Assembly: GCF_021272185.1 (NCBI RefSeq) | Contig: NZ_JAJSEC010000005.1 | Location: 62,001 to 126,000, forward strand | DNA: 64,000 nucleotides | Reading direction: 5' to 3' | DNA from: Roseivivax sp. GX 12232 | GTDB lineage: Bacteria; Pseudomonadota; Alphaproteobacteria; Rhodobacterales; Rhodobacteraceae | Shown here: positions 1 to 64,000 of the stretch, piece after piece | Layout of the letters: each line of letters opens with the position of its first letter | Numbering within the stretch: the stretch's first letter is position 1 | Program-made: the position numbers and the translations under genes | Notes under the pieces: generated by a model | The model's input: the letters and a program-made list of their open reading frames with translations, nothing else | Databases searched by the model: none | Told to the model about the DNA's origin: nothing

Positions 1-92
1 CGGTAGACGCCCGGAGAGCTGTCCAGCGTCTTCAGATAGCCCTGGATGACCTCGTGGCCGGTGGCGGGGATGTCGTTCTGGCGGTCGCTCAC
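1..92 (-). CDS. uvrC: excinuclease ABC subunit C, N-terminal fragment
   Basis: This is the first 30 codons of a gene that leaves the window on the left. It starts with GTG and has GGAAGAG a few bases upstream. The peptide reads VSDRQNDIPATG, then GHEVIQGYLKTLDSSPGVY. The 'LDSSPGVYR' stretch is the conserved opening of the UvrC GIY-YIG nuclease domain, which makes the 3' incision in nucleotide excision repair. The Tyr of GVY belongs to the GIY-YIG motif. Only about 5% of the protein is present, so the call rests on this one motif. Confidence 0.8.
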   Translation of the reverse strand, partial: MSDRQNDIPATGHEVIQGYLKTLDSSPGVY

Positions 93-404
93 GTCTCTTC
101 CGTGCCGATTCTCTGTGCCATTGCTGTGATTCTCGATTCGCCCTGTCCAAGGCAATGTAACAGCTCTGTTTCAAGCCAAATTGCATCCACGATTCCTGTG
201 GACAAACCTTGGGAGAAATCTTGGGTTGGTCGAATTTTCCCTTTGTTTATGACGGTTTCGTTACTTCGCCTAATTTTTAGGCAACCCCAGAATCTATTGA
301 TTTAAAACGGGATTTTTATGATGTGTGCCATGGCATCCCGGAATGCCCCGCGTTGTTCACGCAACGCCGCGAATGCAGCCGCCGGTGAACAACTGTGCGC
401 AGAG
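93..404. other. intergenic region upstream of uvrC
   Basis: This gap of about 310 bases is more AT-rich than its surroundings and holds no convincing gene. Two inverted repeats are visible. GCCTAA-ttt-TTAGGC at 268-282 is a perfect 6-bp palindrome of operator size. GTTGTTCAC (352-360) is a perfect inverted match of GTGAACAAC (385-393); it lies just past the stop codon of the SDR gene and could form a hairpin, but has no T-run. The uvrC promoter must lie here, but I could not assign clear -35/-10 boxes. Confidence 0.4.
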
Positions 405-1193
405 TCACTCGGTCCCGGCCACGTCGGGGGTCTGCCAGGCCAGGTGCTGGCCCCCGTCGACGCAGAGCAATTGCCCCGTGATACCGGGCGAATCATAGAA
501 GTATGCCAGCGCGCCCGTGATGTCTTCGGGGTTGGCGCCGCGTTCCAGGATGGTCGCCCGGCGCTGCCGGTCGAAGTGTTCTGCGGACTGGCGTCCGCCC
601 TGCAGCGTCGGCCCCGGCCCGATGGCATTGACCCGCACCTGCGGCGCCAGCGCCATGGCGGCGGTCTGGGTGAAGGCCCAGAGCCCCATCTTGGCGATCG
701 TGTAGGACATGAACTCCGGCGTCAGCTTGCGCACCCGCTGGTCGAGCATGTTCACCACCAGCCCCTGGGCCACCGGCTCTCCGGCGGCATCCGCCGTCAC
801 TCCCGGCACCTGGCCCGCGAAGGCCTGGGTCAGCACGAAGGGCGCGCGCAGGTTGCTCTCGATATGGCGGTCCCAACTCGTGCGGTCGGCGGTCGTGATG
901 TCGTCATGCTCGAAGATCGAGGCGTTGTTGATCAGGACCGTGAGCGGCCCGCCCAGGGCCTCGGTGGCGCGCGGCACCAGGGTCTCGACCTCATCCTCGT
1001 TCAGAAGATCGGCCTGGAGCGCCACGGCGCGGCCGCCCTGGGCGCAGATCTCCTCGCAGAGGCTCTCTGCCTCCGCGCTGGAGCTGTTGTAATGCACGCC
1101 GATCTCGAGGCCTCGGCCGGCCAGGTACAGCGCCATGGCGCGGCCCAGCCGCTTGCCGGCGCCGGTCACGAGGGCGCGGGGCTGAAGGGACAT
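405..1193 (-). CDS. SDR family oxidoreductase, pteridine-reductase-like
   Basis: A 262-residue short-chain dehydrogenase/reductase. The nucleotide-binding motif TGAGKRLG is at residues 10-17 and LINNAS at 87-92. The catalytic set is Asp151 (NMLDQR), Tyr164 and Lys168 (YTIAK). Asp instead of Ser, 13 residues before the Tyr, is the arrangement in PTR1/FolM pteridine reductases, so reduction of a dihydropterin or dihydrofolate is likely but unproven. The first ATG (1199) directly abuts AGGAGG. The second ATG (1193) sits six bases from it and is taken as the start. It is the last gene of the peptidase-antiporter operon, 22 bases after the antiporter. Confidence 0.75.
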   Translation of the reverse strand: MSLQPRALVTGAGKRLGRAMALYLAGRGLEIGVHYNSSSAEAESLCEEICAQGGRAVALQADLLNEDEVETLVPRATEALGGPLTVLINNASIFEHDDITTADRTSWDRHIESNLRAPFVLTQAFAGQVPGVTADAAGEPVAQGLVVNMLDQRVRKLTPEFMSYTIAKMGLWAFTQTAAMALAPQVRVNAIGPGPTLQGGRQSAEHFDRQRRATILERGANPEDITGALAYFYDSPGITGQLLCVDGGQHLAWQTPDVAGTE

Positions 1194-1215
1194 GGTCATC
1201 CTCCTTGCTGATGTC

Positions 1216-2184
1216 TCAGAAGAGCACGAACCCCACATAGGCCAGATAGCCCGCGGTCAATGCCAGGCCCCAGCTCCGGGTGATGTTGCGCCCCATGAAG
1301 ACGAAGGGCGCGAGCAGGAGCGAGGCCCCGAGCATGACCCAGAGGTCGAAGCGCAGGAACTCGGCGTCGACCTCCATGGGGGCGATCAGGCTCGCCACGC
1401 CGATGATGGCCAGGAGGTTGAACATGTTCGAGCCGATGACATTGCCGAGCGCCACATCCGCCTGCCGCCGCAGCGCCGCCGACACCGTGGTCGCGAGCTC
1501 CGGCAGCGAGGTGCCGAGCGCCACCAGCGTCAGCCCGATCACCGTGTCCGAGACGCCGAACCGCTGGGCGATCTCGCGGGCGCTGTCGACCAGCAGGTCG
1601 GCGCCCAGCGGCAGCCCCGCGAGGCCGAGCGCGAGGTAGAGGATGACCTTCCACCAGCGCATGTCCGGGTCGGCCTCCTCCAGCGCCTCGTCGGGCGCCA
1701 CAGCGGGCGCCTCGGCGCTGGCCAGGGCGCCGTTGCGCCGGTGTTTCAGGCTGTCGCGGAAGTTGTCGGCCAGGATCACCGCCAGCACCGCCAGAAGCAT
1801 CGCCCCCGAGACCCAGTCGAAGACCCCGCGCATCGCCAGGAGGATGAACAGCCCCGAGGCCCCGAGCATGATCACGTAGCTCTTGCGGGTGTCGCATTCG
1901 GCGGTGTGCATCACCGCCAAGATCGCCGGCACGCCCAGCACCAGGAGCACGTTGGCGGTGTTCGAGCCCACCACGTTGCCAAGCGCGATGCCGGGCGCCC
2001 CGTCAAGCGCGGCGTTGATCGAGATCAAGAGTTCCGGCGCCGAGGTGCCGAAGGCCACGATCGTGAGCGAGACGATCAGCGCCGGCACGCCCAGCCGCAG
2101 CGCCAGGTTGACCGCGCCCTTGACCAGCGCGTCGCCGGCCAGAAGCAGGATCGCCAGACCCAGGAGAGCGGTGAGATAGACCAT
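1216..2184 (-). CDS. calcium/sodium antiporter, CaCA family
   Basis: A 322-residue inner-membrane cation exchanger of the YrbG type. The two inverted alpha repeats that define the family are plain: VAFGTSAPELLIS with GNVVGSN near residues 43-75, and VALGTSLPELATT with GNVIGSN near residues 208-240. The conserved Glu of each GTSxPEL lies in the ion-binding site. About ten hydrophobic segments are present, and an Ala/Glu-rich cytoplasmic loop in the middle separates the halves. The ATG lies three bases after the stop of the 55-residue gene, so translation is probably coupled. The ion specificity is inferred from the family only. Confidence 0.88.
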   Translation of the reverse strand: MVYLTALLGLAILLLAGDALVKGAVNLALRLGVPALIVSLTIVAFGTSAPELLISINAALDGAPGIALGNVVGSNTANVLLVLGVPAILAVMHTAECDTRKSYVIMLGASGLFILLAMRGVFDWVSGAMLLAVLAVILADNFRDSLKHRRNGALASAEAPAVAPDEALEEADPDMRWWKVILYLALGLAGLPLGADLLVDSAREIAQRFGVSDTVIGLTLVALGTSLPELATTVSAALRRQADVALGNVIGSNMFNLLAIIGVASLIAPMEVDAEFLRFDLWVMLGASLLLAPFVFMGRNITRSWGLALTAGYLAYVGFVLF

Positions 2185-2187
2185 GGT

Positions 2188-2355
2188 TCAGCCCGTTCCC
2201 TTGCGGCAGGGACAGGGCCCTTTGCCGATCCGGTAGCGGCCGCAGCGGCGGCACTTGCGGTTTTCCAGAGTGCGGCGCCCCGGCATCCGGAGCTTGCCGA
2301 ACATCGCCATCACGCCCATGGCGATCAGGAAGAGGAAGACGATCTTGACGATCAC
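2188..2355 (-). CDS. small membrane protein with C-terminal zinc ribbon
   Basis: A 55-residue gene too short for many callers. It starts with GTG one base after the S49 peptidase stop (TGACGTG) and ends three bases before the antiporter ATG, which supports real, coupled translation. Residues 2-18 (IVKIVFLFLIAMGVMAM) form one membrane segment. The tail has KCRRCGRYRIGKGPCPC, a pair of CxxC/CxC knuckles able to hold a metal ion. The function is unknown. The position between a membrane-anchored peptidase and an antiporter suggests a membrane role, but this is inference. Confidence 0.65.
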   Translation of the reverse strand: MIVKIVFLFLIAMGVMAMFGKLRMPGRRTLENRKCRRCGRYRIGKGPCPCRKGTG

Positions 2356-2356
2356 G

Positions 2357-3151
2357 TCAGAGGCCGAAGCGCGCGTAGGAGGCGCGTTCCTCGATCTCGG
2401 CCAGGGCCTGGCCGGTGAACTGCGCCCCGAGCCGTCCGATCAGGCCCTTCTTCTGGCCGTAGCGGCGGAAGCGCAGCTCCTTGCCGTAGCGCGCTTTCAT
2501 CACCGCCTCGAGGTGGCCGATGCCATCGGCCAGCCCGACGTCGACGGCGCTCTGGCCCAGCCAGATCTCGCCGGTGAAAAGCTCCGGCTCCTCGGCCAGC
2601 TTGGCGCCGCGGCGGGCCTTCACATGGGCGATGAAATTGCCGTGCAGCTCTTCGAGGATGCGGTTCAGCCGGGCCACGTCCTCCTCGCTCTCGGGGCGGA
2701 AGGGATCGAGCATGGACTTCGACTTGCCGGCGGTATGCACGCGCCGCTCGATGCCCTGGCGCTGCAGGAAGACATGCGCCCCGAAGCCCGCCGAGATCAC
2801 CCCGATCGAACCCAGGATCGAGCTGTCGTCGGCGTAGATCTCGTCGGCGGCGCTGGCGATCCAGTAGCCGCCCGAGGCGGCGACGTCCTCGACGAAGGCG
2901 AAGACCGGGATCTCCTTCTCCTCGGCGAGCCGCCGGATGCGCGCGCCGATCAGCGCCGATTGCACCGGCGAGCCGCCAGGCGAGTTGATCTCCAGCGCGA
3001 CCGCCTTGGGCTTGCCGCGGCTGAAGGCCTTGCCGAGCATATCCGAGAGGGCGCGCTCCGACAGGCTCGACCGGCCCATGCCGATGGTGCCCTGCAGCCG
3101 CACGATGGAGACCGTGGGCGTCTTGCGGAAAAGCTGACGCAGTGACTTCAT
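2357..3151 (-). CDS. S49 family serine peptidase (SppA/SohB-like)
   Basis: A 264-residue short-form signal-peptide-peptidase-like enzyme. The family uses a Ser/Lys dyad. Ser93 in AASGGYW and Lys145 in AGKSKSMLDP are 52 residues apart, the same spacing as in Bacillus SppA. INSPGGSP (55-62) is the conserved substrate-strand motif. There is no N-terminal signal or membrane segment, unlike E. coli SppA, so the enzyme may be cytoplasmic or peripheral. It leads the operon with the zinc-ribbon protein, antiporter and SDR. Confidence 0.85.
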   Translation of the reverse strand: MKSLRQLFRKTPTVSIVRLQGTIGMGRSSLSERALSDMLGKAFSRGKPKAVALEINSPGGSPVQSALIGARIRRLAEEKEIPVFAFVEDVAASGGYWIASAADEIYADDSSILGSIGVISAGFGAHVFLQRQGIERRVHTAGKSKSMLDPFRPESEEDVARLNRILEELHGNFIAHVKARRGAKLAEEPELFTGEIWLGQSAVDVGLADGIGHLEAVMKARYGKELRFRRYGQKKGLIGRLGAQFTGQALAEIEERASYARFGL

Positions 3152-3365
3152 GGCTCAGGACTTAGAGGGCCGGGCATGGACAAACAAGGGGCGCCCCCCG
3201 CGCATCGCGCCGCAGCGCCCGAACGCCGCCCCTGCCGCCGCCACGTCACCCCGGCGCGCCCCCCGCGCTGCCAGGCCCAGATCCCCAGCAGAAACACCAG
3301 CCCACCCCTCACACCTTCGAGCACACCCGTAGCAAAACCGCCCACCCCCAGCCCCTTCATCTTGG

Positions 3366-3459
3366 CCAAAATACCTCGGGGGTGAATGCGGGCCGCACAG
3401 GCCCGCAGAGGGGGCAGCGCCCCCTACGGGTCCGGGACGCCAAAGGCGGCCCGGACCAC
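3366..3459. repeat. intergenic repeat, copy 1
   Basis: About 93 bases closely matching 3536-3627. Shared blocks are an AAATACCT-C-GGGGGTGAATGCGGG start, then CCCGCAGAGGGGGCAG, then CCCCCTACGGGTCCGGG, then GGCGGCCCGGACC. The complementary form of its left end (CCCGAGGTATTTTGGCCAAG) is a widespread intergenic motif in Rhodobacterales genomes. GGGGGC/GCCCCC pairs make a short hairpin. Confidence 0.7.
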
Positions 3460-3535
3460 CCTCAAAAACGCCACATCTCCCCAAACAGCCCACCACCCTC
3501 ACCAAGCGCCACCCCCACTTGCGCCTGACCGGGCC

Positions 3536-3627
3536 CCAAATACCTCCGGGGGTGAATGCGGGCGGCATGCCCGCAGAGGGGGCAGAGCCCCCTACGGGTC
3601 CGGGGCGCCGCAGGCGGCCCGGACCCC
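3536..3627. repeat. intergenic repeat, copy 2
   Basis: Second copy of the element at 3366-3459, in the same orientation and 170 bases away, with about ten differences and small gaps. It carries the same order of blocks: AAATACCTCC, GGGGGTGAATGCGGG, GCAGAGGGGGCAGAGCCCCC, TACGGGTCCGGGG, GGCGGCCCGGACC. It lies just downstream of the petC terminator. Confidence 0.7.
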
Positions 3628-3657
3628 ACTGCCATGCCGCAAAGCCCTGCGAACAGC

Positions 3658-3687
3658 AAAAAGCCCCGCCGGATAACCGGCGGGGCT
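3658..3687 (-). terminator. Rho-independent terminator of petABC
   Basis: On the minus strand an 11-bp perfect stem (AGCCCCGCCGG / CCGGCGGGGCT) with a four-base loop is followed by five Ts. It lies 24 bases past the petC stop codon. This is a textbook intrinsic terminator for the cytochrome bc1 operon. Confidence 0.9.
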
Positions 3688-3711
3688 CAAGACCTTCGGG
3701 ACAGAAAGCCC

Positions 3712-4506
3712 TCAGCGCGTCTGGCGCGCCTTGATCGGCTTCCAGATCCGCTTGTTGGTCAGGTACAGGAGCACCGACAGGATGGTCAGGAAGACCACGC
3801 CGACGAAGCCCGCCTGCTTGCGCGCCATCATCTTCGGCTCGGCGGTCCACATCAGGAAGGCGGCCACGTCCTTGGCCTCCTGCTCGAGCGTGGGTGCCAC
3901 GTCGGGGTTGGCGTAGGCCACGTCATCGCCGTAGAGCGGCGGCGCCATGGAGATCCAGCCGCCGGGGAAGGCGGTGTTCTCGTAGAGCACCGTGCCCGCC
4001 TGTTCCTTCTGCTCGCCGGTGTAGCCGGTCAGCAGCGAGGCGATGTATTCCGCGCCGCCCATGCCCTTGACCAGTTGGTTGATGCCGGTGCCGTAGGGGC
4101 CGTGGAAGCCGGCGCGCGCCTTGGCCATGAGCGACAGGTCCGGCGCGCCGACGGCCTCGTTGACCGGGAAGTTGTCGGTCGGCTTGGCGTCGCGGTAGTC
4201 GTCGATCTCCTCGTCGTAGACCTGGAAGTTCTGCGCCGCATAGGCGCGCACCTGGGCGTCCGAATAGCCCGGCCCCGACTCGTCGCTGAGCGAGCGGATC
4301 GGCACGTATTGCAACCCGTGGCAGCCCGAGCAGACCTGGGTGTAGACCTGCAGACCGCGCTGCAGCTGCGCCTGGTCATAGGTGCCGAAGGGCCCCTCGA
4401 AGGAGAAGTCGTAGTCGATGACCTTGCCGTCCCCTCCGGCGGCGAATGCGCCGGAGGCGGTGAAGGTCAGAGCCGCGAGGGCCGTGATGGCGAATTTCTT
4501 GATCAT
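3712..4506 (-). CDS. petC: cytochrome c1
   Basis: A 264-residue c-type cytochrome subunit of the bc1 complex, which passes electrons from the Rieske protein to cytochrome c. A signal peptide ends near AFA/AGG. Haem is attached at CSGCH (about residues 59-63), and the axial Met is in [10 protein letters not shown]-terminal membrane anchor is followed by LTNKRIWKP, typical of the family. The protein is slightly shorter than Rhodobacter c1. GTG (4509) and ATG (4506) are adjacent and either could start. The gene lies 19 bases after petB and is last in the operon. Confidence 0.95.
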
Positions 4507-4525
4507 CACTTGTTCCGATCCTTTC

Positions 4526-5872
4526 TCATTCCGCCGGAGCGACGTTGCCGTCGGAGCTGCCGGCGCCGGCCTTCGCCTTGTGGGCGTCGAAGTCGGCCTC
4601 GATGGTGTCGGGACGCGGCAGCGGTTTCTCGATCACGCCCAGAAGCGGCAGGATCACCAGGAAGTAGGCGAACCAATAGGCCGAGGCGATCAGCGAGAGC
4701 GAGGAGTAGGGCTCCTCGGCGGGCATGGCCCCGAGCCACATCAGCGCGAAGAAGTCGACCACCAGGAGCGCGAACCACCACTTGAACTGCGGGCGGTAGC
4801 GGCCCGAGCGGACGCTCGAGGTGTCGAGCCAGGGCGCCAGCGCCATGACCGCGATGGCCCCGAACATCGCCAGCACGCCGAAGAACTTCGCGTCGATGAT
4901 GCCGCCGGTCACGAAGGAGGCGATCTGGACCACCCAGACCTCCGAGGTGAAGGCGCGCAGGATCGCGTAGAAGGGCAGGAAGTACCATTCCGGCACGATG
5001 TGCGCGGGCGTCGCCAGCGGGTTGGCCTCGATGTAGTTGTCGGGGTGACCGAGGTAGTTCGGCATGAAGCCGACGATGGCGAAGAAGACCGCCATGATCA
5101 GCGCCAGCGCGAAGAGGTCCTTGATCACGTAGTAGGGCCAGAACGGCACGGTGTCCTTCTCGGCCTCGGCCTTGGAGCCGCGGCGGACCTCGACGCCGGT
5201 CGGGTTGTTGTTGCCCGTGGTGTGGAAGGCCCAGATGTGCACGATCACCAGGCCCGCGATCAGGAAGGGCATGAGATAGTGCAGCGAGAAGAAGCGCGTC
5301 AGCGTGTAGTTGCCCACCGCCGGCCCGCCGAGGAGCCAGGTCTGGATGGTCTCGCCGATGAAGGGGATCGCGCCGAAGAGGCCGGTGATCACCGTGGCGC
5401 CCCAGAAGGACATCTGGCCCCAGGGCAGCACGTAGCCCATGAAGGCGGTGCCCATCATCAACAGGTAGATCAGGATGCCGATGATCCAGGTCACCTCGCG
5501 CGGGGTCTTGTAGGAGCCGTAGTAGAGGCCCCGGAAGATATGCGCGTAGACCGCCACGAAGAACAGCGAGGCGCCGTTCTGGTGCAGGTAGCGCAGGGCC
5601 CAGCCGCCGTTGACGTTGCGCATGATGTGCTCGACCGAGGCGAAGGCCAGGTCGGCGTCCGGCGTGTAGTGCATGACCAGCGTGATGCCGGTGATGATCT
5701 GCAGCGCCAGGCAGAAGGTCAGGACGATGCCCCAGATCCACATCCAGTTGAGGTTCTTGGGCGTCGGGATCATCAGCGTGTCATAGAGCAGGCCGACGAT
5801 CGGGAGGCGTTTGTGAAGCCACTTCTCGCCTCGGGATTTCGGTTCGTAATGGTCGTGCGGGATACCAGCCAT
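4526..5872 (-). CDS. petB: cytochrome b of the bc1 complex
   Basis: A 448-residue integral membrane subunit that holds both b haems and the quinol oxidation and reduction sites. The helix B and helix D histidines are visible (YLHQNG...YAHIFRG and SLHYLM...VHIWAFH). The Qo-site PEWY motif is in [16 protein letters not shown]. Eight membrane helices are expected and the hydrophobicity fits. The C-terminal tail is extended and hydrophilic, as in other alphaproteobacteria. The start has GGGAGAG a few bases upstream. It lies 11 bases after petA. Confidence 0.97.
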
Positions 5873-5883
5873 CTTTCTCTCCC

Positions 5884-6447
5884 TTAACCCAGGACGATCG
5901 TCGTTTCGTCGGCGAACTCGGCGACCGGCACCGGCAGGTTGGTCGGCGCGGGGCCGCGACGGATGCGGCCGGAGGTGTCGTAATGCGAGCCGTGGCAGGG
6001 GCAGAACCAGCCGTTGAAGTCGCCCGCGCCGTCACCCAAGGGCACGCAGCCCAGGTGCGTGCAGACGCCCATCATGACGAGCCACTTGCCCTCTTCGTCG
6101 AGCGAGCGGTTCTCGTCGGTGGCGGGCTGCTCGCCGCGCAGGTTCTCGTTGCGGGCGACCTGGTCGACCAGCTCGGAGACCTCGACCGACCGGGCCGCCT
6201 CGATTTCCTCGGCGGTGCGGTTGCGGATGAAGACCGGCTTGCCCAGCCATTGCACGGTCAGCTGCGAGCCTTCCGAGACACCGCCCACGTCGACGCGGAT
6301 CGAGGCCAGCGCGCGGACATCGGCCGAGGGATTCATCTGGTTCACCAGCGGCCAGACCGCGGCGCCGGCGGCCACGGTCCCCGCGCCCGCGGTGGCGTAA
6401 TAAAGGAAATCTCTACGGGTGCCTGTGTGTTCTTCTGCGTGCGACAC
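5884..6447 (-). CDS. petA: ubiquinol-cytochrome c reductase iron-sulfur (Rieske) subunit
   Basis: A 187-residue Rieske protein, the same length as the Rhodobacter one. [14 protein letters not shown] is a twin-arginine-type signal and anchor near the N-terminus. The 2Fe-2S ligands are in CTHLGC and CPCHGSHYD. The GTG at 6447 is chosen because GGAGAG lies six bases before it and the resulting length matches the family; an in-frame start at 6483 is less likely. It is the first gene of petABC. The protein is the mobile electron carrier between quinol and cytochrome c1. Confidence 0.95.
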
Positions 6448-6670
6448 GAGGGTCTCTCCGTTCCTGCGCCGGCATGCCGGCAAATCTCGGATGCGCCGCG
6501 GGGTGGCCCGCAGCGGTCTGGAGGGCTAATTAGCGGTAGAAAAATCGAGCGTCCAGAACACAAACCCGGGAGATTCAAAAAAGCGCCGTTGTGTCGCGGT
6601 TGTCGCAGCCCTAACGGCCCCCTAACTCCGGCTGGTTGCACAGTCTCCTCCGACCAAGGCGCAGATCCCG

Positions 6671-7330
6671 ATGAAGACACAAATTTTCTCTGCCGCGGTA
6701 TGTGCCGCGGCCCTCGCCGCGACCGCCGGCTCCGCCCAGGCGGAAACCGAGGTCTCGATCTATTCCGGCATCCAGGGGGCCGCAGGCTCCACGCTGAAGG
6801 GCGACTACCCGTCAGGCGGCAGCTATGACCGCGACGTCGCCTGGGACGGCCGCAGCGGCGAGATGCCGCCCTATTACGGCATCCGCGGCACCTGGTGGCA
6901 GTCCGAGCGCCTGGGCTTCGGCGCCGAGTTCACCCACTCCAAGGTCTATCTCGACGGCTCCGACAAGTCGGCGCTCGGTTTCGACGGCTTCCAGCTCAGC
7001 GACGGGCTGAACGTGCTGACCGCCAATGCCATGGTGCGCTTTCCCGACCAGGCGCCGGGCGTGACGCCCTATTTCGGCGGCGGCATCGGCGTGACCCTGC
7101 CGCATGTCGACGCCGAGGTCGGCAGTTCGGACACCTTCGGCTACCAGTTCGGCGGCCCCGCCGTCCGGCTGACCGCGGGCGCGAGCTACGATGTCACCGA
7201 GACGGTGGCGCTGTTCGGCGAATACCAGTTCACCGCCTCCTGGAACGATCTCGACCTCGACAACGGCGGATCGGCCAAGACCCAGATCAACACCAACGCG
7301 GTGAACCTCGGGGTGGCGCTGAAGTTCTGA
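6671..7330 (+). CDS. outer-membrane beta-barrel protein, LpxQ/lipid A oxidase-like
   Basis: A 219-residue protein with a signal peptide (residues 1-24, ending GSAQA) and alternating beta strands, ending in GVALKF with the terminal Phe expected of outer-membrane barrels. The strands EVSIYSGIQG, MPPYYGIRGTWW and LGFGAEFTHSKVY resemble the family annotated as lipid A oxidase (LpxQ). In Rhizobium that enzyme converts the proximal glucosamine of lipid A to aminogluconate. Whether this copy is catalytic is unknown. It stands alone, divergent from petA, and is followed by a terminator. Confidence 0.65.
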   Translation: MKTQIFSAAVCAAALAATAGSAQAETEVSIYSGIQGAAGSTLKGDYPSGGSYDRDVAWDGRSGEMPPYYGIRGTWWQSERLGFGAEFTHSKVYLDGSDKSALGFDGFQLSDGLNVLTANAMVRFPDQAPGVTPYFGGGIGVTLPHVDAEVGSSDTFGYQFGGPAVRLTAGASYDVTETVALFGEYQFTASWNDLDLDNGGSAKTQINTNAVNLGVALKF

Positions 7331-7382
7331 TCGGCGCCGTCACGGCCCTTGGAGGAGGCGGCCGTGGCGCGTTGGACAAACA

Positions 7383-7421
7383 AAGGGCCGCGCGGCATCG
7401 CGTGGCCCTTGTCATTTTTTT
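7383..7421 (+). terminator. Rho-independent terminator
   Basis: A hairpin (AAGGGCCGCGCG / CGCGTGGCCCTT, one G-T pair, GCAT loop) is followed by GTCA and a run of seven Ts. It terminates the beta-barrel gene. It lies between convergent genes and may also slow transcripts from pssA on the other strand, where the downstream tract is only weakly T-rich. Confidence 0.85.
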
Positions 7422-7454
7422 ATCTAAAAAAATTCCTGCGGCCCTCGGGGGCGC

Positions 7455-8210
7455 TCACCCGCGCGGCGCGCGGCGGCGCAGCGTCACCAGCTTGGCCAGG
7501 ACCACCGCCACATAGGCCACGCAGACCGCCACCAGGCTGATCCAGGCGTAAAGCGCCAGGAGCGCGCCCACGACCACGAAGCCCACCAGGAAGACCTTCA
7601 CGTTCCGGCGCGGCACCTTGGTGGTCTTGAAGGACCAGGTTGGCACCGGGCTCACCATCAGGAAGCCGATCCCCATGACGTAAAGCGCCAGCACCGGGTC
7701 GGGCAGCACCGGACCGAGCCCGAAGGCGAAGGCCACGAACATCGGCAGCATCGCCAGCATCGCGCCCGCGGGCGAGGGCACACCGATGAAATAGGCGTCC
7801 TCGCCGCCCTTGCCGCCGACCTCCTCCTTGCGCGCCACATTGAAGCGCGCGAGCCGCAGGACGCAGCAGATCGCATAGACCAGCACCGCCAGCCAGCCGA
7901 AGCCCGGCAGGTCCTCGAGCGCCCAGAGATAGAGCAGGAAGCCCGGCGCCACCCCGAAGTTCAGGAAATCGGCGAGGCTGTCGAGCTCGGCCCCCATCGG
8001 GCTGTCCGAGCCCAGCGCCCGGGCGATGCGCCCGTCGAGCCCGTCGAGCACCGCGGCCAGCAGGATCATCTGCACCGCCAGCTCCCAGCGCCCGTCGAGC
8101 CCATAGCGCAAGGACGAGAGCCCCAGGCCGATCGCCGCCAGCGTCAGCATGTTGGGGATCAGCTGCACCAGCGTCAGCTTGTCCGAGCGGGGGCCCTCGC
8201 CGTCCTTCAT
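7455..8210 (-). CDS. pssA: CDP-diacylglycerol-serine O-phosphatidyltransferase
   Basis: A 251-residue integral membrane enzyme that makes phosphatidylserine from CDP-diacylglycerol and serine. The CDP-alcohol phosphatidyltransferase signature DG..AR........G...D...D is seen as [20 protein letters not shown], followed by LAD, near residues 58-80. About eight hydrophobic segments follow. Its ATG overlaps the psd stop by ATGA, so the two consecutive steps of phosphatidylethanolamine synthesis are translationally coupled. Confidence 0.93.
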
Positions 8211-8878
8211 GTGGTGCCGTCCGCGATCCGGGCGATCACCGTCTCGCCGGCGATCATGGTCTGGCCGAGGGCCACATCGGGTTCGGTGCCCTCGGGCAGG
8301 TAGATGTCGAGCCGCGAGCCGAAGCGGATCAAGCCGAAGCGCTCGCCCCGGCGCAGCGGCGCGCCTTCCTCGGTGAAGCAGAGGATGCGCCGCGCCACCA
8401 GCCCCGCGATCTGGGTCACGCCGAGGACCCGGCCGTCGGCCATCTCGATCATCAGGGAGTTGCGCTCGTTGTCCTCGGAGGCCTTGTCGAGCGAGGCGTT
8501 GAGGAACTTGCCGGGCTTGTAGGCCACCCGCGTCACCCGCCCCGCGACGGGCGCGCGGTTGATGTGGCAATTGAAGACCGACATGAAGACCGAGACCCGC
8601 ATGAGCGGCGCGTCCGAGAGGCCGAGCTCCGGCGGCGGCACCGCGCGTTCGATCAGCGAAACGGTGCCATCGGCGGGCGAGACCACGAGGCCGGGGCGCT
8701 CGGGCGTGACGCGCTCGGGGTCGCGGAAGAAGTAGTAGCACCAGACCGTCAGCGCCGCGCCGATCCAGCCCAGCGGCGTCCAAATCGCGTAGAGCACCAG
8801 CGCCAGGGCCGCGAAGGCCGCCACGAAGCGCCGGCCCTCGGGGTGCATGGGTTTCAGGAAGGTATCGCGCATCCGCAT
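8207..8878 (-). CDS. psd: phosphatidylserine decarboxylase, short form
   Basis: A 223-residue decarboxylase that converts phosphatidylserine to phosphatidylethanolamine. It has the short-form processing site: [13 protein letters not shown], where self-cleavage between Gly and Ser makes the pyruvoyl cofactor. One or two N-terminal hydrophobic segments ([23 protein letters not shown]) fit a membrane association. The gene is first in the psd-pssA operon and starts with ATG after GAAAGG. Confidence 0.93.
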
Positions 8879-9230
8879 CGGACGGCCTTTCGGATCATGT
8901 CAGTGACCCGGTTCGGTAGCGCCGCCCGCCCGGCGATGCAAGCCCGGCGGGAGGAGGCGCGGCGCTGGTGGGCGGGGTGTGGTGCCGCTGGTCGGCTGGG
9001 GTGGCGTGGTGCCTTTGGCCGGGATGGTGGCGGTGGCGTGACGCCCTTGGCCGATCCCCGGCGGCCTGCGGCAGCGGGAACCGCGTCGGGCGTTCCGGCC
9101 CCCTTTCCGATGTGGAGAGCGAAGCTGGGACGCCGGGCCAGCCCTCGGAGGATCCCTAGACCCGTGCTCACCCGTAGGAGCGCCGCCGGCCCCGCACTCG
9201 GGCCGTCGGCCCGCTCCCAAAACCCCGCGC
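8879..9230. other. intergenic region with a long hairpin
   Basis: No credible gene is seen between psd and the GST gene. The only clear structure is an imperfect stem at 9177-9217 (GGAGCG-CCGCCGGCCC against GGGCCGTCGGCCCGCTCC). Its arms resemble the right half of the 168-bp elements at 10058 and 31082, so it may be a decayed relative, but the similarity is too short to be sure. The reading frame at 8900-9220 is Gly/Arg/Pro-rich and looks non-coding. Confidence 0.4.
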
Positions 9231-9839
9231 TCAACCCTCGGGCGCGGTGGCCTGCATCGAGGGCCGCGCCGCGAAGCCCTCGAACCAGGCCGCCAGCGCC
9301 GGCCGCCCGGCGCGCCAGTTCCGCGCGTCCTGGCGCAGGTCGAGATAGCCCAGCGCGCAGCCCACCGCGATCTGGCCCGCGTCGAGCGGCCCCGCGAGGT
9401 GGCTCATCCAGCGCCCCTCGAGCGCATCGAGCGCGCGGGTGACCTTGAGCCACTGCGCCTCGACCCAGTCGGTGGAATATTGCGCCTCGGTCCGGTGCCG
9501 GCCCTCGTAGGTCATCAGGAGCGTCGCATCGAGCATGCCGTCGCCGGTGGCCTCGAGGGTCAGCACCTCCCAGATCCGCGCCTCGGGATAGAGCCCCGCC
9601 CCCGCCTTGGCGTCGAGGTAGCGGCAGATCACCCGGCTGTCGTAGAGCGTCGCCCCGTCCTCGCGCACCAGCGCCGGGATCTTGCCGAGCGGCGCCAGCG
9701 CCACGAGGTCGGGATCGGGGTCCATCGGCGAGACCGGCCCCTCCACGGTCTCGACCGCATCGGCCATGCCGGTCTCCTCGAGCACCACCCGCACCTTGCG
9801 GACATACGGCGAGGGGCTGAGCTTGTAGAGCTTCATCAT
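9231..9839 (-). CDS. glutathione S-transferase family protein
   Basis: A 202-residue protein with the two-domain GST layout. The thioredoxin-like N-terminal half starts MKLYKLSPSPYVRKVRVVLEE, with the SPSPY region where the glutathione-activating residue sits, and has PLGKIPALV and the DSRVICRYLD glutathione-binding turn. The helical C-terminal domain follows from about residue 85. The substrate is unknown. GGGAAGG precedes two adjacent ATGs (9839 and 9836). It is a single-gene unit downstream of the first 168-bp inverted-repeat element. Confidence 0.8.
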   Translation of the reverse strand: MMKLYKLSPSPYVRKVRVVLEETGMADAVETVEGPVSPMDPDPDLVALAPLGKIPALVREDGATLYDSRVICRYLDAKAGAGLYPEARIWEVLTLEATGDGMLDATLLMTYEGRHRTEAQYSTDWVEAQWLKVTRALDALEGRWMSHLAGPLDAGQIAVGCALGYLDLRQDARNWRAGRPALAAWFEGFAARPSMQATAPEG

Positions 9840-10240
9840 GGCGGCCTTCCCGGTCAGTTGTCAGTCGCGCCGAGCCTAGCGGCGGGACCGGGGGCTGCAA
9901 GGGGGGATCGGGGGGGGGGAAGGTTGGACGCCGCTGGCAACGGACCGGCGGGCGGTGCACTGCAACGGGGCAACAAGAAAGCCGAGAGGCGCGACCCCAT
10001 CCGCGCGCCGCTCCGTGCAAACAGCTCCACAAACAGCCGCCATCAACAAGCGCCAACAGAGGGCGCGCGCCGGACCGGGGGCCGGCGCTGCTGCCCTCCG
10101 AGCGAGGCGCTTTATCCAGGCAAGGTCAGGGCCAGCGACGATCTAAGCACGCCGCCCCAAGGAGCGCCGGCCCAAGGGGCCGGTCCGGCGCGCGCCCGGC
10201 ACCTTCGGTGCTATTCGGGCGCAAGAGGGCGCCACCCCCC
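9840..10240. other. intergenic region between GST and xerC
   Basis: About 400 bases without a gene. The right-hand part is the first copy of a 168-bp inverted-repeat element (10058-10225). The left part contains an uninterrupted tract of ten Gs near 9910. The GST promoter should lie here but was not resolved. Confidence 0.5.
10058..10225. repeat. 168-bp inverted-repeat element, copy A
   Basis: This copy aligns without gaps to 31082-31249. The left arm (10061-10089, starting GGGCGCGCGCCGGACC) is complementary to the right arm (10163-10197), apart from a small insertion in the right arm. The arms flank a 73-base loop containing GAGGCGCTT and GCAAGGTCAGGGC. A second small hairpin (GCACC-TTC-GGTGC) closes the right end. 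It lies 15 bases past the xerC stop. It could be a MITE-like element or a structured RNA. No open reading frame is shared between the copies. Confidence 0.8.
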
Positions 10241-11170
10241 CTACCCCTTCGCCTTCGGATGCGCGGCGGCATAGACCTTCATCAGGTGCACCTCGTCGAC
10301 CGAGGTATAGGCCTGGGTCGTCGAGAGCGAGGCATGGCCCAGCAGTTCCTGGATCGCCCGCAGGTCCCCCCCGGCGGCCAGGAGATGCGTCGCGAAACTG
10401 TGGCGCATGGCGTGCGGCGTGGCGGAGGCGGGCAGGCCGAGCTGCATCCGGGAGGCCTCGGTCACCTGCTGGACGACGCGCGGGCTGAGCGGCCCGCCGC
10501 GGGCACCGCGGAAGACGGCTTCGCCGGCGCCGATCTCGAACGGACAGAGCTCTACATACCGTGCGACGGCACTCCGGGCGACGGGCAGGACGGGCACCAC
10601 CCGCTCCTTGCCGCCCTTGCCGGTGATCCGCAGCCCCTCGCCCAGGGGCACATCGCGGCCCGTGAGCCCCAGCGCCTCGGAGATCCGCAGCCCCGAGCCG
10701 TAGAGCAGCGTCACCACCGCCACGTCGCGCGCGCCGATCCAGTCGGCCCGGCCCTGTTCGCCGACCTGCGCAAGCATCGCCCGCGCCGCCGGCGCATCCA
10801 GCGGACGCGGCAGCTTCTTCTGGAACTTCGGCGCCCGCGCGGAAAGCACCGCCGTCGGCTCGAAGCCCTCGCGCTCGGCAAGCCAGCGGTAGAAGGACTT
10901 CACCGCTGAGAGCTTGCGCGCCATGGAGCGCGCCCCCGCCCCGCCCTCGCGCAGATGCGCCATCCAGGCGCGCATCTCGCTGACCGTGATCTCGGAGAGC
11001 GCCCCCAGGCCCTGCGGGCCGCCGCGATGCGCGGTCATGAAGGCGATGAAATCCACCACGTCGGCGCGATAGGCGGTCTGGGTATGCGCCGCCTGGCCCT
11101 TGAGGGCCCGGGCGGTCTCGAGCCAGGTCTGAAGCGCCTCGCGCGCCTGCGCCGAAAGCGCGAGGCTCAC
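10241..11170 (-). CDS. xerC: tyrosine recombinase XerC
   Basis: A 309-residue site-specific recombinase that resolves chromosome dimers at dif together with XerD. The N-terminal core-binding domain is at residues 1-100. The catalytic set is complete: Arg in SGLRISEAL, Lys in GKGGKERVVP, HxxR in HAMRHSFATH, His in LLGHASLSTTQ, and the Tyr nucleophile in AYTSVDEVHL. It starts with GTG, which overlaps the DUF484 stop (GTGA). This pairing with DUF484 is common in proteobacteria. Confidence 0.92.
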   Translation of the reverse strand: MSLALSAQAREALQTWLETARALKGQAAHTQTAYRADVVDFIAFMTAHRGGPQGLGALSEITVSEMRAWMAHLREGGAGARSMARKLSAVKSFYRWLAEREGFEPTAVLSARAPKFQKKLPRPLDAPAARAMLAQVGEQGRADWIGARDVAVVTLLYGSGLRISEALGLTGRDVPLGEGLRITGKGGKERVVPVLPVARSAVARYVELCPFEIGAGEAVFRGARGGPLSPRVVQQVTEASRMQLGLPASATPHAMRHSFATHLLAAGGDLRAIQELLGHASLSTTQAYTSVDEVHLMKVYAAAHPKAKG

Positions 11171-11877
11171 TGCAGCCAGCGCCGCATCGACCTCTCGAAG
11201 ACCCCGGCGAAGAAGGCCAGGAGGTCGGTGCCGTGCTGCGGCGTGAACTGATGCGGATCCTCGGCGCCCATGATCAAGAGGCCCGGCAGGCGGCCCTCGC
11301 CGAAGTCGAGCTTCAGGCAGGCCTCGGAGCGGATCCAGTCGGAGAGCTCGCCGTAGAGGTCCGGGGCGCCGGCCTCGAGCTGGCGCAGGGTGACCTGGCG
11401 GATCGGCGCGCCGCGGCCCTCGCCGATATAGGCGTCGATGAAGCCCGGCCGCGCCACGGTCAACACGCCGCCGAGCCGCGCGATGGCCGGGTCGTCGTCG
11501 ACCGGCTCGGGGCTTTCCAGCACCAGCTTCATGCAGTCGACGCGCAGGATGTCCGCCACCTCGCCGCCGAGATCGCGCAGGAAGGGCTCGAAATCGGTGG
11601 GATCCAGAAGCCGCAGGATCGCCCGGTGGATCTGGTTGGTGCCGGCGAGGTTCTCGTAGGCCGCGGCGATGACCGACCGATGGGTCTCCTCGAGCCGGTC
11701 GAGGCGCGCCTCGAGCCGCTCCATGGCGATGCCGCGCAGGTCGACGATGTTCGACCCCATGGCGCGCTCGTTGGCGGAGACCAGCGCGCGCATCAAATCC
11801 TGGTCTTCCAGAAGGAGGTCGGGACGCTCCAGCAGGGTGCTGCGGAGCGTCGGGTCGATCTTGGCCTGGCTCGTCAT
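11167..11877 (-). CDS. DUF484 family protein
   Basis: A 236-residue cytoplasmic protein of the DUF484 family, predicted GAF-like. The N-terminal helical part (LLERPDLLLEDQDLMRALV) leads into a coiled coil (about 45-75, MERLEARLDRLEETHRSV), then the GAF-like domain. The function is unknown, but the gene is regularly found next to xerC and overlaps it here. AGAGGCG precedes the ATG. A role connected with recombinase or cell-cycle control is inferred only from position. Confidence 0.85.
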   Translation of the reverse strand: MTSQAKIDPTLRSTLLERPDLLLEDQDLMRALVSANERAMGSNIVDLRGIAMERLEARLDRLEETHRSVIAAAYENLAGTNQIHRAILRLLDPTDFEPFLRDLGGEVADILRVDCMKLVLESPEPVDDDPAIARLGGVLTVARPGFIDAYIGEGRGAPIRQVTLRQLEAGAPDLYGELSDWIRSEACLKLDFGEGRLPGLLIMGAEDPHQFTPQHGTDLLAFFAGVFERSMRRWLQ

Positions 11878-12003
11878 ATCGCCTCTGTGATGTTGCGGTT
11901 CCTTGTGGCCGGAACCTGGGCAATCTTTTCCTCCGAAGGGGTCATTTCTGTCAACGCGGGATCGCCCGCTCGGGGCAGCTTTCGGCGGGGCGGGACTTTG
12001 AGG

Positions 12004-12711
12004 TCACGCCCCCCGGGGACCGAGGTAGGCGCTGAGGCTCTGAGGCGGATCGGCGAAAAGCGCGCCGGTCTCGCGCGGCGGGAAGGCCTGGCCCTCGGCC
12101 ACGAGGATCGTCGCCTCGGCGAAGCGGCGGGCGTCCTCGGGGGCGTGGCTCACCAAGAGCGTCAGCGCCGCGAGCCGGGCCGCGACCGCGCCCACCCGGT
12201 CGAGCATCTCTGCCTTGAGCGCCGGACCGAGCGCCGCGAAAGGCTCGTCGAGAAGCAGGATCGGCCGGGCCTGCAGGAGCACCCGCGCCAGCGCCGCGCG
12301 CCCCGCCTGCCCGCCCGAGAGCTCTCCGGGCCGGCGGGCGGCGAAGCCCGCGAGGCCGACCTCGCGCAGCGCCTCGGCGACGCGGTCGCGCGCCTCGGAC
12401 GAGAGCCGCCCGCCGCCCGGCGCCAGGGCCAGCCCGAGGTTCCGCTCAAGGCTGAGATGCGGGAAGAGGTTCTGATCCTGAAAGAGCGTCGCCACCGGCC
12501 GCCGCGCCGGCGGGGCCTCGGTGATGTCGCCGCCCTGCCAGAGGATGCGGCCCGCCTGGGGCGCCCGGAACCCCGCGATCAGATCGAGCAGCGTGGACTT
12601 GCCCGCGCCCGAGGGCCCAATGACCGCGACCCGCGCGCCGGGCTCGAGGCTGAGCGAGGCCCGCAGGCGGTAGCCGCCCTCGCGGTAATCGAGATCCCGC
12701 AGCTCAAGCAT
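12004..12711 (-). CDS. thiQ: thiamine ABC transporter ATP-binding protein
   Basis: A 235-residue ATPase, about the size of E. coli ThiQ. Walker A is GPSGAGKS (about 31-38), the Q-loop is in LFQDQNLF, the signature is LSGGQAGRAALAR, Walker B is ILLLDEPF, and the switch His is in VSHAPED. It energises import of thiamine or thiamine phosphates through ThiP. Its ATG overlaps the thiP stop by eight bases. The assignment to thiamine rests on the operon and the upstream TPP riboswitch. Confidence 0.92.
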   Translation of the reverse strand: MLELRDLDYREGGYRLRASLSLEPGARVAVIGPSGAGKSTLLDLIAGFRAPQAGRILWQGGDITEAPPARRPVATLFQDQNLFPHLSLERNLGLALAPGGGRLSSEARDRVAEALREVGLAGFAARRPGELSGGQAGRAALARVLLQARPILLLDEPFAALGPALKAEMLDRVGAVAARLAALTLLVSHAPEDARRFAEATILVAEGQAFPPRETGALFADPPQSLSAYLGPRGA

Positions 12712-14215
12712 AGACGCGCCCTCCTCGGTCGAAGAGCCAGAAGATGGCGAGGCTCGCGCCCAGCAGCAAGAGCGCCGCGCCCTGGGCGGCCTGCATCTGG
12801 TAGCTGCCCATGAGCCGGTAGACATGCAGGGGCAGCGTCGCCCGCTCGGGGTCGGCGAAAAGCGCGATCACCCCGAGATCCCCCATGGAGAGCGCCGCGC
12901 TGAGACCCGCGGCGAAGCCCAGGGGCCGGCGCAGGCGCGGCAGGAAGACCCAGCGCAGCCAGGCCCAGGGCGTCAGCCCCAGCGCGGCGGAGAGCCGGCC
13001 GAAATCGGCGCGGATGGCCTCGGCCTCGGGGCGCAGGATGCGCAGCGCGAAGGGCAGGCTGACCAGCGCGTTGATCAGCGCGGTGACCGGCAGCGCCAGG
13101 GTGAAGGGGTTCACGACGGGCCGCAGCAGCAGGAAAAGCCCGGTGCCCAGAACCAGGGGCGAGATGGCGATGCCCAGAAGGCCCAGCGCCTCGCCGCGCC
13201 GGGTGGCGAGCGGCAGCGCCCAGGCCAGGCACAGCGCGGTCGAGGCCAGCGCGACGCTCAGCGAATGGCCGGCGGCGACCCAGGTCTCGGGACCGAGAAG
13301 CGCCAGCCCCGGCAGCCCGCGCAGCGCCACCAGCGACAGCGGCGTCAGCAGGAACAGCGCCACCACGCCGATCGCCAGCGCGTCGAGCGCGCGCTGCCCC
13401 CGGCCCTGCCCGTCCCAGCGCGGCACCACCCGGTCGAGCCCCGCGCCGAAGCCCGTCCCGCCCGAGAGCTTCAGCGCCACGAGCCCCGCGGCCGTCGCCA
13501 GCGCCAGCTGCAGCAGCGAGAGCGCCGCCGCCCGGCCCAGGTCGAAGTCGAAGCGCATGGCCTGGTAGATCGCCAGCTCCACGGTCGTGGCGCGCGGCCC
13601 GCCGCCGAGCGTCAGCGCCACCGCGAAGGAGGACAGGCAGATCACGAAGATCACCGCGAAGGCGCCGGGCAGGATGCGCGCCAGCATCGGCGCCTCGATG
13701 GTGCGGAAGACCGCCCAGGGCGTCAGCCCCAGCGCCGCGGCCAGGCGCAGGCGCTCGGCCGGCACCGCGAGCCAGCCCTGCAGCAGGAGCCTCGTGGCCA
13801 GCGGCAGGTTGAAGAAGACATGCGCCAGCACCACCCCGTGCAGCCCGTAGATCGTGACCTCCGGCAGGCCCAGCGCGGCGAGCCCGCGGTTGACCAGCCC
13901 GTTGGCCCCGAAGGTCGCGATTAGACCCAGGACCGCCACGATCACCGGCAGGATGAAGGGCGCGCCCAGAAGCGCCACCAGGAGCCCGCGCCCGGCAAAG
14001 CGCCGCCGCGCCAGCGCGCGCGCCACCGGCACCGCCGCCAGGACCGAGAACAGGCCCGACAGGAACGCCTGCAGGAGCGTGAAGCGCAGCGCCTGGCCGT
14101 CGCCGGGCGCGAAGCCGGAAAAGCCCCCCGCCCGCAGGGTCACCGCGCCGATGGGCACCAGCGTGAGCGCCAGCACCAGCGCGGCGGCGATCAGCGCGAG
14201 AGACCGGCGCGCCAT
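12704..14215 (-). CDS. thiP: thiamine ABC transporter permease
   Basis: A 503-residue inner-membrane protein made of two homologous permease halves of about six helices each, as in ThiP and other iron/thiamine-type permeases. Each half has an EAA loop: AAALGLTPWAVFRTIEAPML in the first and SAALGLTPWAWLRWVFLPRL in the second, which are strikingly alike and contact ThiQ. It starts 25 bases inside the end of thiB and overlaps thiQ by eight bases. Confidence 0.92.
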   Translation of the reverse strand: MARRSLALIAAALVLALTLVPIGAVTLRAGGFSGFAPGDGQALRFTLLQAFLSGLFSVLAAVPVARALARRRFAGRGLLVALLGAPFILPVIVAVLGLIATFGANGLVNRGLAALGLPEVTIYGLHGVVLAHVFFNLPLATRLLLQGWLAVPAERLRLAAALGLTPWAVFRTIEAPMLARILPGAFAVIFVICLSSFAVALTLGGGPRATTVELAIYQAMRFDFDLGRAAALSLLQLALATAAGLVALKLSGGTGFGAGLDRVVPRWDGQGRGQRALDALAIGVVALFLLTPLSLVALRGLPGLALLGPETWVAAGHSLSVALASTALCLAWALPLATRRGEALGLLGIAISPLVLGTGLFLLLRPVVNPFTLALPVTALINALVSLPFALRILRPEAEAIRADFGRLSAALGLTPWAWLRWVFLPRLRRPLGFAAGLSAALSMGDLGVIALFADPERATLPLHVYRLMGSYQMQAAQGAALLLLGASLAIFWLFDRGGRVYA

Positions 14216-15174
14216 GCCTCGACCGCGTCATCCTTGAGCGCGGCGGCCTCGTCCTCGGAGTAGAACAGCACCGTCTCGGGCAGCTCCAGCGCCTGGAAAC
14301 CCTCGGGCCATCCCTGGCGCTCGAGCGCGGCGGGGATCGACCAGTTGCCGGTGGCGATCATCTCCTGGAAGTCCTCGGAGAGGGTGAATTCCAGGAAGTC
14401 CCGCGCCAGTTCGGGCTCCTCGGTGACCGAGGTGACGGCCGAGAGCTCGACCATGAAGTAATGGCCCTCGGGGAAGATCGCCGCGGCGACGCTGTCGTCC
14501 TCTTCGGCGATCATGTGGTAGGCCGGCGAGGTGGTGTAGGAGAGCACCATGTCGGCCTCTCCGTCGGTGAAGAGCCCGTAGCTTTCCGACCAGCCCTTGG
14601 TCACGGTCAGCACGCTGTCCGAGAGCCGCGCCCAGGCCTCTTCGGCCTCATCGCCGTAGACCGACTGCACCCAGAGCGCCATTGCCAGCCCCGAGATCGA
14701 GGAGCGCGGGTCCTGGATCACCAGCGACAGATCCTCATCGGCGTCGAGCAGCGCCTCGAAGCTCTCGGGCGGGCTCTCGAGCCGGTCGCGGTCGTAGACG
14801 AAGGCGGTGTGGCTGTAGTTGAAGGGCAGGAAGGTGTCGTCCTGCCAGTCGATCGGCAGGGTCAGCGCCGAGAGGTCCTGCCCATGCGGCGCGAAGAGCC
14901 CCGAGGCCCGCGCCCGCTGGGTCACATCGGTGTTGAGCCCGAAGACCACATCGGCATCGGTGGCCTCGCCTTCGAGCAGGAGCCGGGGCAGAAGCTCGCC
15001 GGGCTTGAACTGCAAATCGCAGCCGCAGCGCGCCTCGAACATCTCCTCGATGGCGGGTCCGGGGCCCCATTCGGAGACCACGTAGTCGCCCGCGTAGACG
15101 GTGAGCACCTTCTCCTGGGCGAGCGCCGCGCCCGCGGAAAGGGTGACCGCTGCAAAAGTCGTGAGGGCTTTCAT
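14191..15174 (-). CDS. thiB: thiamine ABC transporter substrate-binding protein
   Basis: A 327-residue periplasmic protein, the same length as E. coli ThiB. The signal peptide MKALTTFAAVTLSAGAALA is followed by the mature start QEKVLTVYAGDYVVSEWGPG. DVVFGLNTDV and SYTTSPAYHM fit ThiB, which binds thiamine, thiamine phosphate and TPP. The ATG at 15174 is preceded by GGAAGGA. An in-frame start at 15231 would spoil the signal peptide. It is the first gene of thiBPQ, directly under the TPP riboswitch. Confidence 0.93.
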   Translation of the reverse strand: MKALTTFAAVTLSAGAALAQEKVLTVYAGDYVVSEWGPGPAIEEMFEARCGCDLQFKPGELLPRLLLEGEATDADVVFGLNTDVTQRARASGLFAPHGQDLSALTLPIDWQDDTFLPFNYSHTAFVYDRDRLESPPESFEALLDADEDLSLVIQDPRSSISGLAMALWVQSVYGDEAEEAWARLSDSVLTVTKGWSESYGLFTDGEADMVLSYTTSPAYHMIAEEDDSVAAAIFPEGHYFMVELSAVTSVTEEPELARDFLEFTLSEDFQEMIATGNWSIPAALERQGWPEGFQALELPETVLFYSEDEAAALKDDAVEAWRAGLSR

Positions 15175-15235
15175 CTTGCCGTCCTTCCATTTGCGGCGGA
15201 TGGGCAAGATCGGGGGCCTTGGGCCCGGCAAACCT

Positions 15236-15315
15236 TCCCTCCGCCGGTGTTAACCGGGTCAGGTTCAACGGGTTCGCGCGTGGCGCATCTCAGCCCGTCC
15301 GGGCACCCCGAGGTA
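15236..15315 (-). promoter_or_regulatory. TPP riboswitch (thi box) upstream of thiBPQ
   Basis: On the minus strand the leader reads CGGGGTGCCCGGACGGGCTGAGATG..., then AACCCGTTGAACCTGACC and CGGTTAACACCGGCGGAGGGA. GCTGAGA and the GAACCTGA-type core are the conserved parts of the THI element that bind the pyrimidine and pyrophosphate ends of thiamine pyrophosphate. High TPP should lower thiB expression. The 3' end lies about 60 bases before the thiB ATG, so either termination or translation control is possible. No clear terminator is visible. Confidence 0.95.
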
Positions 15316-15418
15316 CCCCTTGAGGTAACGCCGTGCCCCCGGGCTGACAAGGCGAAACGGCTTGTTGGGGGCGCGGGGCTTGAGTAGGACGGAGACGCGT
15401 CTGACGAGGATCCGCCCC

Positions 15419-16519
15419 ATGAGCTTCAACACTTTCGGTCACCTTTTCCGCGTCACCACCTGGGGCGAAAGCCACGGGCCCGCGCTCGGCTGCACGGTGG
15501 ACGGCTGCCCGCCGGGGGTGGCGATCGACGAGGCGGCGATCCAGCACTGGCTCGACCGGCGCAAGCCCGGCACCAGCCGCTACACCACCCAGCGCCGCGA
15601 GGCCGACGCGGTGCGCATCCTCTCGGGCGTCTTCGAGGGCCGCACCACCGGCACGCCGGTGCAGCTGATGATCGAGAACACCGACCAGCGCTCCAAGGAC
15701 TACGGCGAGATCGCCGAGACCTTCCGCCCGGGCCATGCCGATATCACCTACTGGCAGAAATACGGCATCCGCGACCCGCGCGGCGGCGGGCGCTCCTCGG
15801 CGCGCGAGACCGCCGCCCGGGTGGCCGCCGGCGGGCTCGCCCGCGCCGCTCTCGCCGAGCTCGCGCCGGACATCCGCATCCGCGGCTACATGGTGCAGAT
15901 GGGCCCGCATGGCATCGAGGGTGCGCGCGACATGGACGAGATCGAGAACAACCCCTTCTGGGTGCCCTCGGCGCAGACCGCCGAGAGCTGGGGCGCCTAC
16001 CTCGACGAGCTGCGCAAGTCCGGCAATTCCTGCGGCGCGATGATCGAGGTCGCCGCCAGCGGCGTGCCCGCGGGCCTCGGCGCGCCGGTCTACGCGAAAC
16101 TCGACACCGAGATCGCCGCCGCGCTCATGTCGATCAACGCGGTCAAGGGCGTGGAGATCGGCGAGGGCATGGGCGCCGCGGCGCTGACCGGCGAGGCCAA
16201 TGCCGACGAGATCTTCCTCGGCAACGACGGCGCGCCGGTCTATTCCTCGAACCACGCCGGCGGGATCCTCGGCGGCATCTCCACCGGCCAGGAGATCACC
16301 GCGCGCTTCGCGGTGAAGCCGACCTCCTCGATCCTGAAGCCGCGCGCCTCGATCACCAAGTCGGGCCAGCCGACCGAGGTGATCACCAAGGGCCGCCACG
16401 ACCCCTGCGTCGGCATCCGCGCGGTGCCGGTGGGCGAGGCCATGCTGGCCTGCGTGCTGCTCGACCACATCCTGCTCGACCGCGCCCAGACCGGCGGCGC
16501 GCGCGGGGCGATCGGCTGA
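15419..16519 (+). CDS. aroC: chorismate synthase
   Basis: A 366-residue enzyme that makes chorismate from 5-enolpyruvylshikimate 3-phosphate using reduced FMN, the last step of the shikimate pathway. The start [20 protein letters not shown] has the first family signature. Further signatures are [20 protein letters not shown] and [17 protein letters not shown]. It starts with ATG after GAGGA. It is divergent from thiBPQ and has no operon partners here. Confidence 0.96.
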
Positions 16520-16903
16520 GGGTGTTCCCTGCGGCACGGGGGCGTTCGGGGAAAAACGACGCGTTTTTCGGGGCTTGGTTGTGGGGTTTGGGCGTTTGCC
16601 CGGGGTGTCGGGCTGAGCCGATCGGTTGCATTGGGGGGGCTCCGCCCCCCGCCGGGCCTGCGGCCCGACTCCCCCCGAGGTATTTTTGCCAAGCTGAAGG
16701 GCTGGGCGGGGCGCCTGATTGGGGCGTGGTGCGTCGGGTGTGGGCGCTGGCTGTGGTTCCGGGGTTTGGGACCTGGGAGGGGGCCGGGCCGGTGGGCTTT
16801 TCTTGGGGATCGATGCGAAGTCGCCCTTGGGGGGGATTGCGCGCGGTTTGCGTGGGGGGCCGGAGCGCGCCGGGGGATGGCCCGGGGAGCGCCCCGGCTT
16901 CGG
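16520..16903. other. intergenic region between aroC and ureG, with repeat
   Basis: Convergent gap of about 385 bases without a gene. It contains a third relative of the 3.4-3.6 kb repeat family at 16633-16710: a GGGGGGC-TCC-GCCCCCC hairpin followed by CCCCCCGAGGTATTTTTGCC. The rest is G-rich and looks non-coding. Confidence 0.5.
16633..16710. repeat. intergenic repeat, GAGGTATTTTTGCCAAG type
   Basis: Opposite in orientation to the copies at 3366 and 3536. It has the same layout: a G/C hairpin with a small loop, then CCCCGAGGTATTTTTGCCAAGCTGAAG. Copies of this kind are common between genes in Rhodobacterales. The stem followed by a T-run may act as a terminator for aroC. Confidence 0.6.
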
Positions 16904-17548
16904 TCAGGCGGGCGCTTCGGCGGGGGCGCGGGCGACGGGCAGGCCGCCGATCTCGGTCAGGGCGCGGGCGACCTCCTCCACGCCTTCGGCGCGGCGCATC
17001 GCGGTGAAGAAGAACGGCCGCCCGGCGCGCATCCGCGTCGCGTCGCGCTCCATCACCTCGAGCGAGGCGCCGACATGCGGGGCGAGGTCGGTCTTGTTGA
17101 TCACCAGGATGTCCGAGCGGCAGATCGCCGGGCCGCCCTTGCGCGGGATCTCCTCACCCGCGGCCACGTCGATCACGTAGATCGTCACATCGGCGAGCTC
17201 GGGCGAGAAGGTGGCCGAGAGGTTGTCGCCGCCGGATTCGATCAGCACCAGCTCGAGGTCGGGGAAGCTCGCCGTCAGCTCGGCGATGGCGGCGAGATTG
17301 ATCGAGGCATCCTCGCGGATCGCGGTATGCGGACAGCCGCCGGTCTCCACCCCGCGGATCCGGTCGAGCGGCAGCACCTGGCGGCGCATCAGCTCTTCGG
17401 CGTCCTCCTGGGTGTAGATGTCATTGGTCACCACCGCCATCGAGAGGCGCGGGGCGAAATGCGCGCAGAGCGCGGCGGTCAGCGTGGTCTTGCCGGCGCC
17501 GACCGGGCCGCCGATGCCGACGCGCAGGGGGCCATTGGGAGAGGTCAT
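16904..17548 (-). CDS. ureG: urease accessory GTPase UreG
   Basis: A 214-residue SIMIBI-class GTPase that drives nickel delivery into apo-urease with UreD, UreE and UreF. The P-loop is GGPVGAGKT (about 13-21). [15 protein letters not shown] contains the family Cys-Pro-His nickel site. [17 protein letters not shown] and [10 protein letters not shown] (base recognition) follow. AAAGGA precedes the ATG. It is the last gene of the operon, 14 bases after ureF. The Ala/Pro C-terminus is not conserved. Confidence 0.96.
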
Positions 17549-17562
17549 GAGCGGTCCTTTCG

Positions 17563-18195
17563 TCAGGAGCGGAAAAGCTTGGTCTCGAGCGCCTCGTGGC
17601 GCATGGCGGCGATGTCGAGCGCGGGCGCGAAGCCGCCGATCTCGTCGAGCGTGGCGGACAGGGCGGCCCGCGCGGTGGCGGCGATCCGGGGCGTGGCGCC
17701 CGCGATGGCGGCCTGGCCTTCGCCCTGGCCCAGCGGCACGAGCCGCATGGCGGCGCCGGCATAGGTCTGGACCGCGGCCATGAGGCAGGCTTCGAGCGCC
17801 GCGCCGGGATCGAGCCGCAGGAGATGCACCGCCCGGCCCGCGGCCACCGGATAGGCCATGTCCGGCAGGTCGAGCCCCCAGACCCGCCGCGCGGTCGCGG
17901 CGAAGGCGGCACCGGTCAGCGCGGTCTCGCGGCGGCGGTGGGCGGCACCCGAGAGCGCGGCGGCCAGCTCGGCCAGCGGCGCCGGATCCGCGCCCGCGGC
18001 GGCCTGGGCAAAAAGCACCGCGTCGCTCCAGCCCGCGCCGTGGCTCAGCCAGTCGGCCAGCCAGGCCTCGAGCTCCGCGCCCGAGGTCAGCCGGGCCTCG
18101 GCGACCAGGGTCTCGAGCCCGTGGGAATAGGCGAAGCCGCCGGTCGGGAAGGCGGGCGAGAAGAGCTGGTGCAGGACCAGCCCGGCCTCAGGCAT
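17563..18195 (-). CDS. ureF: urease accessory protein UreF
   Basis: A 210-residue all-helical chaperone that bridges the urease-UreD complex and Ure[18 protein letters not shown] near residues 12-28 is the family signature. The ATG at 18195 lies inside the end of ureE (8-base overlap) and gives the standard length. A longer in-frame start would run through the ureE His-rich tail in another frame and is not credible. Confidence 0.94.
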
Positions 18196-18667
18196 GGGCG
18201 TGATCCCCGGGGCCATGCGCGTGGGAGTGGTCGTGCCCATGGGTGCGGCCATGGCCATAGGCGCCGCCCTCGGGGGTGAAGGGTTCCTCCACCGCGCGGG
18301 TCTCGGCGCCGAGGCGGGCCAGGAGGTCGGCCATGACGTGGTCGCGCTGGATCAGCAGGCGATGGGCCTCGATCTGGCAGGGCGTGTGGCGGTTGCCGAT
18401 GTGCCAGGCGAGCCGCACGAGGTCGCCGCCTCTGATCTCGAGGAGCGGCTCGGGCGCGGCGGCGATGGTGATCTCGCCCGCCTCGGTCAGAAGCACCCCG
18501 CCGGCGGCGAGCGAGGTGGTCTGCGCGAGGTCGACGAGCAGCGCCCGCCCGTCGTCGAGGCGGATCACCCGGCGACGCAGGAAGCGGCCCTCGTAATCGA
18601 GCGTGACCCGCCCGATCGGGGCGGCATGGGCGTGGTCGTGATAGGCGCGGGCGGTCAGGTCGGTCAT
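18188..18667 (-). CDS. ureE: urease accessory protein UreE (nickel carrier)
   Basis: A 159-residue metallochaperone. The N-terminal peptide-binding domain and the C-terminal metal domain are present: LAWHIGNRHTPCQIE holds the conserved nickel-binding His region. The tail (about 139-159) is His-rich, [20 protein letters not shown], and likely stores nickel. The protein also has HDHAHA near residues 10-15. No good ribosome-binding site is seen before the ATG. A 263-base gap separates it from ureC. Confidence 0.93.
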   Translation of the reverse strand: MTDLTARAYHDHAHAAPIGRVTLDYEGRFLRRRVIRLDDGRALLVDLAQTTSLAAGGVLLTEAGEITIAAAPEPLLEIRGGDLVRLAWHIGNRHTPCQIEAHRLLIQRDHVMADLLARLGAETRAVEEPFTPEGGAYGHGRTHGHDHSHAHGPGDHAHA

Positions 18668-18930
18668 CGGGAGGCTCGGGTTGGGGCTGGGGATTGGGTT
18701 GTGGCGGTTGGCAAACGGTGGGGATCGGTACGGGAGGGTTGGCAAACGGTGGGGGTCGGGGTGGAACAGGTGGTGTGCGGCGGGACGGGCGGTCAGGAGA
18801 AGATCAGAGCGGGGCGTCGGTGTCGGGCTCGAAGCGGGACGGCGGGTTGCGAAGGAACGGCGCGGCGGGTGGCGGATCGGAGCGGGATGGCGCGCGGTCC
18901 ATCCCTCATCAGCCCCCAGCTCCCCCCCGC
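18668..18930. other. ureC-ureE spacer with short direct repeat
   Basis: Unusually long for this otherwise packed operon and G-rich on the plus strand. GTTGGCAAACGGTGGGG occurs at 18707-18723 and again, exactly, at 18738-18754 (31-base period). No gene, terminator or clear promoter was seen. Confidence 0.5.
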
Positions 18931-20643
<1,713 letters not shown>

Positions 20644-20742
20644 GGGCAGAGCCTTCCGTGAGAGACCCCGCGAGCCTTGCCCCGCGCCGGGGGGCTGTCA
20701 AACCGGAGGGCAGCTTCGCAAAGCCCCCACTGAGACGGCAAA

Positions 20743-20774
20743 CGCCTGGCAATATTGGAAAATATCGCCAGGCG
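20743..20774 (-). other. strong hairpin upstream of ureC
   Basis: CGCCTGGCAATATT (20743-20756) pairs with AATATCGCCAGGCG (20761-20774): 14-bp arms, one mismatch and a GGAA loop. It lies 100 bases before the ureC ATG inside the operon and is not followed by a T-run. It may be a processing or stability element that sets ureC level, or a remnant repeat. Confidence 0.6.
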
Positions 20775-20830
20775 CCTGATCGGCCGGGGCACCCCGCGCG
20801 AGGCGGTGTGCCCATTTTTTCAGCAGATGC

Positions 20831-21148
20831 TCAGACCGGCGTCGCGTGGGTGCGGCGCGGCGGCAGGCCGGGCGGCGTCGCGGGCTGGCGGCGGCTGCCG
20901 CGGCGGCGGGCCGGGGTCAGCTCGACCAATCGGGCGCGCTCCAGCGCCTCGGCGCGGGTGGCGCATGGCGCGGTCTCTTCCGACGCCTCCTTCGGCGGCT
21001 CCTTCACCGTCGGGCGGATTCCCCAGACCGCTTCCGCCGACGAGGCCGCCATGGCATCGAACATGATCTGCGACATCTTGATCTGCTGGCTCCAGATCGC
21101 CCCCGACCAGGCGAGCCAGCTGCGTGTCGCATCCATCGCTGTGAACAT
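20831..21148 (-). CDS. hypothetical protein in urease operon, phasin-like N-terminus
   Basis: A 105-residue protein with a good ribosome-binding site (GGGAGG, nine bases before ATG). Residues 1-45 (ATRSWLAWSGAIWSQQIKMS, then QIMFDAMAASSAEAV) form an amphipathic helix pattern with Trp/Met that recalls small phasins. Residues 75-105 are Arg/Pro-rich and basic. I do not recognise a family with certainty. It lies between the DUF1311 gene and ureC. Its role in urea use is unknown. Confidence 0.6.
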   Translation of the reverse strand: MFTAMDATRSWLAWSGAIWSQQIKMSQIMFDAMAASSAEAVWGIRPTVKEPPKEASEETAPCATRAEALERARLVELTPARRRGSRRQPATPPGLPPRRTHATPV

Positions 21149-21243
21149 CCGTCTTATCCTCCCTTTGACGGTGGTTCCCTTCGCGGGGGCGCGGATCGGC
21201 GCCCCCTGCCCCGCGCCGCCCGGGCTGGCGGCGCGCGGCGCTC

Positions 21244-21648
21244 CTATCCGCCGTCGAGGATTTCCCTGAGATCCTCGGTCCGGCGTTCGGTCAGCCGCGC
21301 GAGGCAGCCGAAGCGCAGAAGCGGCTGCATCGAGCCGCCGCGCGCCATGTAGCTTTCCGCCTCGCAGGCCGCGTCGCGGAAGGGGATCCAGGCGCGCTGC
21401 GCCTGGCGCATGGTCTCCTCGGCCGGGGCCGCCCCCTCGGGCAGATATTGGACCCAGCGACGTAACTCGGCGATGACAGCGCGCCAAACGCGGTTCAGCT
21501 CGGCATCGGCGGCGTCATAGGCGCGCGCGGCGCAGAGGTTCATGTCGCGCTGGGTCATGGCATTGGCGCAGTCCACCTCCTGGGCCGGGGCCCGTCCCGG
21601 CAGGAGCGCCGCGACGAACGCGGCCAGGACAAGGCCCGCGCGACGCAT
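21244..21648 (-). CDS. DUF1311/LprI-type secreted protein
   Basis: A 134-residue exported protein with a signal peptide (residues 1-22, ending APAQ). EVDCANAMTQRDMNLCAARAYDAADAELNRVW is the typical DUF1311 start, with paired Cys and the helical LxxxY/W spacing. Two further Cys (AACEAES and RFGCLA) suggest disulfides. LprI of Mycobacterium in this family inhibits lysozyme. Its ATG directly follows the ureB stop (TAGATG), so it is part of the urease transcript, although no link to urease is known. Confidence 0.78.
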   Translation of the reverse strand: MRRAGLVLAAFVAALLPGRAPAQEVDCANAMTQRDMNLCAARAYDAADAELNRVWRAVIAELRRWVQYLPEGAAPAEETMRQAQRAWIPFRDAACEAESYMARGGSMQPLLRFGCLARLTERRTEDLREILDGG

Positions 21649-21954
21649 CTAGAGCGGCCCCATGACCTGGGCGTTGAAGCCGAAGACCCGGCGCGCACCG
21701 GCATAGGGGATCAGCCGCACCTCGCGGCGCTGGCCCGGCTCGAAGCGCACCGCGGTGCCCGCGGCGATGTCGAGCCTGTGGCCGCGCGCGGCGGCGCGGT
21801 CGAAGTCGAGCGCGGGATTGGCCTCGGCGAAATGGTAATGCGAGCCCACCTGCACCGGCCGGTCGCCGGTGTTGGCGACCATGAGGGTGATCGGCACGCG
21901 GCCCTCGTTCAGCGTCAGATCGCCGGGGGCGGTGAGGATCTCTCCGGGGATCAT
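21649..21954 (-). CDS. ureB: urease subunit beta
   Basis: A 101-residue structural subunit. [19 protein letters not shown], then [21 protein letters not shown] and [24 protein letters not shown], are the conserved features of UreB. Its ATG overlaps the stop of the 67-residue gene (ATGA). It packs against UreA and UreC in the (UreABC)3 enzyme. Confidence 0.97.
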
Positions 21955-22154
21955 GGCCGCCCCCGGTACCGGCGCGCGTCGCGGCGCGGCAGGCGCAGCT
22001 CACCCCGGGCGAGCACCCCGGCCAGGGCCAGGACCGCCAGCGCGGCGGTCACCGCAAGCCAGCCCGCGCCGTCGTGAGGGTGCAGATGCGCGCCCTCGTG
22101 GGCAAAGGCGGGACCGGCCAGAAGGGCCGCGGCGGGGATCAGAAGGTGGCGCAT
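21951..22154 (-). CDS. small membrane protein between ureA and ureB
   Basis: A 67-residue protein. Residues 1-17 look like a signal peptide ([15 protein letters not shown]). It is followed by [14 protein letters not shown], a possible metal-binding His cluster, then a membrane segment ([18 protein letters not shown]) and a basic tail. The His-rich start of the mature chain recalls HupE/UreJ proteins, but the chain is far too short. Small genes of this kind occur between ureA and ureB in other Rhodobacterales. A nickel-related role is inference. Confidence 0.7.
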
Positions 22155-22176
22155 CGTGGTGCTCCTTGCAGGCATA

Positions 22177-22479
22177 CTAGCGGATCGGGTTGTGAACGGT
22201 GACAAGTTTTGTGCCGTCGGGGAAAGTTGCCTCGACCTGCACCTCGTGGATCATCTCGGGCACGCCCGCCATGCATTGCTCGGCGGTCAGGACCTCGGCG
22301 CCGGCCTGCATCATCTCGGCGACGCTGCGGCCGTCGCGGGCGCCCTCGACCACCGCGTCGGTGATGAGCGCGATGGCCTCGGGGTGGTTGAGTTTCACGC
22401 CGCGCGCGAGGCGGCGGCGGGCCACCTCGGCGGCCATGGAGACAAGCAGCTTGTCCTTTTCGCGGGGGGTCAGATTCAT
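22177..22479 (-). CDS. ureA: urease subunit gamma
   Basis: A 100-residue structural subunit. [39 protein letters not shown] and [18 protein letters not shown], with VHNPIR at the C-terminus, are diagnostic. It lies four bases after ureD and 22 bases before the small membrane protein gene. Confidence 0.97.
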
Positions 22480-22483
22480 CGTC

Positions 22484-23323
22484 TCACAGCATCCAGGGTC
22501 GGGGAAGATCGGCCGCGCAGGCGTCGCGCAGCAAGGGCAGAAGCGTGTGGCGCAGCTCGAAGCCGTCGGGGGCCAGAACGCGCGCGACCACCAGTCCAGG
22601 CAGGGGGGAGGAGATCCCCGCCGTGACCGGCAGCCGCGCCCGGAGCGCCGGGAGTTGCCCCTCGGCGCCCGGTGCCGCGATGACCAGGGTGGCCATCGCA
22701 CGGGCTCCGTCGGCGACGCCGGGCCGGGCCAGGGCTGCGGCGGCATCGCCACTCAGCGCCAGGCGGTCGGCATGGATCAGCGCGCCGCCGCGGCGAATGT
22801 CGATGCGGTCGCGCAGGGCCAGGCGGCGGACCTCCTCGCCCATGGCCGCGCGTCCGAAGATCAGCGTCTCGACCCCGAGGAAGCGCGCGTCCTCGGCCAT
22901 CTCGACGCTCAGGCGCCGGTCGAGCGCGGCGCCGTCGAAGAGGATCGTCTCCTGCGGCAGCCAGTCGAGCCGCGCGCCGGGCGCCAGCGTCAGCCGCGTC
23001 TCGACCCGGCCCGGCGCGGGGCCCTGCGCGCGGTAGATCCGCTCCGCCGCCTGGCTGGTCAGCGTCAGATGCGCGCCCGCCTCGGCCCCGGCCTCGAGCG
23101 TGAAGGCGTCGCCCCCGGTGATCCCGCCCGCGGTGTTGAGCCAGGTCGCCGAAAGCGCCCCGCCCGCCCCATGCGGGAAGAGCAGCCGCAGCGACCCCTC
23201 CTGCCGAAGCGCGGCGATCCGGCTGGCCCCGGCGCGCAGCCGCGCGGTGATCCGCGCCCGGCCACGGGCCCGCTGCCGGGCCGGTCCCGGGGCGTCATCT
23301 GCCAGATCGTAGGGAATCGTCAC
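22484..23323 (-). CDS. ureD: urease accessory protein UreD
   Basis: About 279 residues. UreD is the scaffold that docks UreF and UreG onto apo-urease. [26 protein letters not shown] is the family signature (given here in the order seen, near residues 50-75), and [12 protein letters not shown] is also conserved. Two GTG starts are possible. 23323 leaves about 20 residues before the conserved RARGRARI strand, as usual, with GGGGTGA upstream. 23425 would add 34 poorly conserved residues. It is the first ure gene, 160 bases after trmO. Confidence 0.88.
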
Positions 23324-23485
23324 GCTCCAAAAGTCACCCCGAAAGCTGAGCGCGCCCGGCGCGGCGGTTGCAAGCGCGGGCACCCCGCCCGGGGGGCCTG
23401 TGGCAAATTCACAAGGACGCTGCACAAAAAACAGTCAGAGCGGGGGGACCGGTGGGGCGCGGGCGGGCGGTGCCGCGCGCGGGGT

Positions 23486-23962
23486 TCAGCCCTCCACGCC
23501 GGGTTTCGGCGGCGCGGGCGGGCTGTAGGCGCAGGCCTCGGGCTTGATGTCGAGAAGCGGCGTGCCGTCGATGCAATCGAGCCCGCGGACCAGCAGCGCC
23601 GCGCCCTCGCGGCCCACCAGCCGCACCCGCGACAGGCCGATCGGATTGGGCCGCACCGGCGAGCGCAGCGAGAAGGTGCCGCGCAGCGCCCCGTCCGATT
23701 TCGGGCTTTGCGTGACCAGGTCGCGGCGCGAGCGATCGAGCCAGTAAAGCACGTCGAGGGCTTGATAATTCTCCAAACCGTCAAGCGCCGGGACCCAGGC
23801 CTCGTCGAGCTCGAGCCGGCAGAGCGGCCCGTCGGGCACGCCCTGGCGCGGACAGTCGGCGCGGGTGGCAAAGGGCGTGCGGCAGCGCCCGATGAAATAG
23901 AGCCCCGCCGAGGGCACCTCGGGCAGCTCCGCGGTGGTTTCGCCGGGCCGGATCTCGGTCAT
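23486..23962 (-). CDS. trmO: tRNA (t6A37) N6-methyltransferase TrmO
   Basis: A 158-residue TsaA/TrmO-fold protein that methylates threonylcarbamoyl-adenosine 37 of tRNA-Thr using SAM. The family signature RSPVRPNPIGLSRVRL is at about residues 100-115, and LDCIDGTPLLDIKP follows. The N-terminus YFIGRCRTPFATRADCPRQG is standard. It lies upstream of ureD on the same strand and may share a transcript, but the 160-base gap argues for a separate urease promoter. Confidence 0.88.
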   Translation of the reverse strand: MTEIRPGETTAELPEVPSAGLYFIGRCRTPFATRADCPRQGVPDGPLCRLELDEAWVPALDGLENYQALDVLYWLDRSRRDLVTQSPKSDGALRGTFSLRSPVRPNPIGLSRVRLVGREGAALLVRGLDCIDGTPLLDIKPEACAYSPPAPPKPGVEG

Positions 23963-24307
23963 CTCAGCGCCTTTTTTCTGCCATCTGTCCTGTCTAGCGT
24001 GATCGAAACGCCCCGGTCCATCCAGGATCGGACCGGCACCTGATCCGGACTCACAGTCCGAGCCCCGCGGCTAGATCAATTTCCGCGAATATGTCCTTGC
24101 ATTTAAATACATTGACCTAACGGCAGCGCATCGGCTTGCTGCGCGCGATATCGGCGCATCAGGTTTCTTAGTGCCTTTGGTTAACGAGTTTCCCCCTTCC
24201 CTCCGCAGCGGGGGGAAGGGGGCATATCACAGACCCCTGCCCGCTTGCTCCGCGCCCCCCGCCGCCGCATAGTCCGCCCCGGAGCGATCAGGGGGATAGC
24301 GGCTCGG
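23963..24307. other. divergent intergenic region
   Basis: About 345 bases without a gene, AT-richer than most of the window in its centre (TTGCATTTAAATACATTGACC at 24095-24115 is a likely promoter or operator zone). A stable hairpin at 24191-24221 (CCCCCTTCC ... GGAAGGGGG) lies in the leader of the HTH gene. No riboswitch class was recognised. Confidence 0.45.
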
Positions 24308-25174
24308 ATGCCCGAATTTCTGACGGTGCGGGAACTCGCCGAACTACTGCGGATCAAGGAGCGGAAGGTCTACGACCTGGCCGCCTCGGGGGCCGTGCCC
24401 TGCGCCAAGGTCACCGGCAAGCTGCTGTTTCCCGAGGACGAAGTGCGCGCCTGGATCGCCGGGGGCCGCTCGGGTCCCGCGCCCGAACGCCCGGCGCCGC
24501 CGCCGGTCTTCCTTGGCAGCCACGACCCGCTTCTGGAATGGGCGCTGCGGCAGTCGGGCGCGGGGCTCGCGACGCTTTTCGACGGTTCGGGCGCGGGGCT
24601 CCGGCGCTTCCTGCGCGGCGAGGGCCTGGCCGCGGGGCTGCATCTGCCGGGCCCCGGGGGCCGCTGGAACATCCCCGCTGTCGAGGCCGAGGCCGCCCGC
24701 ACCGACGCCGTGCTGATCGCCTTCGCGCGCCGCCAGCGCGGGCTGATCCTGCGCCCCGGCATGGCGAAGGGAACGCGCGGGCTCGAGGCCCTGCCCGACC
24801 TCTGGATCGCGCCGCGCCCCGAGACCACCGGCAGCGAGAAGCTCTTTGCCACGCTCCTGGCCGAGGCCGGCCTCGACCCCGCCCGGCTGATGCGCACCGG
24901 CACCGCCCAGAGCGAGGAGGACGCCGTCTTCGCGGTGAAACACGAAGAGGCCGACACGACCTTCGGCCTCGAGGCGCTGGCACGGACGCATGGGCTCGAT
25001 TTCCTGCCGCTGGCCGAGGAACGCTTCGACCTGCTGGTCGACCGCCGCGCCGCCTTCGAGCCGCCGCTGCAGGCGCTGTTCGAGGTGATGCGCTCCGAAG
25101 CCTTCCGCGCCCACGCCGCGCAGCTCGCGGGCTACGACGTCCGCGAGGCTGGCACGGTGCGCTGGAACGCGTGA
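24308..25174 (+). CDS. HTH regulator fused to PBP-type ligand domain
   Basis: A 288-residue one-component regulator. Residues 1-50 form an excisionase/MerR-type winged helix (FLTVRELAELLRIKERKVYD, FPEDEVRAWI). Residues 68-288 resemble the periplasmic-binding-protein-like domain found at the C-terminus of some MoeA proteins: LLEWALRQSGAGLATLFDGS, IPAVEAEAARTDAVLIAFARRQRGLI. Relatives are thought to sense molybdate, tungstate or a similar small ligand. The start is ATG at 24308. It is divergent from trmO and convergent with the ABC transporter genes; it may control either, which is unproven. Confidence 0.75.
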   Translation: MPEFLTVRELAELLRIKERKVYDLAASGAVPCAKVTGKLLFPEDEVRAWIAGGRSGPAPERPAPPPVFLGSHDPLLEWALRQSGAGLATLFDGSGAGLRRFLRGEGLAAGLHLPGPGGRWNIPAVEAEAARTDAVLIAFARRQRGLILRPGMAKGTRGLEALPDLWIAPRPETTGSEKLFATLLAEAGLDPARLMRTGTAQSEEDAVFAVKHEEADTTFGLEALARTHGLDFLPLAEERFDLLVDRRAAFEPPLQALFEVMRSEAFRAHAAQLAGYDVREAGTVRWNA

Positions 25175-25296
25175 GGGTGGGGGGCGGAAGTCAGTGCTAG
25201 GGCGTAAGCCCTTGATTTAAAGCCGGACCTCAGGCTCTCCCGCCACCCTCTGGGCTTGCTTTCAAAACAGCCATCAACGCCAGATCCCCCGCCCCC

Positions 25297-25998
25297 TCAC
25301 ACAGCCAGGTGCCGCGCCGTGACCTCGGGGGCGGCATCGAGCTCCGCGAAGCTGCCCTCGAAGACCACCCGGCCGTGGTCGATCACCGCCACGCGGTCGG
25401 CCACGGCGCGGGCGAAGGGCAGCGACTGTTCGGACAGAAGGATGCTCAGCCCCGCCCGCTTCAGCCGCAGGATCGCGCGGGCCATCTCGGTCACGATCAC
25501 CGGGGCGATGCCCTCGGAGGGCTCGTCGAGCAAGAGGCAGGCGGGGTTGCCCATCAGCGTCCGGGCGATGGTCAGCATCTGCTGCTCCCCACCCGACAGC
25601 GCCTTGCCGCGCGCCTCGGCGCGTTCGGCGAGGTTCGGGAACAGCTCGAAGAGCGCCTCTTCCTGCCAGTGCGGCAGCCCCTCGCGCGGCTTCTGGCGCC
25701 CGGTCTCGAGGTTCTCGCGCACGGTGAGCTGGGTGAAGATGCGCCGCTCCTCGGGGACATAGCCGAGCCCGGCGCGGGCGACGCGATAGGCGGGCCAGCC
25801 GGTGATCTCCTGCCCGTTGAGCCTCACCGAACCGCGCGCCAAGGGCAGCATCTGCATCGCCGCCTTGAGCGTCGTGGTCTTGCCCGCGCCATTGCGCCCC
25901 AGAAGCGCCACCACCTCGCCGCGGCCGAGCCGCAGGGACAGGCCCTGCAGCACCTGCGCCTTGCCGTAGAAGACCTCTGCGCCCGCGATCTCAAGCAT
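25297..25998 (-). CDS. branched-chain-amino-acid-type ABC transporter ATPase (LivF)
   Basis: A 233-residue ATPase of the LivF type. Walker A is GRNGAGKTTTLKA, and the LivF-like VPEERRIFTQLTVRENL, LSGGEQQML and LLLDEPSEGIAP follow. It overlaps the preceding LivG-like gene by eight bases. With the fused permease and binding protein it forms a complete HAAT-family importer. The substrate may be an amino acid, amide, urea or another small organic molecule, and cannot be told from sequence. Confidence 0.92.
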   Translation of the reverse strand: MLEIAGAEVFYGKAQVLQGLSLRLGRGEVVALLGRNGAGKTTTLKAAMQMLPLARGSVRLNGQEITGWPAYRVARAGLGYVPEERRIFTQLTVRENLETGRQKPREGLPHWQEEALFELFPNLAERAEARGKALSGGEQQMLTIARTLMGNPACLLLDEPSEGIAPVIVTEMARAILRLKRAGLSILLSEQSLPFARAVADRVAVIDHGRVVFEGSFAELDAAPEVTARHLAV

Positions 25999-26761
25999 CG
26001 GCCAGCGCCTCCGGGTCGAGCCCCCCGCCCAGGTAGACCTCGCGGACGCGCGGATCGGCGCGCACCGCCTCGGGCGCGCCTTCGGCGATCAGCGCGCCGC
26101 GGTCGAGCACCATGATCCGCTCGGCATGGCCGAAGACCACGTCCATGTCGTGTTCGGTGAAAAGGATCGTCATGCCGGTCTCGCGGGCGATGCGGGTCAC
26201 CGTCTGCATGAGCTCGCCGCGCTCGCCCGCGGCCATGCCCGCAGTGGGCTCGTCCATGAGCAGGAGCCGCGGTTCCAGCGCCAGCGCGATGGCCAGCTCC
26301 AGCCGCTTCAGATCGCCATAGGCCAGAATCGCGGCGGGCCGCTCGGCGACCTCGGCCAGGCCCACCGTCTCGAGCAGCGCCTGCGCCTCGGCGCGGTAGA
26401 GCCGGGTGGCGAAGCCGCGCAGGCTCAGCCCCCGGCGGCGATGCGCCAGAAGCGCGGTCTGCACGTTCTCGATCACCCGCATCGAGGCCCAGGTGCCGGT
26501 GATCTGGAAGGTCCGCCCGACGCCCCACCGGGCGATGCGCGCCGGGCTCAGCCCGGTGATCCGCCGCCCGTCGAAACGCGCCTCGCCTTCGGTGGGGCGG
26601 GTCTCGCCCATGAGCATGCGGAAGAGCGTCGACTTGCCCGCCCCGTTGGGCCCGATCAGCGCCTGGATGTCGCCGGGCGCGAGGGCGAAGCTCACCCCGT
26701 CGACCGCGCGCAGGGCGCCGTAGTGGCGCGACAGGCCCCGGACCTCGAGCAGCGCGCTCAT
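25991..26761 (-). CDS. branched-chain-amino-acid-type ABC transporter ATPase (LivG)
   Basis: A 256-residue ATPase of the LivG type, with Walker A GPNGAGKSTLF, the VGRTFQITGTWASMRVIENV Q-loop region, a degenerate signature ILAYGDLKRLELA (YGD instead of SGG), Walker B LLLMDEPTAGM and the switch EHDMDVVF. Its ATG overlaps the stop of the fused permease (ATGA). The YGDLKRLEIA variant of the signature is normal for the LivG class. Confidence 0.92.
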   Translation of the reverse strand: MSALLEVRGLSRHYGALRAVDGVSFALAPGDIQALIGPNGAGKSTLFRMLMGETRPTEGEARFDGRRITGLSPARIARWGVGRTFQITGTWASMRVIENVQTALLAHRRRGLSLRGFATRLYRAEAQALLETVGLAEVAERPAAILAYGDLKRLELAIALALEPRLLLMDEPTAGMAAGERGELMQTVTRIARETGMTILFTEHDMDVVFGHAERIMVLDRGALIAEGAPEAVRADPRVREVYLGGGLDPEALADA

Positions 26762-28596
26762 GGCCGCACCCGCGCCCAGAGCGCCCGCGCGGTGCCGACC
26801 AGCCCCTGCGGCGCCAGCGTCACGATGAAGAGCACCACCAGCCCCAGCGCCAGGCGCCAGTAGTCGAAGCGGGTCAGCCAGTCGACGCCGGCCTCGAAGA
26901 CCGCGCCGCCGACCCAGCCGCCCGAGAGCGTCTTCACCCCGCCCAGGAACACCACGATCAGCGCGTCGAAGCTGCGGGCGATCTCGAGCTCGTTGGGAAA
27001 GACCGAGCCCTTGGCGAAGACGAAGAGCCCGCCGGCGAGCCCGGCCATGGCGCCCGCGAAGGTGAAGGCCGCCCATTGCAGCGCGCGGGTGTCGAAGCCG
27101 GTGGCCGCCGCCCGGGGGGCGTTGTCGCGGGCCGCGCGCAGCGCGTAGCCGAAGGGCGCATGGGCGGCGTGGCGCAGCGTCAGGATGCCGCCGACCGAAA
27201 GCGCGAAGGACAGCAGGTAGAAGACCGTGTTGCTGTCGGCCCAGCGCGCGGGCCAGATGCCGATCAGCCCGTCCGAGCCGCCGGTCACCCCGGCCCATTG
27301 CCAGACCAGCGACCAGAGGAGCTGCGCGAAGGCCAGCGTCAGCATGGCGAAATAGACCCCGCTGGCGCGGAGCGCGACAAAGCCGATGCCCAGCGCCAGC
27401 CCGCCCGCGATCAGCGGCGCGAGCAGGAGCGCCAGCTCCATCGGCGCACCTGCGTGCCGCACCAGGAGCGCCGCGGCATAGGCCCCGCCGCCGTAGAAGG
27501 CCGCGTGGCCGAAGCTCACCAGCCCCGCCTGGCCCAAGAGGAAGTGCAGCGAGGCGGCGAAGAGGCAGAAGATCGCGATGTCGGTGGCCAGGACCAGCGC
27601 GAAGGGCGAGCCGTAGACCGGCAGCGCCGCCAGCGCGGCGAGCGCCATCCCGACCAGGAGGCGCATCCTGGCCGAGGCCGGGGCGATCGGGTCCTCAGGC
27701 GGGCCGACCTGGCCCAGCTCTCCGGCCACCTCCTCGCGGCCCAGAAGCCCGAAGGGCCGCCACATCAAGACCGCGACCATGACCACGAAGGTCAGCGCCA
27801 GGGTCGATTGCGGCAGGTAGCTGACCCCGAAGACCCCGACCACCGAGATCAGCACCGAGGCCAGGTAGGCCCCGGGCAGCGAGCCCATGCCGCCCACCAC
27901 CACGACCACGAAGACCGAGGTCAGGATGGTGAAATCCATCAGGAGGTCCGCCCCGCCCCTGGGCAGCTGCAGCGCGCCGCCGAGGCCCGCCAGCGCGCAG
28001 CCCAGCGCGAAGGTCGCGGTGAAGAGCCAGCGCTGGTTCACGCCCAGCGCGCCGACCATCTCGCGGTCCTGGGTGGCGGCGCGCACCAGGATGCCGAAGC
28101 GCGTGCGGGTGATCAGCGCCCAGAGCGCCAGCGCCACCAGCGGCGTCAGCGCGATCAGCGCGAGGTCGTATTTCGGCACCGGCTCGCCGAGGATGCGGAC
28201 CACCCCGCGCAGCCCCGGGGCGCGCGGGCCCAGAAGGTCCTCGGGGCCCCAGATCATCAGCGCCAGGTCCTGCACGATCAGGATCACCCCGAAGGTGGCG
28301 ACCAGCTGGAAGAGCTCGGGCGCGGCATAGACCCGGCGCAGGATCACGATCTCGACCAGCGCGCCGATCAGCCCGACGCCGAGCCACGCCAGCAGGATCG
28401 CCCCCCAGAAGCCGAAGCTGCCCGGCAGCACCTGCATCAGGCTCCAGCCCAGGTAGGCCCCGAGCATGTAGAAGGAGCCATGGGCGAAGTTCACGATCCG
28501 GGTGACGCCGAAGATCAGCGACAGGCCCGAGGCGACCATGAAGAGCGCCCCGGCATTGGCAAGCCCGGTCAGGATCTGCGCGAGGATCAGGCCCAT
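26758..28596 (-). CDS. fused LivH-LivM-type ABC permease
   Basis: A 612-residue membrane protein combining both permeases of a HAAT importer. Residues 1-285 are LivH-like (GLSLIFGVTRIVNFAHGSFY, GGMGSLPGAYLASVLI). A hydrophilic linker at 286-310 follows. Residues 311-612 are LivM-like (LLGQAGLVSFGHAAFYGGGA, ARDNAPRAAATGFDT). In most genomes these are two adjacent genes; here there is one continuous frame. The fusion fixes a 1:1 ratio. It lies 33 bases after the binding-protein gene. Confidence 0.9.
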   Translation of the reverse strand: MGLILAQILTGLANAGALFMVASGLSLIFGVTRIVNFAHGSFYMLGAYLGWSLMQVLPGSFGFWGAILLAWLGVGLIGALVEIVILRRVYAAPELFQLVATFGVILIVQDLALMIWGPEDLLGPRAPGLRGVVRILGEPVPKYDLALIALTPLVALALWALITRTRFGILVRAATQDREMVGALGVNQRWLFTATFALGCALAGLGGALQLPRGGADLLMDFTILTSVFVVVVVGGMGSLPGAYLASVLISVVGVFGVSYLPQSTLALTFVVMVAVLMWRPFGLLGREEVAGELGQVGPPEDPIAPASARMRLLVGMALAALAALPVYGSPFALVLATDIAIFCLFAASLHFLLGQAGLVSFGHAAFYGGGAYAAALLVRHAGAPMELALLLAPLIAGGLALGIGFVALRASGVYFAMLTLAFAQLLWSLVWQWAGVTGGSDGLIGIWPARWADSNTVFYLLSFALSVGGILTLRHAAHAPFGYALRAARDNAPRAAATGFDTRALQWAAFTFAGAMAGLAGGLFVFAKGSVFPNELEIARSFDALIVVFLGGVKTLSGGWVGGAVFEAGVDWLTRFDYWRLALGLVVLFIVTLAPQGLVGTARALWARVRP

Positions 28597-28629
28597 CGGG
28601 GGGTGTCCCTTCGGCCAGGAGGCGGGGGG

Positions 28630-29835
28630 TTACTCGGCGGCGCGGCGGGTCTTCACCTCGGCGTCCTCGGGCAGATAGGCCGCGCCGTCGCGGTAGGCCC
28701 AATCGACCATGACGCCCGCGCCCTCTTCAACCGCCGTGGTGCCGACGAAGGCGCCCATGGTTGACTGGTTGTCGATCTCGCGGTAGGTGACCTCGCCCAC
28801 CGGGCCGGTGACGCTCAGACCTTCGAAGGCGGCGCGGATGGCCTCGGGCGCGAAGCTCTCGGCGCGCTCGAGCGCGGCGGCGACCGAGAGGCCGGTCATA
28901 TAGCCCACCAGCGAGCCGTTCTTCGGGCTTTCCTCCCAGCGGGCGGTGTAATCCGCGACGAATTCCGCGTTGGCGTCACCCTCGAAGGCATACCAGGGGT
29001 AGCCGGTGACGACCCAGCCTTCGGGGGCCTCGGCGCCCAGGGGCTCGAGGTATTCCGGCTCGCCCGAGAGCAGACCGAAGACCGCGCGGTCCTCGAAGAG
29101 GCCCCGGTCGGCGCCTTCGCGGACGAACTTGGCCAGGTCCGGGCCGAAGGTGACGTTGTAGATCGCGTCGGGCTTGGCGCGTTCCAGCGCCTGCACCTCG
29201 GCGCCGGCGTCGATCTGGAAGAGCTGCGGCCATTGCTCGCCGACGAATTCGACCTCGGGCTTGAGCGCGGTCAGCACCTCCTTGAAGGCCGCGACCGCGT
29301 CCTTGCCGTAGGCGTAGTTCGGCGCGATGGTCGCGAAGCGCGTGGCCTCGGTCTTGGCGGCCTCCTCGGCGAGCATCGCCGCCTGCATGTAGGTCGAGGC
29401 GCGCAGCCGGAAGGTCCAGGGGTTGCCCTCGGACCAGACCAGCGCGTCGGCCAGGGGCTCGGAGGCCAGGTAGACCCAGCCCTTGCGGTCGGCGAGCGAG
29501 GAAATCGCCAGCCCGACGTTCGACAGGATCGAGCCGGTGAGCATCACCGCGCCCTCGCGGGTCATCAGCTCCTCGGCGATGCGGATCGCCTCGCCGGGCT
29601 CGCCCTGGTCGTCGCGGTAGATCACCGCGATCTCGCGCCCGGCGATGCCGCCCGCCGCGTTGACCTCCTCGATGGCCATCTCGTAGCCCTTGCGATAGGG
29701 CTCGGCGAAAGCGGCCATGCGCTTGAAATGGTTGATCTCGCCGATCACGATCGGACCGTCCTCCTGGGCGGCGGCGGGCAGTGCGAATGCGGCCAGCACG
29801 GCTGCGGACAGGGCGGTGAAGGTTCTGCGGAACAC
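28630..29835 (-). CDS. ABC transporter substrate-binding protein, Leu/Ile/Val type
   Basis: A 401-residue periplasmic receptor (type I, Peripla_BP_6). It starts with GTG (AGGAGA eight bases before). The signal peptide FRRTFTALSAAVLAAFALPAAAQ leads to the mature start EDGPIVIGEINHFK. GYEMAIEEVNAAGGIAGREI and YRDDQGEPGEAIRIAEEL are typical. It is the first gene of the transporter operon. The ligand-site residues differ from canonical LivK, so leucine should not be assumed. Confidence 0.88.
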   Translation of the reverse strand: MFRRTFTALSAAVLAAFALPAAAQEDGPIVIGEINHFKRMAAFAEPYRKGYEMAIEEVNAAGGIAGREIAVIYRDDQGEPGEAIRIAEELMTREGAVMLTGSILSNVGLAISSLADRKGWVYLASEPLADALVWSEGNPWTFRLRASTYMQAAMLAEEAAKTEATRFATIAPNYAYGKDAVAAFKEVLTALKPEVEFVGEQWPQLFQIDAGAEVQALERAKPDAIYNVTFGPDLAKFVREGADRGLFEDRAVFGLLSGEPEYLEPLGAEAPEGWVVTGYPWYAFEGDANAEFVADYTARWEESPKNGSLVGYMTGLSVAAALERAESFAPEAIRAAFEGLSVTGPVGEVTYREIDNQSTMGAFVGTTAVEEGAGVMVDWAYRDGAAYLPEDAEVKTRRAAE

Positions 29836-30000
29836 GGGGCGGTTCTCCTCTGGGGCCTCGGGCTGGATCGGTGGCCCGTGTTTACGGCGGTCATCGGCCC
29901 GGATGTAAAGCCCCAAAACGGCGTCAATTGCCCGCACGGGCTTTCCAAAAGGCGGCAGGGCTGCTTGTTTCGGAGCCATTGCACCCCGAGGAGACCCCCA

Positions 30001-30960
30001 GTGACCGCATCGACGCAGAAACTCGCCGACACGCCCGAGGGCCCCTTCTGGTGCATCGACATCGGCGCCGGGGCGCTCTCCGCGCGGATCGTGAACCGCG
30101 GCGCGGCGCTGACCGACCTGCGGCATGCGGGCGTCGCGCGGCCGCTGGTCCTGGGGCTCGCCGATCCCCTGACCTATCTCACCGACCGCGAGTTCCTGGG
30201 CGCGGTGGTCGGCCGGGTCGCCAACCGCATCGCGGGCGCACATGTGAGGCTCGGGGACCGCGACTATCCGCTGGTGCCGAACGAGGGGCCCAACATGCTG
30301 CACGGCGGGCCGGGCGGCACCTGGGGGCGGATCTGGCAGCTCGAGGAGGCCTCGGCCGAGGCGGTGACCCTGTCGCTTGTGCTCGAGGACGGCGACATGG
30401 GCTTTCCCGGGCGGCTGCATCTCGAGGCGCGCTATTCCTGCGCCGGCGAGCGGCTGAGCCTGGAGCTCACCGGCCGCGCCGAGGCGCCGACCTTCTGCAA
30501 CCTGGCGAGCCATCTCTACTACCTGCGCCCGCCCGGCACCCGGCTGCAGGTGCCCGCCGAACACTACCAGGCGGTCTCCGAGGGCATCCCCGAGGGCGAC
30601 CCCGTGCCGGTCGAGGGCGGTTTCGACTTCCGCACCCCGGTGCCGCTCAGCGATCCGATCGACCACAACCTGTGCCTCGCCCGCCATCGAGCCCCCTGCC
30701 GCGAGGTCGCCCGTCTCCTGACGCCCGACGCCCGGCTGGTGCTCTCCTCGACCGAGCCGGGGCTGCAGGTCTACGACGGCCGTCACCTCGACCTGCCCGG
30801 CGGCCACGCCGGCGCGCGCTACCGCGCGGGCGACGCCGTGGCGCTCGAGCCCCAGGCCTGGGTCGACGCCCCGAACCGCGCCTGGGCCGACCAGGTGCGC
30901 CTGGAGCCGGGCGAGAGGTATCGGCAGGAGACGGTGGTGGAAGTGCTGCCGGGCGGGTGA
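30001..30960 (+). CDS. aldose 1-epimerase (galactose mutarotase) family
   Basis: A 319-residue beta-sandwich enzyme that interconverts alpha and beta sugar anomers. The substrate-binding NMLHGGPGGTWGR, the catalytic His in NLASHLYYL (usual form NLTNHSYFNL) and the catalytic Glu in VALEPQAWVDAPN are in the expected order. It starts with GTG, six bases after GAGGAGA. It is a single-gene unit, divergent from the ABC transporter. The sugar preferred is not known. Confidence 0.88.
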   Translation: MTASTQKLADTPEGPFWCIDIGAGALSARIVNRGAALTDLRHAGVARPLVLGLADPLTYLTDREFLGAVVGRVANRIAGAHVRLGDRDYPLVPNEGPNMLHGGPGGTWGRIWQLEEASAEAVTLSLVLEDGDMGFPGRLHLEARYSCAGERLSLELTGRAEAPTFCNLASHLYYLRPPGTRLQVPAEHYQAVSEGIPEGDPVPVEGGFDFRTPVPLSDPIDHNLCLARHRAPCREVARLLTPDARLVLSSTEPGLQVYDGRHLDLPGGHAGARYRAGDAVALEPQAWVDAPNRAWADQVRLEPGERYRQETVVEVLPGG

Positions 30961-31433
30961 GTTTTGGGGACCTTGGCTGTTGGCTGGGTTGATGTGGTTG
31001 GAAGCTACGCAGCTTGCCCCGTCGCTCCGACCACGCCTAGAGCCCAAAGCCTCCCCCAACACCCTCACACCCCATCCCATCAGAGGGCGCGCGCCGGACC
31101 GGGGGCCGGCGCTGCCGACCTCTGATCGAGGCGCTTAATCCCCGCAAGGTCAGGGCTAGTGGCGAGCTAGGCGGGCCACCCACAAGAGCGCCGGCCCATC
31201 GGGCCGGTCCGGCGCGCGCCCGGCACCTTCGGTGCTATTCGGGCGCAAGGAGGGGCAAGGGTGGTTGTCGGGGCGCCTAGTCACCAGCGGGCTGCACGGG
31301 AAGCGCTGCGTGAGGGGCGACGTCGCAATACTGCGGGCATCCGACAAAATCCCGCTACAGCCGGGCCCTTCTGCGCCAAGCGCGCCCGAACGCGACCGCG
31401 CAAACCAGCCAACACAGCCCACCTCAGCCCCCG
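30961..31433. other. convergent intergenic region with 168-bp element
   Basis: About 470 bases without a recognisable gene. It contains the second 168-bp inverted-repeat element (31082-31249). The flanks show no terminator with a T-run and no conserved reading frame. Confidence 0.5.
31082..31249. repeat. 168-bp inverted-repeat element, copy B
   Basis: Matches 10058-10225 base for base in length. Both arms are identical to copy A except for a few bases in the middle of the right arm (31085-31113 and 31187-31221). The 73-base loop differs at about a third of its positions, but the ends and the GAGGCGCTT and GCAAGGTCAGGGC blocks are kept. The trailing CACC-TTC-GGTG hairpin and ATTCGGGCGCAAG are identical. 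It lies between convergent genes. Confidence 0.8.
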
Positions 31434-32825
31434 TCACACCTCCACAATCTTCCCCGGGTTCATCAAATTCAACGGATCCAGCGCCCGCTTGATGTCCGCC
31501 ATCACGTCCAGCGCGTCGCCGTGTTCGTCGCGCATGTAGCGCATCTTGCCGCTGCCGATGCCGTGTTCGCCGGTCACCGTCCCGCCGAGCTCCAGCGCGA
31601 TATGGCTGACCTTGGAGGCCAGGGCCCGGGCGGCGGCGAGCTCCTCGGCGTCCTCGGGGTCGACCAGGATCGAGAGGTGGAAGTTGCCGTCCCCGACATG
31701 GCCCACCAGCGGCGCCACGAGGCCCGCCTCGGCGATCAGCGCCTTGGTCCGGGCGATGGCCTCGGCCAGCGCAGAGATCGGCACGCAGCTGTCGGTGACC
31801 ACGCCCTGCGCGCCCGGGCGCAGCGAGCGGGCGGCGTAATAGGCGGTGTGGCGCGCCTCCCAGAGGCGGGTGCGCTCCTCGGTGCGGGTCGCCCATTGGA
31901 AATTCGCCGCCCCGTAGTCGGTGGCGATCTCGCGGAAGCTCTCGACCTGTTCGGCGACGCCCGCCTCGGTGCCGTGGAACTCGAGGAACAGATGCGGCCG
32001 CTCGGGCAGGCCCAGGTCGGGGTTGTAGAGCGCCATGCCGCGCATCTGCACCTCGTCCAGCAGCTCGATCCGCGCCATCGGCAGGCCCGACTGGATCGCC
32101 AGGATCACCGTGTCCACCGCCGCGGCGATGTCGGGGAAGTCGCAGGTCGCCGCCGAGATCCGCTCGGGCTGGCCCACGAGCCGCAGGGTCAGCTTGGTGA
32201 TGATCCCGAGCGTGCCCTCGGAGCCCACGAAAAGATGCGTCAGGTCATAACCCGCCGAGGATTTCCGCGCCCGGGTGCCGGTCTCGATCACCCGCCCGTC
32301 GGCCAGCACCACCTCGAGCGCCAGGACGTTCTCGCGCATGGTGCCGTAACGCACCGCGTTGGTGCCCGAGGCCCGGGTCGCGGCCATGCCGCCGAGCGTG
32401 GCATTGGCGCCGGGATCGACGGTGAACATCAGCCCCGTCGCGCGCAGCGCCTCGTTCAGCTCCTTGCGGGTGAGGCCGGGCTCGACCACCACGTCGAGGT
32501 CCTCTTCGTGGACCTCGAGGATGCGGGTCATGCGGCTGGTGTCGATCGAGATCCCGCCTTTCACCGGCACCACGTGGCCCTCGAGCGAGGAGCCGATGCC
32601 GAAGGGCACCACCGGGCAGCGGTGGGCATGGCAGGCGGCCATGATCCGGCTCACCTCCTCGGTGGTCTCGGGGAAAGCCACGGCGTCGGGCAGATGCGGG
32701 GTGGCATAGGCCTCGTCGCGGCTGTGCAGCTCGCGCACCGACTGCCCGGTCGAGAGCCGCTCTCCGAGCAGCTCCGACAGCTCCGCGATGAGCGCGCCCC
32801 AGGCGCCGCCCTGTCCGTCCATCAT
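31434..32825 (-). CDS. FAD-binding oxidase, D-lactate/glycolate dehydrogenase type
   Basis: A 463-residue flavoprotein of the GlcD/LDHD class that oxidises a 2-hydroxy acid. The FAD domain has VVPFGIGSSLEGH, DPGANATLGGMAATRASG, GYDLTHLFVGSEGTLGIIT. The C-terminal catalytic domain has the metal/substrate His motifs GHVGDGNFHLSI and TGEHGIGSGK. Glycolate oxidase partners GlcE/GlcF are absent, which favours a single-subunit D-lactate dehydrogenase. GGAGG lies seven bases before the ATG. The lipoprotein gene is 67 bases upstream on the same strand. Confidence 0.85.
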   Translation of the reverse strand: MMDGQGGAWGALIAELSELLGERLSTGQSVRELHSRDEAYATPHLPDAVAFPETTEEVSRIMAACHAHRCPVVPFGIGSSLEGHVVPVKGGISIDTSRMTRILEVHEEDLDVVVEPGLTRKELNEALRATGLMFTVDPGANATLGGMAATRASGTNAVRYGTMRENVLALEVVLADGRVIETGTRARKSSAGYDLTHLFVGSEGTLGIITKLTLRLVGQPERISAATCDFPDIAAAVDTVILAIQSGLPMARIELLDEVQMRGMALYNPDLGLPERPHLFLEFHGTEAGVAEQVESFREIATDYGAANFQWATRTEERTRLWEARHTAYYAARSLRPGAQGVVTDSCVPISALAEAIARTKALIAEAGLVAPLVGHVGDGNFHLSILVDPEDAEELAAARALASKVSHIALELGGTVTGEHGIGSGKMRYMRDEHGDALDVMADIKRALDPLNLMNPGKIVEV

Positions 32826-32892
32826 ATCCGGTCCTCCCTCTGCGATCTCGGCGCAGAGCCTAGCAGCGCGGGGAGGTGAGGGAAACGGGGCC

Positions 32893-33195
32893 TCAGAGCC
32901 GGCGCAGGTAGCTCTGCGAGACGTAGCCCGTCATCTCCGGCGTGCGCTCGAGCGCCACGCGGCACCAGCGCACCCCGCCCTGCTGGTCGCAGTCGCGCAC
33001 CTGCACCAGCGTGCCGTTCGGCAGGCCGGTATAGACGTCGAAGCCGGTGCCCGGCCCGGCGCGCAGCTTCAGCATGTCGCCCTCCTCGACGCCGTAGACC
33101 ACGGAGAGCCCGCGCTCGCCCGCCAGGCCCGTGCCCGGCGCCTGGCAACCCGCGAGGGCGGTGAGCGCGAGGGCGCTGAGGATGAGATTGCGCAT
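32893..33195 (-). CDS. SH3-domain lipoprotein
   Basis: A 100-residue protein with a lipoprotein signal: a hydrophobic stretch then LAGC (Cys17), which would be lipidated. Residues 30-100 form a bacterial SH3-type domain (LKLRAGPGTGFDVYTGLPNG, WCRVALERTPEMTGYVSQSY). Such domains often bind peptidoglycan. The target and role are unknown. Confidence 0.82.
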   Translation of the reverse strand: MRNLILSALALTALAGCQAPGTGLAGERGLSVVYGVEEGDMLKLRAGPGTGFDVYTGLPNGTLVQVRDCDQQGGVRWCRVALERTPEMTGYVSQSYLRRL

Positions 33196-33645
33196 GGGGT
33201 GGGTCTCCTGCTCTTTGCCGTCTTTTCCTTGGTGTAGCGGGTTGGTCGGCGGAACGGAACATGGGGTGAGGGGGGGGCCGGGCGCGCGGGCGGTGGCGCG
33301 GGCGAATTTGTGCCCGGGAGGTGGGGTGCGGTGAGGGGCATCCGGCGCGGATGTGGGCCGGGAATGACGGTCTGTTTCCCTCGGGCAGCTTGGCGCGCCT
33401 TTGACCCGCTCTCACCCCCGCCCCAGCTCCACCCCAACCGCAGGCGCGGCAGAAAGGACAACACCCCGCGCCCAAGCGCCCTGCCCCCTTGCAGCGCGCT
33501 TTTGCAAAGCCCCGCGCCGCGGCTATACTTTCCGTGATTTTTCAAGGGCCGGGCCGTGAGAGGCCCCGCTTGGACCAGTGCGGAGCCCGGCGCGACGCGC
33601 GCATCGTCCCGGTGGATGCCGGGCGACAAGGGAAGCAGGTGCCGC
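33196..33645. other. intergenic region upstream of the HlyD fusion gene
   Basis: About 450 bases without a gene, G/C-rich and divergent. The only clear site is the promoter at 33502-33529. The rest shows simple GC-rich tracts. Confidence 0.5.
33502..33529 (+). promoter_or_regulatory. sigma70-type promoter for the HlyD fusion gene
   Basis: TTGCAA and TATACT are 16 bases apart, close to the housekeeping consensus and rare in this GC-rich region. Transcription would start near 33536 and leave a leader of about 110 bases before the ATG at 33646. Confidence 0.55.
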
Positions 33646-36600
33646 ATGGCTCGCACGAACAGCCCCTTCGACACGGTGAAACCCGACGCCGATTACGCCC
33701 GCCCGCGGCTGAAGTCGGGCGTGCGCCGCGCCGCCGATGCGCCACCCCGTGGCCTTGCGCGTGGCGCGCGGGAGCCCGCGCTGGCGCTGCGCAACCCCGA
33801 GACCGGGCGCAGCATCCGGCTGAGCGGCCCCGAGGCGGCGCTGCTCGAACAGGCCGACGGCAGCCGCGACCTCGCCGCGCTGCACGCCTGCCAGCCCGAG
33901 GAGGGCGCGCTCGACCCCGAGGGGGTCATGGCCTTCTTCCGGCGGCTGAGCATCATGGGCTTCCTGGCCTCCGAGGCCGAGCGCGAGAGCCCCGAGCCAC
34001 CCGCGCGGCCGCTCCGCGAGCGCGGCGCCGCGCTGCGCGGTCGGGCGCCGCGAGCTGGTGCGGGCGCGCGGGCCGCGCGGACCGGGTCGGGCGGGACGAC
34101 CTCTGGGGCCGGGGCTGCCGAGGCCGGCGGCTCTGGTCCGTCCGAAGCGGCTGGCACCGGGAGCCGTCCGGCGCGACTTGAGACCGCCAAGGCCAAGGCG
34201 CAGAAGACCATGGAGGCGCGCCGCCGCCACCAGGCGCAGAAGCAGGCGGAGGAAGAGGCGGCTTCGGGGGCCAAGCCTGCGGAGGACGATCAGCGGGCGG
34301 AGGTGCCGAGCGCGGAGCGCGGGACGTCTGGGGAGACGGCCCCGGTGACAGATGCGGCGTCTGAGGCGAAGGAACCCGCGCAGGCGAAAAAGGGGTCTGA
34401 GGGCGCGGTTAAAGCGGCAAAGACCGGCGATGGAAAGACGGCGCAGAACGCTGGCGTGACGTCGCTGGATGAGGCTCCGCGCCCGACACCGGACGAGACA
34501 AGCGCCGCCTCCGAGACCAGTGACTCCACCCCGGCCAAACCGCCGCGCGGGCGCGGGGGAGCGCGGTTGCGCGCGGTGCCGACCTCGCCGCGGCAGGAGA
34601 AGACCGAGGGGACGGGACGTGAGGCAGCGGCGCAGCAGGCATCTGCCGAGACAATGCGATCGGCGTCGCCAGTTGCACCCGTGGCCGGAACGGAAGAGTC
34701 CGAAGCCCCGGCCGAACGACCCCAAGGATCGGGCCGCAATCGGACGAGCGGCGCGGCGAAAAACACGGGCGGCCCGTCGCGCGGCGCGGGCAGTGCCCGA
34801 GGCGCTGGCGCGCGCGGAACCGGCATCGACGGACCGCGAGCCTCTGGCGTTGGCCCACGCCAGACCATCATCGACGGTTCGAAGGCCACCGGCGCCGAGG
34901 CGCGTGGCACAGACGGCCCGAAAGCGACCGGCACGGCCCAAGAGGCTCCCGCGCTTGATCCGCTTGCGACAGTGACCGCCACGCTGCGACCGGCGAGCGC
35001 TGCCGAGGCGGCGGAAGACATCGAGGCGGATGTCGACGCGCTCACCGCGGAGCTGGCCAATGACTTCGGCATGGATTTTGTCGGGCGGCCCGGCGAAGGC
35101 GCCGGCGGAGAGCCCGCCGGGAGCCGGATGGGTGGCGAGGGGCAGCGGCTCCGCGCGCTCCTGGCGGCGCGGCAGGGCCAGGGCGGCATGGGCGGCGGCT
35201 TTGGCGGCGGCATGGGCGCTGGTCTCGGCGGCATGGGTGCGGGCATGGGCGGCGGCTTCGGCGGCGGCATGGGTGCGCGCGGCGGGCTTGGCGCGGGCAT
35301 GGGCGGCATGGGCGGCGGGCTCGGTGCCATGGGCGGCCTCGGGGCCGGCATGGGCGCGGGCATGGGCGGCGGCTTCGGCGGCATGGGCGGCATGGCCGCC
35401 CAGCAGCCGGGCCCCGAGGAAGGCCCCGCGCGGCTGCCGCTCTTCAACCCGCAGGCGCTTCTGAAACTGCTCTACATCGCCTTCTACCCTGCCAAGTTCC
35501 TGTTCTGGGCCCTGGTGCCGCTGGTGCTGATCGCCGGCATGACGATCTTCCAGAACTGGGAGCCGCTGATCGCCGACATCTACGCCGCCCTCGGGCAGGT
35601 CTCGCGGCTCTGGGTGCTGATCGGCGCGGCGGGCATCGTGAACCTGGTCTCGCGGCTCGCCCAGGGGGTGGCCATCGTCGCCCATGGCGGGCGGGTCTCG
35701 CGGCTGGGGGTGACGCTGATGCTCGGCATCCTGCCGCGCTTCTACGTCGACACCAGCGCGGTGCGGATGCTCGACCGGCGCGGCCAACTCTGGGCCCATG
35801 GCGCGCCGCTCCTGGCGCGGCTCGCGACCTTCGGCTTCGGCATGCTCTTCTGGGCGGTGACCCGTGACAGCGGCACCTGGTTCGCCGACATGAGCCTGAT
35901 CGCCGCCAAGATCGGCCTGATCGTCTTCGTGCTCTCGGCCTTGCCGCTGATCCCCGCCGAGGGCCAGCGCTGGATGGCGGTCTATTTCAACGACCCGCGG
36001 CTGATGCCGAAGACGCTGGCCGCGCTGCGCCATGTCTTCTTCCGCCGCCCGCTGCCGCCCTTCGTCGGGCGCGCCGACCTCGGCCCGCTGATCTTCTTCG
36101 GGCTGGCCACGGTGATCACCTCGGTCGCGGGGCTGACGGCGCTGGCGATCTATGCCGCCATCGCGCTCGAGCGCGAGCTCGGCGGCATGGGGGTGTCGAT
36201 CTTCTTCGGCCTGGTCCTGGCCTTCGTGATCTGGCTCCTGGCGGTCAAGGCGACGCTCGGGCGGCGGATGGCGCAGATGAGCCCGCAGATGGCGGCCATG
36301 GCCGCCGAGACCGGCCCGCGGCCGCATCCCCTGGAAGCGACGACCGGGGCCCAGGCCTCGGGCGCGGCCAAGGTGGTCTGGGCGCTGATCGGCGCGGGCC
36401 TCCTGGCGGTGGCCTTCCTGCCCTATACCTACGAGGCCGGCGGCCAGGTCGAGATCCTGCCCGCCTCGCGCGCCAAGGCGATTGCCCGGACCGAGGGCGA
36501 GGTGATCGAGCTCTTCGTGACCAAGGGCGAGCTGGTGGCGCCCGGCCAGCCGCTGGCGCAGCTCTCGAACTGGGAACAGCTCAGCCAGCGCGACGTGACC

Positions 36601-37380
36601 GCGACCGAACTGGCCGCCGCCGAGGCGAAGCTGCAGCGCCTGCGCGCCGGGGCCAAGCCCGAGGAGGTCCGCGTGGCCGAGACCCGGCTCGACAGCGCCC
36701 GGGCGGCGCTGGCCTTCTCGGAGGCGGAGCTGGCGCGGTCCGAGGACCTGGCGGCGAAAGGCACGATCAGCGGCAAGGACCTCGAGAAGGCCCGCGCGGC
36801 GCATCAGAACGACCTGAGCGCGCTGGCCTCGGCCGAGGCGAACCTGGCGCTCGTCGAAAGCGGCGCCACCGCCGAGGAGCTGGCGATTGCCGAGGCCGAC
36901 GTGCAGCGGCTGCGCATCCAGCTGGCCTTCCACGAGGCCGAGGTCACCCGCACCCGGGTCGAGGCCCCGATGGCGGGCCGGGTGATCACCTCGGACCTGG
37001 AGCTGCAGATCGGCAGCTTCCTGCGGGTCGGCGACCCTCTGTTGGAGATCGAGCGGACCGAGCGGATCTCGGCGGCGATCGACGTGCCGGAGTTCGACAT
37101 CACCCTGATCGCCCCCGGCGACGCGGTGCGGATGAAGGTGCGCGGCTACCAGGAAGACGAGATCGAGGGCCGGGTCGCCGCCATCGCGCCGACCGCCGAG
37201 GACAAGGGCTACGGCCGGGTGGTGCGCGTCGACGCGGTCTTCGAGAACCCCGACGACTTCCTGCGCTCGGGCACCACGGGATACGCCAAGATCGAGGGCA
37301 CCGAGATGCGCGTCTGGGAGGCCTACCTGCGCAGCATCCAGCGGTTCTTCCAGATCGAGTTCTGGTCCTGGATCCCGTGA
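33646..37380 (+). CDS. PqqD-like / degenerate M50 / HlyD adaptor fusion protein
   Basis: A 1,244-residue multidomain membrane protein. Residues 45-115 resemble PqqD/RRE peptide-binding domains (LRNPETGRSIRLSGPEAALL, LEQADGSRDLAALHA). Residues 130-510 are charged and low-complexity. Residues 514-585 are Gly/Met-rich. Residues 605-920 hold about six membrane segments matching M50-peptidase adaptors (HGGRVSRLGVTLMLGILPRF, YVD; LPLIPAEGQRWM), but the HExxH zinc motif is absent. Residues 925-1230 are an HlyD periplasmic adaptor with a coiled-coil hairpin (985-1105). The layout is that of peptide/RiPP export proteins. The start is ATG after GGAAG. No partner ABC or TolC gene is in the window. Confidence 0.75.
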   Translation: MARTNSPFDTVKPDADYARPRLKSGVRRAADAPPRGLARGAREPALALRNPETGRSIRLSGPEAALLEQADGSRDLAALHACQPEEGALDPEGVMAFFRRLSIMGFLASEAERESPEPPARPLRERGAALRGRAPRAGAGARAARTGSGGTTSGAGAAEAGGSGPSEAAGTGSRPARLETAKAKAQKTMEARRRHQAQKQAEEEAASGAKPAEDDQRAEVPSAERGTSGETAPVTDAASEAKEPAQAKKGSEGAVKAAKTGDGKTAQNAGVTSLDEAPRPTPDETSAASETSDSTPAKPPRGRGGARLRAVPTSPRQEKTEGTGREAAAQQASAETMRSASPVAPVAGTEESEAPAERPQGSGRNRTSGAAKNTGGPSRGAGSARGAGARGTGIDGPRASGVGPRQTIIDGSKATGAEARGTDGPKATGTAQEAPALDPLATVTATLRPASAAEAAEDIEADVDALTAELANDFGMDFVGRPGEGAGGEPAGSRMGGEGQRLRALLAARQGQGGMGGGFGGGMGAGLGGMGAGMGGGFGGGMGARGGLGAGMGGMGGGLGAMGGLGAGMGAGMGGGFGGMGGMAAQQPGPEEGPARLPLFNPQALLKLLYIAFYPAKFLFWALVPLVLIAGMTIFQNWEPLIADIYAALGQVSRLWVLIGAAGIVNLVSRLAQGVAIVAHGGRVSRLGVTLMLGILPRFYVDTSAVRMLDRRGQLWAHGAPLLARLATFGFGMLFWAVTRDSGTWFADMSLIAAKIGLIVFVLSALPLIPAEGQRWMAVYFNDPRLMPKTLAALRHVFFRRPLPPFVGRADLGPLIFFGLATVITSVAGLTALAIYAAIALERELGGMGVSIFFGLVLAFVIWLLAVKATLGRRMAQMSPQMAAMAAETGPRPHPLEATTGAQASGAAKVVWALIGAGLLAVAFLPYTYEAGGQVEILPASRAKAIARTEGEVIELFVTKGELVAPGQPLAQLSNWEQLSQRDVTATELAAAEAKLQRLRAGAKPEEVRVAETRLDSARAALAFSEAELARSEDLAAKGTISGKDLEKARAAHQNDLSALASAEANLALVESGATAEELAIAEADVQRLRIQLAFHEAEVTRTRVEAPMAGRVITSDLELQIGSFLRVGDPLLEIERTERISAAIDVPEFDITLIAPGDAVRMKVRGYQEDEIEGRVAAIAPTAEDKGYGRVVRVDAVFENPDDFLRSGTTGYAKIEGTEMRVWEAYLRSIQRFFQIEFWSWIP

Positions 37381-37497
37381 GGCGGGCGCGGGTGCCGGGC
37401 GGGCCGGGCTGACGGTCCGGCCCTCGCGCGACGCTCTGGCACATGGAGGCGAGACTCGACGGCGGCCTTCCGCAAGCGCGCCCTCGGCCCATCATCC

Positions 37498-37672
37498 CCC
37501 TCTTCGGTCAAAGCCGCGCCGACCAGCGAGTCCGGCCTTCGGTCAGGGGCAGGCCGCCCCGTACTACCGGGCCTCGGCAAGGGGCACACCGCCCCGCATT
37601 GTCGGGCCTCGGTCGCGGTCGCGCCGTCCCGCATTGCCGGGCCTCGGTCAGGGTCGCGCCGTCCCTCAGAGG
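37498..37672. repeat. tandem repeat, five units of 35 bp
   Basis: Units begin at 37498, 37533, 37568, 37603 and 37638, exactly 35 bases apart. The core is CGGGCCTCGGtCa-GGgC..GCCGcCCCGcaTtg; the first unit is the most diverged. 35 is not a multiple of three and there are no spacers, so it is neither a coding repeat nor CRISPR. Confidence 0.75.
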
Positions 37673-37703
37673 CGGTCTTCGACCATCGCCCCCCACCGAA
37701 ACG

Positions 37704-37733
37704 AAAAAGGCCCCGGCGCAACGCCGAGGCCCC
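37704..37733 (-). terminator. Rho-independent terminator after the ACP gene
   Basis: On the minus strand GGCCTCGGCG-TTG-CGCCGGGGCC (one G-T pair) is followed by TTTTTCG. It lies 23 bases past the ACP stop and ends the eight-gene operon that starts at 45542. Confidence 0.85.
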
Positions 37734-37755
37734 AAGTCTCGCGAGCTCCGCGCCT

Positions 37756-38049
37756 TCAGACCGCCTGCAGCTCCTCGTGCAGGAAGGCGGCCACGTCCTT
37801 CACCGCCACGTCGTCCACATAGGCGCCGTCCTTGATGAAGAGCTTCTCGAAGGGCAGCCCCTTGCGGTCGAGCTTCTGCTCCAGCGCCACGCAAAGCTGC
37901 ACCACGTCGATCGACTCGAACTCCAGGTCCTCGATCAGCGTGGTCTCGGGCTGGATGCCGCCCTCGATCTCGAGGCCCCAGTCCTCGACGGTGGTTTCAA
38001 GAACCGATGTGACGGTGCTCTCCAGCGCCTTCTGCGACGTGTCGGTCAT
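37756..38049 (-). CDS. free-standing acyl carrier protein
   Basis: A 97-residue acidic ACP. The phosphopantetheine attachment site is Ser46 in DLEFESIDVVQL; ESI replaces the DSL of housekeeping AcpP, as in specialised carrier proteins. TTLIEDLEFES and VKDVAAFLHEEL are the usual helix II and helix IV regions. AGGGA lies seven bases before the ATG; a TTG two codons upstream is less likely. It is the last gene of the 45.5-37.8 kb operon. The fused PPTase of the megasynthase at 50.7-55.7 kb is a likely activator. Confidence 0.88.
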   Translation of the reverse strand: MTDTSQKALESTVTSVLETTVEDWGLEIEGGIQPETTLIEDLEFESIDVVQLCVALEQKLDRKGLPFEKLFIKDGAYVDDVAVKDVAAFLHEELQAV

Positions 38050-38117
38050 GTGCAAATCCCTTGTCTGTCAATCTCCGGTCCCTGGGACGGGGCCGGTTCC
38101 GCTTCCCCAACGGCTCT

Positions 38118-39014
38118 TCAGCCGGCCTTCTTCGCCGTGACCTCAAGCCAATTGCGCGGAACTTCGGAGATCTCCAGGTTGGCGAAGGCGCGCGCAACAC
38201 CGGCCTGCATGCACTCGCTTGCGATGTCGACAGGGTATCCACTCATCAATACCTCCGCGAGTCCACCATAGCCGCCGACAAGCTCCAGCCCGCGCTGCGA
38301 GATGGCAACAGGTGTCTGCCGCGACATGGTCACCGTGAGCCCATGCGCCTCGACCGCCTCGGCCCAGCCGGCTTCAGAGACCCATTCGGTCTGCTGGAAG
38401 GCGCGCTTCACGGTGCCGCGCTTGCGGGGCACCGGCGGCTCGCCGCGCGTCTTGCGCTCGGCATTGAGCTCGTTCATCGCCAGCACCGCCTCTTTCATCA
38501 TCTCGGTGAAGACCATCTCGGTGCCCTCGACGAAGGTGCCGGCGTAGAAAACCGAGTTGAAGACGAACTGCCCGCCGGGGCGCAGCACCCGGGCGACCTC
38601 GGCCAGGAAGGCCGGGCGGTCGGGCATCATGTGGATCGCGTTGCCGATCACCACGAGGTCGATCTCGCCATCGGCGAAGGGCAGCTCCATGGCGCTGTCG
38701 ACGCGGAGGTGCACCCCGCCCTGCCCGGCCTCGGCGGCGGCGCGCCATTCCTCGAGGCTCTCGTGGAAGCGGGCGCCGTCCTCTTCGAGGCCGCGGCGCG
38801 ACAGCTCGATCTGCACCGGGTCGAGGTCGATGCCGCAGACCGCCAGCCCGGGCTTCCGCTCGAGCAGCATCCGCGACAGCAGCCCGGTGCCGCAGGCCAG
38901 GTCGGCGACCCGCGAGACCGCGCCGAGGTCCACCTCGGAGACAAGCTGACGGTTCACCGAGACGTAATGATTGTCCTGCGCGTAGGACTCGTAGGTCGTA
39001 TCCACTTTCGTCAT
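38118..39014 (-). CDS. class I SAM-dependent methyltransferase
   Basis: A 298-residue methyltransferase. Motif I is VADLACGTGLLSRML (about 36-50), the acidic loop end is in CGIDLDPVQ, and motif IV is in LVVIGNAIHMMPDRP. A C-terminal part beyond residue 190 is specific and does not match a well-known family. GAGGTGG lies before the ATG. It is 14 bases after the esterase gene and 68 before the ACP gene. O- or C-methylation of an ACP-bound or released product is inferred from context. Confidence 0.82.
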   Translation of the reverse strand: MTKVDTTYESYAQDNHYVSVNRQLVSEVDLGAVSRVADLACGTGLLSRMLLERKPGLAVCGIDLDPVQIELSRRGLEEDGARFHESLEEWRAAAEAGQGGVHLRVDSAMELPFADGEIDLVVIGNAIHMMPDRPAFLAEVARVLRPGGQFVFNSVFYAGTFVEGTEMVFTEMMKEAVLAMNELNAERKTRGEPPVPRKRGTVKRAFQQTEWVSEAGWAEAVEAHGLTVTMSRQTPVAISQRGLELVGGYGGLAEVLMSGYPVDIASECMQAGVARAFANLEISEVPRNWLEVTAKKAG

Positions 39015-39028
39015 CAAATCCACCTCGT

Positions 39029-39925
39029 TCAGATTGAAGCCTTCCCCGTCGCCGCGAGCCTGTCGCGGTCGACATACCACATCACCGTGCGTGCGATCAG
39101 ATCCTGCAGCGTTCCAGTGCGGAAATGCCGGGGGTCGCCGTCGAGCTGCCGGTGCCCCGCCCCTTCCAGCACCACGAGCCAGAGATCGGCGCCCGCCGCC
39201 CCGCCGTCCCAGAAGCTGATCCGCGCGTCGTGCCGTCCGACCCGGGCGCGGCTGCGCCGGGGCGGGGCCGTTATCCGGTTGCGGCGCTTCCAGAAGTCCA
39301 CCGTCGCCTCGACGCCCAGGAGCCGGCCCGCGACCGAGAAACCGGCGATGTCGGGCACCTCGCCGCCCTCCCAGGGGATCAGCGGGTCATCCGTGGCCTG
39401 GATCAGCATCATCGGCACCGGCGGGCCGGGCGGCGCGCTCTGCGCCAGGGCCTCGGGCAGGGCCGAGACCACGGCGACGCCGATCGCCGGCGGCTCGGAG
39501 AGCGCGCAGCAGAGCCTTTGGCAAAACATCCCGCCGTTCGACACGCCGATCAGCGCGAGCGGCACCTCGGCGCGGTTCAGCGCCTCTTTCTGGCGGGCGT
39601 GGATCACCTCGATGAAGCCGCGGTCGCCGGGCCAGCGGTCCTCGAGCGGGGGGCGGCCGTCGGACCAATGCCGCAGCGCCTGCGGGAAGGCGATGTCGTG
39701 ACCGTAGCTCTGCAGCGCCTCGGCCAGGCCCGAGCGCAGCACGAAGCCCTGGGCGGTGCCGTTGCCGCCGTGCAGCGCCAGCACCGTGGAACAGGTCGGC
39801 GCGGTCTCGACCGGCATCTCGGGCAGCAGGAGCGCCCGGGCGCCCCAGCGGGTCTTGATGGAGACGCTGCGCGCGGCCCGGACCGGAGCGCCGGGGCTGC
39901 CGCCCCTTTTGCCGCGCGCCGCCAC
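39029..39925 (-). CDS. PHB-depolymerase-like esterase, cytoplasmic
   Basis: A 298-residue alpha/beta hydrolase of the LpqC/PHB-depolymerase family. ALHGGNGTAQGF forms the oxyanion region, the nucleophile is in GVSNGGMFCQRL, the acid in ATDDPLIPWEGGE, and the His in LEGAGHRQ. There is no signal peptide. It starts with GTG four bases after the preceding stop. It is a paralogue of the secreted esterase at 49502-50500 (shared VSNGGMF.QRL, DD.L.PW.GGE, VLEGAGH). It may release or trim an ester in the pathway. Confidence 0.78.
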   Translation of the reverse strand: MAARGKRGGSPGAPVRAARSVSIKTRWGARALLLPEMPVETAPTCSTVLALHGGNGTAQGFVLRSGLAEALQSYGHDIAFPQALRHWSDGRPPLEDRWPGDRGFIEVIHARQKEALNRAEVPLALIGVSNGGMFCQRLCCALSEPPAIGVAVVSALPEALAQSAPPGPPVPMMLIQATDDPLIPWEGGEVPDIAGFSVAGRLLGVEATVDFWKRRNRITAPPRRSRARVGRHDARISFWDGGAAGADLWLVVLEGAGHRQLDGDPRHFRTGTLQDLIARTVMWYVDRDRLAATGKASI

Positions 39926-39929
39926 GGCC

Positions 39930-41450
39930 CTATCCCGCCCGGTCCACGGCAGGCCCCTGCCCGCGCCAGACCTCGAGCCCGCCCAGCGGGTTGTCCTCGT
40001 AGCGCCAGCCCTCGGGCGTGCCGTCCGGCACCGCCACGCGCGGGCCGAAGACATTGGCGGTGCCGACGAAGAGCCCCTCGGGCGTGGAGACCAGGTTCCG
40101 CACCCCCCAGTTGTAGGGATTGCCGAGCCCGCGCCGGGTGACCGGCAGCCAGTTCTCGCCGTCGGCGCTGCGCCACATGTCGGCGCCGCCGTCGTTCTCG
40201 ATGATGCGCTCGGGGCTGACATGGGTCAGCAGCTCGCGCACCAGCCGCGGCGCCCCGTCGAGCTTGGCCCAGCGCAGGGTCACCGCCCAGTCGTAGGTGC
40301 CGCAGTAGAGCCAGCCGTCATGTTCGGCGAGCGACCAGATGTAGCCGTTGAAGAAATGCCCGAACCCCGCCTTCAGCCCGGAGAGCGGCGCGCGCCCGTC
40401 GCCGTCGCGGTCGCCGACCACCACCTCCCAGCTGTCGTCGGGATGGATGCGCAGGATCTCGGCCGCGGCGGGGCCGATGCCGTTGACCCGGTCGAGCCCG
40501 CCGCCCTGGATGCCGGTGCCGACGTAGAGCGCCCCCTTGAAGGCGGTCATGCTGGCCACCGCCTGGTTCAGCGGCCCGCGCCCGGCGCCATGGCTCATCA
40601 CCTTGCGCCAGCGGTAGGGGAAGGGCCCGGCCTTGGGGTCGGCGGGGCTGCCGTCGGTCGCCCAGACCTGCAGCCCCTCGAGGTTCAGCGTCCCGGCGTA
40701 GAGCGTGTCGCCCGCCACCGCGAGGCTGAAGATCCCCATGTTGCCCGCGTCCTCGAAGCCCGGCGGGTTCACCGGCTGCCAGTCGCCGGCCTCGGGCGTG
40801 GCGGAGGCGAAGATCAGCGGCAGGCCGGCCGAGTTCTGCTGCCCGCCGTCGCTGCCGCGCCGCGCGGTCGGGGCGAAATGCATCCGCCCCTTGAAGGTGG
40901 TCAGGCTGCGGGTCACCGAGAAGGGCGGATCGGTGATGCCGTAAGGCGTGATCGGCTCGAACCCCTGCCCGTCTGTCGAGCGCAGGATCAGCCCGCCCGG
41001 CGCCCGCCCCGGCGCCCAGGCCGAAACGTAGAGCGCCGGTTCGGTATCGCCCGGACCCTGGTAGACCTCCATCGAGCGGTAGCCGATCTCGCGCGGGACG
41101 GGACGGCCGTCGAGCCCCTCGACCATGGGCGCGCGGAAGACCATCTCCCATTGGTCGGTGAGCGGATCATAGGCCCAGATCTGCGAGCGCCGGTCGAGCT
41201 CGTAGAGCCCGTCGAGCGTCTCGGGGCATTCCACCGGCCAGACCTTCAAGGGCAGCGCCTTGAAGGCCGACTGGAAGCGCAGCATGCAGAGGTTCGACCG
41301 GGTGGTGCCGAGGTAGAGCCGCCCGCGGAACCAGGCCATGGAATGGGCATAGTTGTTGTGCCCGTCGCCCAGCCCGCCGACCCCGACGCGGGTGAAGTCC
41401 CGGGCGTTGAGCCCGCGGTTCGGGAAGGGATCGGGCAGCGGCATGGTCAT
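39930..41450 (-). CDS. repeat protein, predicted beta-propeller, paralogue 1
   Basis: A 506-residue protein without a signal peptide. It has repeated short blade-like units: AHSMAWFRGRLYLGTTRSN, LTTFKGRMHFAPT, LAVAGDTLYAGTLNLEG, MTAFKGALYVGTGIQ, LAEHDGWLYCGTYDW, LVSTPEGLFVGTANV. Each joins a 'hydrophobic-x-G-x-LY-x-GT' strand to a trailing strand, as in Kelch/YVTN-type propellers. It is related to 47068-48480. The function is unknown; the position in the operon, five bases after an SDR, suggests an enzyme-like or binding role on the same product. Confidence 0.65.
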   Translation of the reverse strand: MTMPLPDPFPNRGLNARDFTRVGVGGLGDGHNNYAHSMAWFRGRLYLGTTRSNLCMLRFQSAFKALPLKVWPVECPETLDGLYELDRRSQIWAYDPLTDQWEMVFRAPMVEGLDGRPVPREIGYRSMEVYQGPGDTEPALYVSAWAPGRAPGGLILRSTDGQGFEPITPYGITDPPFSVTRSLTTFKGRMHFAPTARRGSDGGQQNSAGLPLIFASATPEAGDWQPVNPPGFEDAGNMGIFSLAVAGDTLYAGTLNLEGLQVWATDGSPADPKAGPFPYRWRKVMSHGAGRGPLNQAVASMTAFKGALYVGTGIQGGGLDRVNGIGPAAAEILRIHPDDSWEVVVGDRDGDGRAPLSGLKAGFGHFFNGYIWSLAEHDGWLYCGTYDWAVTLRWAKLDGAPRLVRELLTHVSPERIIENDGGADMWRSADGENWLPVTRRGLGNPYNWGVRNLVSTPEGLFVGTANVFGPRVAVPDGTPEGWRYEDNPLGGLEVWRGQGPAVDRAG

Positions 41451-41455
41451 CGCGC

Positions 41456-42202
41456 TCAGGCCCCCTTGCCGCGTTTTCGGCGCTGCGGCACCGGGGCCAC
41501 GACGGAGTTGAACAGGAACATCTCGCGCGGAAGCCGCACCAGGTAGTCGACGTATTCGGCGACGTGATCGGCGGACAGCATGGCGCGCGGCTTGAGCGCG
41601 GCGGTGCCCGACTGCGACCAGAGCCCGGTGTCCACCGCGTCGGGCAGCACAGTCTGCACCCGAACGCCCTCGCGCTGGACCTCTTCGGCGAGGCTTTCCG
41701 ACAGGCCCAGGATGCCGAACTTCGAGCTCGCGTAGGGCCCGTCGAAGGCCCGGCCCTGCTTGCCCGAGACCGAGGAGATATTGACGATGTCGCCTTCCTT
41801 CTGGGCCAGCATGGCCGCCAGGACCGCGCGGTTCGACAGGAAGGTGCCGGTCAGGTTCACGTCGATGACGGTCTTCCATTCCTCGAAGCTGGTGTCGGCC
41901 ACGGATTTCAGCGTGCCGCCGACCCGCAGGATGCCCGCCGCGGCGACAAGGATGTCGATCCGGCCGGTGGGCTCGAGCGCCAGCTCGGCCATGCGCGCCA
42001 TGTCCGCCTCCGAGGTGATGTCGGCGGGGAAGACCCGCGCCGCCGCGCCGATCTCCGCGGCCACCGCGGCGAGCCCCTCGGCGTTGCGGTCGACCAGCAG
42101 GACCTGCGCGCCCCCCGCCGCGAGGCGGCGCGCCACGGCGGCGCCGATGCCGCCCGCGGCGCCGGTGACGATGGCGGATTTGCCGGTCAGGGGGATGCTC
42201 AT
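41456..42202 (-). CDS. SDR family oxidoreductase
   Basis: A 248-residue classical SDR. It has the nucleotide-binding TGAAGGIG (about 12-19), LVAAAG in place of NNAG, the catalytic Ser in NISSVSGK, and YASSKFG (Tyr/Lys). It is likely a ketone or alcohol oxidoreductase acting on an acyl chain. GAGG precedes the ATG. Its start overlaps the stop of the next-upstream SDR by ATGA. Confidence 0.85.
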   Translation of the reverse strand: MSIPLTGKSAIVTGAAGGIGAAVARRLAAGGAQVLLVDRNAEGLAAVAAEIGAAARVFPADITSEADMARMAELALEPTGRIDILVAAAGILRVGGTLKSVADTSFEEWKTVIDVNLTGTFLSNRAVLAAMLAQKEGDIVNISSVSGKQGRAFDGPYASSKFGILGLSESLAEEVQREGVRVQTVLPDAVDTGLWSQSGTAALKPRAMLSADHVAEYVDYLVRLPREMFLFNSVVAPVPQRRKRGKGA

Positions 42203-42969
42203 GCGGAACCTCGCGCTTTGTGCCGCTGACGGCCCCGGCGGGGCATCGGCAGAAGATGGGGATCGGGGCAGGCCATGCGGCGCCCAAGCTCGGTCAGATC
42301 GGCCAGCGCCCGGGCGAAGCCCTCGGGGGTCATGCGCCCGCCGAAGGGCCCGTCGAGCAGCGTATCGGCGATCAGCGGCGTGTCGACGGAGCCCGGGAAG
42401 ACCGTGCGGACGCGGATGCCCTCGGGGCCGAGCGCCTCGGCCAGCTCGCGGCCCAGGGCGGCGAGGGCGAATTTCGTCGCGCAATAGGCCGGGGCGAGCG
42501 GCGTGCCGCGCAGCCCCTGCGGCGTGGTGGAAGAGCCGATGTGCAGGATGTCGCCCTCGCCCGCCTTGCGCATCAGCGGCAGCACCGCCTGGTCGGCCAG
42601 GAAGACCCCGTGCAGGTTCACGTCGATGGCGCGCTGCCAGTCGGCGAGCGGCAGGTCGCGGGTGCGGGGCGGCGCGCCCGCCTCGGGGTCGCGGCCGACC
42701 ACCGCCGAACAGACCAGCAGGTCGGCCCGCCCGATCTCGGTCAGCCGCGCGGCGAGCTGCCCCATCTGGTCCGCGTCGCCCACGTCGAGGCCCAGCGCCT
42801 CGTGGCCCGCGCCCGGCGCGATCTCTTCCAGCTCGGACAGAAGTTCCGCCCGCCGCGCCTCGGCGCGGCCGAGCCCGATGATCCGATGCCCGCGCCGGGC
42901 GTATTCCAGCGCCAGGGCCCGGCCGATGCCGCTGGTGGCCCCGGTCAGCACGGCGACCGGCGCGCTCAT
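42199..42969 (-). CDS. SDR family oxidoreductase
   Basis: A 256-residue classical SDR with TGATSGIGRALAL, LLVCSAVVG in the NNAG position, HIGSSTTPQ (Ser) and YCATKFALAAL (Tyr/Lys). The C-terminus is basic (PMPRRGRQRHKARG). It lies between, and overlaps, the other SDR and the alpha/beta hydrolase (ATGA at both ends), so the three are made together. The substrate is unknown. Confidence 0.85.
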   Translation of the reverse strand: MSAPVAVLTGATSGIGRALALEYARRGHRIIGLGRAEARRAELLSELEEIAPGAGHEALGLDVGDADQMGQLAARLTEIGRADLLVCSAVVGRDPEAGAPPRTRDLPLADWQRAIDVNLHGVFLADQAVLPLMRKAGEGDILHIGSSTTPQGLRGTPLAPAYCATKFALAALGRELAEALGPEGIRVRTVFPGSVDTPLIADTLLDGPFGGRMTPEGFARALADLTELGRRMACPDPHLLPMPRRGRQRHKARGSA

Positions 42970-43946
42970 CGCCAGCCCCTCCGGCGGATGGTGGCGCGCA
43001 GCGGCCGCTGGCGGCGCTTGGCAGCGGCGCGCAGGCGCAGCGCGGCGGGCTGGTCGCTGCCGCCGATGAAGGCCTGCAGCGCCATGGCGAAGACTCGCGG
43101 CTTCACGATCGGGAAGAAATGCCCCGCGCCGGGCACCACCACCCGGCGCGCGCCGGGCAGATGATCGAGCAGGTATTCCGAGGTCGGCAGGCAGTGCGAC
43201 TTGGCCCCATAGGCCAGAAGCACCGGCATCGGCAGTTCGGGCAGCGCGGGCACGTCGATCTGGGTCTCGTCCTGCATCTCGTCGCGGGCGGTGGTGGTCT
43301 CCAGGAGGGCCTGCCAGCGCTGCGCGCCGCGCGCGCCCATCTGCCGCGAACGCAAGTTGATGCCGCGCCGCCGCGCCGGCCCCGCCCGCGCGGGCAACTC
43401 GCCCGTGGCCAGCGCCGAGCCGCCGCGCTGGCCCAGTTCGGCCAGGAGCGTGAAGTCGATCTCGGCCTCCTCGGGCGGGAAGCGGGTCACCCCCTGCTCG
43501 GCGAGCTGCGCGCGCCACTCGGGCCAATGCGGCCAGTCGCAAAGCCGCATCGGCGGCTGGATCGCGCGCAGCTGGGTGTCGGCCACGGTCAGGCTGGCGA
43601 AGCGCTCGGGATGGCGCTGCGCGAGGACCAGCGCCACCCGGGCGCCATGGCTGTGGCCCACCAGATGCGCCTGGCCGATGCCCGCCGCATCCATGACCGC
43701 CAGCATGTCGGCGGCCATGCGGTCGAGCCGGTAGCCCTCGGGCGGCATGGAGCTGGCCCCGTGGCCGCGCAGGTCCGGCAAGAGCAGCGCCCGCTCCTGG
43801 CCAAGGTAGCGCACCGCGCCGAGGAACCAGAAGGACAGGTTCGCCCCAAGCCCGTGGATCATCACCAGGGGCACCGGACCGGCCTCCGGGTCCGCACCGA
43901 GAAGCTGGTAGTTCAGCTTGACGTCGGGAAGCGTCAGGGCCGTCAT
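42966..43946 (-). CDS. alpha/beta hydrolase, possible thioesterase
   Basis: A 326-residue hydrolase. The oxyanion HGLGAN is at about 31-36, the nucleophile Ser99 in GHSHGAR, and the His in GAGHFFP. The usual acid position after the sixth strand reads YGAKSHCLP and lacks the common Asp. The C-terminal 40 residues are Arg-rich. The gene lies 12 bases after the phosphodiesterase and overlaps the SDR. Product release from the ACP or megasynthase is a reasonable but untested idea. Confidence 0.78.
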   Translation of the reverse strand: MTALTLPDVKLNYQLLGADPEAGPVPLVMIHGLGANLSFWFLGAVRYLGQERALLLPDLRGHGASSMPPEGYRLDRMAADMLAVMDAAGIGQAHLVGHSHGARVALVLAQRHPERFASLTVADTQLRAIQPPMRLCDWPHWPEWRAQLAEQGVTRFPPEEAEIDFTLLAELGQRGGSALATGELPARAGPARRRGINLRSRQMGARGAQRWQALLETTTARDEMQDETQIDVPALPELPMPVLLAYGAKSHCLPTSEYLLDHLPGARRVVVPGAGHFFPIVKPRVFAMALQAFIGGSDQPAALRLRAAAKRRQRPLRATIRRRGWR

Positions 43947-43958
43947 CGGGCGCGTGCC

Positions 43959-45542
43959 TCAATCCATGTAGCCGAGCTTCTTCATCTGCCGGAGCAGGAC
44001 CTCGCGCTCCTCGGCGCTGGGTTCCGGGCGCTCCTCGGCGGGTTGGGAGGCGGCACTCCGGGCCTGGCCCGCCTTGGTGGCGGTGATGCCCGGGACCAGG
44101 GCCTCCTGCGGCACCCGCCCCTCGAGGTTCTTCGGCACCGGCAGCCCCAGTAGCGTCAGCATCAGGGGCGCGATGTCCAGAAGATTCAGCGGATCGACCT
44201 GTTCGTCCTGCCGGAAGGCGGGGCCCGCGCCGATGAAGATGCCCTCGGGACGGTGGGTGCCGTCGGCCAGGGCGCGCGGCTTGACCACGGCGTCCGAGGA
44301 GATGATCGAGACGAAGCCGCCGTCGCGCAGCTTCAGGGTGATGTCCGGGCAGGGCTCGATGAAGGCGCGGCCGCGCATCTTGTTCATGTCGAGCCCGGCC
44401 AGCACCTTCTCGCCCTGGTCGTCGGTCCAGGCCAGAAGCTCCTCGCGCAGCTTCAGCGCAAACTCCATGTAGCGGTCGGGCGAAATGCCCGAGCCGTCGC
44501 CCGGGTCGGGCTTGATGAAAATCGCGTTCGAGGACGGCGTCGGGCAGAAGGCCACCGTGCGCTTCCAGTCGATCATCGCCTGGTGGTCCTTGAGCTTGTC
44601 GGCGGCGAGCTGCGCCCGCCCGTCGCCCGCGCCGTCCTCGCGCCAGTGCAGGTAGCCGCGATCGGCGAGCCACTGGTTGATGTAGACGATCTCGGTCGTG
44701 GGCCCGAAGCCGTGGTCCGAGGTGATCAGCACGTTGGTCCCGGGGCCCGCGGCCTCGACCATGCGGCGGATGTTATCGTCCATCCGGGCGTAGAACTCGG
44801 TCACCAGTCGGGTGATCTTCTCGGTCTGTTCTCCCGGTTCGCCGGCGTGGCACTCGGGGTCGAGGTAGCGCCAGAAGAGGTGCTGGATCTTGTCCGGCCC
44901 GTCCAGCACGATGGCCGCGAGGTCGGTCGGGTCCTCTTCCAGCAACCGGCACATGACGTCGGTCCAGGCCTTGTCGCGGACGTTCTGCAGCTCGATCCAT
45001 TCCTCGTGCTCGTCGGCCTCGAGGCCCTGGACCACCTTCTTCTCCTCGCCGATGTCCATGCCGAGGTCGCGGTAGTCGAAATCCTCCGAGGCGCGCAGCC
45101 TGTCGAACAGCGCCGGTGGGTGAATGCCGCCGCGCAGGTGCTTCCAGGGCACGAAGCCCGAGGCCACGTGGCCGTCGAGCTCGGGCGCGGGGTAGAAACC
45201 GAAGAAGTTCAGCACCGTCGCGCGCTTGCCGCCGCGGTTGGCGATGGAAAACACCGTTTCCGCGTGATTGTCGCGGCGGTCGTTGATCTTCAGGAAAACG
45301 CCGCCATCTTCGAGGAAGGCCGGGCGCAGGAAGTCGTAGATGCCATGCGCCTCGGGGCTGACCCCGGTGGTCATCGAGGTCCAGGCCGGCGGCGTCAGCG
45401 GGTTCCGCGTCGACATCAGCTGGGCGATGGTGCCGGATTTGATCAACCCGGTCAGGAAGGGCAGATGGCCTTGCCGGGACAGAGGAGAGAGCAGGCTGAA
45501 AGTGGCCCCGTCGAGGCCGATCATCAAAACACGGTCAGACAA
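43959..45542 (-). CDS. alkaline-phosphatase-superfamily phosphodiesterase/phosphatase
   Basis: A 527-residue metal-dependent enzyme of the type I phosphodiesterase/nucleotide pyrophosphatase family. The first metal Asp11 is in MIGLDGATF, the Thr55 nucleophile in TPPAWTSMTTG, further ligands in DGPDKIQHLFW and ITSDHGFGPT. It starts with TTG at 45542: GGAG is nine bases upstream, and starting at the next ATG (45524) would cut the first core strand. There is no signal peptide. It is the first gene of the eight-gene operon. The family also contains phospholipid- and sulfate-ester enzymes, so the exact bond is open. Confidence 0.82.
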   Translation of the reverse strand: MSDRVLMIGLDGATFSLLSPLSRQGHLPFLTGLIKSGTIAQLMSTRNPLTPPAWTSMTTGVSPEAHGIYDFLRPAFLEDGGVFLKINDRRDNHAETVFSIANRGGKRATVLNFFGFYPAPELDGHVASGFVPWKHLRGGIHPPALFDRLRASEDFDYRDLGMDIGEEKKVVQGLEADEHEEWIELQNVRDKAWTDVMCRLLEEDPTDLAAIVLDGPDKIQHLFWRYLDPECHAGEPGEQTEKITRLVTEFYARMDDNIRRMVEAAGPGTNVLITSDHGFGPTTEIVYINQWLADRGYLHWREDGAGDGRAQLAADKLKDHQAMIDWKRTVAFCPTPSSNAIFIKPDPGDGSGISPDRYMEFALKLREELLAWTDDQGEKVLAGLDMNKMRGRAFIEPCPDITLKLRDGGFVSIISSDAVVKPRALADGTHRPEGIFIGAGPAFRQDEQVDPLNLLDIAPLMLTLLGLPVPKNLEGRVPQEALVPGITATKAGQARSAASQPAEERPEPSAEEREVLLRQMKKLGYMD

Positions 45543-45600
45543 ATAAACTTACTCCGAATACTGCCCCCTGCCGCCGATGCTGCGCGGCAACGCCCTGAAA

Positions 45601-45629
45601 TTTAAAATCGGATCTCGGTCTTGGCGCAA
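45601..45629 (-). promoter_or_regulatory. putative promoter of the eight-gene operon
   Basis: On the minus strand TTGCGC and TTTAAA are 17 bases apart in an AT-rich spot between the divergent phosphodiesterase and coiled-coil genes, leaving a leader of about 50 bases before the TTG start. Confidence 0.4.
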
Positions 45630-45706
45630 CCCTCTTTGAATGCAACTTCTTGCCTTCGGGCGCAGGACTTCGTAGCGCTCGGGGGCAACCTGGACAGCGC
45701 CACGCC

Positions 45707-46060
45707 ATGACCGACACGGCCAAATCGCGGGACGACAGCGGCACCGACAAGGGCCTGAAGGACCTGTTGCGCGACCAGCAGGAGCGCCAGACCCGGCTGC
45801 GCCACGTGCAGGAGTTCATCTCCACCCCGGCCTTTCTGGATCTCTCCGAACTGGCCATCGAGGTCAGCGACGACGCCGAGGCGCTGGACGGTCGCCGCCG
45901 CGACCTCGACTACCGCATCGAGGTGCTGCGCTCGGTGCTGGCGCTGCTCGAGGAAGAGCGCGCGCTGATGGACCGGGTGGAAAGCGCCTCGGGTGCAGAG
46001 GCGGAAGGTGCCGACACCCCCGGCGCCCCGGATCTGACCGGCACCCGCGGCCGCCCCTGA
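45707..46060 (+). CDS. hypothetical coiled-coil protein
   Basis: A 117-residue charged protein, no recognised family. Residues 15-40 and 60-98 are strongly helical with heptad-like spacing (GLKDLLRDQQERQTRLRHVQ; DYRIEVLRSVLALLEEERAL). The ends are disordered and polar. There is no signal or membrane segment. It heads the plus-strand group followed by a sulfotransferase and a propeller-like protein, 115 bases later. It may be a scaffold or regulator. Confidence 0.6.
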   Translation: MTDTAKSRDDSGTDKGLKDLLRDQQERQTRLRHVQEFISTPAFLDLSELAIEVSDDAEALDGRRRDLDYRIEVLRSVLALLEEERALMDRVESASGAEAEGADTPGAPDLTGTRGRP

Positions 46061-46175
46061 GGCGCGCGCGCACCACTGCTTGCCGGGGCGTCAATTTTAA
46101 TTGCCAGAGCGATGAAGCGGCGGCTATCCCTTTCGGGACAGGTCGTTTGTTTGTGTCATTCATCGCGGAGCGCCC

Positions 46176-47075
46176 ATGCCCGAGCCCATTTTCCTGATCG
46201 CGCCCGGGCGGTCCTATACCTCGCTCATCGGCGGCATGATCGGCCAGCACCCCCAGGTCTACGGCATGCCCGAGATCAGCGTCTCGCATGCGGATACCAT
46301 CGGCGGGGTGCTGCAGACGTTGAAGGGGCCGTTGGAATACGGTCTGGCGGGACTACTCAGGCTCCTCGCGCAGCTGCACGACGGCGAACAGACCGAGGAG
46401 ACGGTCAACGCCGCCCGGCAGTGGCTCATGCAGCGCGCGCATTGGAGCATCGCCGAGCTTTTCGCCCATATCCAGGACCAGGTCGGCGACAAGGCGCTGT
46501 TCGATAAGAGCCCTCGAACCGTTACCAATTACGACAACATGGCACGGCTTTTGCAGGTCTTTCCGAATGCCTCCTTCCTGCATCTGACGCGCCACCCGAT
46601 CACCACCTGCAAGTCCGCGATGGCGCTGCGCAACAGCTTCGCGGATGCCAACAAGCCCAAGCGCCGGGCGCGCATCAACCTCGATCCCGAGAACACCTGG
46701 CGGCGCGCGCAGGACAACATCACGCGCTTCACCGCCACGCTTCCCCCGGGCCAGTGCCTGCGGGTCAAGGCCGAGATGATCCTCAGCGACCCGCCGAAAT
46801 ACCTCGCGCAAATCTGCGAATGGCTGGGGCTGTCCACCGAGCCCGATGCGCTCGAGGCGATGATGCACCCGGAAAACTCACCCTATGCCTCGATCGGGCC
46901 ACCTTCGGCGCTTTACGGCAACGACCCGAATTTCCTGAAAAACCCGGTGCTCGACATGTCGCGGCTGCAGAATATCGCCGAGCCCTCGCTCGACAGCCAC
47001 CTGCCCTGGCGCGACGATGGTGGCGCGCTGGCGCCGGAGACAATCAGGCTCGCGCGCCAGTTTGGATATGGATAA
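46176..47075 (+). CDS. sulfotransferase family protein, paralogue 1
   Basis: A 299-residue PAPS-dependent sulfotransferase. The 5'-phosphosulfate loop is APGRSYTSLIGG (9-20), and the 3'-phosphate region is in FLHLTRHPITTCKSAMAL. EICEWLGLS-type sequence near the C-terminus (QICEWLGLSTEP) is common in the family. It would transfer sulfate to a hydroxyl or amine. GGAG precedes the ATG. It overlaps the following propeller gene. A paralogue lies at 48642. Third-position GC is less extreme here than in the neighbouring megasynthase genes. Confidence 0.82.
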   Translation: MPEPIFLIAPGRSYTSLIGGMIGQHPQVYGMPEISVSHADTIGGVLQTLKGPLEYGLAGLLRLLAQLHDGEQTEETVNAARQWLMQRAHWSIAELFAHIQDQVGDKALFDKSPRTVTNYDNMARLLQVFPNASFLHLTRHPITTCKSAMALRNSFADANKPKRRARINLDPENTWRRAQDNITRFTATLPPGQCLRVKAEMILSDPPKYLAQICEWLGLSTEPDALEAMMHPENSPYASIGPPSALYGNDPNFLKNPVLDMSRLQNIAEPSLDSHLPWRDDGGALAPETIRLARQFGYG

Positions 47076-48480
47076 GCACATGGACGGCGATACAGACCTG
47101 CAATTCGTATCCGTCGCGCAAGGCGGGCTAGGCCACGAGGGCAGCACGCTGGCCCACGCCATGGCCTGGTTTCAGGATCACCTCTACCTCGGCACCACCG
47201 CTCCGCGCGGCGCCAGCCCGACAGACGCGGGCCGCATCCTGCGGTTCGATCCGAAGTCCGAGAGCTGGGAGACCGCCCACAGCGCCCCCGTGATCGAGAC
47301 CAACGAGGAGATCCTGGCCCGGCTCGACGCGCAGAACGAAACTCTTGGGGGCAAGGATCTGGCCGGGCTAACCGGCGTCACCCATCCCACCGGATTGGCG
47401 CGAGAATACGGCATTCGCGCGCTGCAGATCTTCAAGGGCAAGAGCGACCCGCATCCCTGTCTCTACGCGGGCACCATGTCGCTTTTCGGCGGTGGCATCC
47501 TGCGGTCCGAAGACGGGGTGAGCTTTGAGCCCGTGTTGGGGACCGGACGGCACGACGACAGCATCCTGTCCTTCCGCGGTCTGGTCGAGTTCAAGGGGCG
47601 GCTCTACACCGCGCCCGCCGGAACCGCCACGCGCGACAAGGCCGACCCGAACTTCGCCCCGGAAGCCATGGTCTATGTCTCCGACGACCCCGCCAAGGGC
47701 GCCGAAAGCTGGGCGCCGGTCTGCGAACCTGCCTTTGGCGATCCGGTCAACCGCTCGGTCTTCGCGCTGGGTGTCGCGCATGGCTACCTCTACGCGGGCA
47801 CCGCCTCCTGGACGCGCGGCTTCCAGCTGTGGCGCACCGACGGCAAAGGCAAAGGGCTGCACAAATGGGAGCGGGTGCTGACGGACGGCGCCTATCGGTT
47901 CAACCACAACTTCTCGGTTGCCACGCTCTGCGCCTTCGACGGCGATATGTACGTGGGCTCGGGCATCTCCGGGCTGGGCTACGACAAGGCGCATGACGTG
48001 GGCCCCGCCACTGCCGAGCTGATCCGCGTGAAGCCGGACGGGTCCTGGGATCTCTTGGTCGGGGACCTGCGCTGCACGCCCGACGGGCTCAAGGTGCCGC
48101 TCAGCGCCATGGGGCCGGGCTTCGACGATCCCTACAACTCGGTCATGTGGTCAATGACGGTGCACGAAGACGCGCTCTATGTCGGCACCCAGCAATGGGA
48201 GCCCTTCGACACGGCGTTGCACGGTGACGGATCGCCGCTGACGGGGGGGTACCAGCTCTGGAGGTCGCGCAACGGAGGCGACTGGGAAAAGGTGATCGAC
48301 GCCGCGCTGGGGCGGGTCTCGGCGACCGGCCTGAGATCGATGCAATCGACGCCGGCGGGCCTGTTCCTGGGCACCAGCGTGCACCCGAAGCTCCTGCGCA
48401 TCCTGAGCCGGAAATCCGGGGCGGTAACCCCCGCGCTGAATGCCGACAAGAACGGGTTCGAGGTGTTGCTGGGCAGCTAG
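47068..48480 (+). CDS. repeat protein, predicted beta-propeller, paralogue 2
   Basis: About 470 residues, related to 39930-41450: both share AHAMAWF..HLYLGTT near the N-terminus, then REYGIRALQIFKGK / REIGYRSMEVYQG, FKGRLYTAP, GVAHGYLYAGTASW, GDMYVGSGISG, GPATAELIRVKPDGSW (GPAAAEILRIHPDDSW in paralogue 1), and STPAGLFLGT. It has no signal peptide. Starts at 47068 (overlapping the sulfotransferase stop) and 47080 are both possible. The role is unknown; coupling to a sulfotransferase is notable. Confidence 0.65.
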   Translation: MDKHMDGDTDLQFVSVAQGGLGHEGSTLAHAMAWFQDHLYLGTTAPRGASPTDAGRILRFDPKSESWETAHSAPVIETNEEILARLDAQNETLGGKDLAGLTGVTHPTGLAREYGIRALQIFKGKSDPHPCLYAGTMSLFGGGILRSEDGVSFEPVLGTGRHDDSILSFRGLVEFKGRLYTAPAGTATRDKADPNFAPEAMVYVSDDPAKGAESWAPVCEPAFGDPVNRSVFALGVAHGYLYAGTASWTRGFQLWRTDGKGKGLHKWERVLTDGAYRFNHNFSVATLCAFDGDMYVGSGISGLGYDKAHDVGPATAELIRVKPDGSWDLLVGDLRCTPDGLKVPLSAMGPGFDDPYNSVMWSMTVHEDALYVGTQQWEPFDTALHGDGSPLTGGYQLWRSRNGGDWEKVIDAALGRVSATGLRSMQSTPAGLFLGTSVHPKLLRILSRKSGAVTPALNADKNGFEVLLGS

Positions 48481-48641
48481 GGGTGGTTTCGGGGATGCGG
48501 CCGCGGCTGGAGGTCCGGCAGCGGCGGCATCCCTGCTGACCCGAGACGGCCTAGGCTCGCGTTGCCGCATGGCTTGCGGACAGCCCTGCCCGCCCGCACC
48601 TCACCTATGAGACCGGCCTGCGCGCATTTGACCTCACCCCC

Positions 48642-49505
48642 TCACGAATACCCATACTCCCGCGCCTTCTTCGGTAGCGCGTAGCGCGGGCCGTCCTCGG
48701 CGCGGGTCAGCTCACCCAGGGGCGCGATGGGCTCGGCGAGGCTCGCGCCGTAGGGGCCGGGGCCCGCGAAGGGCGACAGCTCGGGCTGCGCCATGGCAGC
48801 GAGGTCGGCGGGCTCGGCGGCCAGGTCCAGAACCTCGGCCAGGCGCGCCAGCTCGGTCCCGGGGGACGCGATCAGATCCTCGAGCCGCACCGGAGCGACC
48901 CGGCTGCCGGGCATCGCGCCCGCCAGCGCGTCGATGGCCTCCTCGGCCTTGAGCCAGAGCCCGATGGGATCGGGCTGGCGCGGCTGGCCCGCGGCCCCGC
49001 CCGAGGCGCCCAGCAAGGTCGCCGCCGCGCCGCCGGCCTGGGCCATGACCACCCGTGCCTGGGCGCCGGGGTGACGGCGCAGGGTCACGATGTCGGCGCC
49101 CGGGTAAAGCGCCGCGATCCGATCCCGCGCGATCTCGCTGAAGAGCCCGGCGCCCAGCGGCAGGACCAGCCGGCGCGGCGCGAGCCGCTCGGCGAACCAA
49201 TCGGCCAGCCGCGCGGTCGGCCAATGCATCCGCTCCAGGAGCCAGCGCCGCGCCATCTCGACCGACTGCAGGCTCTGTTCGCCCGACAGAAGCAGCGCCA
49301 GCGCCCGCAGGGTGCCGCTCAGCTGCACCATGCGCGGGCCGGTCATCTCGAAGACCAAGTCGTAGACGGTCTTCTCGGTCTCGAGGTTCAGGACCGGCAG
49401 GTCGAAGGCTTGGCTGTTGCGCCCGAGCGCCGCCGCCAGCGTGCCGTGGCCGCTGCCCGGAGAGGCCGCGACCAGGATCGGCCGCGGCCGGCTCTCGCCG
49501 CTCAT
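48642..49505 (-). CDS. sulfotransferase-like protein, paralogue 2
   Basis: A 287-residue protein homologous to 46176-47075: compare LLSGEQSLQSVEMARRWLLE / LHDGEQTEETVNAARQWLMQ and RMHWPTARLADWF / RAHWSIAELFAHI. The 5'-phosphosulfate loop reads AASPGSGHGTLAAAL, with the usual Arg/Lys replaced. The 3' region TLRRHPGAQARVVMAQ keeps the Arg. Reduced or altered activity is possible. Its ATG overlaps the esterase stop (ATGA). Confidence 0.7.
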   Translation of the reverse strand: MSGESRPRPILVAASPGSGHGTLAAALGRNSQAFDLPVLNLETEKTVYDLVFEMTGPRMVQLSGTLRALALLLSGEQSLQSVEMARRWLLERMHWPTARLADWFAERLAPRRLVLPLGAGLFSEIARDRIAALYPGADIVTLRRHPGAQARVVMAQAGGAAATLLGASGGAAGQPRQPDPIGLWLKAEEAIDALAGAMPGSRVAPVRLEDLIASPGTELARLAEVLDLAAEPADLAAMAQPELSPFAGPGPYGASLAEPIAPLGELTRAEDGPRYALPKKAREYGYS

Positions 49506-50500
49506 AGACCGTAGCGCGCGAAGAAGGAGAGCATGGCGTCGGTCGCCGCCACCTCGCGGCTGATGTTGCCCGCGATCCGGCCACCGCCGCGGGTGCCGCC
49601 GGGCCAATTGTGGCCTGCCCCTTCGAGCACCCAGAACCGCAGCGCCGCGCCGCCCGCGCAATTGTAGGTGATGAGTTGCGCCTTGGTGCCGTCATTGGCG
49701 TCATCGCGCACCGAACCGCCCGAGCCGCCGCCGCAATTGTTGACGCGGATCCAGAACTCCTGGGTCTCGATGGCCGAAAGCACCCGCCCGCCGGTGCCGA
49801 TCCCGAGGATGGCGATATTGGCGATCTCGCCGCCCTGCCAGGGCATCAGCCGGTCGTCGGTGGCCTGGAAGAAGATCATCGGCTGGGCCTGTCCCGGTGC
49901 GCAGCGCGAGGCAAGATCGGCGGGCATATTGGCGACCACGACGCCGTAGCCCCGGAAGAGATCCGGCGCCTCGCAGGCGAGCCGCTGGGTGAACATGCCG
50001 CCGTTCGAGACGCCCGCGGCGAACATCCGCCCGGTGTCGAGCCCGAAGCGTGCACGCAGGTCGGCGGCCACCGCGCGGGTGTAGCCCACGTCGTCGAAGC
50101 TCGACCGGGTGGTGGCGCGGCCGTCGTTCCACTGCTGGCCCGGGGAGTTGGGATAGACCGCCGCGAAGCCGTAGCTGCCGGCGAAGCGCGAAAGCAGCGC
50201 CGACTCCTGGGCGTTCCGCCCGTCGCCCTCGCCGCCGTGGAAGACCATGACCACGCCCCGGCCCGCGGAGACGGTCGCAGGGTCGATGTAATAGGACCGC
50301 TGGCTCCCCTGGTGCTGGATGGTGATCAGCTCGAGCCCGCTGGCGCTGGGACTGCCGCCCGCCTGCCGCTCGGCCCGGCGCTCGGCGATACGGTCGCGGA
50401 TCGCCTCGCGGATCGGCCCGTCCTGCGCGGTGGCGGAGGTGGCCAGAAGCGCCATGAGCAGCGCGCCCGAGGCAAGAGTTCTGCTAACCAAGGAAATCAT
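49502..50500 (-). CDS. secreted PHB-depolymerase-like esterase
   Basis: A 332-residue exported hydrolase. Signal peptide at residues 1-25 (LASGALLMALLATSATAQ), then a charged helix, then the Esterase-PHB domain: VMVFHGGEGDGRN, the nucleophile in GVSNGGMFTQRLAC, the acid in ATDDRLMPWQGGE, and the His in LEGAGHNWPGG. The ATG at 50500 gives the clean signal peptide; the longer frame from 50581 does not. It is a paralogue of 39029-39925 but sent to the periplasm, so one reaction may occur on both sides of the membrane. Confidence 0.82.
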   Translation of the reverse strand: MISLVSRTLASGALLMALLATSATAQDGPIREAIRDRIAERRAERQAGGSPSASGLELITIQHQGSQRSYYIDPATVSAGRGVVMVFHGGEGDGRNAQESALLSRFAGSYGFAAVYPNSPGQQWNDGRATTRSSFDDVGYTRAVAADLRARFGLDTGRMFAAGVSNGGMFTQRLACEAPDLFRGYGVVVANMPADLASRCAPGQAQPMIFFQATDDRLMPWQGGEIANIAILGIGTGGRVLSAIETQEFWIRVNNCGGGSGGSVRDDANDGTKAQLITYNCAGGAALRFWVLEGAGHNWPGGTRGGGRIAGNISREVAATDAMLSFFARYGL

Positions 50501-50693
50501 CGTCAGTCCCTTCTTCAAACTGGGCTGCAGTGGAAGAGAAGCGCCACGGGACGCGCCCGGGCGGTGGAAAAAGAGTAGCAAGGCCCCATGAGGCTGTCCA
50601 ATGCGGCGGGGCCCGGGGGAGCCGGGTGGCGCAGGCTTGCCGGTGCGGGCGGGGGCGCCGCCGTGCCGCCCGGCCCGCGCCGTCGCTCAGAGC

Positions 50694-53600
50694 TCACGCG
50701 GCCGAGCCCGCATCGGCGCCCGAACGGACGCTCAGCGCCAGCGCCATGACCAGCCCGCCGCTCTGCGCCAGCCGCACGGCGACCGCGCTGCCGTCGGGCG
50801 TGCGGATCTCGGCCCGGCCGCCCGGCGCGTCGCAGGCGGTCAACACAAAGGCCCGCGGCCGTCCGGTCAGCCCTTCGCCCAGGAGTTTCGCCGCGGACTC
50901 CTTGGCGCACCAGCCCGACAGGAGCCGCGGCGCCGCCTCGGGCTGCGCGGGATCGCTGACGCCCAGAAGCGCCAGCTCGCCCGGGGCGAAGGCGCCCTCG
51001 GCCAGAAGCTCGGGCGCCAGGCCCTGGGGCGTTTCCAGGTCGACCCCGAGCGGCAGGCCCGCGGGCCCGACGGCGGCCAGCGCCGCGCCGCCCGCATGGG
51101 CCAGGCTGACCTCGGGCATGGGCCCGGTGATGCCCAGCGTGGAGGGCCGGTCGGGCGCGATCCGGGGCCGCCCCTGGGCGTCCGAGACCACGGGAATATC
51201 CGCCGGCAGCAGAAGCACCCCCTGTTCGGCGGCGAACCAGCCGCGCGCGGCCTCCTTGAGCGCGATGCGCCCCATCAGCCAGTCGCGGCGGCGCTTGCCG
51301 GTCAGCCCGGCGAATTGCGCGCGCTCCTCCTCGGAAAGGACCGTGGCGGCGAGCACCCGGGCCCAGATCCCGCCGGCATCCTCGAGAAAGCCGCGCGGGA
51401 AAGCGGGCACCGACCAGAGGCGGAGCCCCTCGGGCAGGTCGGGGAACAGCCCCGTCGCCTCCTGGCCATACCAGGCCTCGCGCGGGCGGTAGCGGGCCTC
51501 GTAGAAGCGGTGCGGCACCTCGAAGAACCGGTCGCGCCAGCCCCGCACCGAGATCAGTCGCGCACCGTCGGGCGCCAGAACGTCGAAATCCCCTTCGAGG
51601 AAGCGCGCCGCCTCGGGCGTGCCGACCGGGCGGTCGGCCTCGTCGCGGAAGCCGAGCCGGCCGCGCACCAGCGCCCCGCGGGTGGCCTCGCGGCGGGCGT
51701 CGGGCAGATCGATCCGGGCAATGCCCGAAGGGAAGGAGCTGAAATCCGTGCCCCAGCCCTGGGCGATCCAGAAGGCGGTCACATGGCCCACCTGGTCCAG
51801 AAGCGCGGGGTTGATCAGGAGGCCCTCGGGCGCCTCGTCATAGGCGAAGAAGGCATCGAGCGGCATGTCACCAAGCTCGGCGTCGAGCCCGCCCGCATCC
51901 CAGGCGGTCAGGCTCGCGACACCCTGGAAGAGCGGGCCGTGGAACATGCCCGTGGTGTAGAGCGCCTCGTCGGTCCAGACCGGCGCATGAGGCTCGGCGA
52001 GGTCCGGCAGCGGGACCGGCAGATCGGCGGGGGACAGGACCGCCTCGGCCTCGAAAAGGAGCGCCGTGCCTTTCAGGAGCCGCACCGCCACGCGGTCGCC
52101 CAGCAGGTCGGCTTCGGTGGTCAACACCGCCAGCCCCTCGTCGAAGGCCACCCAGTCGCGGGCGCGGACGTTCTCGAGCCTTGTGGCGACCTGGCCGGTC
52201 AGCACGGCGGCGGCCTCGAGCACCATCTCGAGGCTGACCGCCAGCGGCAGGACCGGCAGGCTTTGCAACTCGGGCGCGCTGTCCGAGACGTGATCGGCGT
52301 AGAAGGTGTGCTGGGCGAGGAAAGGATCGGCCTTGGGGTCGAAGGCGCTGGTGGCGCGCAGATGCGCGCCGTCGCAGTCGACCTCGTGCAGGAGCGGCGG
52401 CACCCAATCGGCGGGCTCCTCGGTCAGCGCCTCCGGCGCGGGGCGGGCGGCGACGGCGGCCTCGGTCACCGAGCCCGCGGTTTCGAGGAAGCGCTGCATG
52501 ACGTTGAAATGACCGGCGAGAAGGGCCTCGGCGGCCTGGCCTGCGGGCGGGGGCGGGGCGAGCGCGCCGTTGAATGCGGCTGTTGGCGTCGCGCCGTCCT
52601 CGGGGCCCGGCGGGGCGGTCTGGAAAGGGCCATCCGCGGGGGTGACACCCGGCGGCGCGTTCGGGAAAGCCCCCATCCCCGGTGCGCCGCCCGGCGGGGC
52701 GGTCTGGAAGGGCCCATCCGCGGGGACACCGCCCGGCATCGGCGCCAAACCCTCGGCGCCCAGCGCGGCGGCGGCGTCCTGGCCGAGCGCGGCGGCGATC
52801 TCGCCCGCGACCTCCTCGGGCAGGCGCACCACGGCCAGCGTGTTGTCGATCACCCGGGGGCGGCGCTTCGGCGGGTCCTCGGAGAGGTCGAGCGGCGCTA
52901 GGTCGCGCCCGGCAAACATCGCGCCCGCGTCCAGCGCCCGTCCGGCGCACCAGATCCGGCCCAAAGCCTGCAGGAGGTGGCCTAGCCCGCCGCGCCGGCG
53001 GCTGTCGAGCGCCACGGCCTGCGCCTCGCGGCCCTTCAGCGTGTCCTCGATGAAGCCGGTGAGGTTGGACGAGGGCCCGATCTCCACGAAAAGCCGCACG
53101 CCGTCGGCGTAGAGCGCCTCGACCGTCTCGGTGAAGCGCACCCGCGCGGCCCATTGCCCGGCCGCCGCGGCGCGGATCGCGTCGGGGTCCTCGGGCATCG
53201 GCGCGGCGCTGGCGCAGGAATAGACCGGCAGGCGCGGCGGGGCGAAGTCCATCTCGGCGTAGACCCCGGCCACCTTCTCGGCGATCTCCGCGAAAAGCGG
53301 CGTGTGATAAGGCCGGTCGAAGGGCAAAAAGGCGGTCATGCCGCCCTCGGGGCGCAGCTCCTCGGCCACGGCCTCCATCCGGGCGCGGCTGCCGAAAAGC
53401 ACCGCCTGGTGTTCGCAGTTGTCGAGCGCCAGATGCACCTCGGGGTCGGCCTCGGTCAGCGCCAGGAGCCGCGCGCGCGGCACGCCGCCGACGGTCAGAA
53501 GCGCCCCCTGCCCCGGCCCGCCCGCGGCCTCGATCTCCTGGTAGAGCCGGTTCAGAGAGCGGATGCGCCCGGCGAATGTCGCGCGGTCCTCCGTGCTGGC

Positions 53601-55694
53601 GGTCGCACCGAAGACCCCGGCGGCGGCCAGCGCCGAATGCTCGCCCGAGGAATGGCCGACCACGAGGTCCGGCGACAGCCCCAGCCGCCCGGTCACCGCC
53701 ATCAGCGCCTGGGCGGCGATGAAGACGCTTTCGGAGCCGAACTCCAGCCCGAAGAGCTTGTCGGCCAGACGCGTCCTGAGCTTGTCCGAGAGCGTCGTCG
53801 GCGGCGGGAAGACCGAGGCCGAAGGCGGCGTCTCGCGCGAAGGGAACAGCCCGTCCCAGAAGTCGAACCAGGCGCGGGCCTCGGGGAAGGCGGTCAGCAC
53901 CTCGCCCAGCATGCCCTGGTATTGCGCGCCCTCGCCGGGGAAGACGAAAGCCATGCGGCCCCCGAGCGGCGCGTCGGAGGCAATCACCCCGGACTTGATG
54001 CGGAAGCTGCCCTTGCCGGCCTCGAAGCGTTCGGCGGCCTTGGCGAGCTTCTCCAGAAGATCGGCGCGGCTTTCGGCGATCACCGCGAGCCGGCAGGGGC
54101 CCTCTCCGGCCTGCCCGGCCTGCGCGGCTGCATAGGCCGCGATCTGCGCCAGCGAGGCATCGTCGCGCAGGCTCACCCGCTCCGCCAGGTGCCGGGCGGC
54201 GGCCGCCAGCGCGGGCAGATCCGGGGCGGCCAGCACCACCAGCTCGCGCGCCCAGTTGGCGGGCGTCGCCCCGAAGGCGCGCAAGGGTGCCTCTTCGGGC
54301 TCGGCCTCCTCGAGGACCGCGTGGGAATTGACCCCGCCGAAGCCGAAGGCATTGACCGCGGCGCGGCGTGGCGCGCCCGGCGGCGCGATCCAGGGACGGG
54401 TCTCGGTGTTGACGTAGATCGGCGTCTCCTCGATGCCGATGCCCGCGCGCACCTTGTCGCCCAGGGTCGGCGGCAGGGTCTTGTGATAAAGCGCCAGCGC
54501 CGTCTTGATCAGGCCGGCCGCCCCGGCGGCGGGGATGCAATGGCCGATCATCGACTTCACCGAGCCGATGGCCGTGGTCGGCAACCCCGAGGGCGCCCTT
54601 GCGCCCAGCACATGCGAGAGCGCGCCGATCTCGGTGCGGTCGCCCAGCGGGATGCCGGTGCCATGCGCCTCGATCAGGCCGGGCGGCGTCTCGGCGCTGC
54701 CCGCATCCGCGATCGCGCGTTCGATGGCCAGGCGCTCGCCCTCGAGCCGGGGCGCGAGAAGGCCCGAGCCCTTGCCGTCGCTCGACTGGCCGGCGCCCTT
54801 GAGGATCGCGTAGATCCGGTCGCCCGCCGCCTCGGCCTCGGCGCGGCGCTTCAGGACCAGCAGGCCCAGCCCCTCGCCCAGAAGTGTGCCGTCCCCGCCC
54901 TCGGCAAAGGGGCGGACATGGCCCGCACCCGACAGCGCGCCGAGCTGGTTGAAGACCATGTAGACCTCGGCCGGGATCGAGGCGTTGACCCCGCCGGCGA
55001 TCATCATGTCCGACCGTCCGGCGCGCAGCTCGATCATCGCGGCGTTGACCGCCAGGATCGACGAGGAACAGGCCGCATCCAGGATATAGTTCGGCCCGTT
55101 CAGGTTCAGCCGGTTGGCGATCCGCCCCGAAAGCACGTTGGGCACAAGCCCCGGCGCGATGTCGGCGTTGAAGGGCGGCAGGCGGCGGGCCATCTCGGCG
55201 CGCACCCGGTCGAGTGTCGCGGGATCGGCCCAGGGCATGAGCTGGCCCAGCAGCTCGCGGGTCTGGTCAAGCACCACCCCGTGCTGCACCACAGCCGCGT
55301 TGCCGCGGTGCAGATAGGTCGAATGGCCGACGATGACCCCGGTGCGCTCGGCGTTGATCTGCCCCTGCCGCGCGTCCTCGAGCGCCGCCTGGGCGATGCG
55401 CAGGGCGACGAACTGGTCGGGCTCGCTGCCGTCCACCGAAGAGGGCATGACCCCGAGGTCGACGGGATCGGCGGCGAAGGCCTCGCCCAGGTAGCCGCCG
55501 CGCGCGGTGGGGATCTTCGAGGGGCCCTCGGCCCCGAGGTAGCGCGCCGCCTCCCAGTCGGGGGGCGGGTCGCCGACGAAATCCAGCTTGGCGCAGATAT
55601 TGGCCCAGTAGCGGTGGATGTCCCCGGCGCCCGGGAACATGCCGGCCATGCCGACGATGGCGATGTCGCCCTGCCCCTTGGCGGGCCGCGTCAT
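50694..55694 (-). CDS. megasynthase 2: KS-AT-DH-phosphopantetheinyl transferase
   Basis: A 1,666-residue polyketide/PUFA-synthase-like protein. KS at 12-470 with Cys209 (DAACSSSI), EAHGTGIP and MIGHCIPAAGAAG. AT at 575-890 with VFPGEGAQYQGM and Ser682 in GHSSGEH. A Pro/Gly-rich linker with internal repeats lies at about 970-1055. A double-hotdog DH follows, His about 1129 (LAQHTFYADH) and Asp in LLDQVGH near 1298. The C-terminal 200 residues form an Sfp-type transferase (PLGVDLE, WCAKESAAKLL), which would arm ACPs. No ACP is visible in this chain. Its ATG overlaps the megasynthase 1 stop (ATGA). Confidence 0.88.
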   Translation of the reverse strand: MTRPAKGQGDIAIVGMAGMFPGAGDIHRYWANICAKLDFVGDPPPDWEAARYLGAEGPSKIPTARGGYLGEAFAADPVDLGVMPSSVDGSEPDQFVALRIAQAALEDARQGQINAERTGVIVGHSTYLHRGNAAVVQHGVVLDQTRELLGQLMPWADPATLDRVRAEMARRLPPFNADIAPGLVPNVLSGRIANRLNLNGPNYILDAACSSSILAVNAAMIELRAGRSDMMIAGGVNASIPAEVYMVFNQLGALSGAGHVRPFAEGGDGTLLGEGLGLLVLKRRAEAEAAGDRIYAILKGAGQSSDGKGSGLLAPRLEGERLAIERAIADAGSAETPPGLIEAHGTGIPLGDRTEIGALSHVLGARAPSGLPTTAIGSVKSMIGHCIPAAGAAGLIKTALALYHKTLPPTLGDKVRAGIGIEETPIYVNTETRPWIAPPGAPRRAAVNAFGFGGVNSHAVLEEAEPEEAPLRAFGATPANWARELVVLAAPDLPALAAAARHLAERVSLRDDASLAQIAAYAAAQAGQAGEGPCRLAVIAESRADLLEKLAKAAERFEAGKGSFRIKSGVIASDAPLGGRMAFVFPGEGAQYQGMLGEVLTAFPEARAWFDFWDGLFPSRETPPSASVFPPPTTLSDKLRTRLADKLFGLEFGSESVFIAAQALMAVTGRLGLSPDLVVGHSSGEHSALAAAGVFGATASTEDRATFAGRIRSLNRLYQEIEAAGGPGQGALLTVGGVPRARLLALTEADPEVHLALDNCEHQAVLFGSRARMEAVAEELRPEGGMTAFLPFDRPYHTPLFAEIAEKVAGVYAEMDFAPPRLPVYSCASAAPMPEDPDAIRAAAAGQWAARVRFTETVEALYADGVRLFVEIGPSSNLTGFIEDTLKGREAQAVALDSRRRGGLGHLLQALGRIWCAGRALDAGAMFAGRDLAPLDLSEDPPKRRPRVIDNTLAVVRLPEEVAGEIAAALGQDAAAALGAEGLAPMPGGVPADGPFQTAPPGGAPGMGAFPNAPPGVTPADGPFQTAPPGPEDGATPTAAFNGALAPPPPAGQAAEALLAGHFNVMQRFLETAGSVTEAAVAARPAPEALTEEPADWVPPLLHEVDCDGAHLRATSAFDPKADPFLAQHTFYADHVSDSAPELQSLPVLPLAVSLEMVLEAAAVLTGQVATRLENVRARDWVAFDEGLAVLTTEADLLGDRVAVRLLKGTALLFEAEAVLSPADLPVPLPDLAEPHAPVWTDEALYTTGMFHGPLFQGVASLTAWDAGGLDAELGDMPLDAFFAYDEAPEGLLINPALLDQVGHVTAFWIAQGWGTDFSSFPSGIARIDLPDARREATRGALVRGRLGFRDEADRPVGTPEAARFLEGDFDVLAPDGARLISVRGWRDRFFEVPHRFYEARYRPREAWYGQEATGLFPDLPEGLRLWSVPAFPRGFLEDAGGIWARVLAATVLSEEERAQFAGLTGKRRRDWLMGRIALKEAARGWFAAEQGVLLLPADIPVVSDAQGRPRIAPDRPSTLGITGPMPEVSLAHAGGAALAAVGPAGLPLGVDLETPQGLAPELLAEGAFAPGELALLGVSDPAQPEAAPRLLSGWCAKESAAKLLGEGLTGRPRAFVLTACDAPGGRAEIRTPDGSAVAVRLAQSGGLVMALALSVRSGADAGSAA

Positions 55695-58600
55695 TCGGCG
55701 GCCTCGGCGCGCCGGTCGCCGACCACATCCGAGAGGATCTCGCCCTTGAAGCCCGCAAAGCGCGCGAGGCCCGCGTCAGAGGTGCATTCGAAGCCCTCGG
55801 CCAGGAAGACCGGCTGGTCGTCCTCATCGGTCACCACCGCGTCGAAAAGCACCTGCGGCGCCTGCGCCTCCGGGCGCATCCGCAGCACCATCCGGGCCGG
55901 GCGCCCGGCGCCGATCGGCACCAGCCGCGCGATGGCATTGGGCAGCGCGGGCGCCTTGCGGGTGACCATGGACCAGACCCAGGCCAGCTGCGCCACGGCG
56001 TCGAGAAGCCCCGGATCGACCAGCCAGCCGGTGCCCGGGCCGAAGCTGCCCGGCGGGCTCGGGGCGACGCGGGCGGTCACGCCGCCGGTGTCGAGCCCGA
56101 GGATCTCTTTCACCCGCTGGTATTCGGAGCCGTGGAACAGCATCTCGCGGTAGGCGCCCCGGGCGGTCAGCCCCGCGGACCCGGCGCGGGTCATCAAGAG
56201 GTCATGGGCCAGCTCCTCGGCGCCCTCGAGCGGGGCGGCGCCTTTCGTCGGGCGCAGGATCGCTGAGGCGCGGTAATACCCGCGATGCGGGGCCTCGGCG
56301 GCCTTCATGTCGACCCGGGCGGCAAAGCCCGTGGGATCGCCGTGTTCCGCCGAGGTTCCGACCAGCAGCACCTCGCGGTCGGCATCCTCGTCGAGCTTCA
56401 GCCCCGAGAGCACGCGCAGGTCCGAGAGCCCCGCCACCCGCCAGTCGGGCCAGATCGCGCGGGCGGCCTCGGCGCAGGTCTCGGCGGCGCAGGCCAGCGG
56501 CACGACCGGCGTGCCGCCGATGCGATGCGCGCCGATCCAGGGGTCCTGGGCCAGCGCGAAGCGCCGGGCGATGGCGGTGCCGCCGCGCGGCGCGGGCGCG
56601 GGCCGGGGATCGGGCAGAAGCGGGAAGGCACTGTCGCGCGCGGCGCGCTGGGGTGTCGGCGTCGCGGCGGGGGGCGCGGGCTCGCCGCCCGCGCGGTCGG
56701 TCTCGTGCCGCTCCCAGGGGCCGGCGCCCAAGGTCACCTCGGAGACACCCTCGGGGGCGCGCAGGATCTCGTCGTAAAAGGCCGCGGCGCCGCCCTCGGA
56801 AGGCACCAGCGTCACGCCCTGGGCCTCGAACTTGGCGCGCACGGCCTCCGAGACCATGCCCGCGCCGAACTTCGTGGCATCCCAGGGGCCCCAGTTCACC
56901 GCCAGCGCCCGGCAGTCCGGCCAGCGCGCCGACAGCGCCGCGGCGATGCGGTTCAGAAGCTCGTTGGCGGTGGCGTAATCGGTCTGCCCGGAGTTGCCGT
57001 AGCGCCCGGCGACCGAGGCAAACAGCGCGCAGAAGGCCGGCGGCGCGGCGTCGAGCCCGGCGGCCAGCGCCAGCGCGCCCATGACCTTGGTTTCGACCAC
57101 GCGGTCCCAGCTTTCGGGCGTCTTGTCCTCGATGCGGCGGTCCTCGATCACGCCGGCGCCGTGCAGCACGCCGTGGACCGGGCCGAGCTCGGCCAGGAGC
57201 GCCGCGACGGCGGCGGGATCGGCCATGTCGCAGGCGCGGTAGTCGACGGAGGCGGCCCCAAGCGCTGCGAGATCGGCGAGGTTGGCGCGGATCTCGCGGT
57301 CGCGCTGGATCACCGAGATGGCGCGGTCGATGGCGGCGGGTGTGGGTTTCTCACCCCGGGCCTTGGCCGCGCCGGCGAGGTGGCGGCGCAGCGCCCCGGC
57401 ATCGGCCAGCGCCGCCAGTTCGGGCGCCTCGCGCCCCGGCGGCTCGGAGCGGCCGATCAGCACCAGCCGGGCACCGGCGCGGGCGAAGGGGCGCAGCACC
57501 TCGGCGGTGATGCCCCGCGCGCCGCCGGTGGCGAGGATCAGCGCGCCGGGCGGCAGGTCGCGGGCGGGACGGTCGGCGACCTCCTCGGGGCGGCTGCGGA
57601 AGACGTGGCGCTGCCCCTCGGGGTAGCCGACCTCGATCCGGCCCTCGGGGGCGGAGAGCTCGTCGAAGAGCCGCGCGGCCATCTCATCGGGCGCGAGCGC
57701 GGGGTCGAAGTCCACCGCCCGGGTGCGCGCATCGGGCCATTCCTCGCGCAGCGACTTGGCCAGGCCGGTGGCCCCGCCCGCGAGCATCAGCCCCCGGGCC
57801 CCACTGCGCCCGAAGTCGCCGCCCAGCGCCGAGGCGAAGACCACCCGGCCCTGCTTCAGCCCTTCCGCATGAGCCCGGACCAGCCGGTAGGCGCTTTTCT
57901 CGGAGCGCGCGAGCGCGTCGCGCCAGGCGTCGCGCCCGGCCTCGAGCACGAGCGGCGCGGCGTCGAGCGGCGCGAGATGCACGAGGCCCGCGGGGGCCCC
58001 CTCGAGCGCCTCGGGCGCGGCGGCCTCCTCGGCGGTCAGCAGCCGCGCCTTGGCCCCCGCCGCCTCGATCCGGGCGGCCAGCGCCTCGGCCACGCCGCCC
58101 GCATCGCGGGTCAGCAGGTAGAGCCCCTTCGGCAGGGGGGCCGTCGCCGGGCCCGGCTGGGCCTCGGCGGTGATGACGAACCGGGGCGGTCGGGGCGCAT
58201 CCGCGCGCTCCGCATTCTCCGCCCCGGCGGGATCAAAAGGGACCGGCGCCCCTTCCTTTTCGAGATGCGCGGTCAGCGTCTCGACGATGGCGCCCAGCGT
58301 CTTCTGGGCGTTCAGCGTCTCGCCGATCGGCGCGGCCGCCGCGGATTGCGGCGCGGGCAGCGCCTTGACCAGCGCGCCCACGATCTCGAGCCGCTTGATC
58401 GAGTCGATGCCGAGGTCGGCCTCGATGCCCTGCTCGAGGTCGAGCATGTCCGAGGGGTAGCCAGTGCGGTCCTCGACGATCTCGAGAAGCAGCGCGGTGA
58501 TGCCCTCGCGGTCGAGGCCGGCGCTTGCGGCGGGTGCCTCGGGCTTCGGCGCAGGTGCGGGTGCCGGCGGGGCCGAGGCGGCGGCGGGCTGCGCCGGGGG

Positions 58601-61600
58601 CACGGGCGCCGAGGGCTGGGCCGGCGGCGGCGCGACCGGCGCGGTGACGGCAGCGGGCGCGGGCTGCGGCGCGGGCGCCGGGGCCTGGGCCGGGGCGCTC
58701 AGCACCGCCTGGGGTGCCGCAGCCACGGGCCGGGCCATGGGCCGGGCGGGACGCGCGCTGCGCATCGGGACACCGGCCCCGAGGCTCGCGAGCATCACCC
58801 GCTCCTGGATCTCCAGGAAGCGCGTCATGGTGGACTGGAACCCGGCCATGATCGCCTCGGCCGGACTGTCGAAGGTCTGAGGATAGACCGCCTCGCTACG
58901 AGACAGGTCCTGCGGGCTCTGGTCCATGATGGTCTCCTTTCCGGGGCCAGTCGGAGCGCCCGCCATGCTGGCGGGGGCGTGGGACGCGCCGGCAGCGGGC
59001 GCGAGGGGCGGAAGCGTCACGCCGGTCAGGGGCGCGGCACCGGGGGTCTCGGGGGCGGATGCGGGGGCGGCGGCCTTGCGGGCCTCGATCTCCTCGAGGG
59101 TCAGCACCGGCAGCGGCGGGCCGTCGGCCGGGCGGGCGCCCGAGCCGTTCAGCATCCAGATGTTGCGGCCCGGGGCCTCGGGCAGCTCGATCGCGCCCTT
59201 CAGCGCCACGATCCGCGCGTCGCGGCCGCGGAAGAGCCGCGCGAGGTCGAGCGACGCGCCTTCGGACAGAAGCTGCCCCAGCGCCGCGAGGACACCCTTC
59301 AGGCCGCCCTCCTCGTCGTCGGTAACGATGGCGGCGTGATCGGCCTCGCCCAGGATCTGCCGGACCATGCCGGCATGGGCGGCCTTGGGCCCGACGCTCA
59401 GGAAGACCCGGGCACCGTCGCGGTGCATGGCCTCGACCTCGGCCACGAATTCCACCGGGCGCGAGAGCTGCCGCGCCAGCGTGCGGCGCACGGCCTTGGG
59501 TTCGGGGTCATAGGGCGCGGCGGTGGTATTGGCGTAGACCGGGAAGCGCGGCGCGGCGACCGGCAGCTTGTTCAGGAAGCCCGCCAGCCGCTTCTCGGCG
59601 GGGGCGACGATCTGCGAATGGAAGGCCGCGCCCACCGGCAGGAGCCGGACCGACAGGCCCTCCCCCTCTGCCTTGGCGCGGGCCTCCTCGATGGCGGCGC
59701 GGCTGCCCGAGAGGATGCTTTGCTCGGGCGCGTTGTGGTTGGCCACGCAGAGCCCCTCGATGCCCTCGATCAGCGCCTCGATCCGGGCCCGGGGCGCGCG
59801 CACGGCGGCCATGGTGCCAAGATCCGCGCCCTCGCCCGCCTCGACCATGAAGCGGCCGCGGGCCCGCGACAGCTTGATCAAGTCGCCGCGCGTCAGCGCG
59901 CCGGCGGCATGCAGGGCGACAAACTCGCCGTAGCTGTGCCCGGCGGCCATGTCGGCGCGCAGTCCCAGCCCCTCGAGCAGCGCCCAGAGCCCGGCCTCGA
60001 CCGCGCCCAGCGCGGGCTGCGCCATGTCGGTGCGGGTCAGCGCGGCGGCAGCGGCGGCACGGGCCTCGGCGTCATAGGCGGCCTCGGGCAGGATCGCCCG
60101 GCTGAGCGGCTCGCCCAGCGCGGCGTCGGCCTCGGCCAGGCTTTCGGAGAGCTCGGGCAGCAGCGTCGCGAGATCGGCGAACATCTCGGGGTATTGGCTG
60201 CCCTGGCCGGGGAAGATCAGCGCGAGCTTGCCGCCGGAGGCCAGGCGCGGGGCCTCGGACCAGCTCGCACCCGGGGGCAGCTTGCCGCCCTCTTCCAGCG
60301 CGGCGATCAGCGCGCCCATGCGCGCCGCCAGCGTCGCGGGGTCCGAGACCACCAGCGTCGCCGTCAGCCCCGAGGCGGGCGCGGCTTCCCAGAGGCTGCG
60401 CGCGAGGTCGGCCAGCTCCGGTGCCCAGCCTTGCCCCAGCCGGTCGAGCTGGGCGCGGATCTGCTGGACCACGCCGCGCGCCGAGGCGCCGCGCCAGACC
60501 AGAAGCTCATGCGGCCAGCGCCGCCGCGCGGCGGGCCGGAGCGCCGGGATCGCGCGCTTGGCGTCGTGTTCCTCCAGCGTGACGTGGAAGTTCGTGCCGC
60601 CGAAGCCGAAGGCCGAGACCCCGGCCCGGCGCGGCAGCGCGCCCGCGTTCCAGGGCCGAGCGCGGTCGACGAGGTAGAGCGGCAGCTCTTCCTCCAGGAG
60701 CTTCTCGTTCGGCGCGCCCTCGCGGCCATGCGGCGGCAGCACGCCGTGGTGACAGGCCAAGGCCGCCTTGATCATGCCCGCGATGCCCGCTGCGGCCTTG
60801 GTATGGCCGATCTGGGTCTTGACCGAACCGATCGCCGCCGAGCGCGGCGCCGCCCCGGCCGAGGTCAGAAGCCGGGTCACGGTCTCCATCTCGGCGGTGT
60901 CGCCGACCACGGTGCCGGTGCCATGCGCCTCGAAAAGGCCCACCGTCTCGGGCCCGTAGCCCGCCATCTCGTAGGCGCGGCTGAGCGCGCGGATCTGCCC
61001 GTCGGGATGCGGGGCGGTCATCGACTTGGCCTTGCCGTCCGAGGAGCCGCCGACGCCCTTGATCACCGCGTAGACGCGGTCGCCGTCGCGCTCGGCATCG
61101 GCGAGCCGCTTCAGCGCCACCATGGCGAGCCCCTCGGAGATCGCGATGCCGTCGGCCCCGGCCTCGAAGGAGGCGCAGCGCCCGCGCGGGCTGAGCGCCC
61201 GGGTCTTGGAGAAACACAGGTAGCCGAAGGGGCCCTGCACGGTGTCGATGCCCCCGGCCAGCACCATGTCCGAGCGCCCGGTCTCAAGCTCGAGCACGCC
61301 CTGGTAGACCGCCGCGAGCGACGAGGCGCAGGCCGCGTCGACGGTGTAGTTCACCCCGCCGAAATCGAGCCGGTTGGCGGTGCGCCCGGCGGCGACGTTG
61401 AGCAGGATCCCGGCGAAGCTGTCCTCGGTCCATTCCGGCAGATAGCCCGCCGCCTCCGGGTCGATCCCGCCGAGGAAGCGCGGCATCTCGGAGCGCACGG
61501 CGTATTGCGCGCCCACGTCCCCCGCCCCGCCCGAGGCGCCGAGGATCACCGAGGTCCGCAGCCGCGGCCCCTCGATCCCGGCGGCGCCGGTCAGGCCTGC

Positions 61601-63952
61601 GTCGTCGAGGCAGCGCCGCGCCACCTCCAGCGTCATCAGCTGCAAGGGATCGAGCGACTTCACCGCGCGCGGCGGGATGCCATAGGCCATCGGGTCGAAG
61701 GGCATGTCCTCGAGGAAGCCGCCCCAGCGCGAATAGATCTTGTCCGGCACGCTGGGATCGGGGTCGAAGTAGATGCGCCAGTCCCAGCGGTGCGCCGGGA
61801 TCTCCGAGATCGCCGCCCGCCCGTCGAGCAGGTTCTCCCAGTATTCCCGCAGGTCACGCGCGCCCGGCAGAAGCGCCGACATGCCGACGATGGCGATATC
61901 GGCGGGCTCGGGGGTCCTGGGCCGCGCGGGGCCCCGGTCCTCGGTGGCGGTGCCGGCGATCTCGCGCAGGCGGGCGGCGCCCTCCTCGCAGATGCCGCGG
62001 TGCAGGCTGCGGATGTCGGTCAGCCCGTGCCGGAGCTGGGCGACCTGGCCGATCATATACATGCCCTCGGCCTGCTGGCGGTCGACCGGCACCTCGCGCA
62101 GCGCGTCGCCCTGGCGTTCGGTCGCCTTGGAGGCGATGCGCAGCCGGCCGAGCGTCAGGCTCTCCAGCTCCTCGCGCATGTCCTCGGCACCGGTGCCCGC
62201 GGCCTCGAGCGCCCGGCGCTTGGCGGCGAATTCCTCGGCAAAGGGCGTGAGCGCGGCACGGCTGGCATGGCCCGCGCCGGTCTCCAGCGTCACCGTCTCG
62301 GAGCAGGCGAGCAGCGTGTCCTGGAAGGTCTCGGCGATGGCGCCGTCGCGCACGGCCTCTTCGGTGAAGAGGTAGGCGGTGCCGATCAGCACGCCGACCT
62401 TGACCCCGCGCGCGGCCAGCGGCGCGGCGAAGGCGCCGACGATGGCCGCCGAAGCCGCGTCATGGATGCCGCCCGCGAAAAGCACCGAAATCTCGGCGGC
62501 GGTCTTCTTGTCGGGCACCTCCTCGAGCAGGGTGCGGACCATGTTGTCCCAGAGCACCAGCGAGGACATCGGCCCAACGTGGCCGCCGCATTCGCGGCCC
62601 TCGAAGACGAACCGCCGCGCGCCCTGTTCGAGGAACATCGACAGAAGCCGGGGCGAGGGCACATGCAGGTAGGAGGGGATGCCATCGCCCTCGAGCGCGA
62701 TGGCCTGGTCGGGACGCCCGCCCGCGATCAACGCGAAGGCGGGCCCGTGTTTTCGGGCCACCGCCACCTGTTCCTGGACCAGCTGCGAGGGCGCGAAGCC
62801 CAGGAGCCCGACGCCCCAGGGCTTGCCCGCGAGCCGCTGGGCCACATCCGCCAGCAGCGTATCGGCCTGGGCCGGGCGCATCAGCGCCAGCGCCACCATC
62901 GGCAGGGCGCCGCCCTCGGCCACGGATTGCGCGAAAGGCGCGGTGTCCGAGACCCGCGTCATCGGCCCCTGGACGATGGGAAACTCGGTGCCATGGTCGG
63001 CGGCCAGCGGTGTGCCTGCGCCAAGAATGTCGGTATCGGCGGCGCGGGCCACCGCTTCGGCGGAAAGCCGGTCGAGCGCCGCGCAGAGCCGTCCGAGCCC
63101 GCCGTAGCGCTGTGCGAGGTCCGGCGCGAAGGCCGCGGCCTGGCCCATGGGCGCGAGCTGGCCCGCGGCGAGGTCCCAGCCGAAGGCCACTTCGGCGCGG
63201 GTCGCCTCAGCCCCGGCGCTTTCCGCAGCGGCCAGCGCCGCGCGCAGCCCGGCGGCGGCCTGGCGGCCCGGCGCCTCGACGCCGCGCCAGCGGATGCCCG
63301 CGCGGCCCTCGATCAGCGCGGTCTCGCCGCCGGTCATCCGCGCCAGCACCGGGGCCAGCGCCTCGCCCAGCGCGCATTCGCGCAGCATCAGGCATTGATC
63401 GTCGAGCACCACGCCCGCCGCGCCCCCGGCGCGCACCGCGCCGGCCGAATGCAGCCCGATGCCGCCGCGGGCATAGACCGTCGCGGCCCCCGCCGCGCGG
63501 GCCTGTTGCAGCAGGATGAATGTGGTCGCCTCGCCGACCCGTCCGCCGGCCTCGTGGCCCTTGAGGACGACGCCCTGGGCCGCCGCCGGACCGGCAAGCC
63601 GGTCGTCCCAGGCGATGGCTTCCAGCAGGACCGTGAGCCCCGCCGCGCGCAGGGCGCCCAGCGGCTCGGGCGCCGCCAGCGCCGCCTCGGCGGGCAGGAT
63701 CACCAGCCCCAGCCCGCGCGCCTTGTAGAGCCCGGCAAGCCGCGTCGCCGCGTCGAGGTCGGTGATCTGCAGGCCCCATCCCCCGGGCGCCGCCTCGGCC
63801 AGCCGGTCGAGCCCGGCCTCGAGCGCGCCCTCGGCCAGCGGCAGTTCGGCATTGAAGACCCCGATGCGGCCCGCGCGCTGCGCCGCGATGGCCAGTGACG
63901 GATCGCCGGTCCCGGCGGGGGTCAGAACGAGAATGCCGAAGGGATGGGTCAT
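55691..63952 (-). CDS. megasynthase 1: NMO-type ER, KS-AT-ACP-KR-DH
   Basis: A 2,753-residue protein. Residues 1-240 and 300-640 are two nitronate-monooxygenase-type barrels; the second has IVQGPMTRVSDTAPFA and ECGGHVG, as in PfaD enoyl reductases, while the first has EAGGRVG. KS at 680-1130 has Cys875 (DAACASSLA) and FGFGGTNFHV. AT at 1240-1560 has Ser1340 in GHSYGEF. ACP Ser1851 is in LGIDSIKRLEI, flanked by Ala/Pro linkers. KR has TGGARGIT near 2141 and YATANELL. The C-terminal DH (2465-2753) has AHRIGGTPVVP and LLDAVAQ. GGAG precedes the ATG. Domain order recalls PfaD plus PfaA. Confidence 0.88.
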   Translation of the reverse strand: MTHPFGILVLTPAGTGDPSLAIAAQRAGRIGVFNAELPLAEGALEAGLDRLAEAAPGGWGLQITDLDAATRLAGLYKARGLGLVILPAEAALAAPEPLGALRAAGLTVLLEAIAWDDRLAGPAAAQGVVLKGHEAGGRVGEATTFILLQQARAAGAATVYARGGIGLHSAGAVRAGGAAGVVLDDQCLMLRECALGEALAPVLARMTGGETALIEGRAGIRWRGVEAPGRQAAAGLRAALAAAESAGAEATRAEVAFGWDLAAGQLAPMGQAAAFAPDLAQRYGGLGRLCAALDRLSAEAVARAADTDILGAGTPLAADHGTEFPIVQGPMTRVSDTAPFAQSVAEGGALPMVALALMRPAQADTLLADVAQRLAGKPWGVGLLGFAPSQLVQEQVAVARKHGPAFALIAGGRPDQAIALEGDGIPSYLHVPSPRLLSMFLEQGARRFVFEGRECGGHVGPMSSLVLWDNMVRTLLEEVPDKKTAAEISVLFAGGIHDAASAAIVGAFAAPLAARGVKVGVLIGTAYLFTEEAVRDGAIAETFQDTLLACSETVTLETGAGHASRAALTPFAEEFAAKRRALEAAGTGAEDMREELESLTLGRLRIASKATERQGDALREVPVDRQQAEGMYMIGQVAQLRHGLTDIRSLHRGICEEGAARLREIAGTATEDRGPARPRTPEPADIAIVGMSALLPGARDLREYWENLLDGRAAISEIPAHRWDWRIYFDPDPSVPDKIYSRWGGFLEDMPFDPMAYGIPPRAVKSLDPLQLMTLEVARRCLDDAGLTGAAGIEGPRLRTSVILGASGGAGDVGAQYAVRSEMPRFLGGIDPEAAGYLPEWTEDSFAGILLNVAAGRTANRLDFGGVNYTVDAACASSLAAVYQGVLELETGRSDMVLAGGIDTVQGPFGYLCFSKTRALSPRGRCASFEAGADGIAISEGLAMVALKRLADAERDGDRVYAVIKGVGGSSDGKAKSMTAPHPDGQIRALSRAYEMAGYGPETVGLFEAHGTGTVVGDTAEMETVTRLLTSAGAAPRSAAIGSVKTQIGHTKAAAGIAGMIKAALACHHGVLPPHGREGAPNEKLLEEELPLYLVDRARPWNAGALPRRAGVSAFGFGGTNFHVTLEEHDAKRAIPALRPAARRRWPHELLVWRGASARGVVQQIRAQLDRLGQGWAPELADLARSLWEAAPASGLTATLVVSDPATLAARMGALIAALEEGGKLPPGASWSEAPRLASGGKLALIFPGQGSQYPEMFADLATLLPELSESLAEADAALGEPLSRAILPEAAYDAEARAAAAAALTRTDMAQPALGAVEAGLWALLEGLGLRADMAAGHSYGEFVALHAAGALTRGDLIKLSRARGRFMVEAGEGADLGTMAAVRAPRARIEALIEGIEGLCVANHNAPEQSILSGSRAAIEEARAKAEGEGLSVRLLPVGAAFHSQIVAPAEKRLAGFLNKLPVAAPRFPVYANTTAAPYDPEPKAVRRTLARQLSRPVEFVAEVEAMHRDGARVFLSVGPKAAHAGMVRQILGEADHAAIVTDDEEGGLKGVLAALGQLLSEGASLDLARLFRGRDARIVALKGAIELPEAPGRNIWMLNGSGARPADGPPLPVLTLEEIEARKAAAPASAPETPGAAPLTGVTLPPLAPAAGASHAPASMAGAPTGPGKETIMDQSPQDLSRSEAVYPQTFDSPAEAIMAGFQSTMTRFLEIQERVMLASLGAGVPMRSARPARPMARPVAAAPQAVLSAPAQAPAPAPQPAPAAVTAPVAPPPAQPSAPVPPAQPAAASAPPAPAPAPKPEAPAASAGLDREGITALLLEIVEDRTGYPSDMLDLEQGIEADLGIDSIKRLEIVGALVKALPAPQSAAAAPIGETLNAQKTLGAIVETLTAHLEKEGAPVPFDPAGAENAERADAPRPPRFVITAEAQPGPATAPLPKGLYLLTRDAGGVAEALAARIEAAGAKARLLTAEEAAAPEALEGAPAGLVHLAPLDAAPLVLEAGRDAWRDALARSEKSAYRLVRAHAEGLKQGRVVFASALGGDFGRSGARGLMLAGGATGLAKSLREEWPDARTRAVDFDPALAPDEMAARLFDELSAPEGRIEVGYPEGQRHVFRSRPEEVADRPARDLPPGALILATGGARGITAEVLRPFARAGARLVLIGRSEPPGREAPELAALADAGALRRHLAGAAKARGEKPTPAAIDRAISVIQRDREIRANLADLAALGAASVDYRACDMADPAAVAALLAELGPVHGVLHGAGVIEDRRIEDKTPESWDRVVETKVMGALALAAGLDAAPPAFCALFASVAGRYGNSGQTDYATANELLNRIAAALSARWPDCRALAVNWGPWDATKFGAGMVSEAVRAKFEAQGVTLVPSEGGAAAFYDEILRAPEGVSEVTLGAGPWERHETDRAGGEPAPPAATPTPQRAARDSAFPLLPDPRPAPAPRGGTAIARRFALAQDPWIGAHRIGGTPVVPLACAAETCAEAARAIWPDWRVAGLSDLRVLSGLKLDEDADREVLLVGTSAEHGDPTGFAARVDMKAAEAPHRGYYRASAILRPTKGAAPLEGAEELAHDLLMTRAGSAGLTARGAYREMLFHGSEYQRVKEILGLDTGGVTARVAPSPPGSFGPGTGWLVDPGLLDAVAQLAWVWSMVTRKAPALPNAIARLVPIGAGRPARMVLRMRPEAQAPQVLFDAVVTDEDDQPVFLAEGFECTSDAGLARFAGFKGEILSDVVGDRRAEAAE

Positions 63953-64000
63953 GTCGCGTCTCCGGATGCCGCCGAGATATGGCGCTCCTGTCAGGTTTTC

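Follow-up and report, generated by a model that had tools for sequence, protein, structure and literature searches.

M50-type membrane domains are represented in peptide maturation, judging by model names, by the daptide HExxH intramembrane metalloprotease (NF041824) and the YydH/LiaK type (NF058609). The HExxH-bearing relatives considered here sit in operons with DUF3467, a partner HlyD and a SecA-like ATPase. A plasmid search by protein returned 33 records, mostly matching at the HlyD level, and three of the four opened (L001, L002 and L004) had annotated HExxH operons. All three carry DUF3467, and their M50 protein keeps HExxH together with FDG or FDS; a SecA-like ATPase is present in L001 and L002, and a giant protein gene in L001 and L004 (the L004 annotation reads 'LEPR-XLL'). 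Two further systems are described in an excerpt of PMC8277102: the C39-like domain of HlyB, a peptidase domain that has lost catalysis and serves substrate binding in type 1 secretion, and DevBCA-HgdD, in which an HlyD-type adaptor exports heterocyst glycolipid via a TolC protein. A combination of RRE/PqqD, M50 and HlyD domains was not found in the literature under those words.

We analysed a 64,000-nt stretch of the Roseivivax sp. GX 12232 genome (the window), in which an open frame of 1244 aa on the forward strand (33646-37380) encodes a PqqD-like RRE domain, a linker, an M50 domain without its active site and an HlyD adaptor in a single chain. This fusion, proposed in an earlier note on the sequence, was borne out by the open frame, Pfam matches to HlyD, the predicted S2P and RRE folds, and alignment with a Roseivivax relative, whose start corresponds to the ATG at 33646. 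Read from a GTG at 33556, the frame has codon-position G+C values of 0.73/0.57/0.90, which are of coding type, and a 1136-aa open reading frame on the opposite strand (33523-36933) was therefore taken as a shadow frame. Unlike in the window protein, the M50 and HlyD parts occupy separate frames in two other carriers (G348 and G665). Assignment to a named pump family was dropped after the Pfam and NCBIfam matches.

The N-terminal domain (about residues 14-112; 33685-33981, forward strand) was modelled with an AF2 pLDDT of 78 as a beta3-alpha3 winged helix. Its top structural matches were RRE/PqqD proteins (6jx3, Z 9.3; 5v1u, 9.1; 8vpo, 8.9; PqqD 5sxy, 7.3), albeit with a Foldseek E-value of only ~0.01 and with other kinds of protein scoring ~8, and we call the predicted domain PqqD/RRE-like in this sense. 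Pfam PqqD (PF05402) did not match the window protein; across 19 N-termini of the family it matched six at E ≤ 1 (best 0.0022). Profile alignment with the corresponding region of three proteins, of which two are annotated as PqqD family, gave a probability of 96.8 (hhalign E 2.6e-10). Of the 23 proteins that share the inactive form, 19 could be aligned over a PqqD-like N-terminus; in G380 (contig end) and G216 (joined frame) the N-terminus was unreadable, and the M50 frames read in G313 and G348 showed none. The following linker (33982-35421, forward strand) is of low complexity, Ala/Pro-rich and then Gly/Met-rich, varies in length among relatives and, in our reading of its composition, is probably disordered.

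The membrane domain (35425-36279, forward strand) had no Pfam M50 match, and the daptide metalloprotease model NF041824 reached only 29.9 bits (cut-off 300) over residues 597-872. The S2P fold was nevertheless recovered from the predicted structure, with matches to RseP (7w6x; Z 10.1, rmsd 5.0, 163 residues) and mjS2P (3b4r; Z 9.7, rmsd 3.4, 135 residues); these came from a second aligner, the Foldseek list having been taken up by the HlyD part. In alignment, HELTH falls opposite SRLAQ of the window protein (residues 669-673; 35650-35664, forward strand), within the stretch (residues 664-703) that had been noted as devoid of HExxH. The second zinc motif, FDG, reads AEG (residues 771-773; 35956-35964, forward strand), such that the third zinc ligand, the Asp of the NP..xDG motif, is also missing; many relatives without HExxH retain the DG. 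HExxH was absent from all 23 proteins of the group, the window protein included. With both motifs lost and no functional zinc motif seen, an active zinc protease was ruled out, in keeping with the earlier view that proteolysis is unlikely. The domain has nonetheless been retained, since identity between the window protein and its Roseivivax relative is 66% in the M50 part, against 65% in the HlyD part and 33% in the loop. Among distant relatives, however, the M50 part has diverged more (27-32% identity) than the HlyD part (32-43%), which counts against a reading of the protein as an exporter.

The C-terminal part (36376-37377, forward strand) comprises an anchoring helix and a MacA/EmrA-like periplasmic adaptor domain. 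Its barrel-sandwich and hairpin regions matched PF16576 (8.9e-19) and PF13437 (4.5e-17), both over the Pfam cut-offs, and MacA and EmrA were the fold matches of its predicted structure. The chain ends in a conserved motif, RFFQIEFWSWIP (37342-37377, forward strand). The closest protein to the fused HlyD part was the partner HlyD of HExxH operons (E 3e-22). TolC-type (PF02321) matches occur elsewhere in the Roseivivax sp. GX 12232 genome, on contigs C6 and C33.

Downstream of the fusion gene lies a polyketide/fatty-acid synthase cluster. On the reverse strand are a putative acyl carrier protein (37756-38055; Pfam PP-binding just under its cut-off and ACP models below theirs), a SAM methyltransferase (38118-39014), a PHA-depolymerase-like esterase (39029-39865; below the model cut-off), 'propeller' protein A (39930-41450), two short-chain dehydrogenases (41456-42229 and 42199-42972), an alpha/beta hydrolase (42966-43946) and an AlkP-superfamily phosphodiesterase (43959-45542; PF01663). 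The 5' limit of the first dehydrogenase is provisional; across 221 aa it shares 79% identity with a frame in Roseivivax, one that matches the second dehydrogenase as well. A sulfotransferase (46176-47075) and 'propeller' protein B (47080-48480), a paralogue 39% identical to A, are on the forward strand, followed on the reverse strand by a second sulfotransferase (48642-49505), an esterase-like hydrolase (49502-50503), PKS2 (KS-AT-DH-PPTase, 50694-55694) and PKS1 (KS-AT-ACP-KR-DH, 55691-63952). The propeller label was guessed by eye for protein A, which has no Pfam or NCBIfam match and served as the marker of co-occurrence. The best NCBIfam match of PKS2 was PfaA (TIGR02813, E 2.7e-146; 488.8 bits, below the cut-off of 1010.1). 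The earlier note had reported no precursor, radical SAM or ABC gene nearby; no precursor or radical SAM was seen, but an ABC system is encoded at 25297-31080 on the reverse strand, with a binding protein of PF13458; judged by eye from the sequences, it appears to serve branched-chain amino-acid uptake.

We assessed how widely the inactive form occurs and with which genes. It was found in 23 genomes: that of the window, others of Rhodobacteraceae, Cyanobacteria and two other Pseudomonadota. Membership was first assigned by score to a profile of inactive members, with tree and motif checked later. In the tree, from which the two Pseudomonadota proteins (L085 and L086) were left out, 21 inactive proteins lay on one side of a 100/100 branch and 21 HExxH relatives on the other. 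HExxH was read at 34 of 34 loci examined among the weak matches, a count leaving out 4 further genomes of the cyanobacterial survey and 49 of a further survey, and in all three plasmid proteins. A scan of genome contigs with a single protein found two relatives among 20 stretches. One carrier, G216, was kept among the 23 although its frame, on a 4.6-kb contig, runs into a frame that by eye is PBP1a-like, probably through misassembly. Conservation in 23 genomes ruled out a one-off decay of the gene.

PKS, AlkP or propeller genes lie on the same contig as the inactive form in 20 of the 23 genomes; for 16 of the 20, by hand count, the stretch read included the PKS itself, the stretches varying in length among genomes. 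The gene directly adjoins PKS2 in four (G403, G723, G701 and G665), and sulfotransferase matches occurred in 14 of 21 locus sets (hand count). The three misses were G216 (short contig), G357 (contig edge; a different contig bears the cluster genes) and G538, where the gene is flanked by NRPS genes and neither propeller nor PKS occurs in the 56 kb read. By comparison, PKS, AlkP, propeller or sulfotransferase matches were found at none of six HExxH-type control loci. The co-occurrence with the megasynthase cluster that the earlier note had proposed to look for was found in surveys scoring a few first-look candidates per genome, with the propeller gene as marker. Among 394 Rhodobacteraceae genomes, 12 had the inactive form and 14 the propeller, and all 12 were within those 14 (Fisher 3.7e-21); among 386 cyanobacterial genomes, each was present in eight, seven of them in common (Fisher 2.7e-13), both statistics ignoring kinship. 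Like G538, genomes in which cluster genes were seen without the inactive form count against the exporter reading, namely those with PKS1 and PKS2 (50-60% identical to those of the window) with propeller B in G165, a propeller with weakly similar PKS genes in G584, and propeller B with a sulfotransferase in G018.

The genes that accompany HExxH relatives did not follow. DUF3467 and the SecA-like and TolC genes of HExxH operons were found in none of 39 stretches around the inactive type (766 kb), which ruled out a SecA-type engine at these loci. A scan of 21 locus sets for the ABC motif recognised no engine, a point against the exporter reading, though one may be encoded elsewhere in the genome; ABC-like open reading frames occurred in four sets, being the uptake ATPase in the window and Roseivivax sets and candidate ABC frames in G357 and G665.

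From the lost site and the recurrent PKS-cluster neighbourhood, an exporter is therefore more probable than a protease. Our main reading, to which we give a probability of roughly 0.6, is that the fusion protein is a dedicated inner-membrane/periplasmic exporter of the product of the neighbouring PfaA-like polyketide/fatty-acid synthase. Its ancestor would have been a two-part M50/HlyD export apparatus such as stands beside giant-protein genes; fusion of the partner HlyD to the PqqD-M50 part would then have given a single chain, with loss of the protease site. The intramembrane cavity may survive as a conduit or a platform for docking, comparable to the C39-like domain of HlyB. On its long linker, the cytoplasmic RRE-like domain might serve as a dock for the cargo or for whatever carries it, be that holo-ACP, the synthase or a tailoring enzyme; the pseudoprotease domain would draw the amphiphile from the inner membrane, for the HlyD part to pass on to a TolC-type channel encoded elsewhere. 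A doubtful but possible extension is a class of exporters with a pseudoprotease membrane engine, in which the inactive S2P fold, an RRE domain switched from ribosomal leader peptides to carrier-protein/megasynthase recognition, and the HlyD adaptor together move polyketide/fatty-acid products (in one genome probably nonribosomal ones) without an ABC, RND or MFS pump. The suggestion that the protein has been reused for another cargo, such as a lipid of this cluster, gains strong genomic support (a shared contig in 20 of 23 genomes; the marker present in 12 of 12 carriers in one survey and 7 of 8 in the other), although genomic linkage does not prove the cargo.

Two other roles for the protein appear unlikely. 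It might export a RiPP or small protein whose precursor went unseen, the RRE-like domain binding the leader peptide and the PKS cluster forming a hybrid lipopeptide pathway, given that the fold of the N-terminal domain is matched best by leader-binding domains and that HExxH relatives adjoin giant-protein genes or match daptide metalloprotease models. Yet the small open reading frames (20-130 aa) shared by the window and Roseivivax in the stretches adjacent to the gene were fragments of this gene or the ACP, or shadow frames of these; no radical SAM occurred in the 17 neighbouring frames scanned; and PqqD had no match in the Roseivivax sp. GX 12232 genome at E ≤ 1. No RiPP precursor or modifying enzyme was thus seen in the neighbourhood (genome-wide, the search was for PqqD), a nearby RiPP locus was ruled out, and service to a distant one, as the earlier note had envisaged, was not supported. 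Improbable too, in our estimation, is a scaffold rather than a transporter, in which the pseudoprotease would tether megasynthase and tailoring enzymes to the inner membrane while HlyD merely spans the periplasm. The long linker with its RRE-like domain and the ABC-motif scan, which found no engine at the loci, would fit such a role, but the HlyD region keeps an adaptor fold with a strongly conserved C-terminal motif, and TolC-type genes are present in the same genome.

Much less probable is an iRhom-like regulator or inhibitor of an active M50 protease of its own cell. By analogy, membrane-family pseudoproteases can regulate active relatives, as stated in an excerpt of PMC3149277, and two M50 genes, one of them with HExxH read, lie on contig C12 of the same genome; however, M50 genes were present there and in all 14 control genomes, whereas the inactive form occurs in few genomes and follows the PKS cluster. 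Least credible is a decaying gene or functionless chance neighbour: the lost site and poorly conserved linker might suggest one, but the frame is open and conserved across 23 genomes from two phyla and shows linkage, which in the main refutes it.

If the exporter reading is right, a peptide-processing apparatus became a carrier of enzyme-made lipids via loss of its protease site, has stayed beside a single type of gene cluster across two phyla, and would provide the export route of an orphan synthase family. An RRE-like domain, an S2P fold without HExxH and a C-terminal FFQIExWxWIP-like motif would together be a search mark for such clusters, and recognition of a non-peptide carrier by an RRE domain and movement of amphiphiles by an S2P fold would become testable. 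A pseudoprotease engine, if true, would add another feeding route for TolC-type conduits besides ABC, RND and MFS pumps.

Among the closest known systems are the plasmid operons, with the same order of RRE-like domain, M50 and adaptor-like tail as the window protein, a profile match of their PqqD-M50 part to it (probability 99, E 8e-18) and a partner HlyD homologous to its fused HlyD. They differ in having an M50 with its zinc motifs, a separate partner HlyD and a giant-protein context, whereas the window form is inactive, fused and beside a PKS. Compared with the daptide and YydH/LiaK types, the window protein has no HExxH, no precursor was seen, and NF058609 did not match. HlyB likewise has a peptidase domain that lost catalysis, but of another fold and with its own ATPase, and none was found for the window protein. 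DevBCA-HgdD shares the HlyD-type adaptor but is driven by the MacB-like DevCA, whereas no ABC partner was found here. Relative to PfaA-type PUFA/secondary-lipid synthase clusters, to which PKS2 comes closest, the window cluster adds sulfotransferases, AlkP, propeller genes and the fusion protein itself.

The gene at 33646-37380 (+) is an open frame of 1,244 aa with coding-like codon-position composition in the plus frame. Its HlyD adaptor was the sole Pfam detection in the protein (PF16576, 8.9e-19; PF13437, 4.5e-17), while NCBIfam aligned residues 597-872 with its daptide intramembrane metalloprotease model below the cut-off (29.9 of the required 300 bits). A long low-complexity linker, differing in length between relatives, joins the N-terminal domain to the membrane part. 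The opposite strand holds another open frame (33523-36933, -; 1,136 aa), which is probably a shadow of the gene's high-GC codon pattern. In a model of residues 594-1244 (built from 12 rows, pLDDT 80.6), the predicted membrane part matched RseP (Z 10.1) and mjS2P (Z 9.7) and the predicted HlyD part resembled MacA, EmrA, and MexA, albeit with large rmsd for several. Profile comparison linked the membrane domain to three HExxH-bearing proteins (probability 99, E 8e-18), and in an alignment with HExxH relatives SRLAQ lies under HELTH and AEG under FDG. The earlier note's observation that the M50 region lacks HExxH is therefore borne out at the aligned column, and extends to all 23 proteins of the dead group described below.

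Alone, the N-terminal domain of the window's protein fell under the Pfam detection level for PqqD, and 6 of 19 family N-termini (the window among the 19) matched PqqD at E ≤ 1 (best 0.0022). A profile of all 19 aligned (probability 96.8, E 2.6e-10) with the equivalent region of three proteins that bear HExxH, of which two carry a PqqD family annotation. When this 19-row profile was run against sequences of solved structures, TbiB1 ranked top (E 0.012), followed by TfuB1 (0.029), PqqC/D (0.3), and PqqD (0.48), among 16 weak matches that also included annexins. The predicted fold (10 rows, pLDDT 78) best matched lasso-peptide RRE domains, TigE, and PqqD (Z 9.3 to 7.3), with Foldseek E values only near 0.01 and some other protein kinds reaching Z ~8. 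Taken together, profiles and predicted fold give good but not perfect support for an RRE-like domain.

A genome-contig scan recovered relatives in Roseivivax halotolerans (best segment, 64%) and in a Leptolyngbyaceae MAG (27%), and in both a like gene cluster adjoins the gene. Of 394 genomes of the window's family, 18 matched a three-row membrane-domain profile at E ≤ 1e-5; the match was strong in 12, among them the genome of the window (E ≤ 2.8e-39), and weak in six (E ≥ 1.9e-10). A 12-row profile matched 24 of 386 cyanobacterial-phylum genomes (eight strongly, E ≤ 1.1e-35; 16 weakly) and 69 of 398 Pseudomonadota, four strongly, two of these being new and outside the window's class. The dead group comprised 23 genomes (12 family, Roseivivax, eight cyanobacterial, and two further Pseudomonadota). 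HExxH was missing in all 23 and present in 34/34 weak-kind loci read. On a 42-row tree, a branch supported at 100/100 separated the 21 dead rows from all others, and on the dead side the eight cyanobacterial rows clustered together (99/98). On one short contig (L043; G216:C289, 1-4570), a PBP1a-like frame continues into the M50-HlyD frame, probably through misassembly.

To assess gene neighborhoods, proteins of the window's cluster were compared by tblastn with stretches retrieved from the other genomes. In the window itself, the frames near the gene were scanned directly; they include PKS1 (55691-63952, -), PKS2 (50694-55694, -), AlkP (43959-45542, -), and two paralogous propeller-like proteins, A (39930-41450, -; no Pfam or NCBIfam match) and B (47080-48480, +; no Pfam match), both labeled by eye. 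The dead-type gene shared a contig with PKS, AlkP, or propeller genes in 20/23 genomes; the PKS itself lay inside the stretch read in 16 of those 20, and PKS2 directly adjoined the gene in G403, G723, G701, and G665. The exceptions were G216 (a 4.6 kb contig), G357 (contig edge), and G538, where NRPS genes lie on both sides (L079:12363-20000, L080:4990-9456), one of which has sulfotransferase and thioesterase domains at its end. Locus clustering of 21 genomes, in which some family members sit on a different contig from the locus, placed the transporter family in 21, propeller/hydrolase in 19, PKS in 17, AlkP in 16, and a TPR-repeat protein family in 12, with repeats found in both members scanned. 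TPR-repeat proteins recur near the transporter at L032:12009-13562 and L082:11509-13134 (both scanned) and L071:12684-13748 (by eye). An upstream ABC uptake operon (25297-31080, -), by eye of the branched-chain amino-acid type, likewise lies upstream in R. halotolerans.

Propeller A, which tracks the PKS cluster across phyla, served as the co-occurrence marker. It was found in 14 of the 394 family genomes and the dead protein in 12, all 12 having both; among the 386 cyanobacteria, eight had each and seven had both (Fisher p = 3.7e-21 and 2.7e-13, respectively, uncorrected for kinship). None of the six family genomes with weak matches only had propeller A. Three genomes that lack the dead protein speak against the link: G018 and G165 carry propeller-B-type genes, in G165 together with PKS1 and PKS2 (50-60% identical), and G584 carries a propeller gene plus PKS genes of weak similarity.

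The earlier note had suggested, as one of two readings, service to a distant RiPP locus. No radical SAM domain occurred in the 17 neighboring frames scanned, as that note had stated, and the suggested locus itself found no support: PqqD had no match at E ≤ 1 in the window's own genome, which has two ordinary M50 genes, and the small ORFs beside the gene common to the window and Roseivivax are pieces of the gene or the ACP (37756-38055, -), or their shadow frames. In the literature library searched, we found no publication on the PqqD, HlyD, and M50 combination, nor on the same combination with SecA; PMC3098273, PMC13291983, and PMC11804610 mention neither HlyD nor sulfotransferase, and the latter two do not mention M50. 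In our proposed working, the cytoplasmic RRE-like domain would recruit the cargo or its carrier, the dead S2P fold would accept cargo within the membrane, and HlyD would pass it to a TolC-type channel (PF02321 matches lie on contigs C6 and C33 of the same genome). PMC8277102 offers precedents in the dead C39-like domain of HlyB, which binds substrate, and in DevBCA-HgdD, which exports heterocyst glycolipids. The main weakness is that no export engine was found, in a search confined to ABC motifs.

HExxH relatives suggest where the fusion came from. Plasmid loci L001, L002, and L004 hold DUF3467, an HlyD protein, and a PqqD-M50 protein together, with a SecA-like translocase also in L001 (by scan) and L002 (by similarity) and a giant protein gene adjoining the operon in L001 (~38 kb, Ig-like) and L004. 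Weak-kind genome loci L045-L048 have HlyD, PqqD-M50, and SecA-like genes in 4/4 and DUF3467 in three. This operon (L001:1-13634, L002:7209-13605, L003, L045-L048; DUF3467 unmatched in L003 and L048) appears to be a protein secretion system that has been little described. Its DUF3467, SecA-like, and TolC genes were found in none of 39 dead-type stretches, and cluster genes in none of six HExxH-type loci. Because the window's fused HlyD is similar to the stand-alone HlyD encoded in these operons (E 3e-22 to 8e-17) but does not match the tail of their PqqD-M50 protein, the window protein looks, from sequence comparison, like two subunits made one: HlyD and PqqD-M50 are separate proteins in the HExxH operons, whereas in the window they form a single fused chain.
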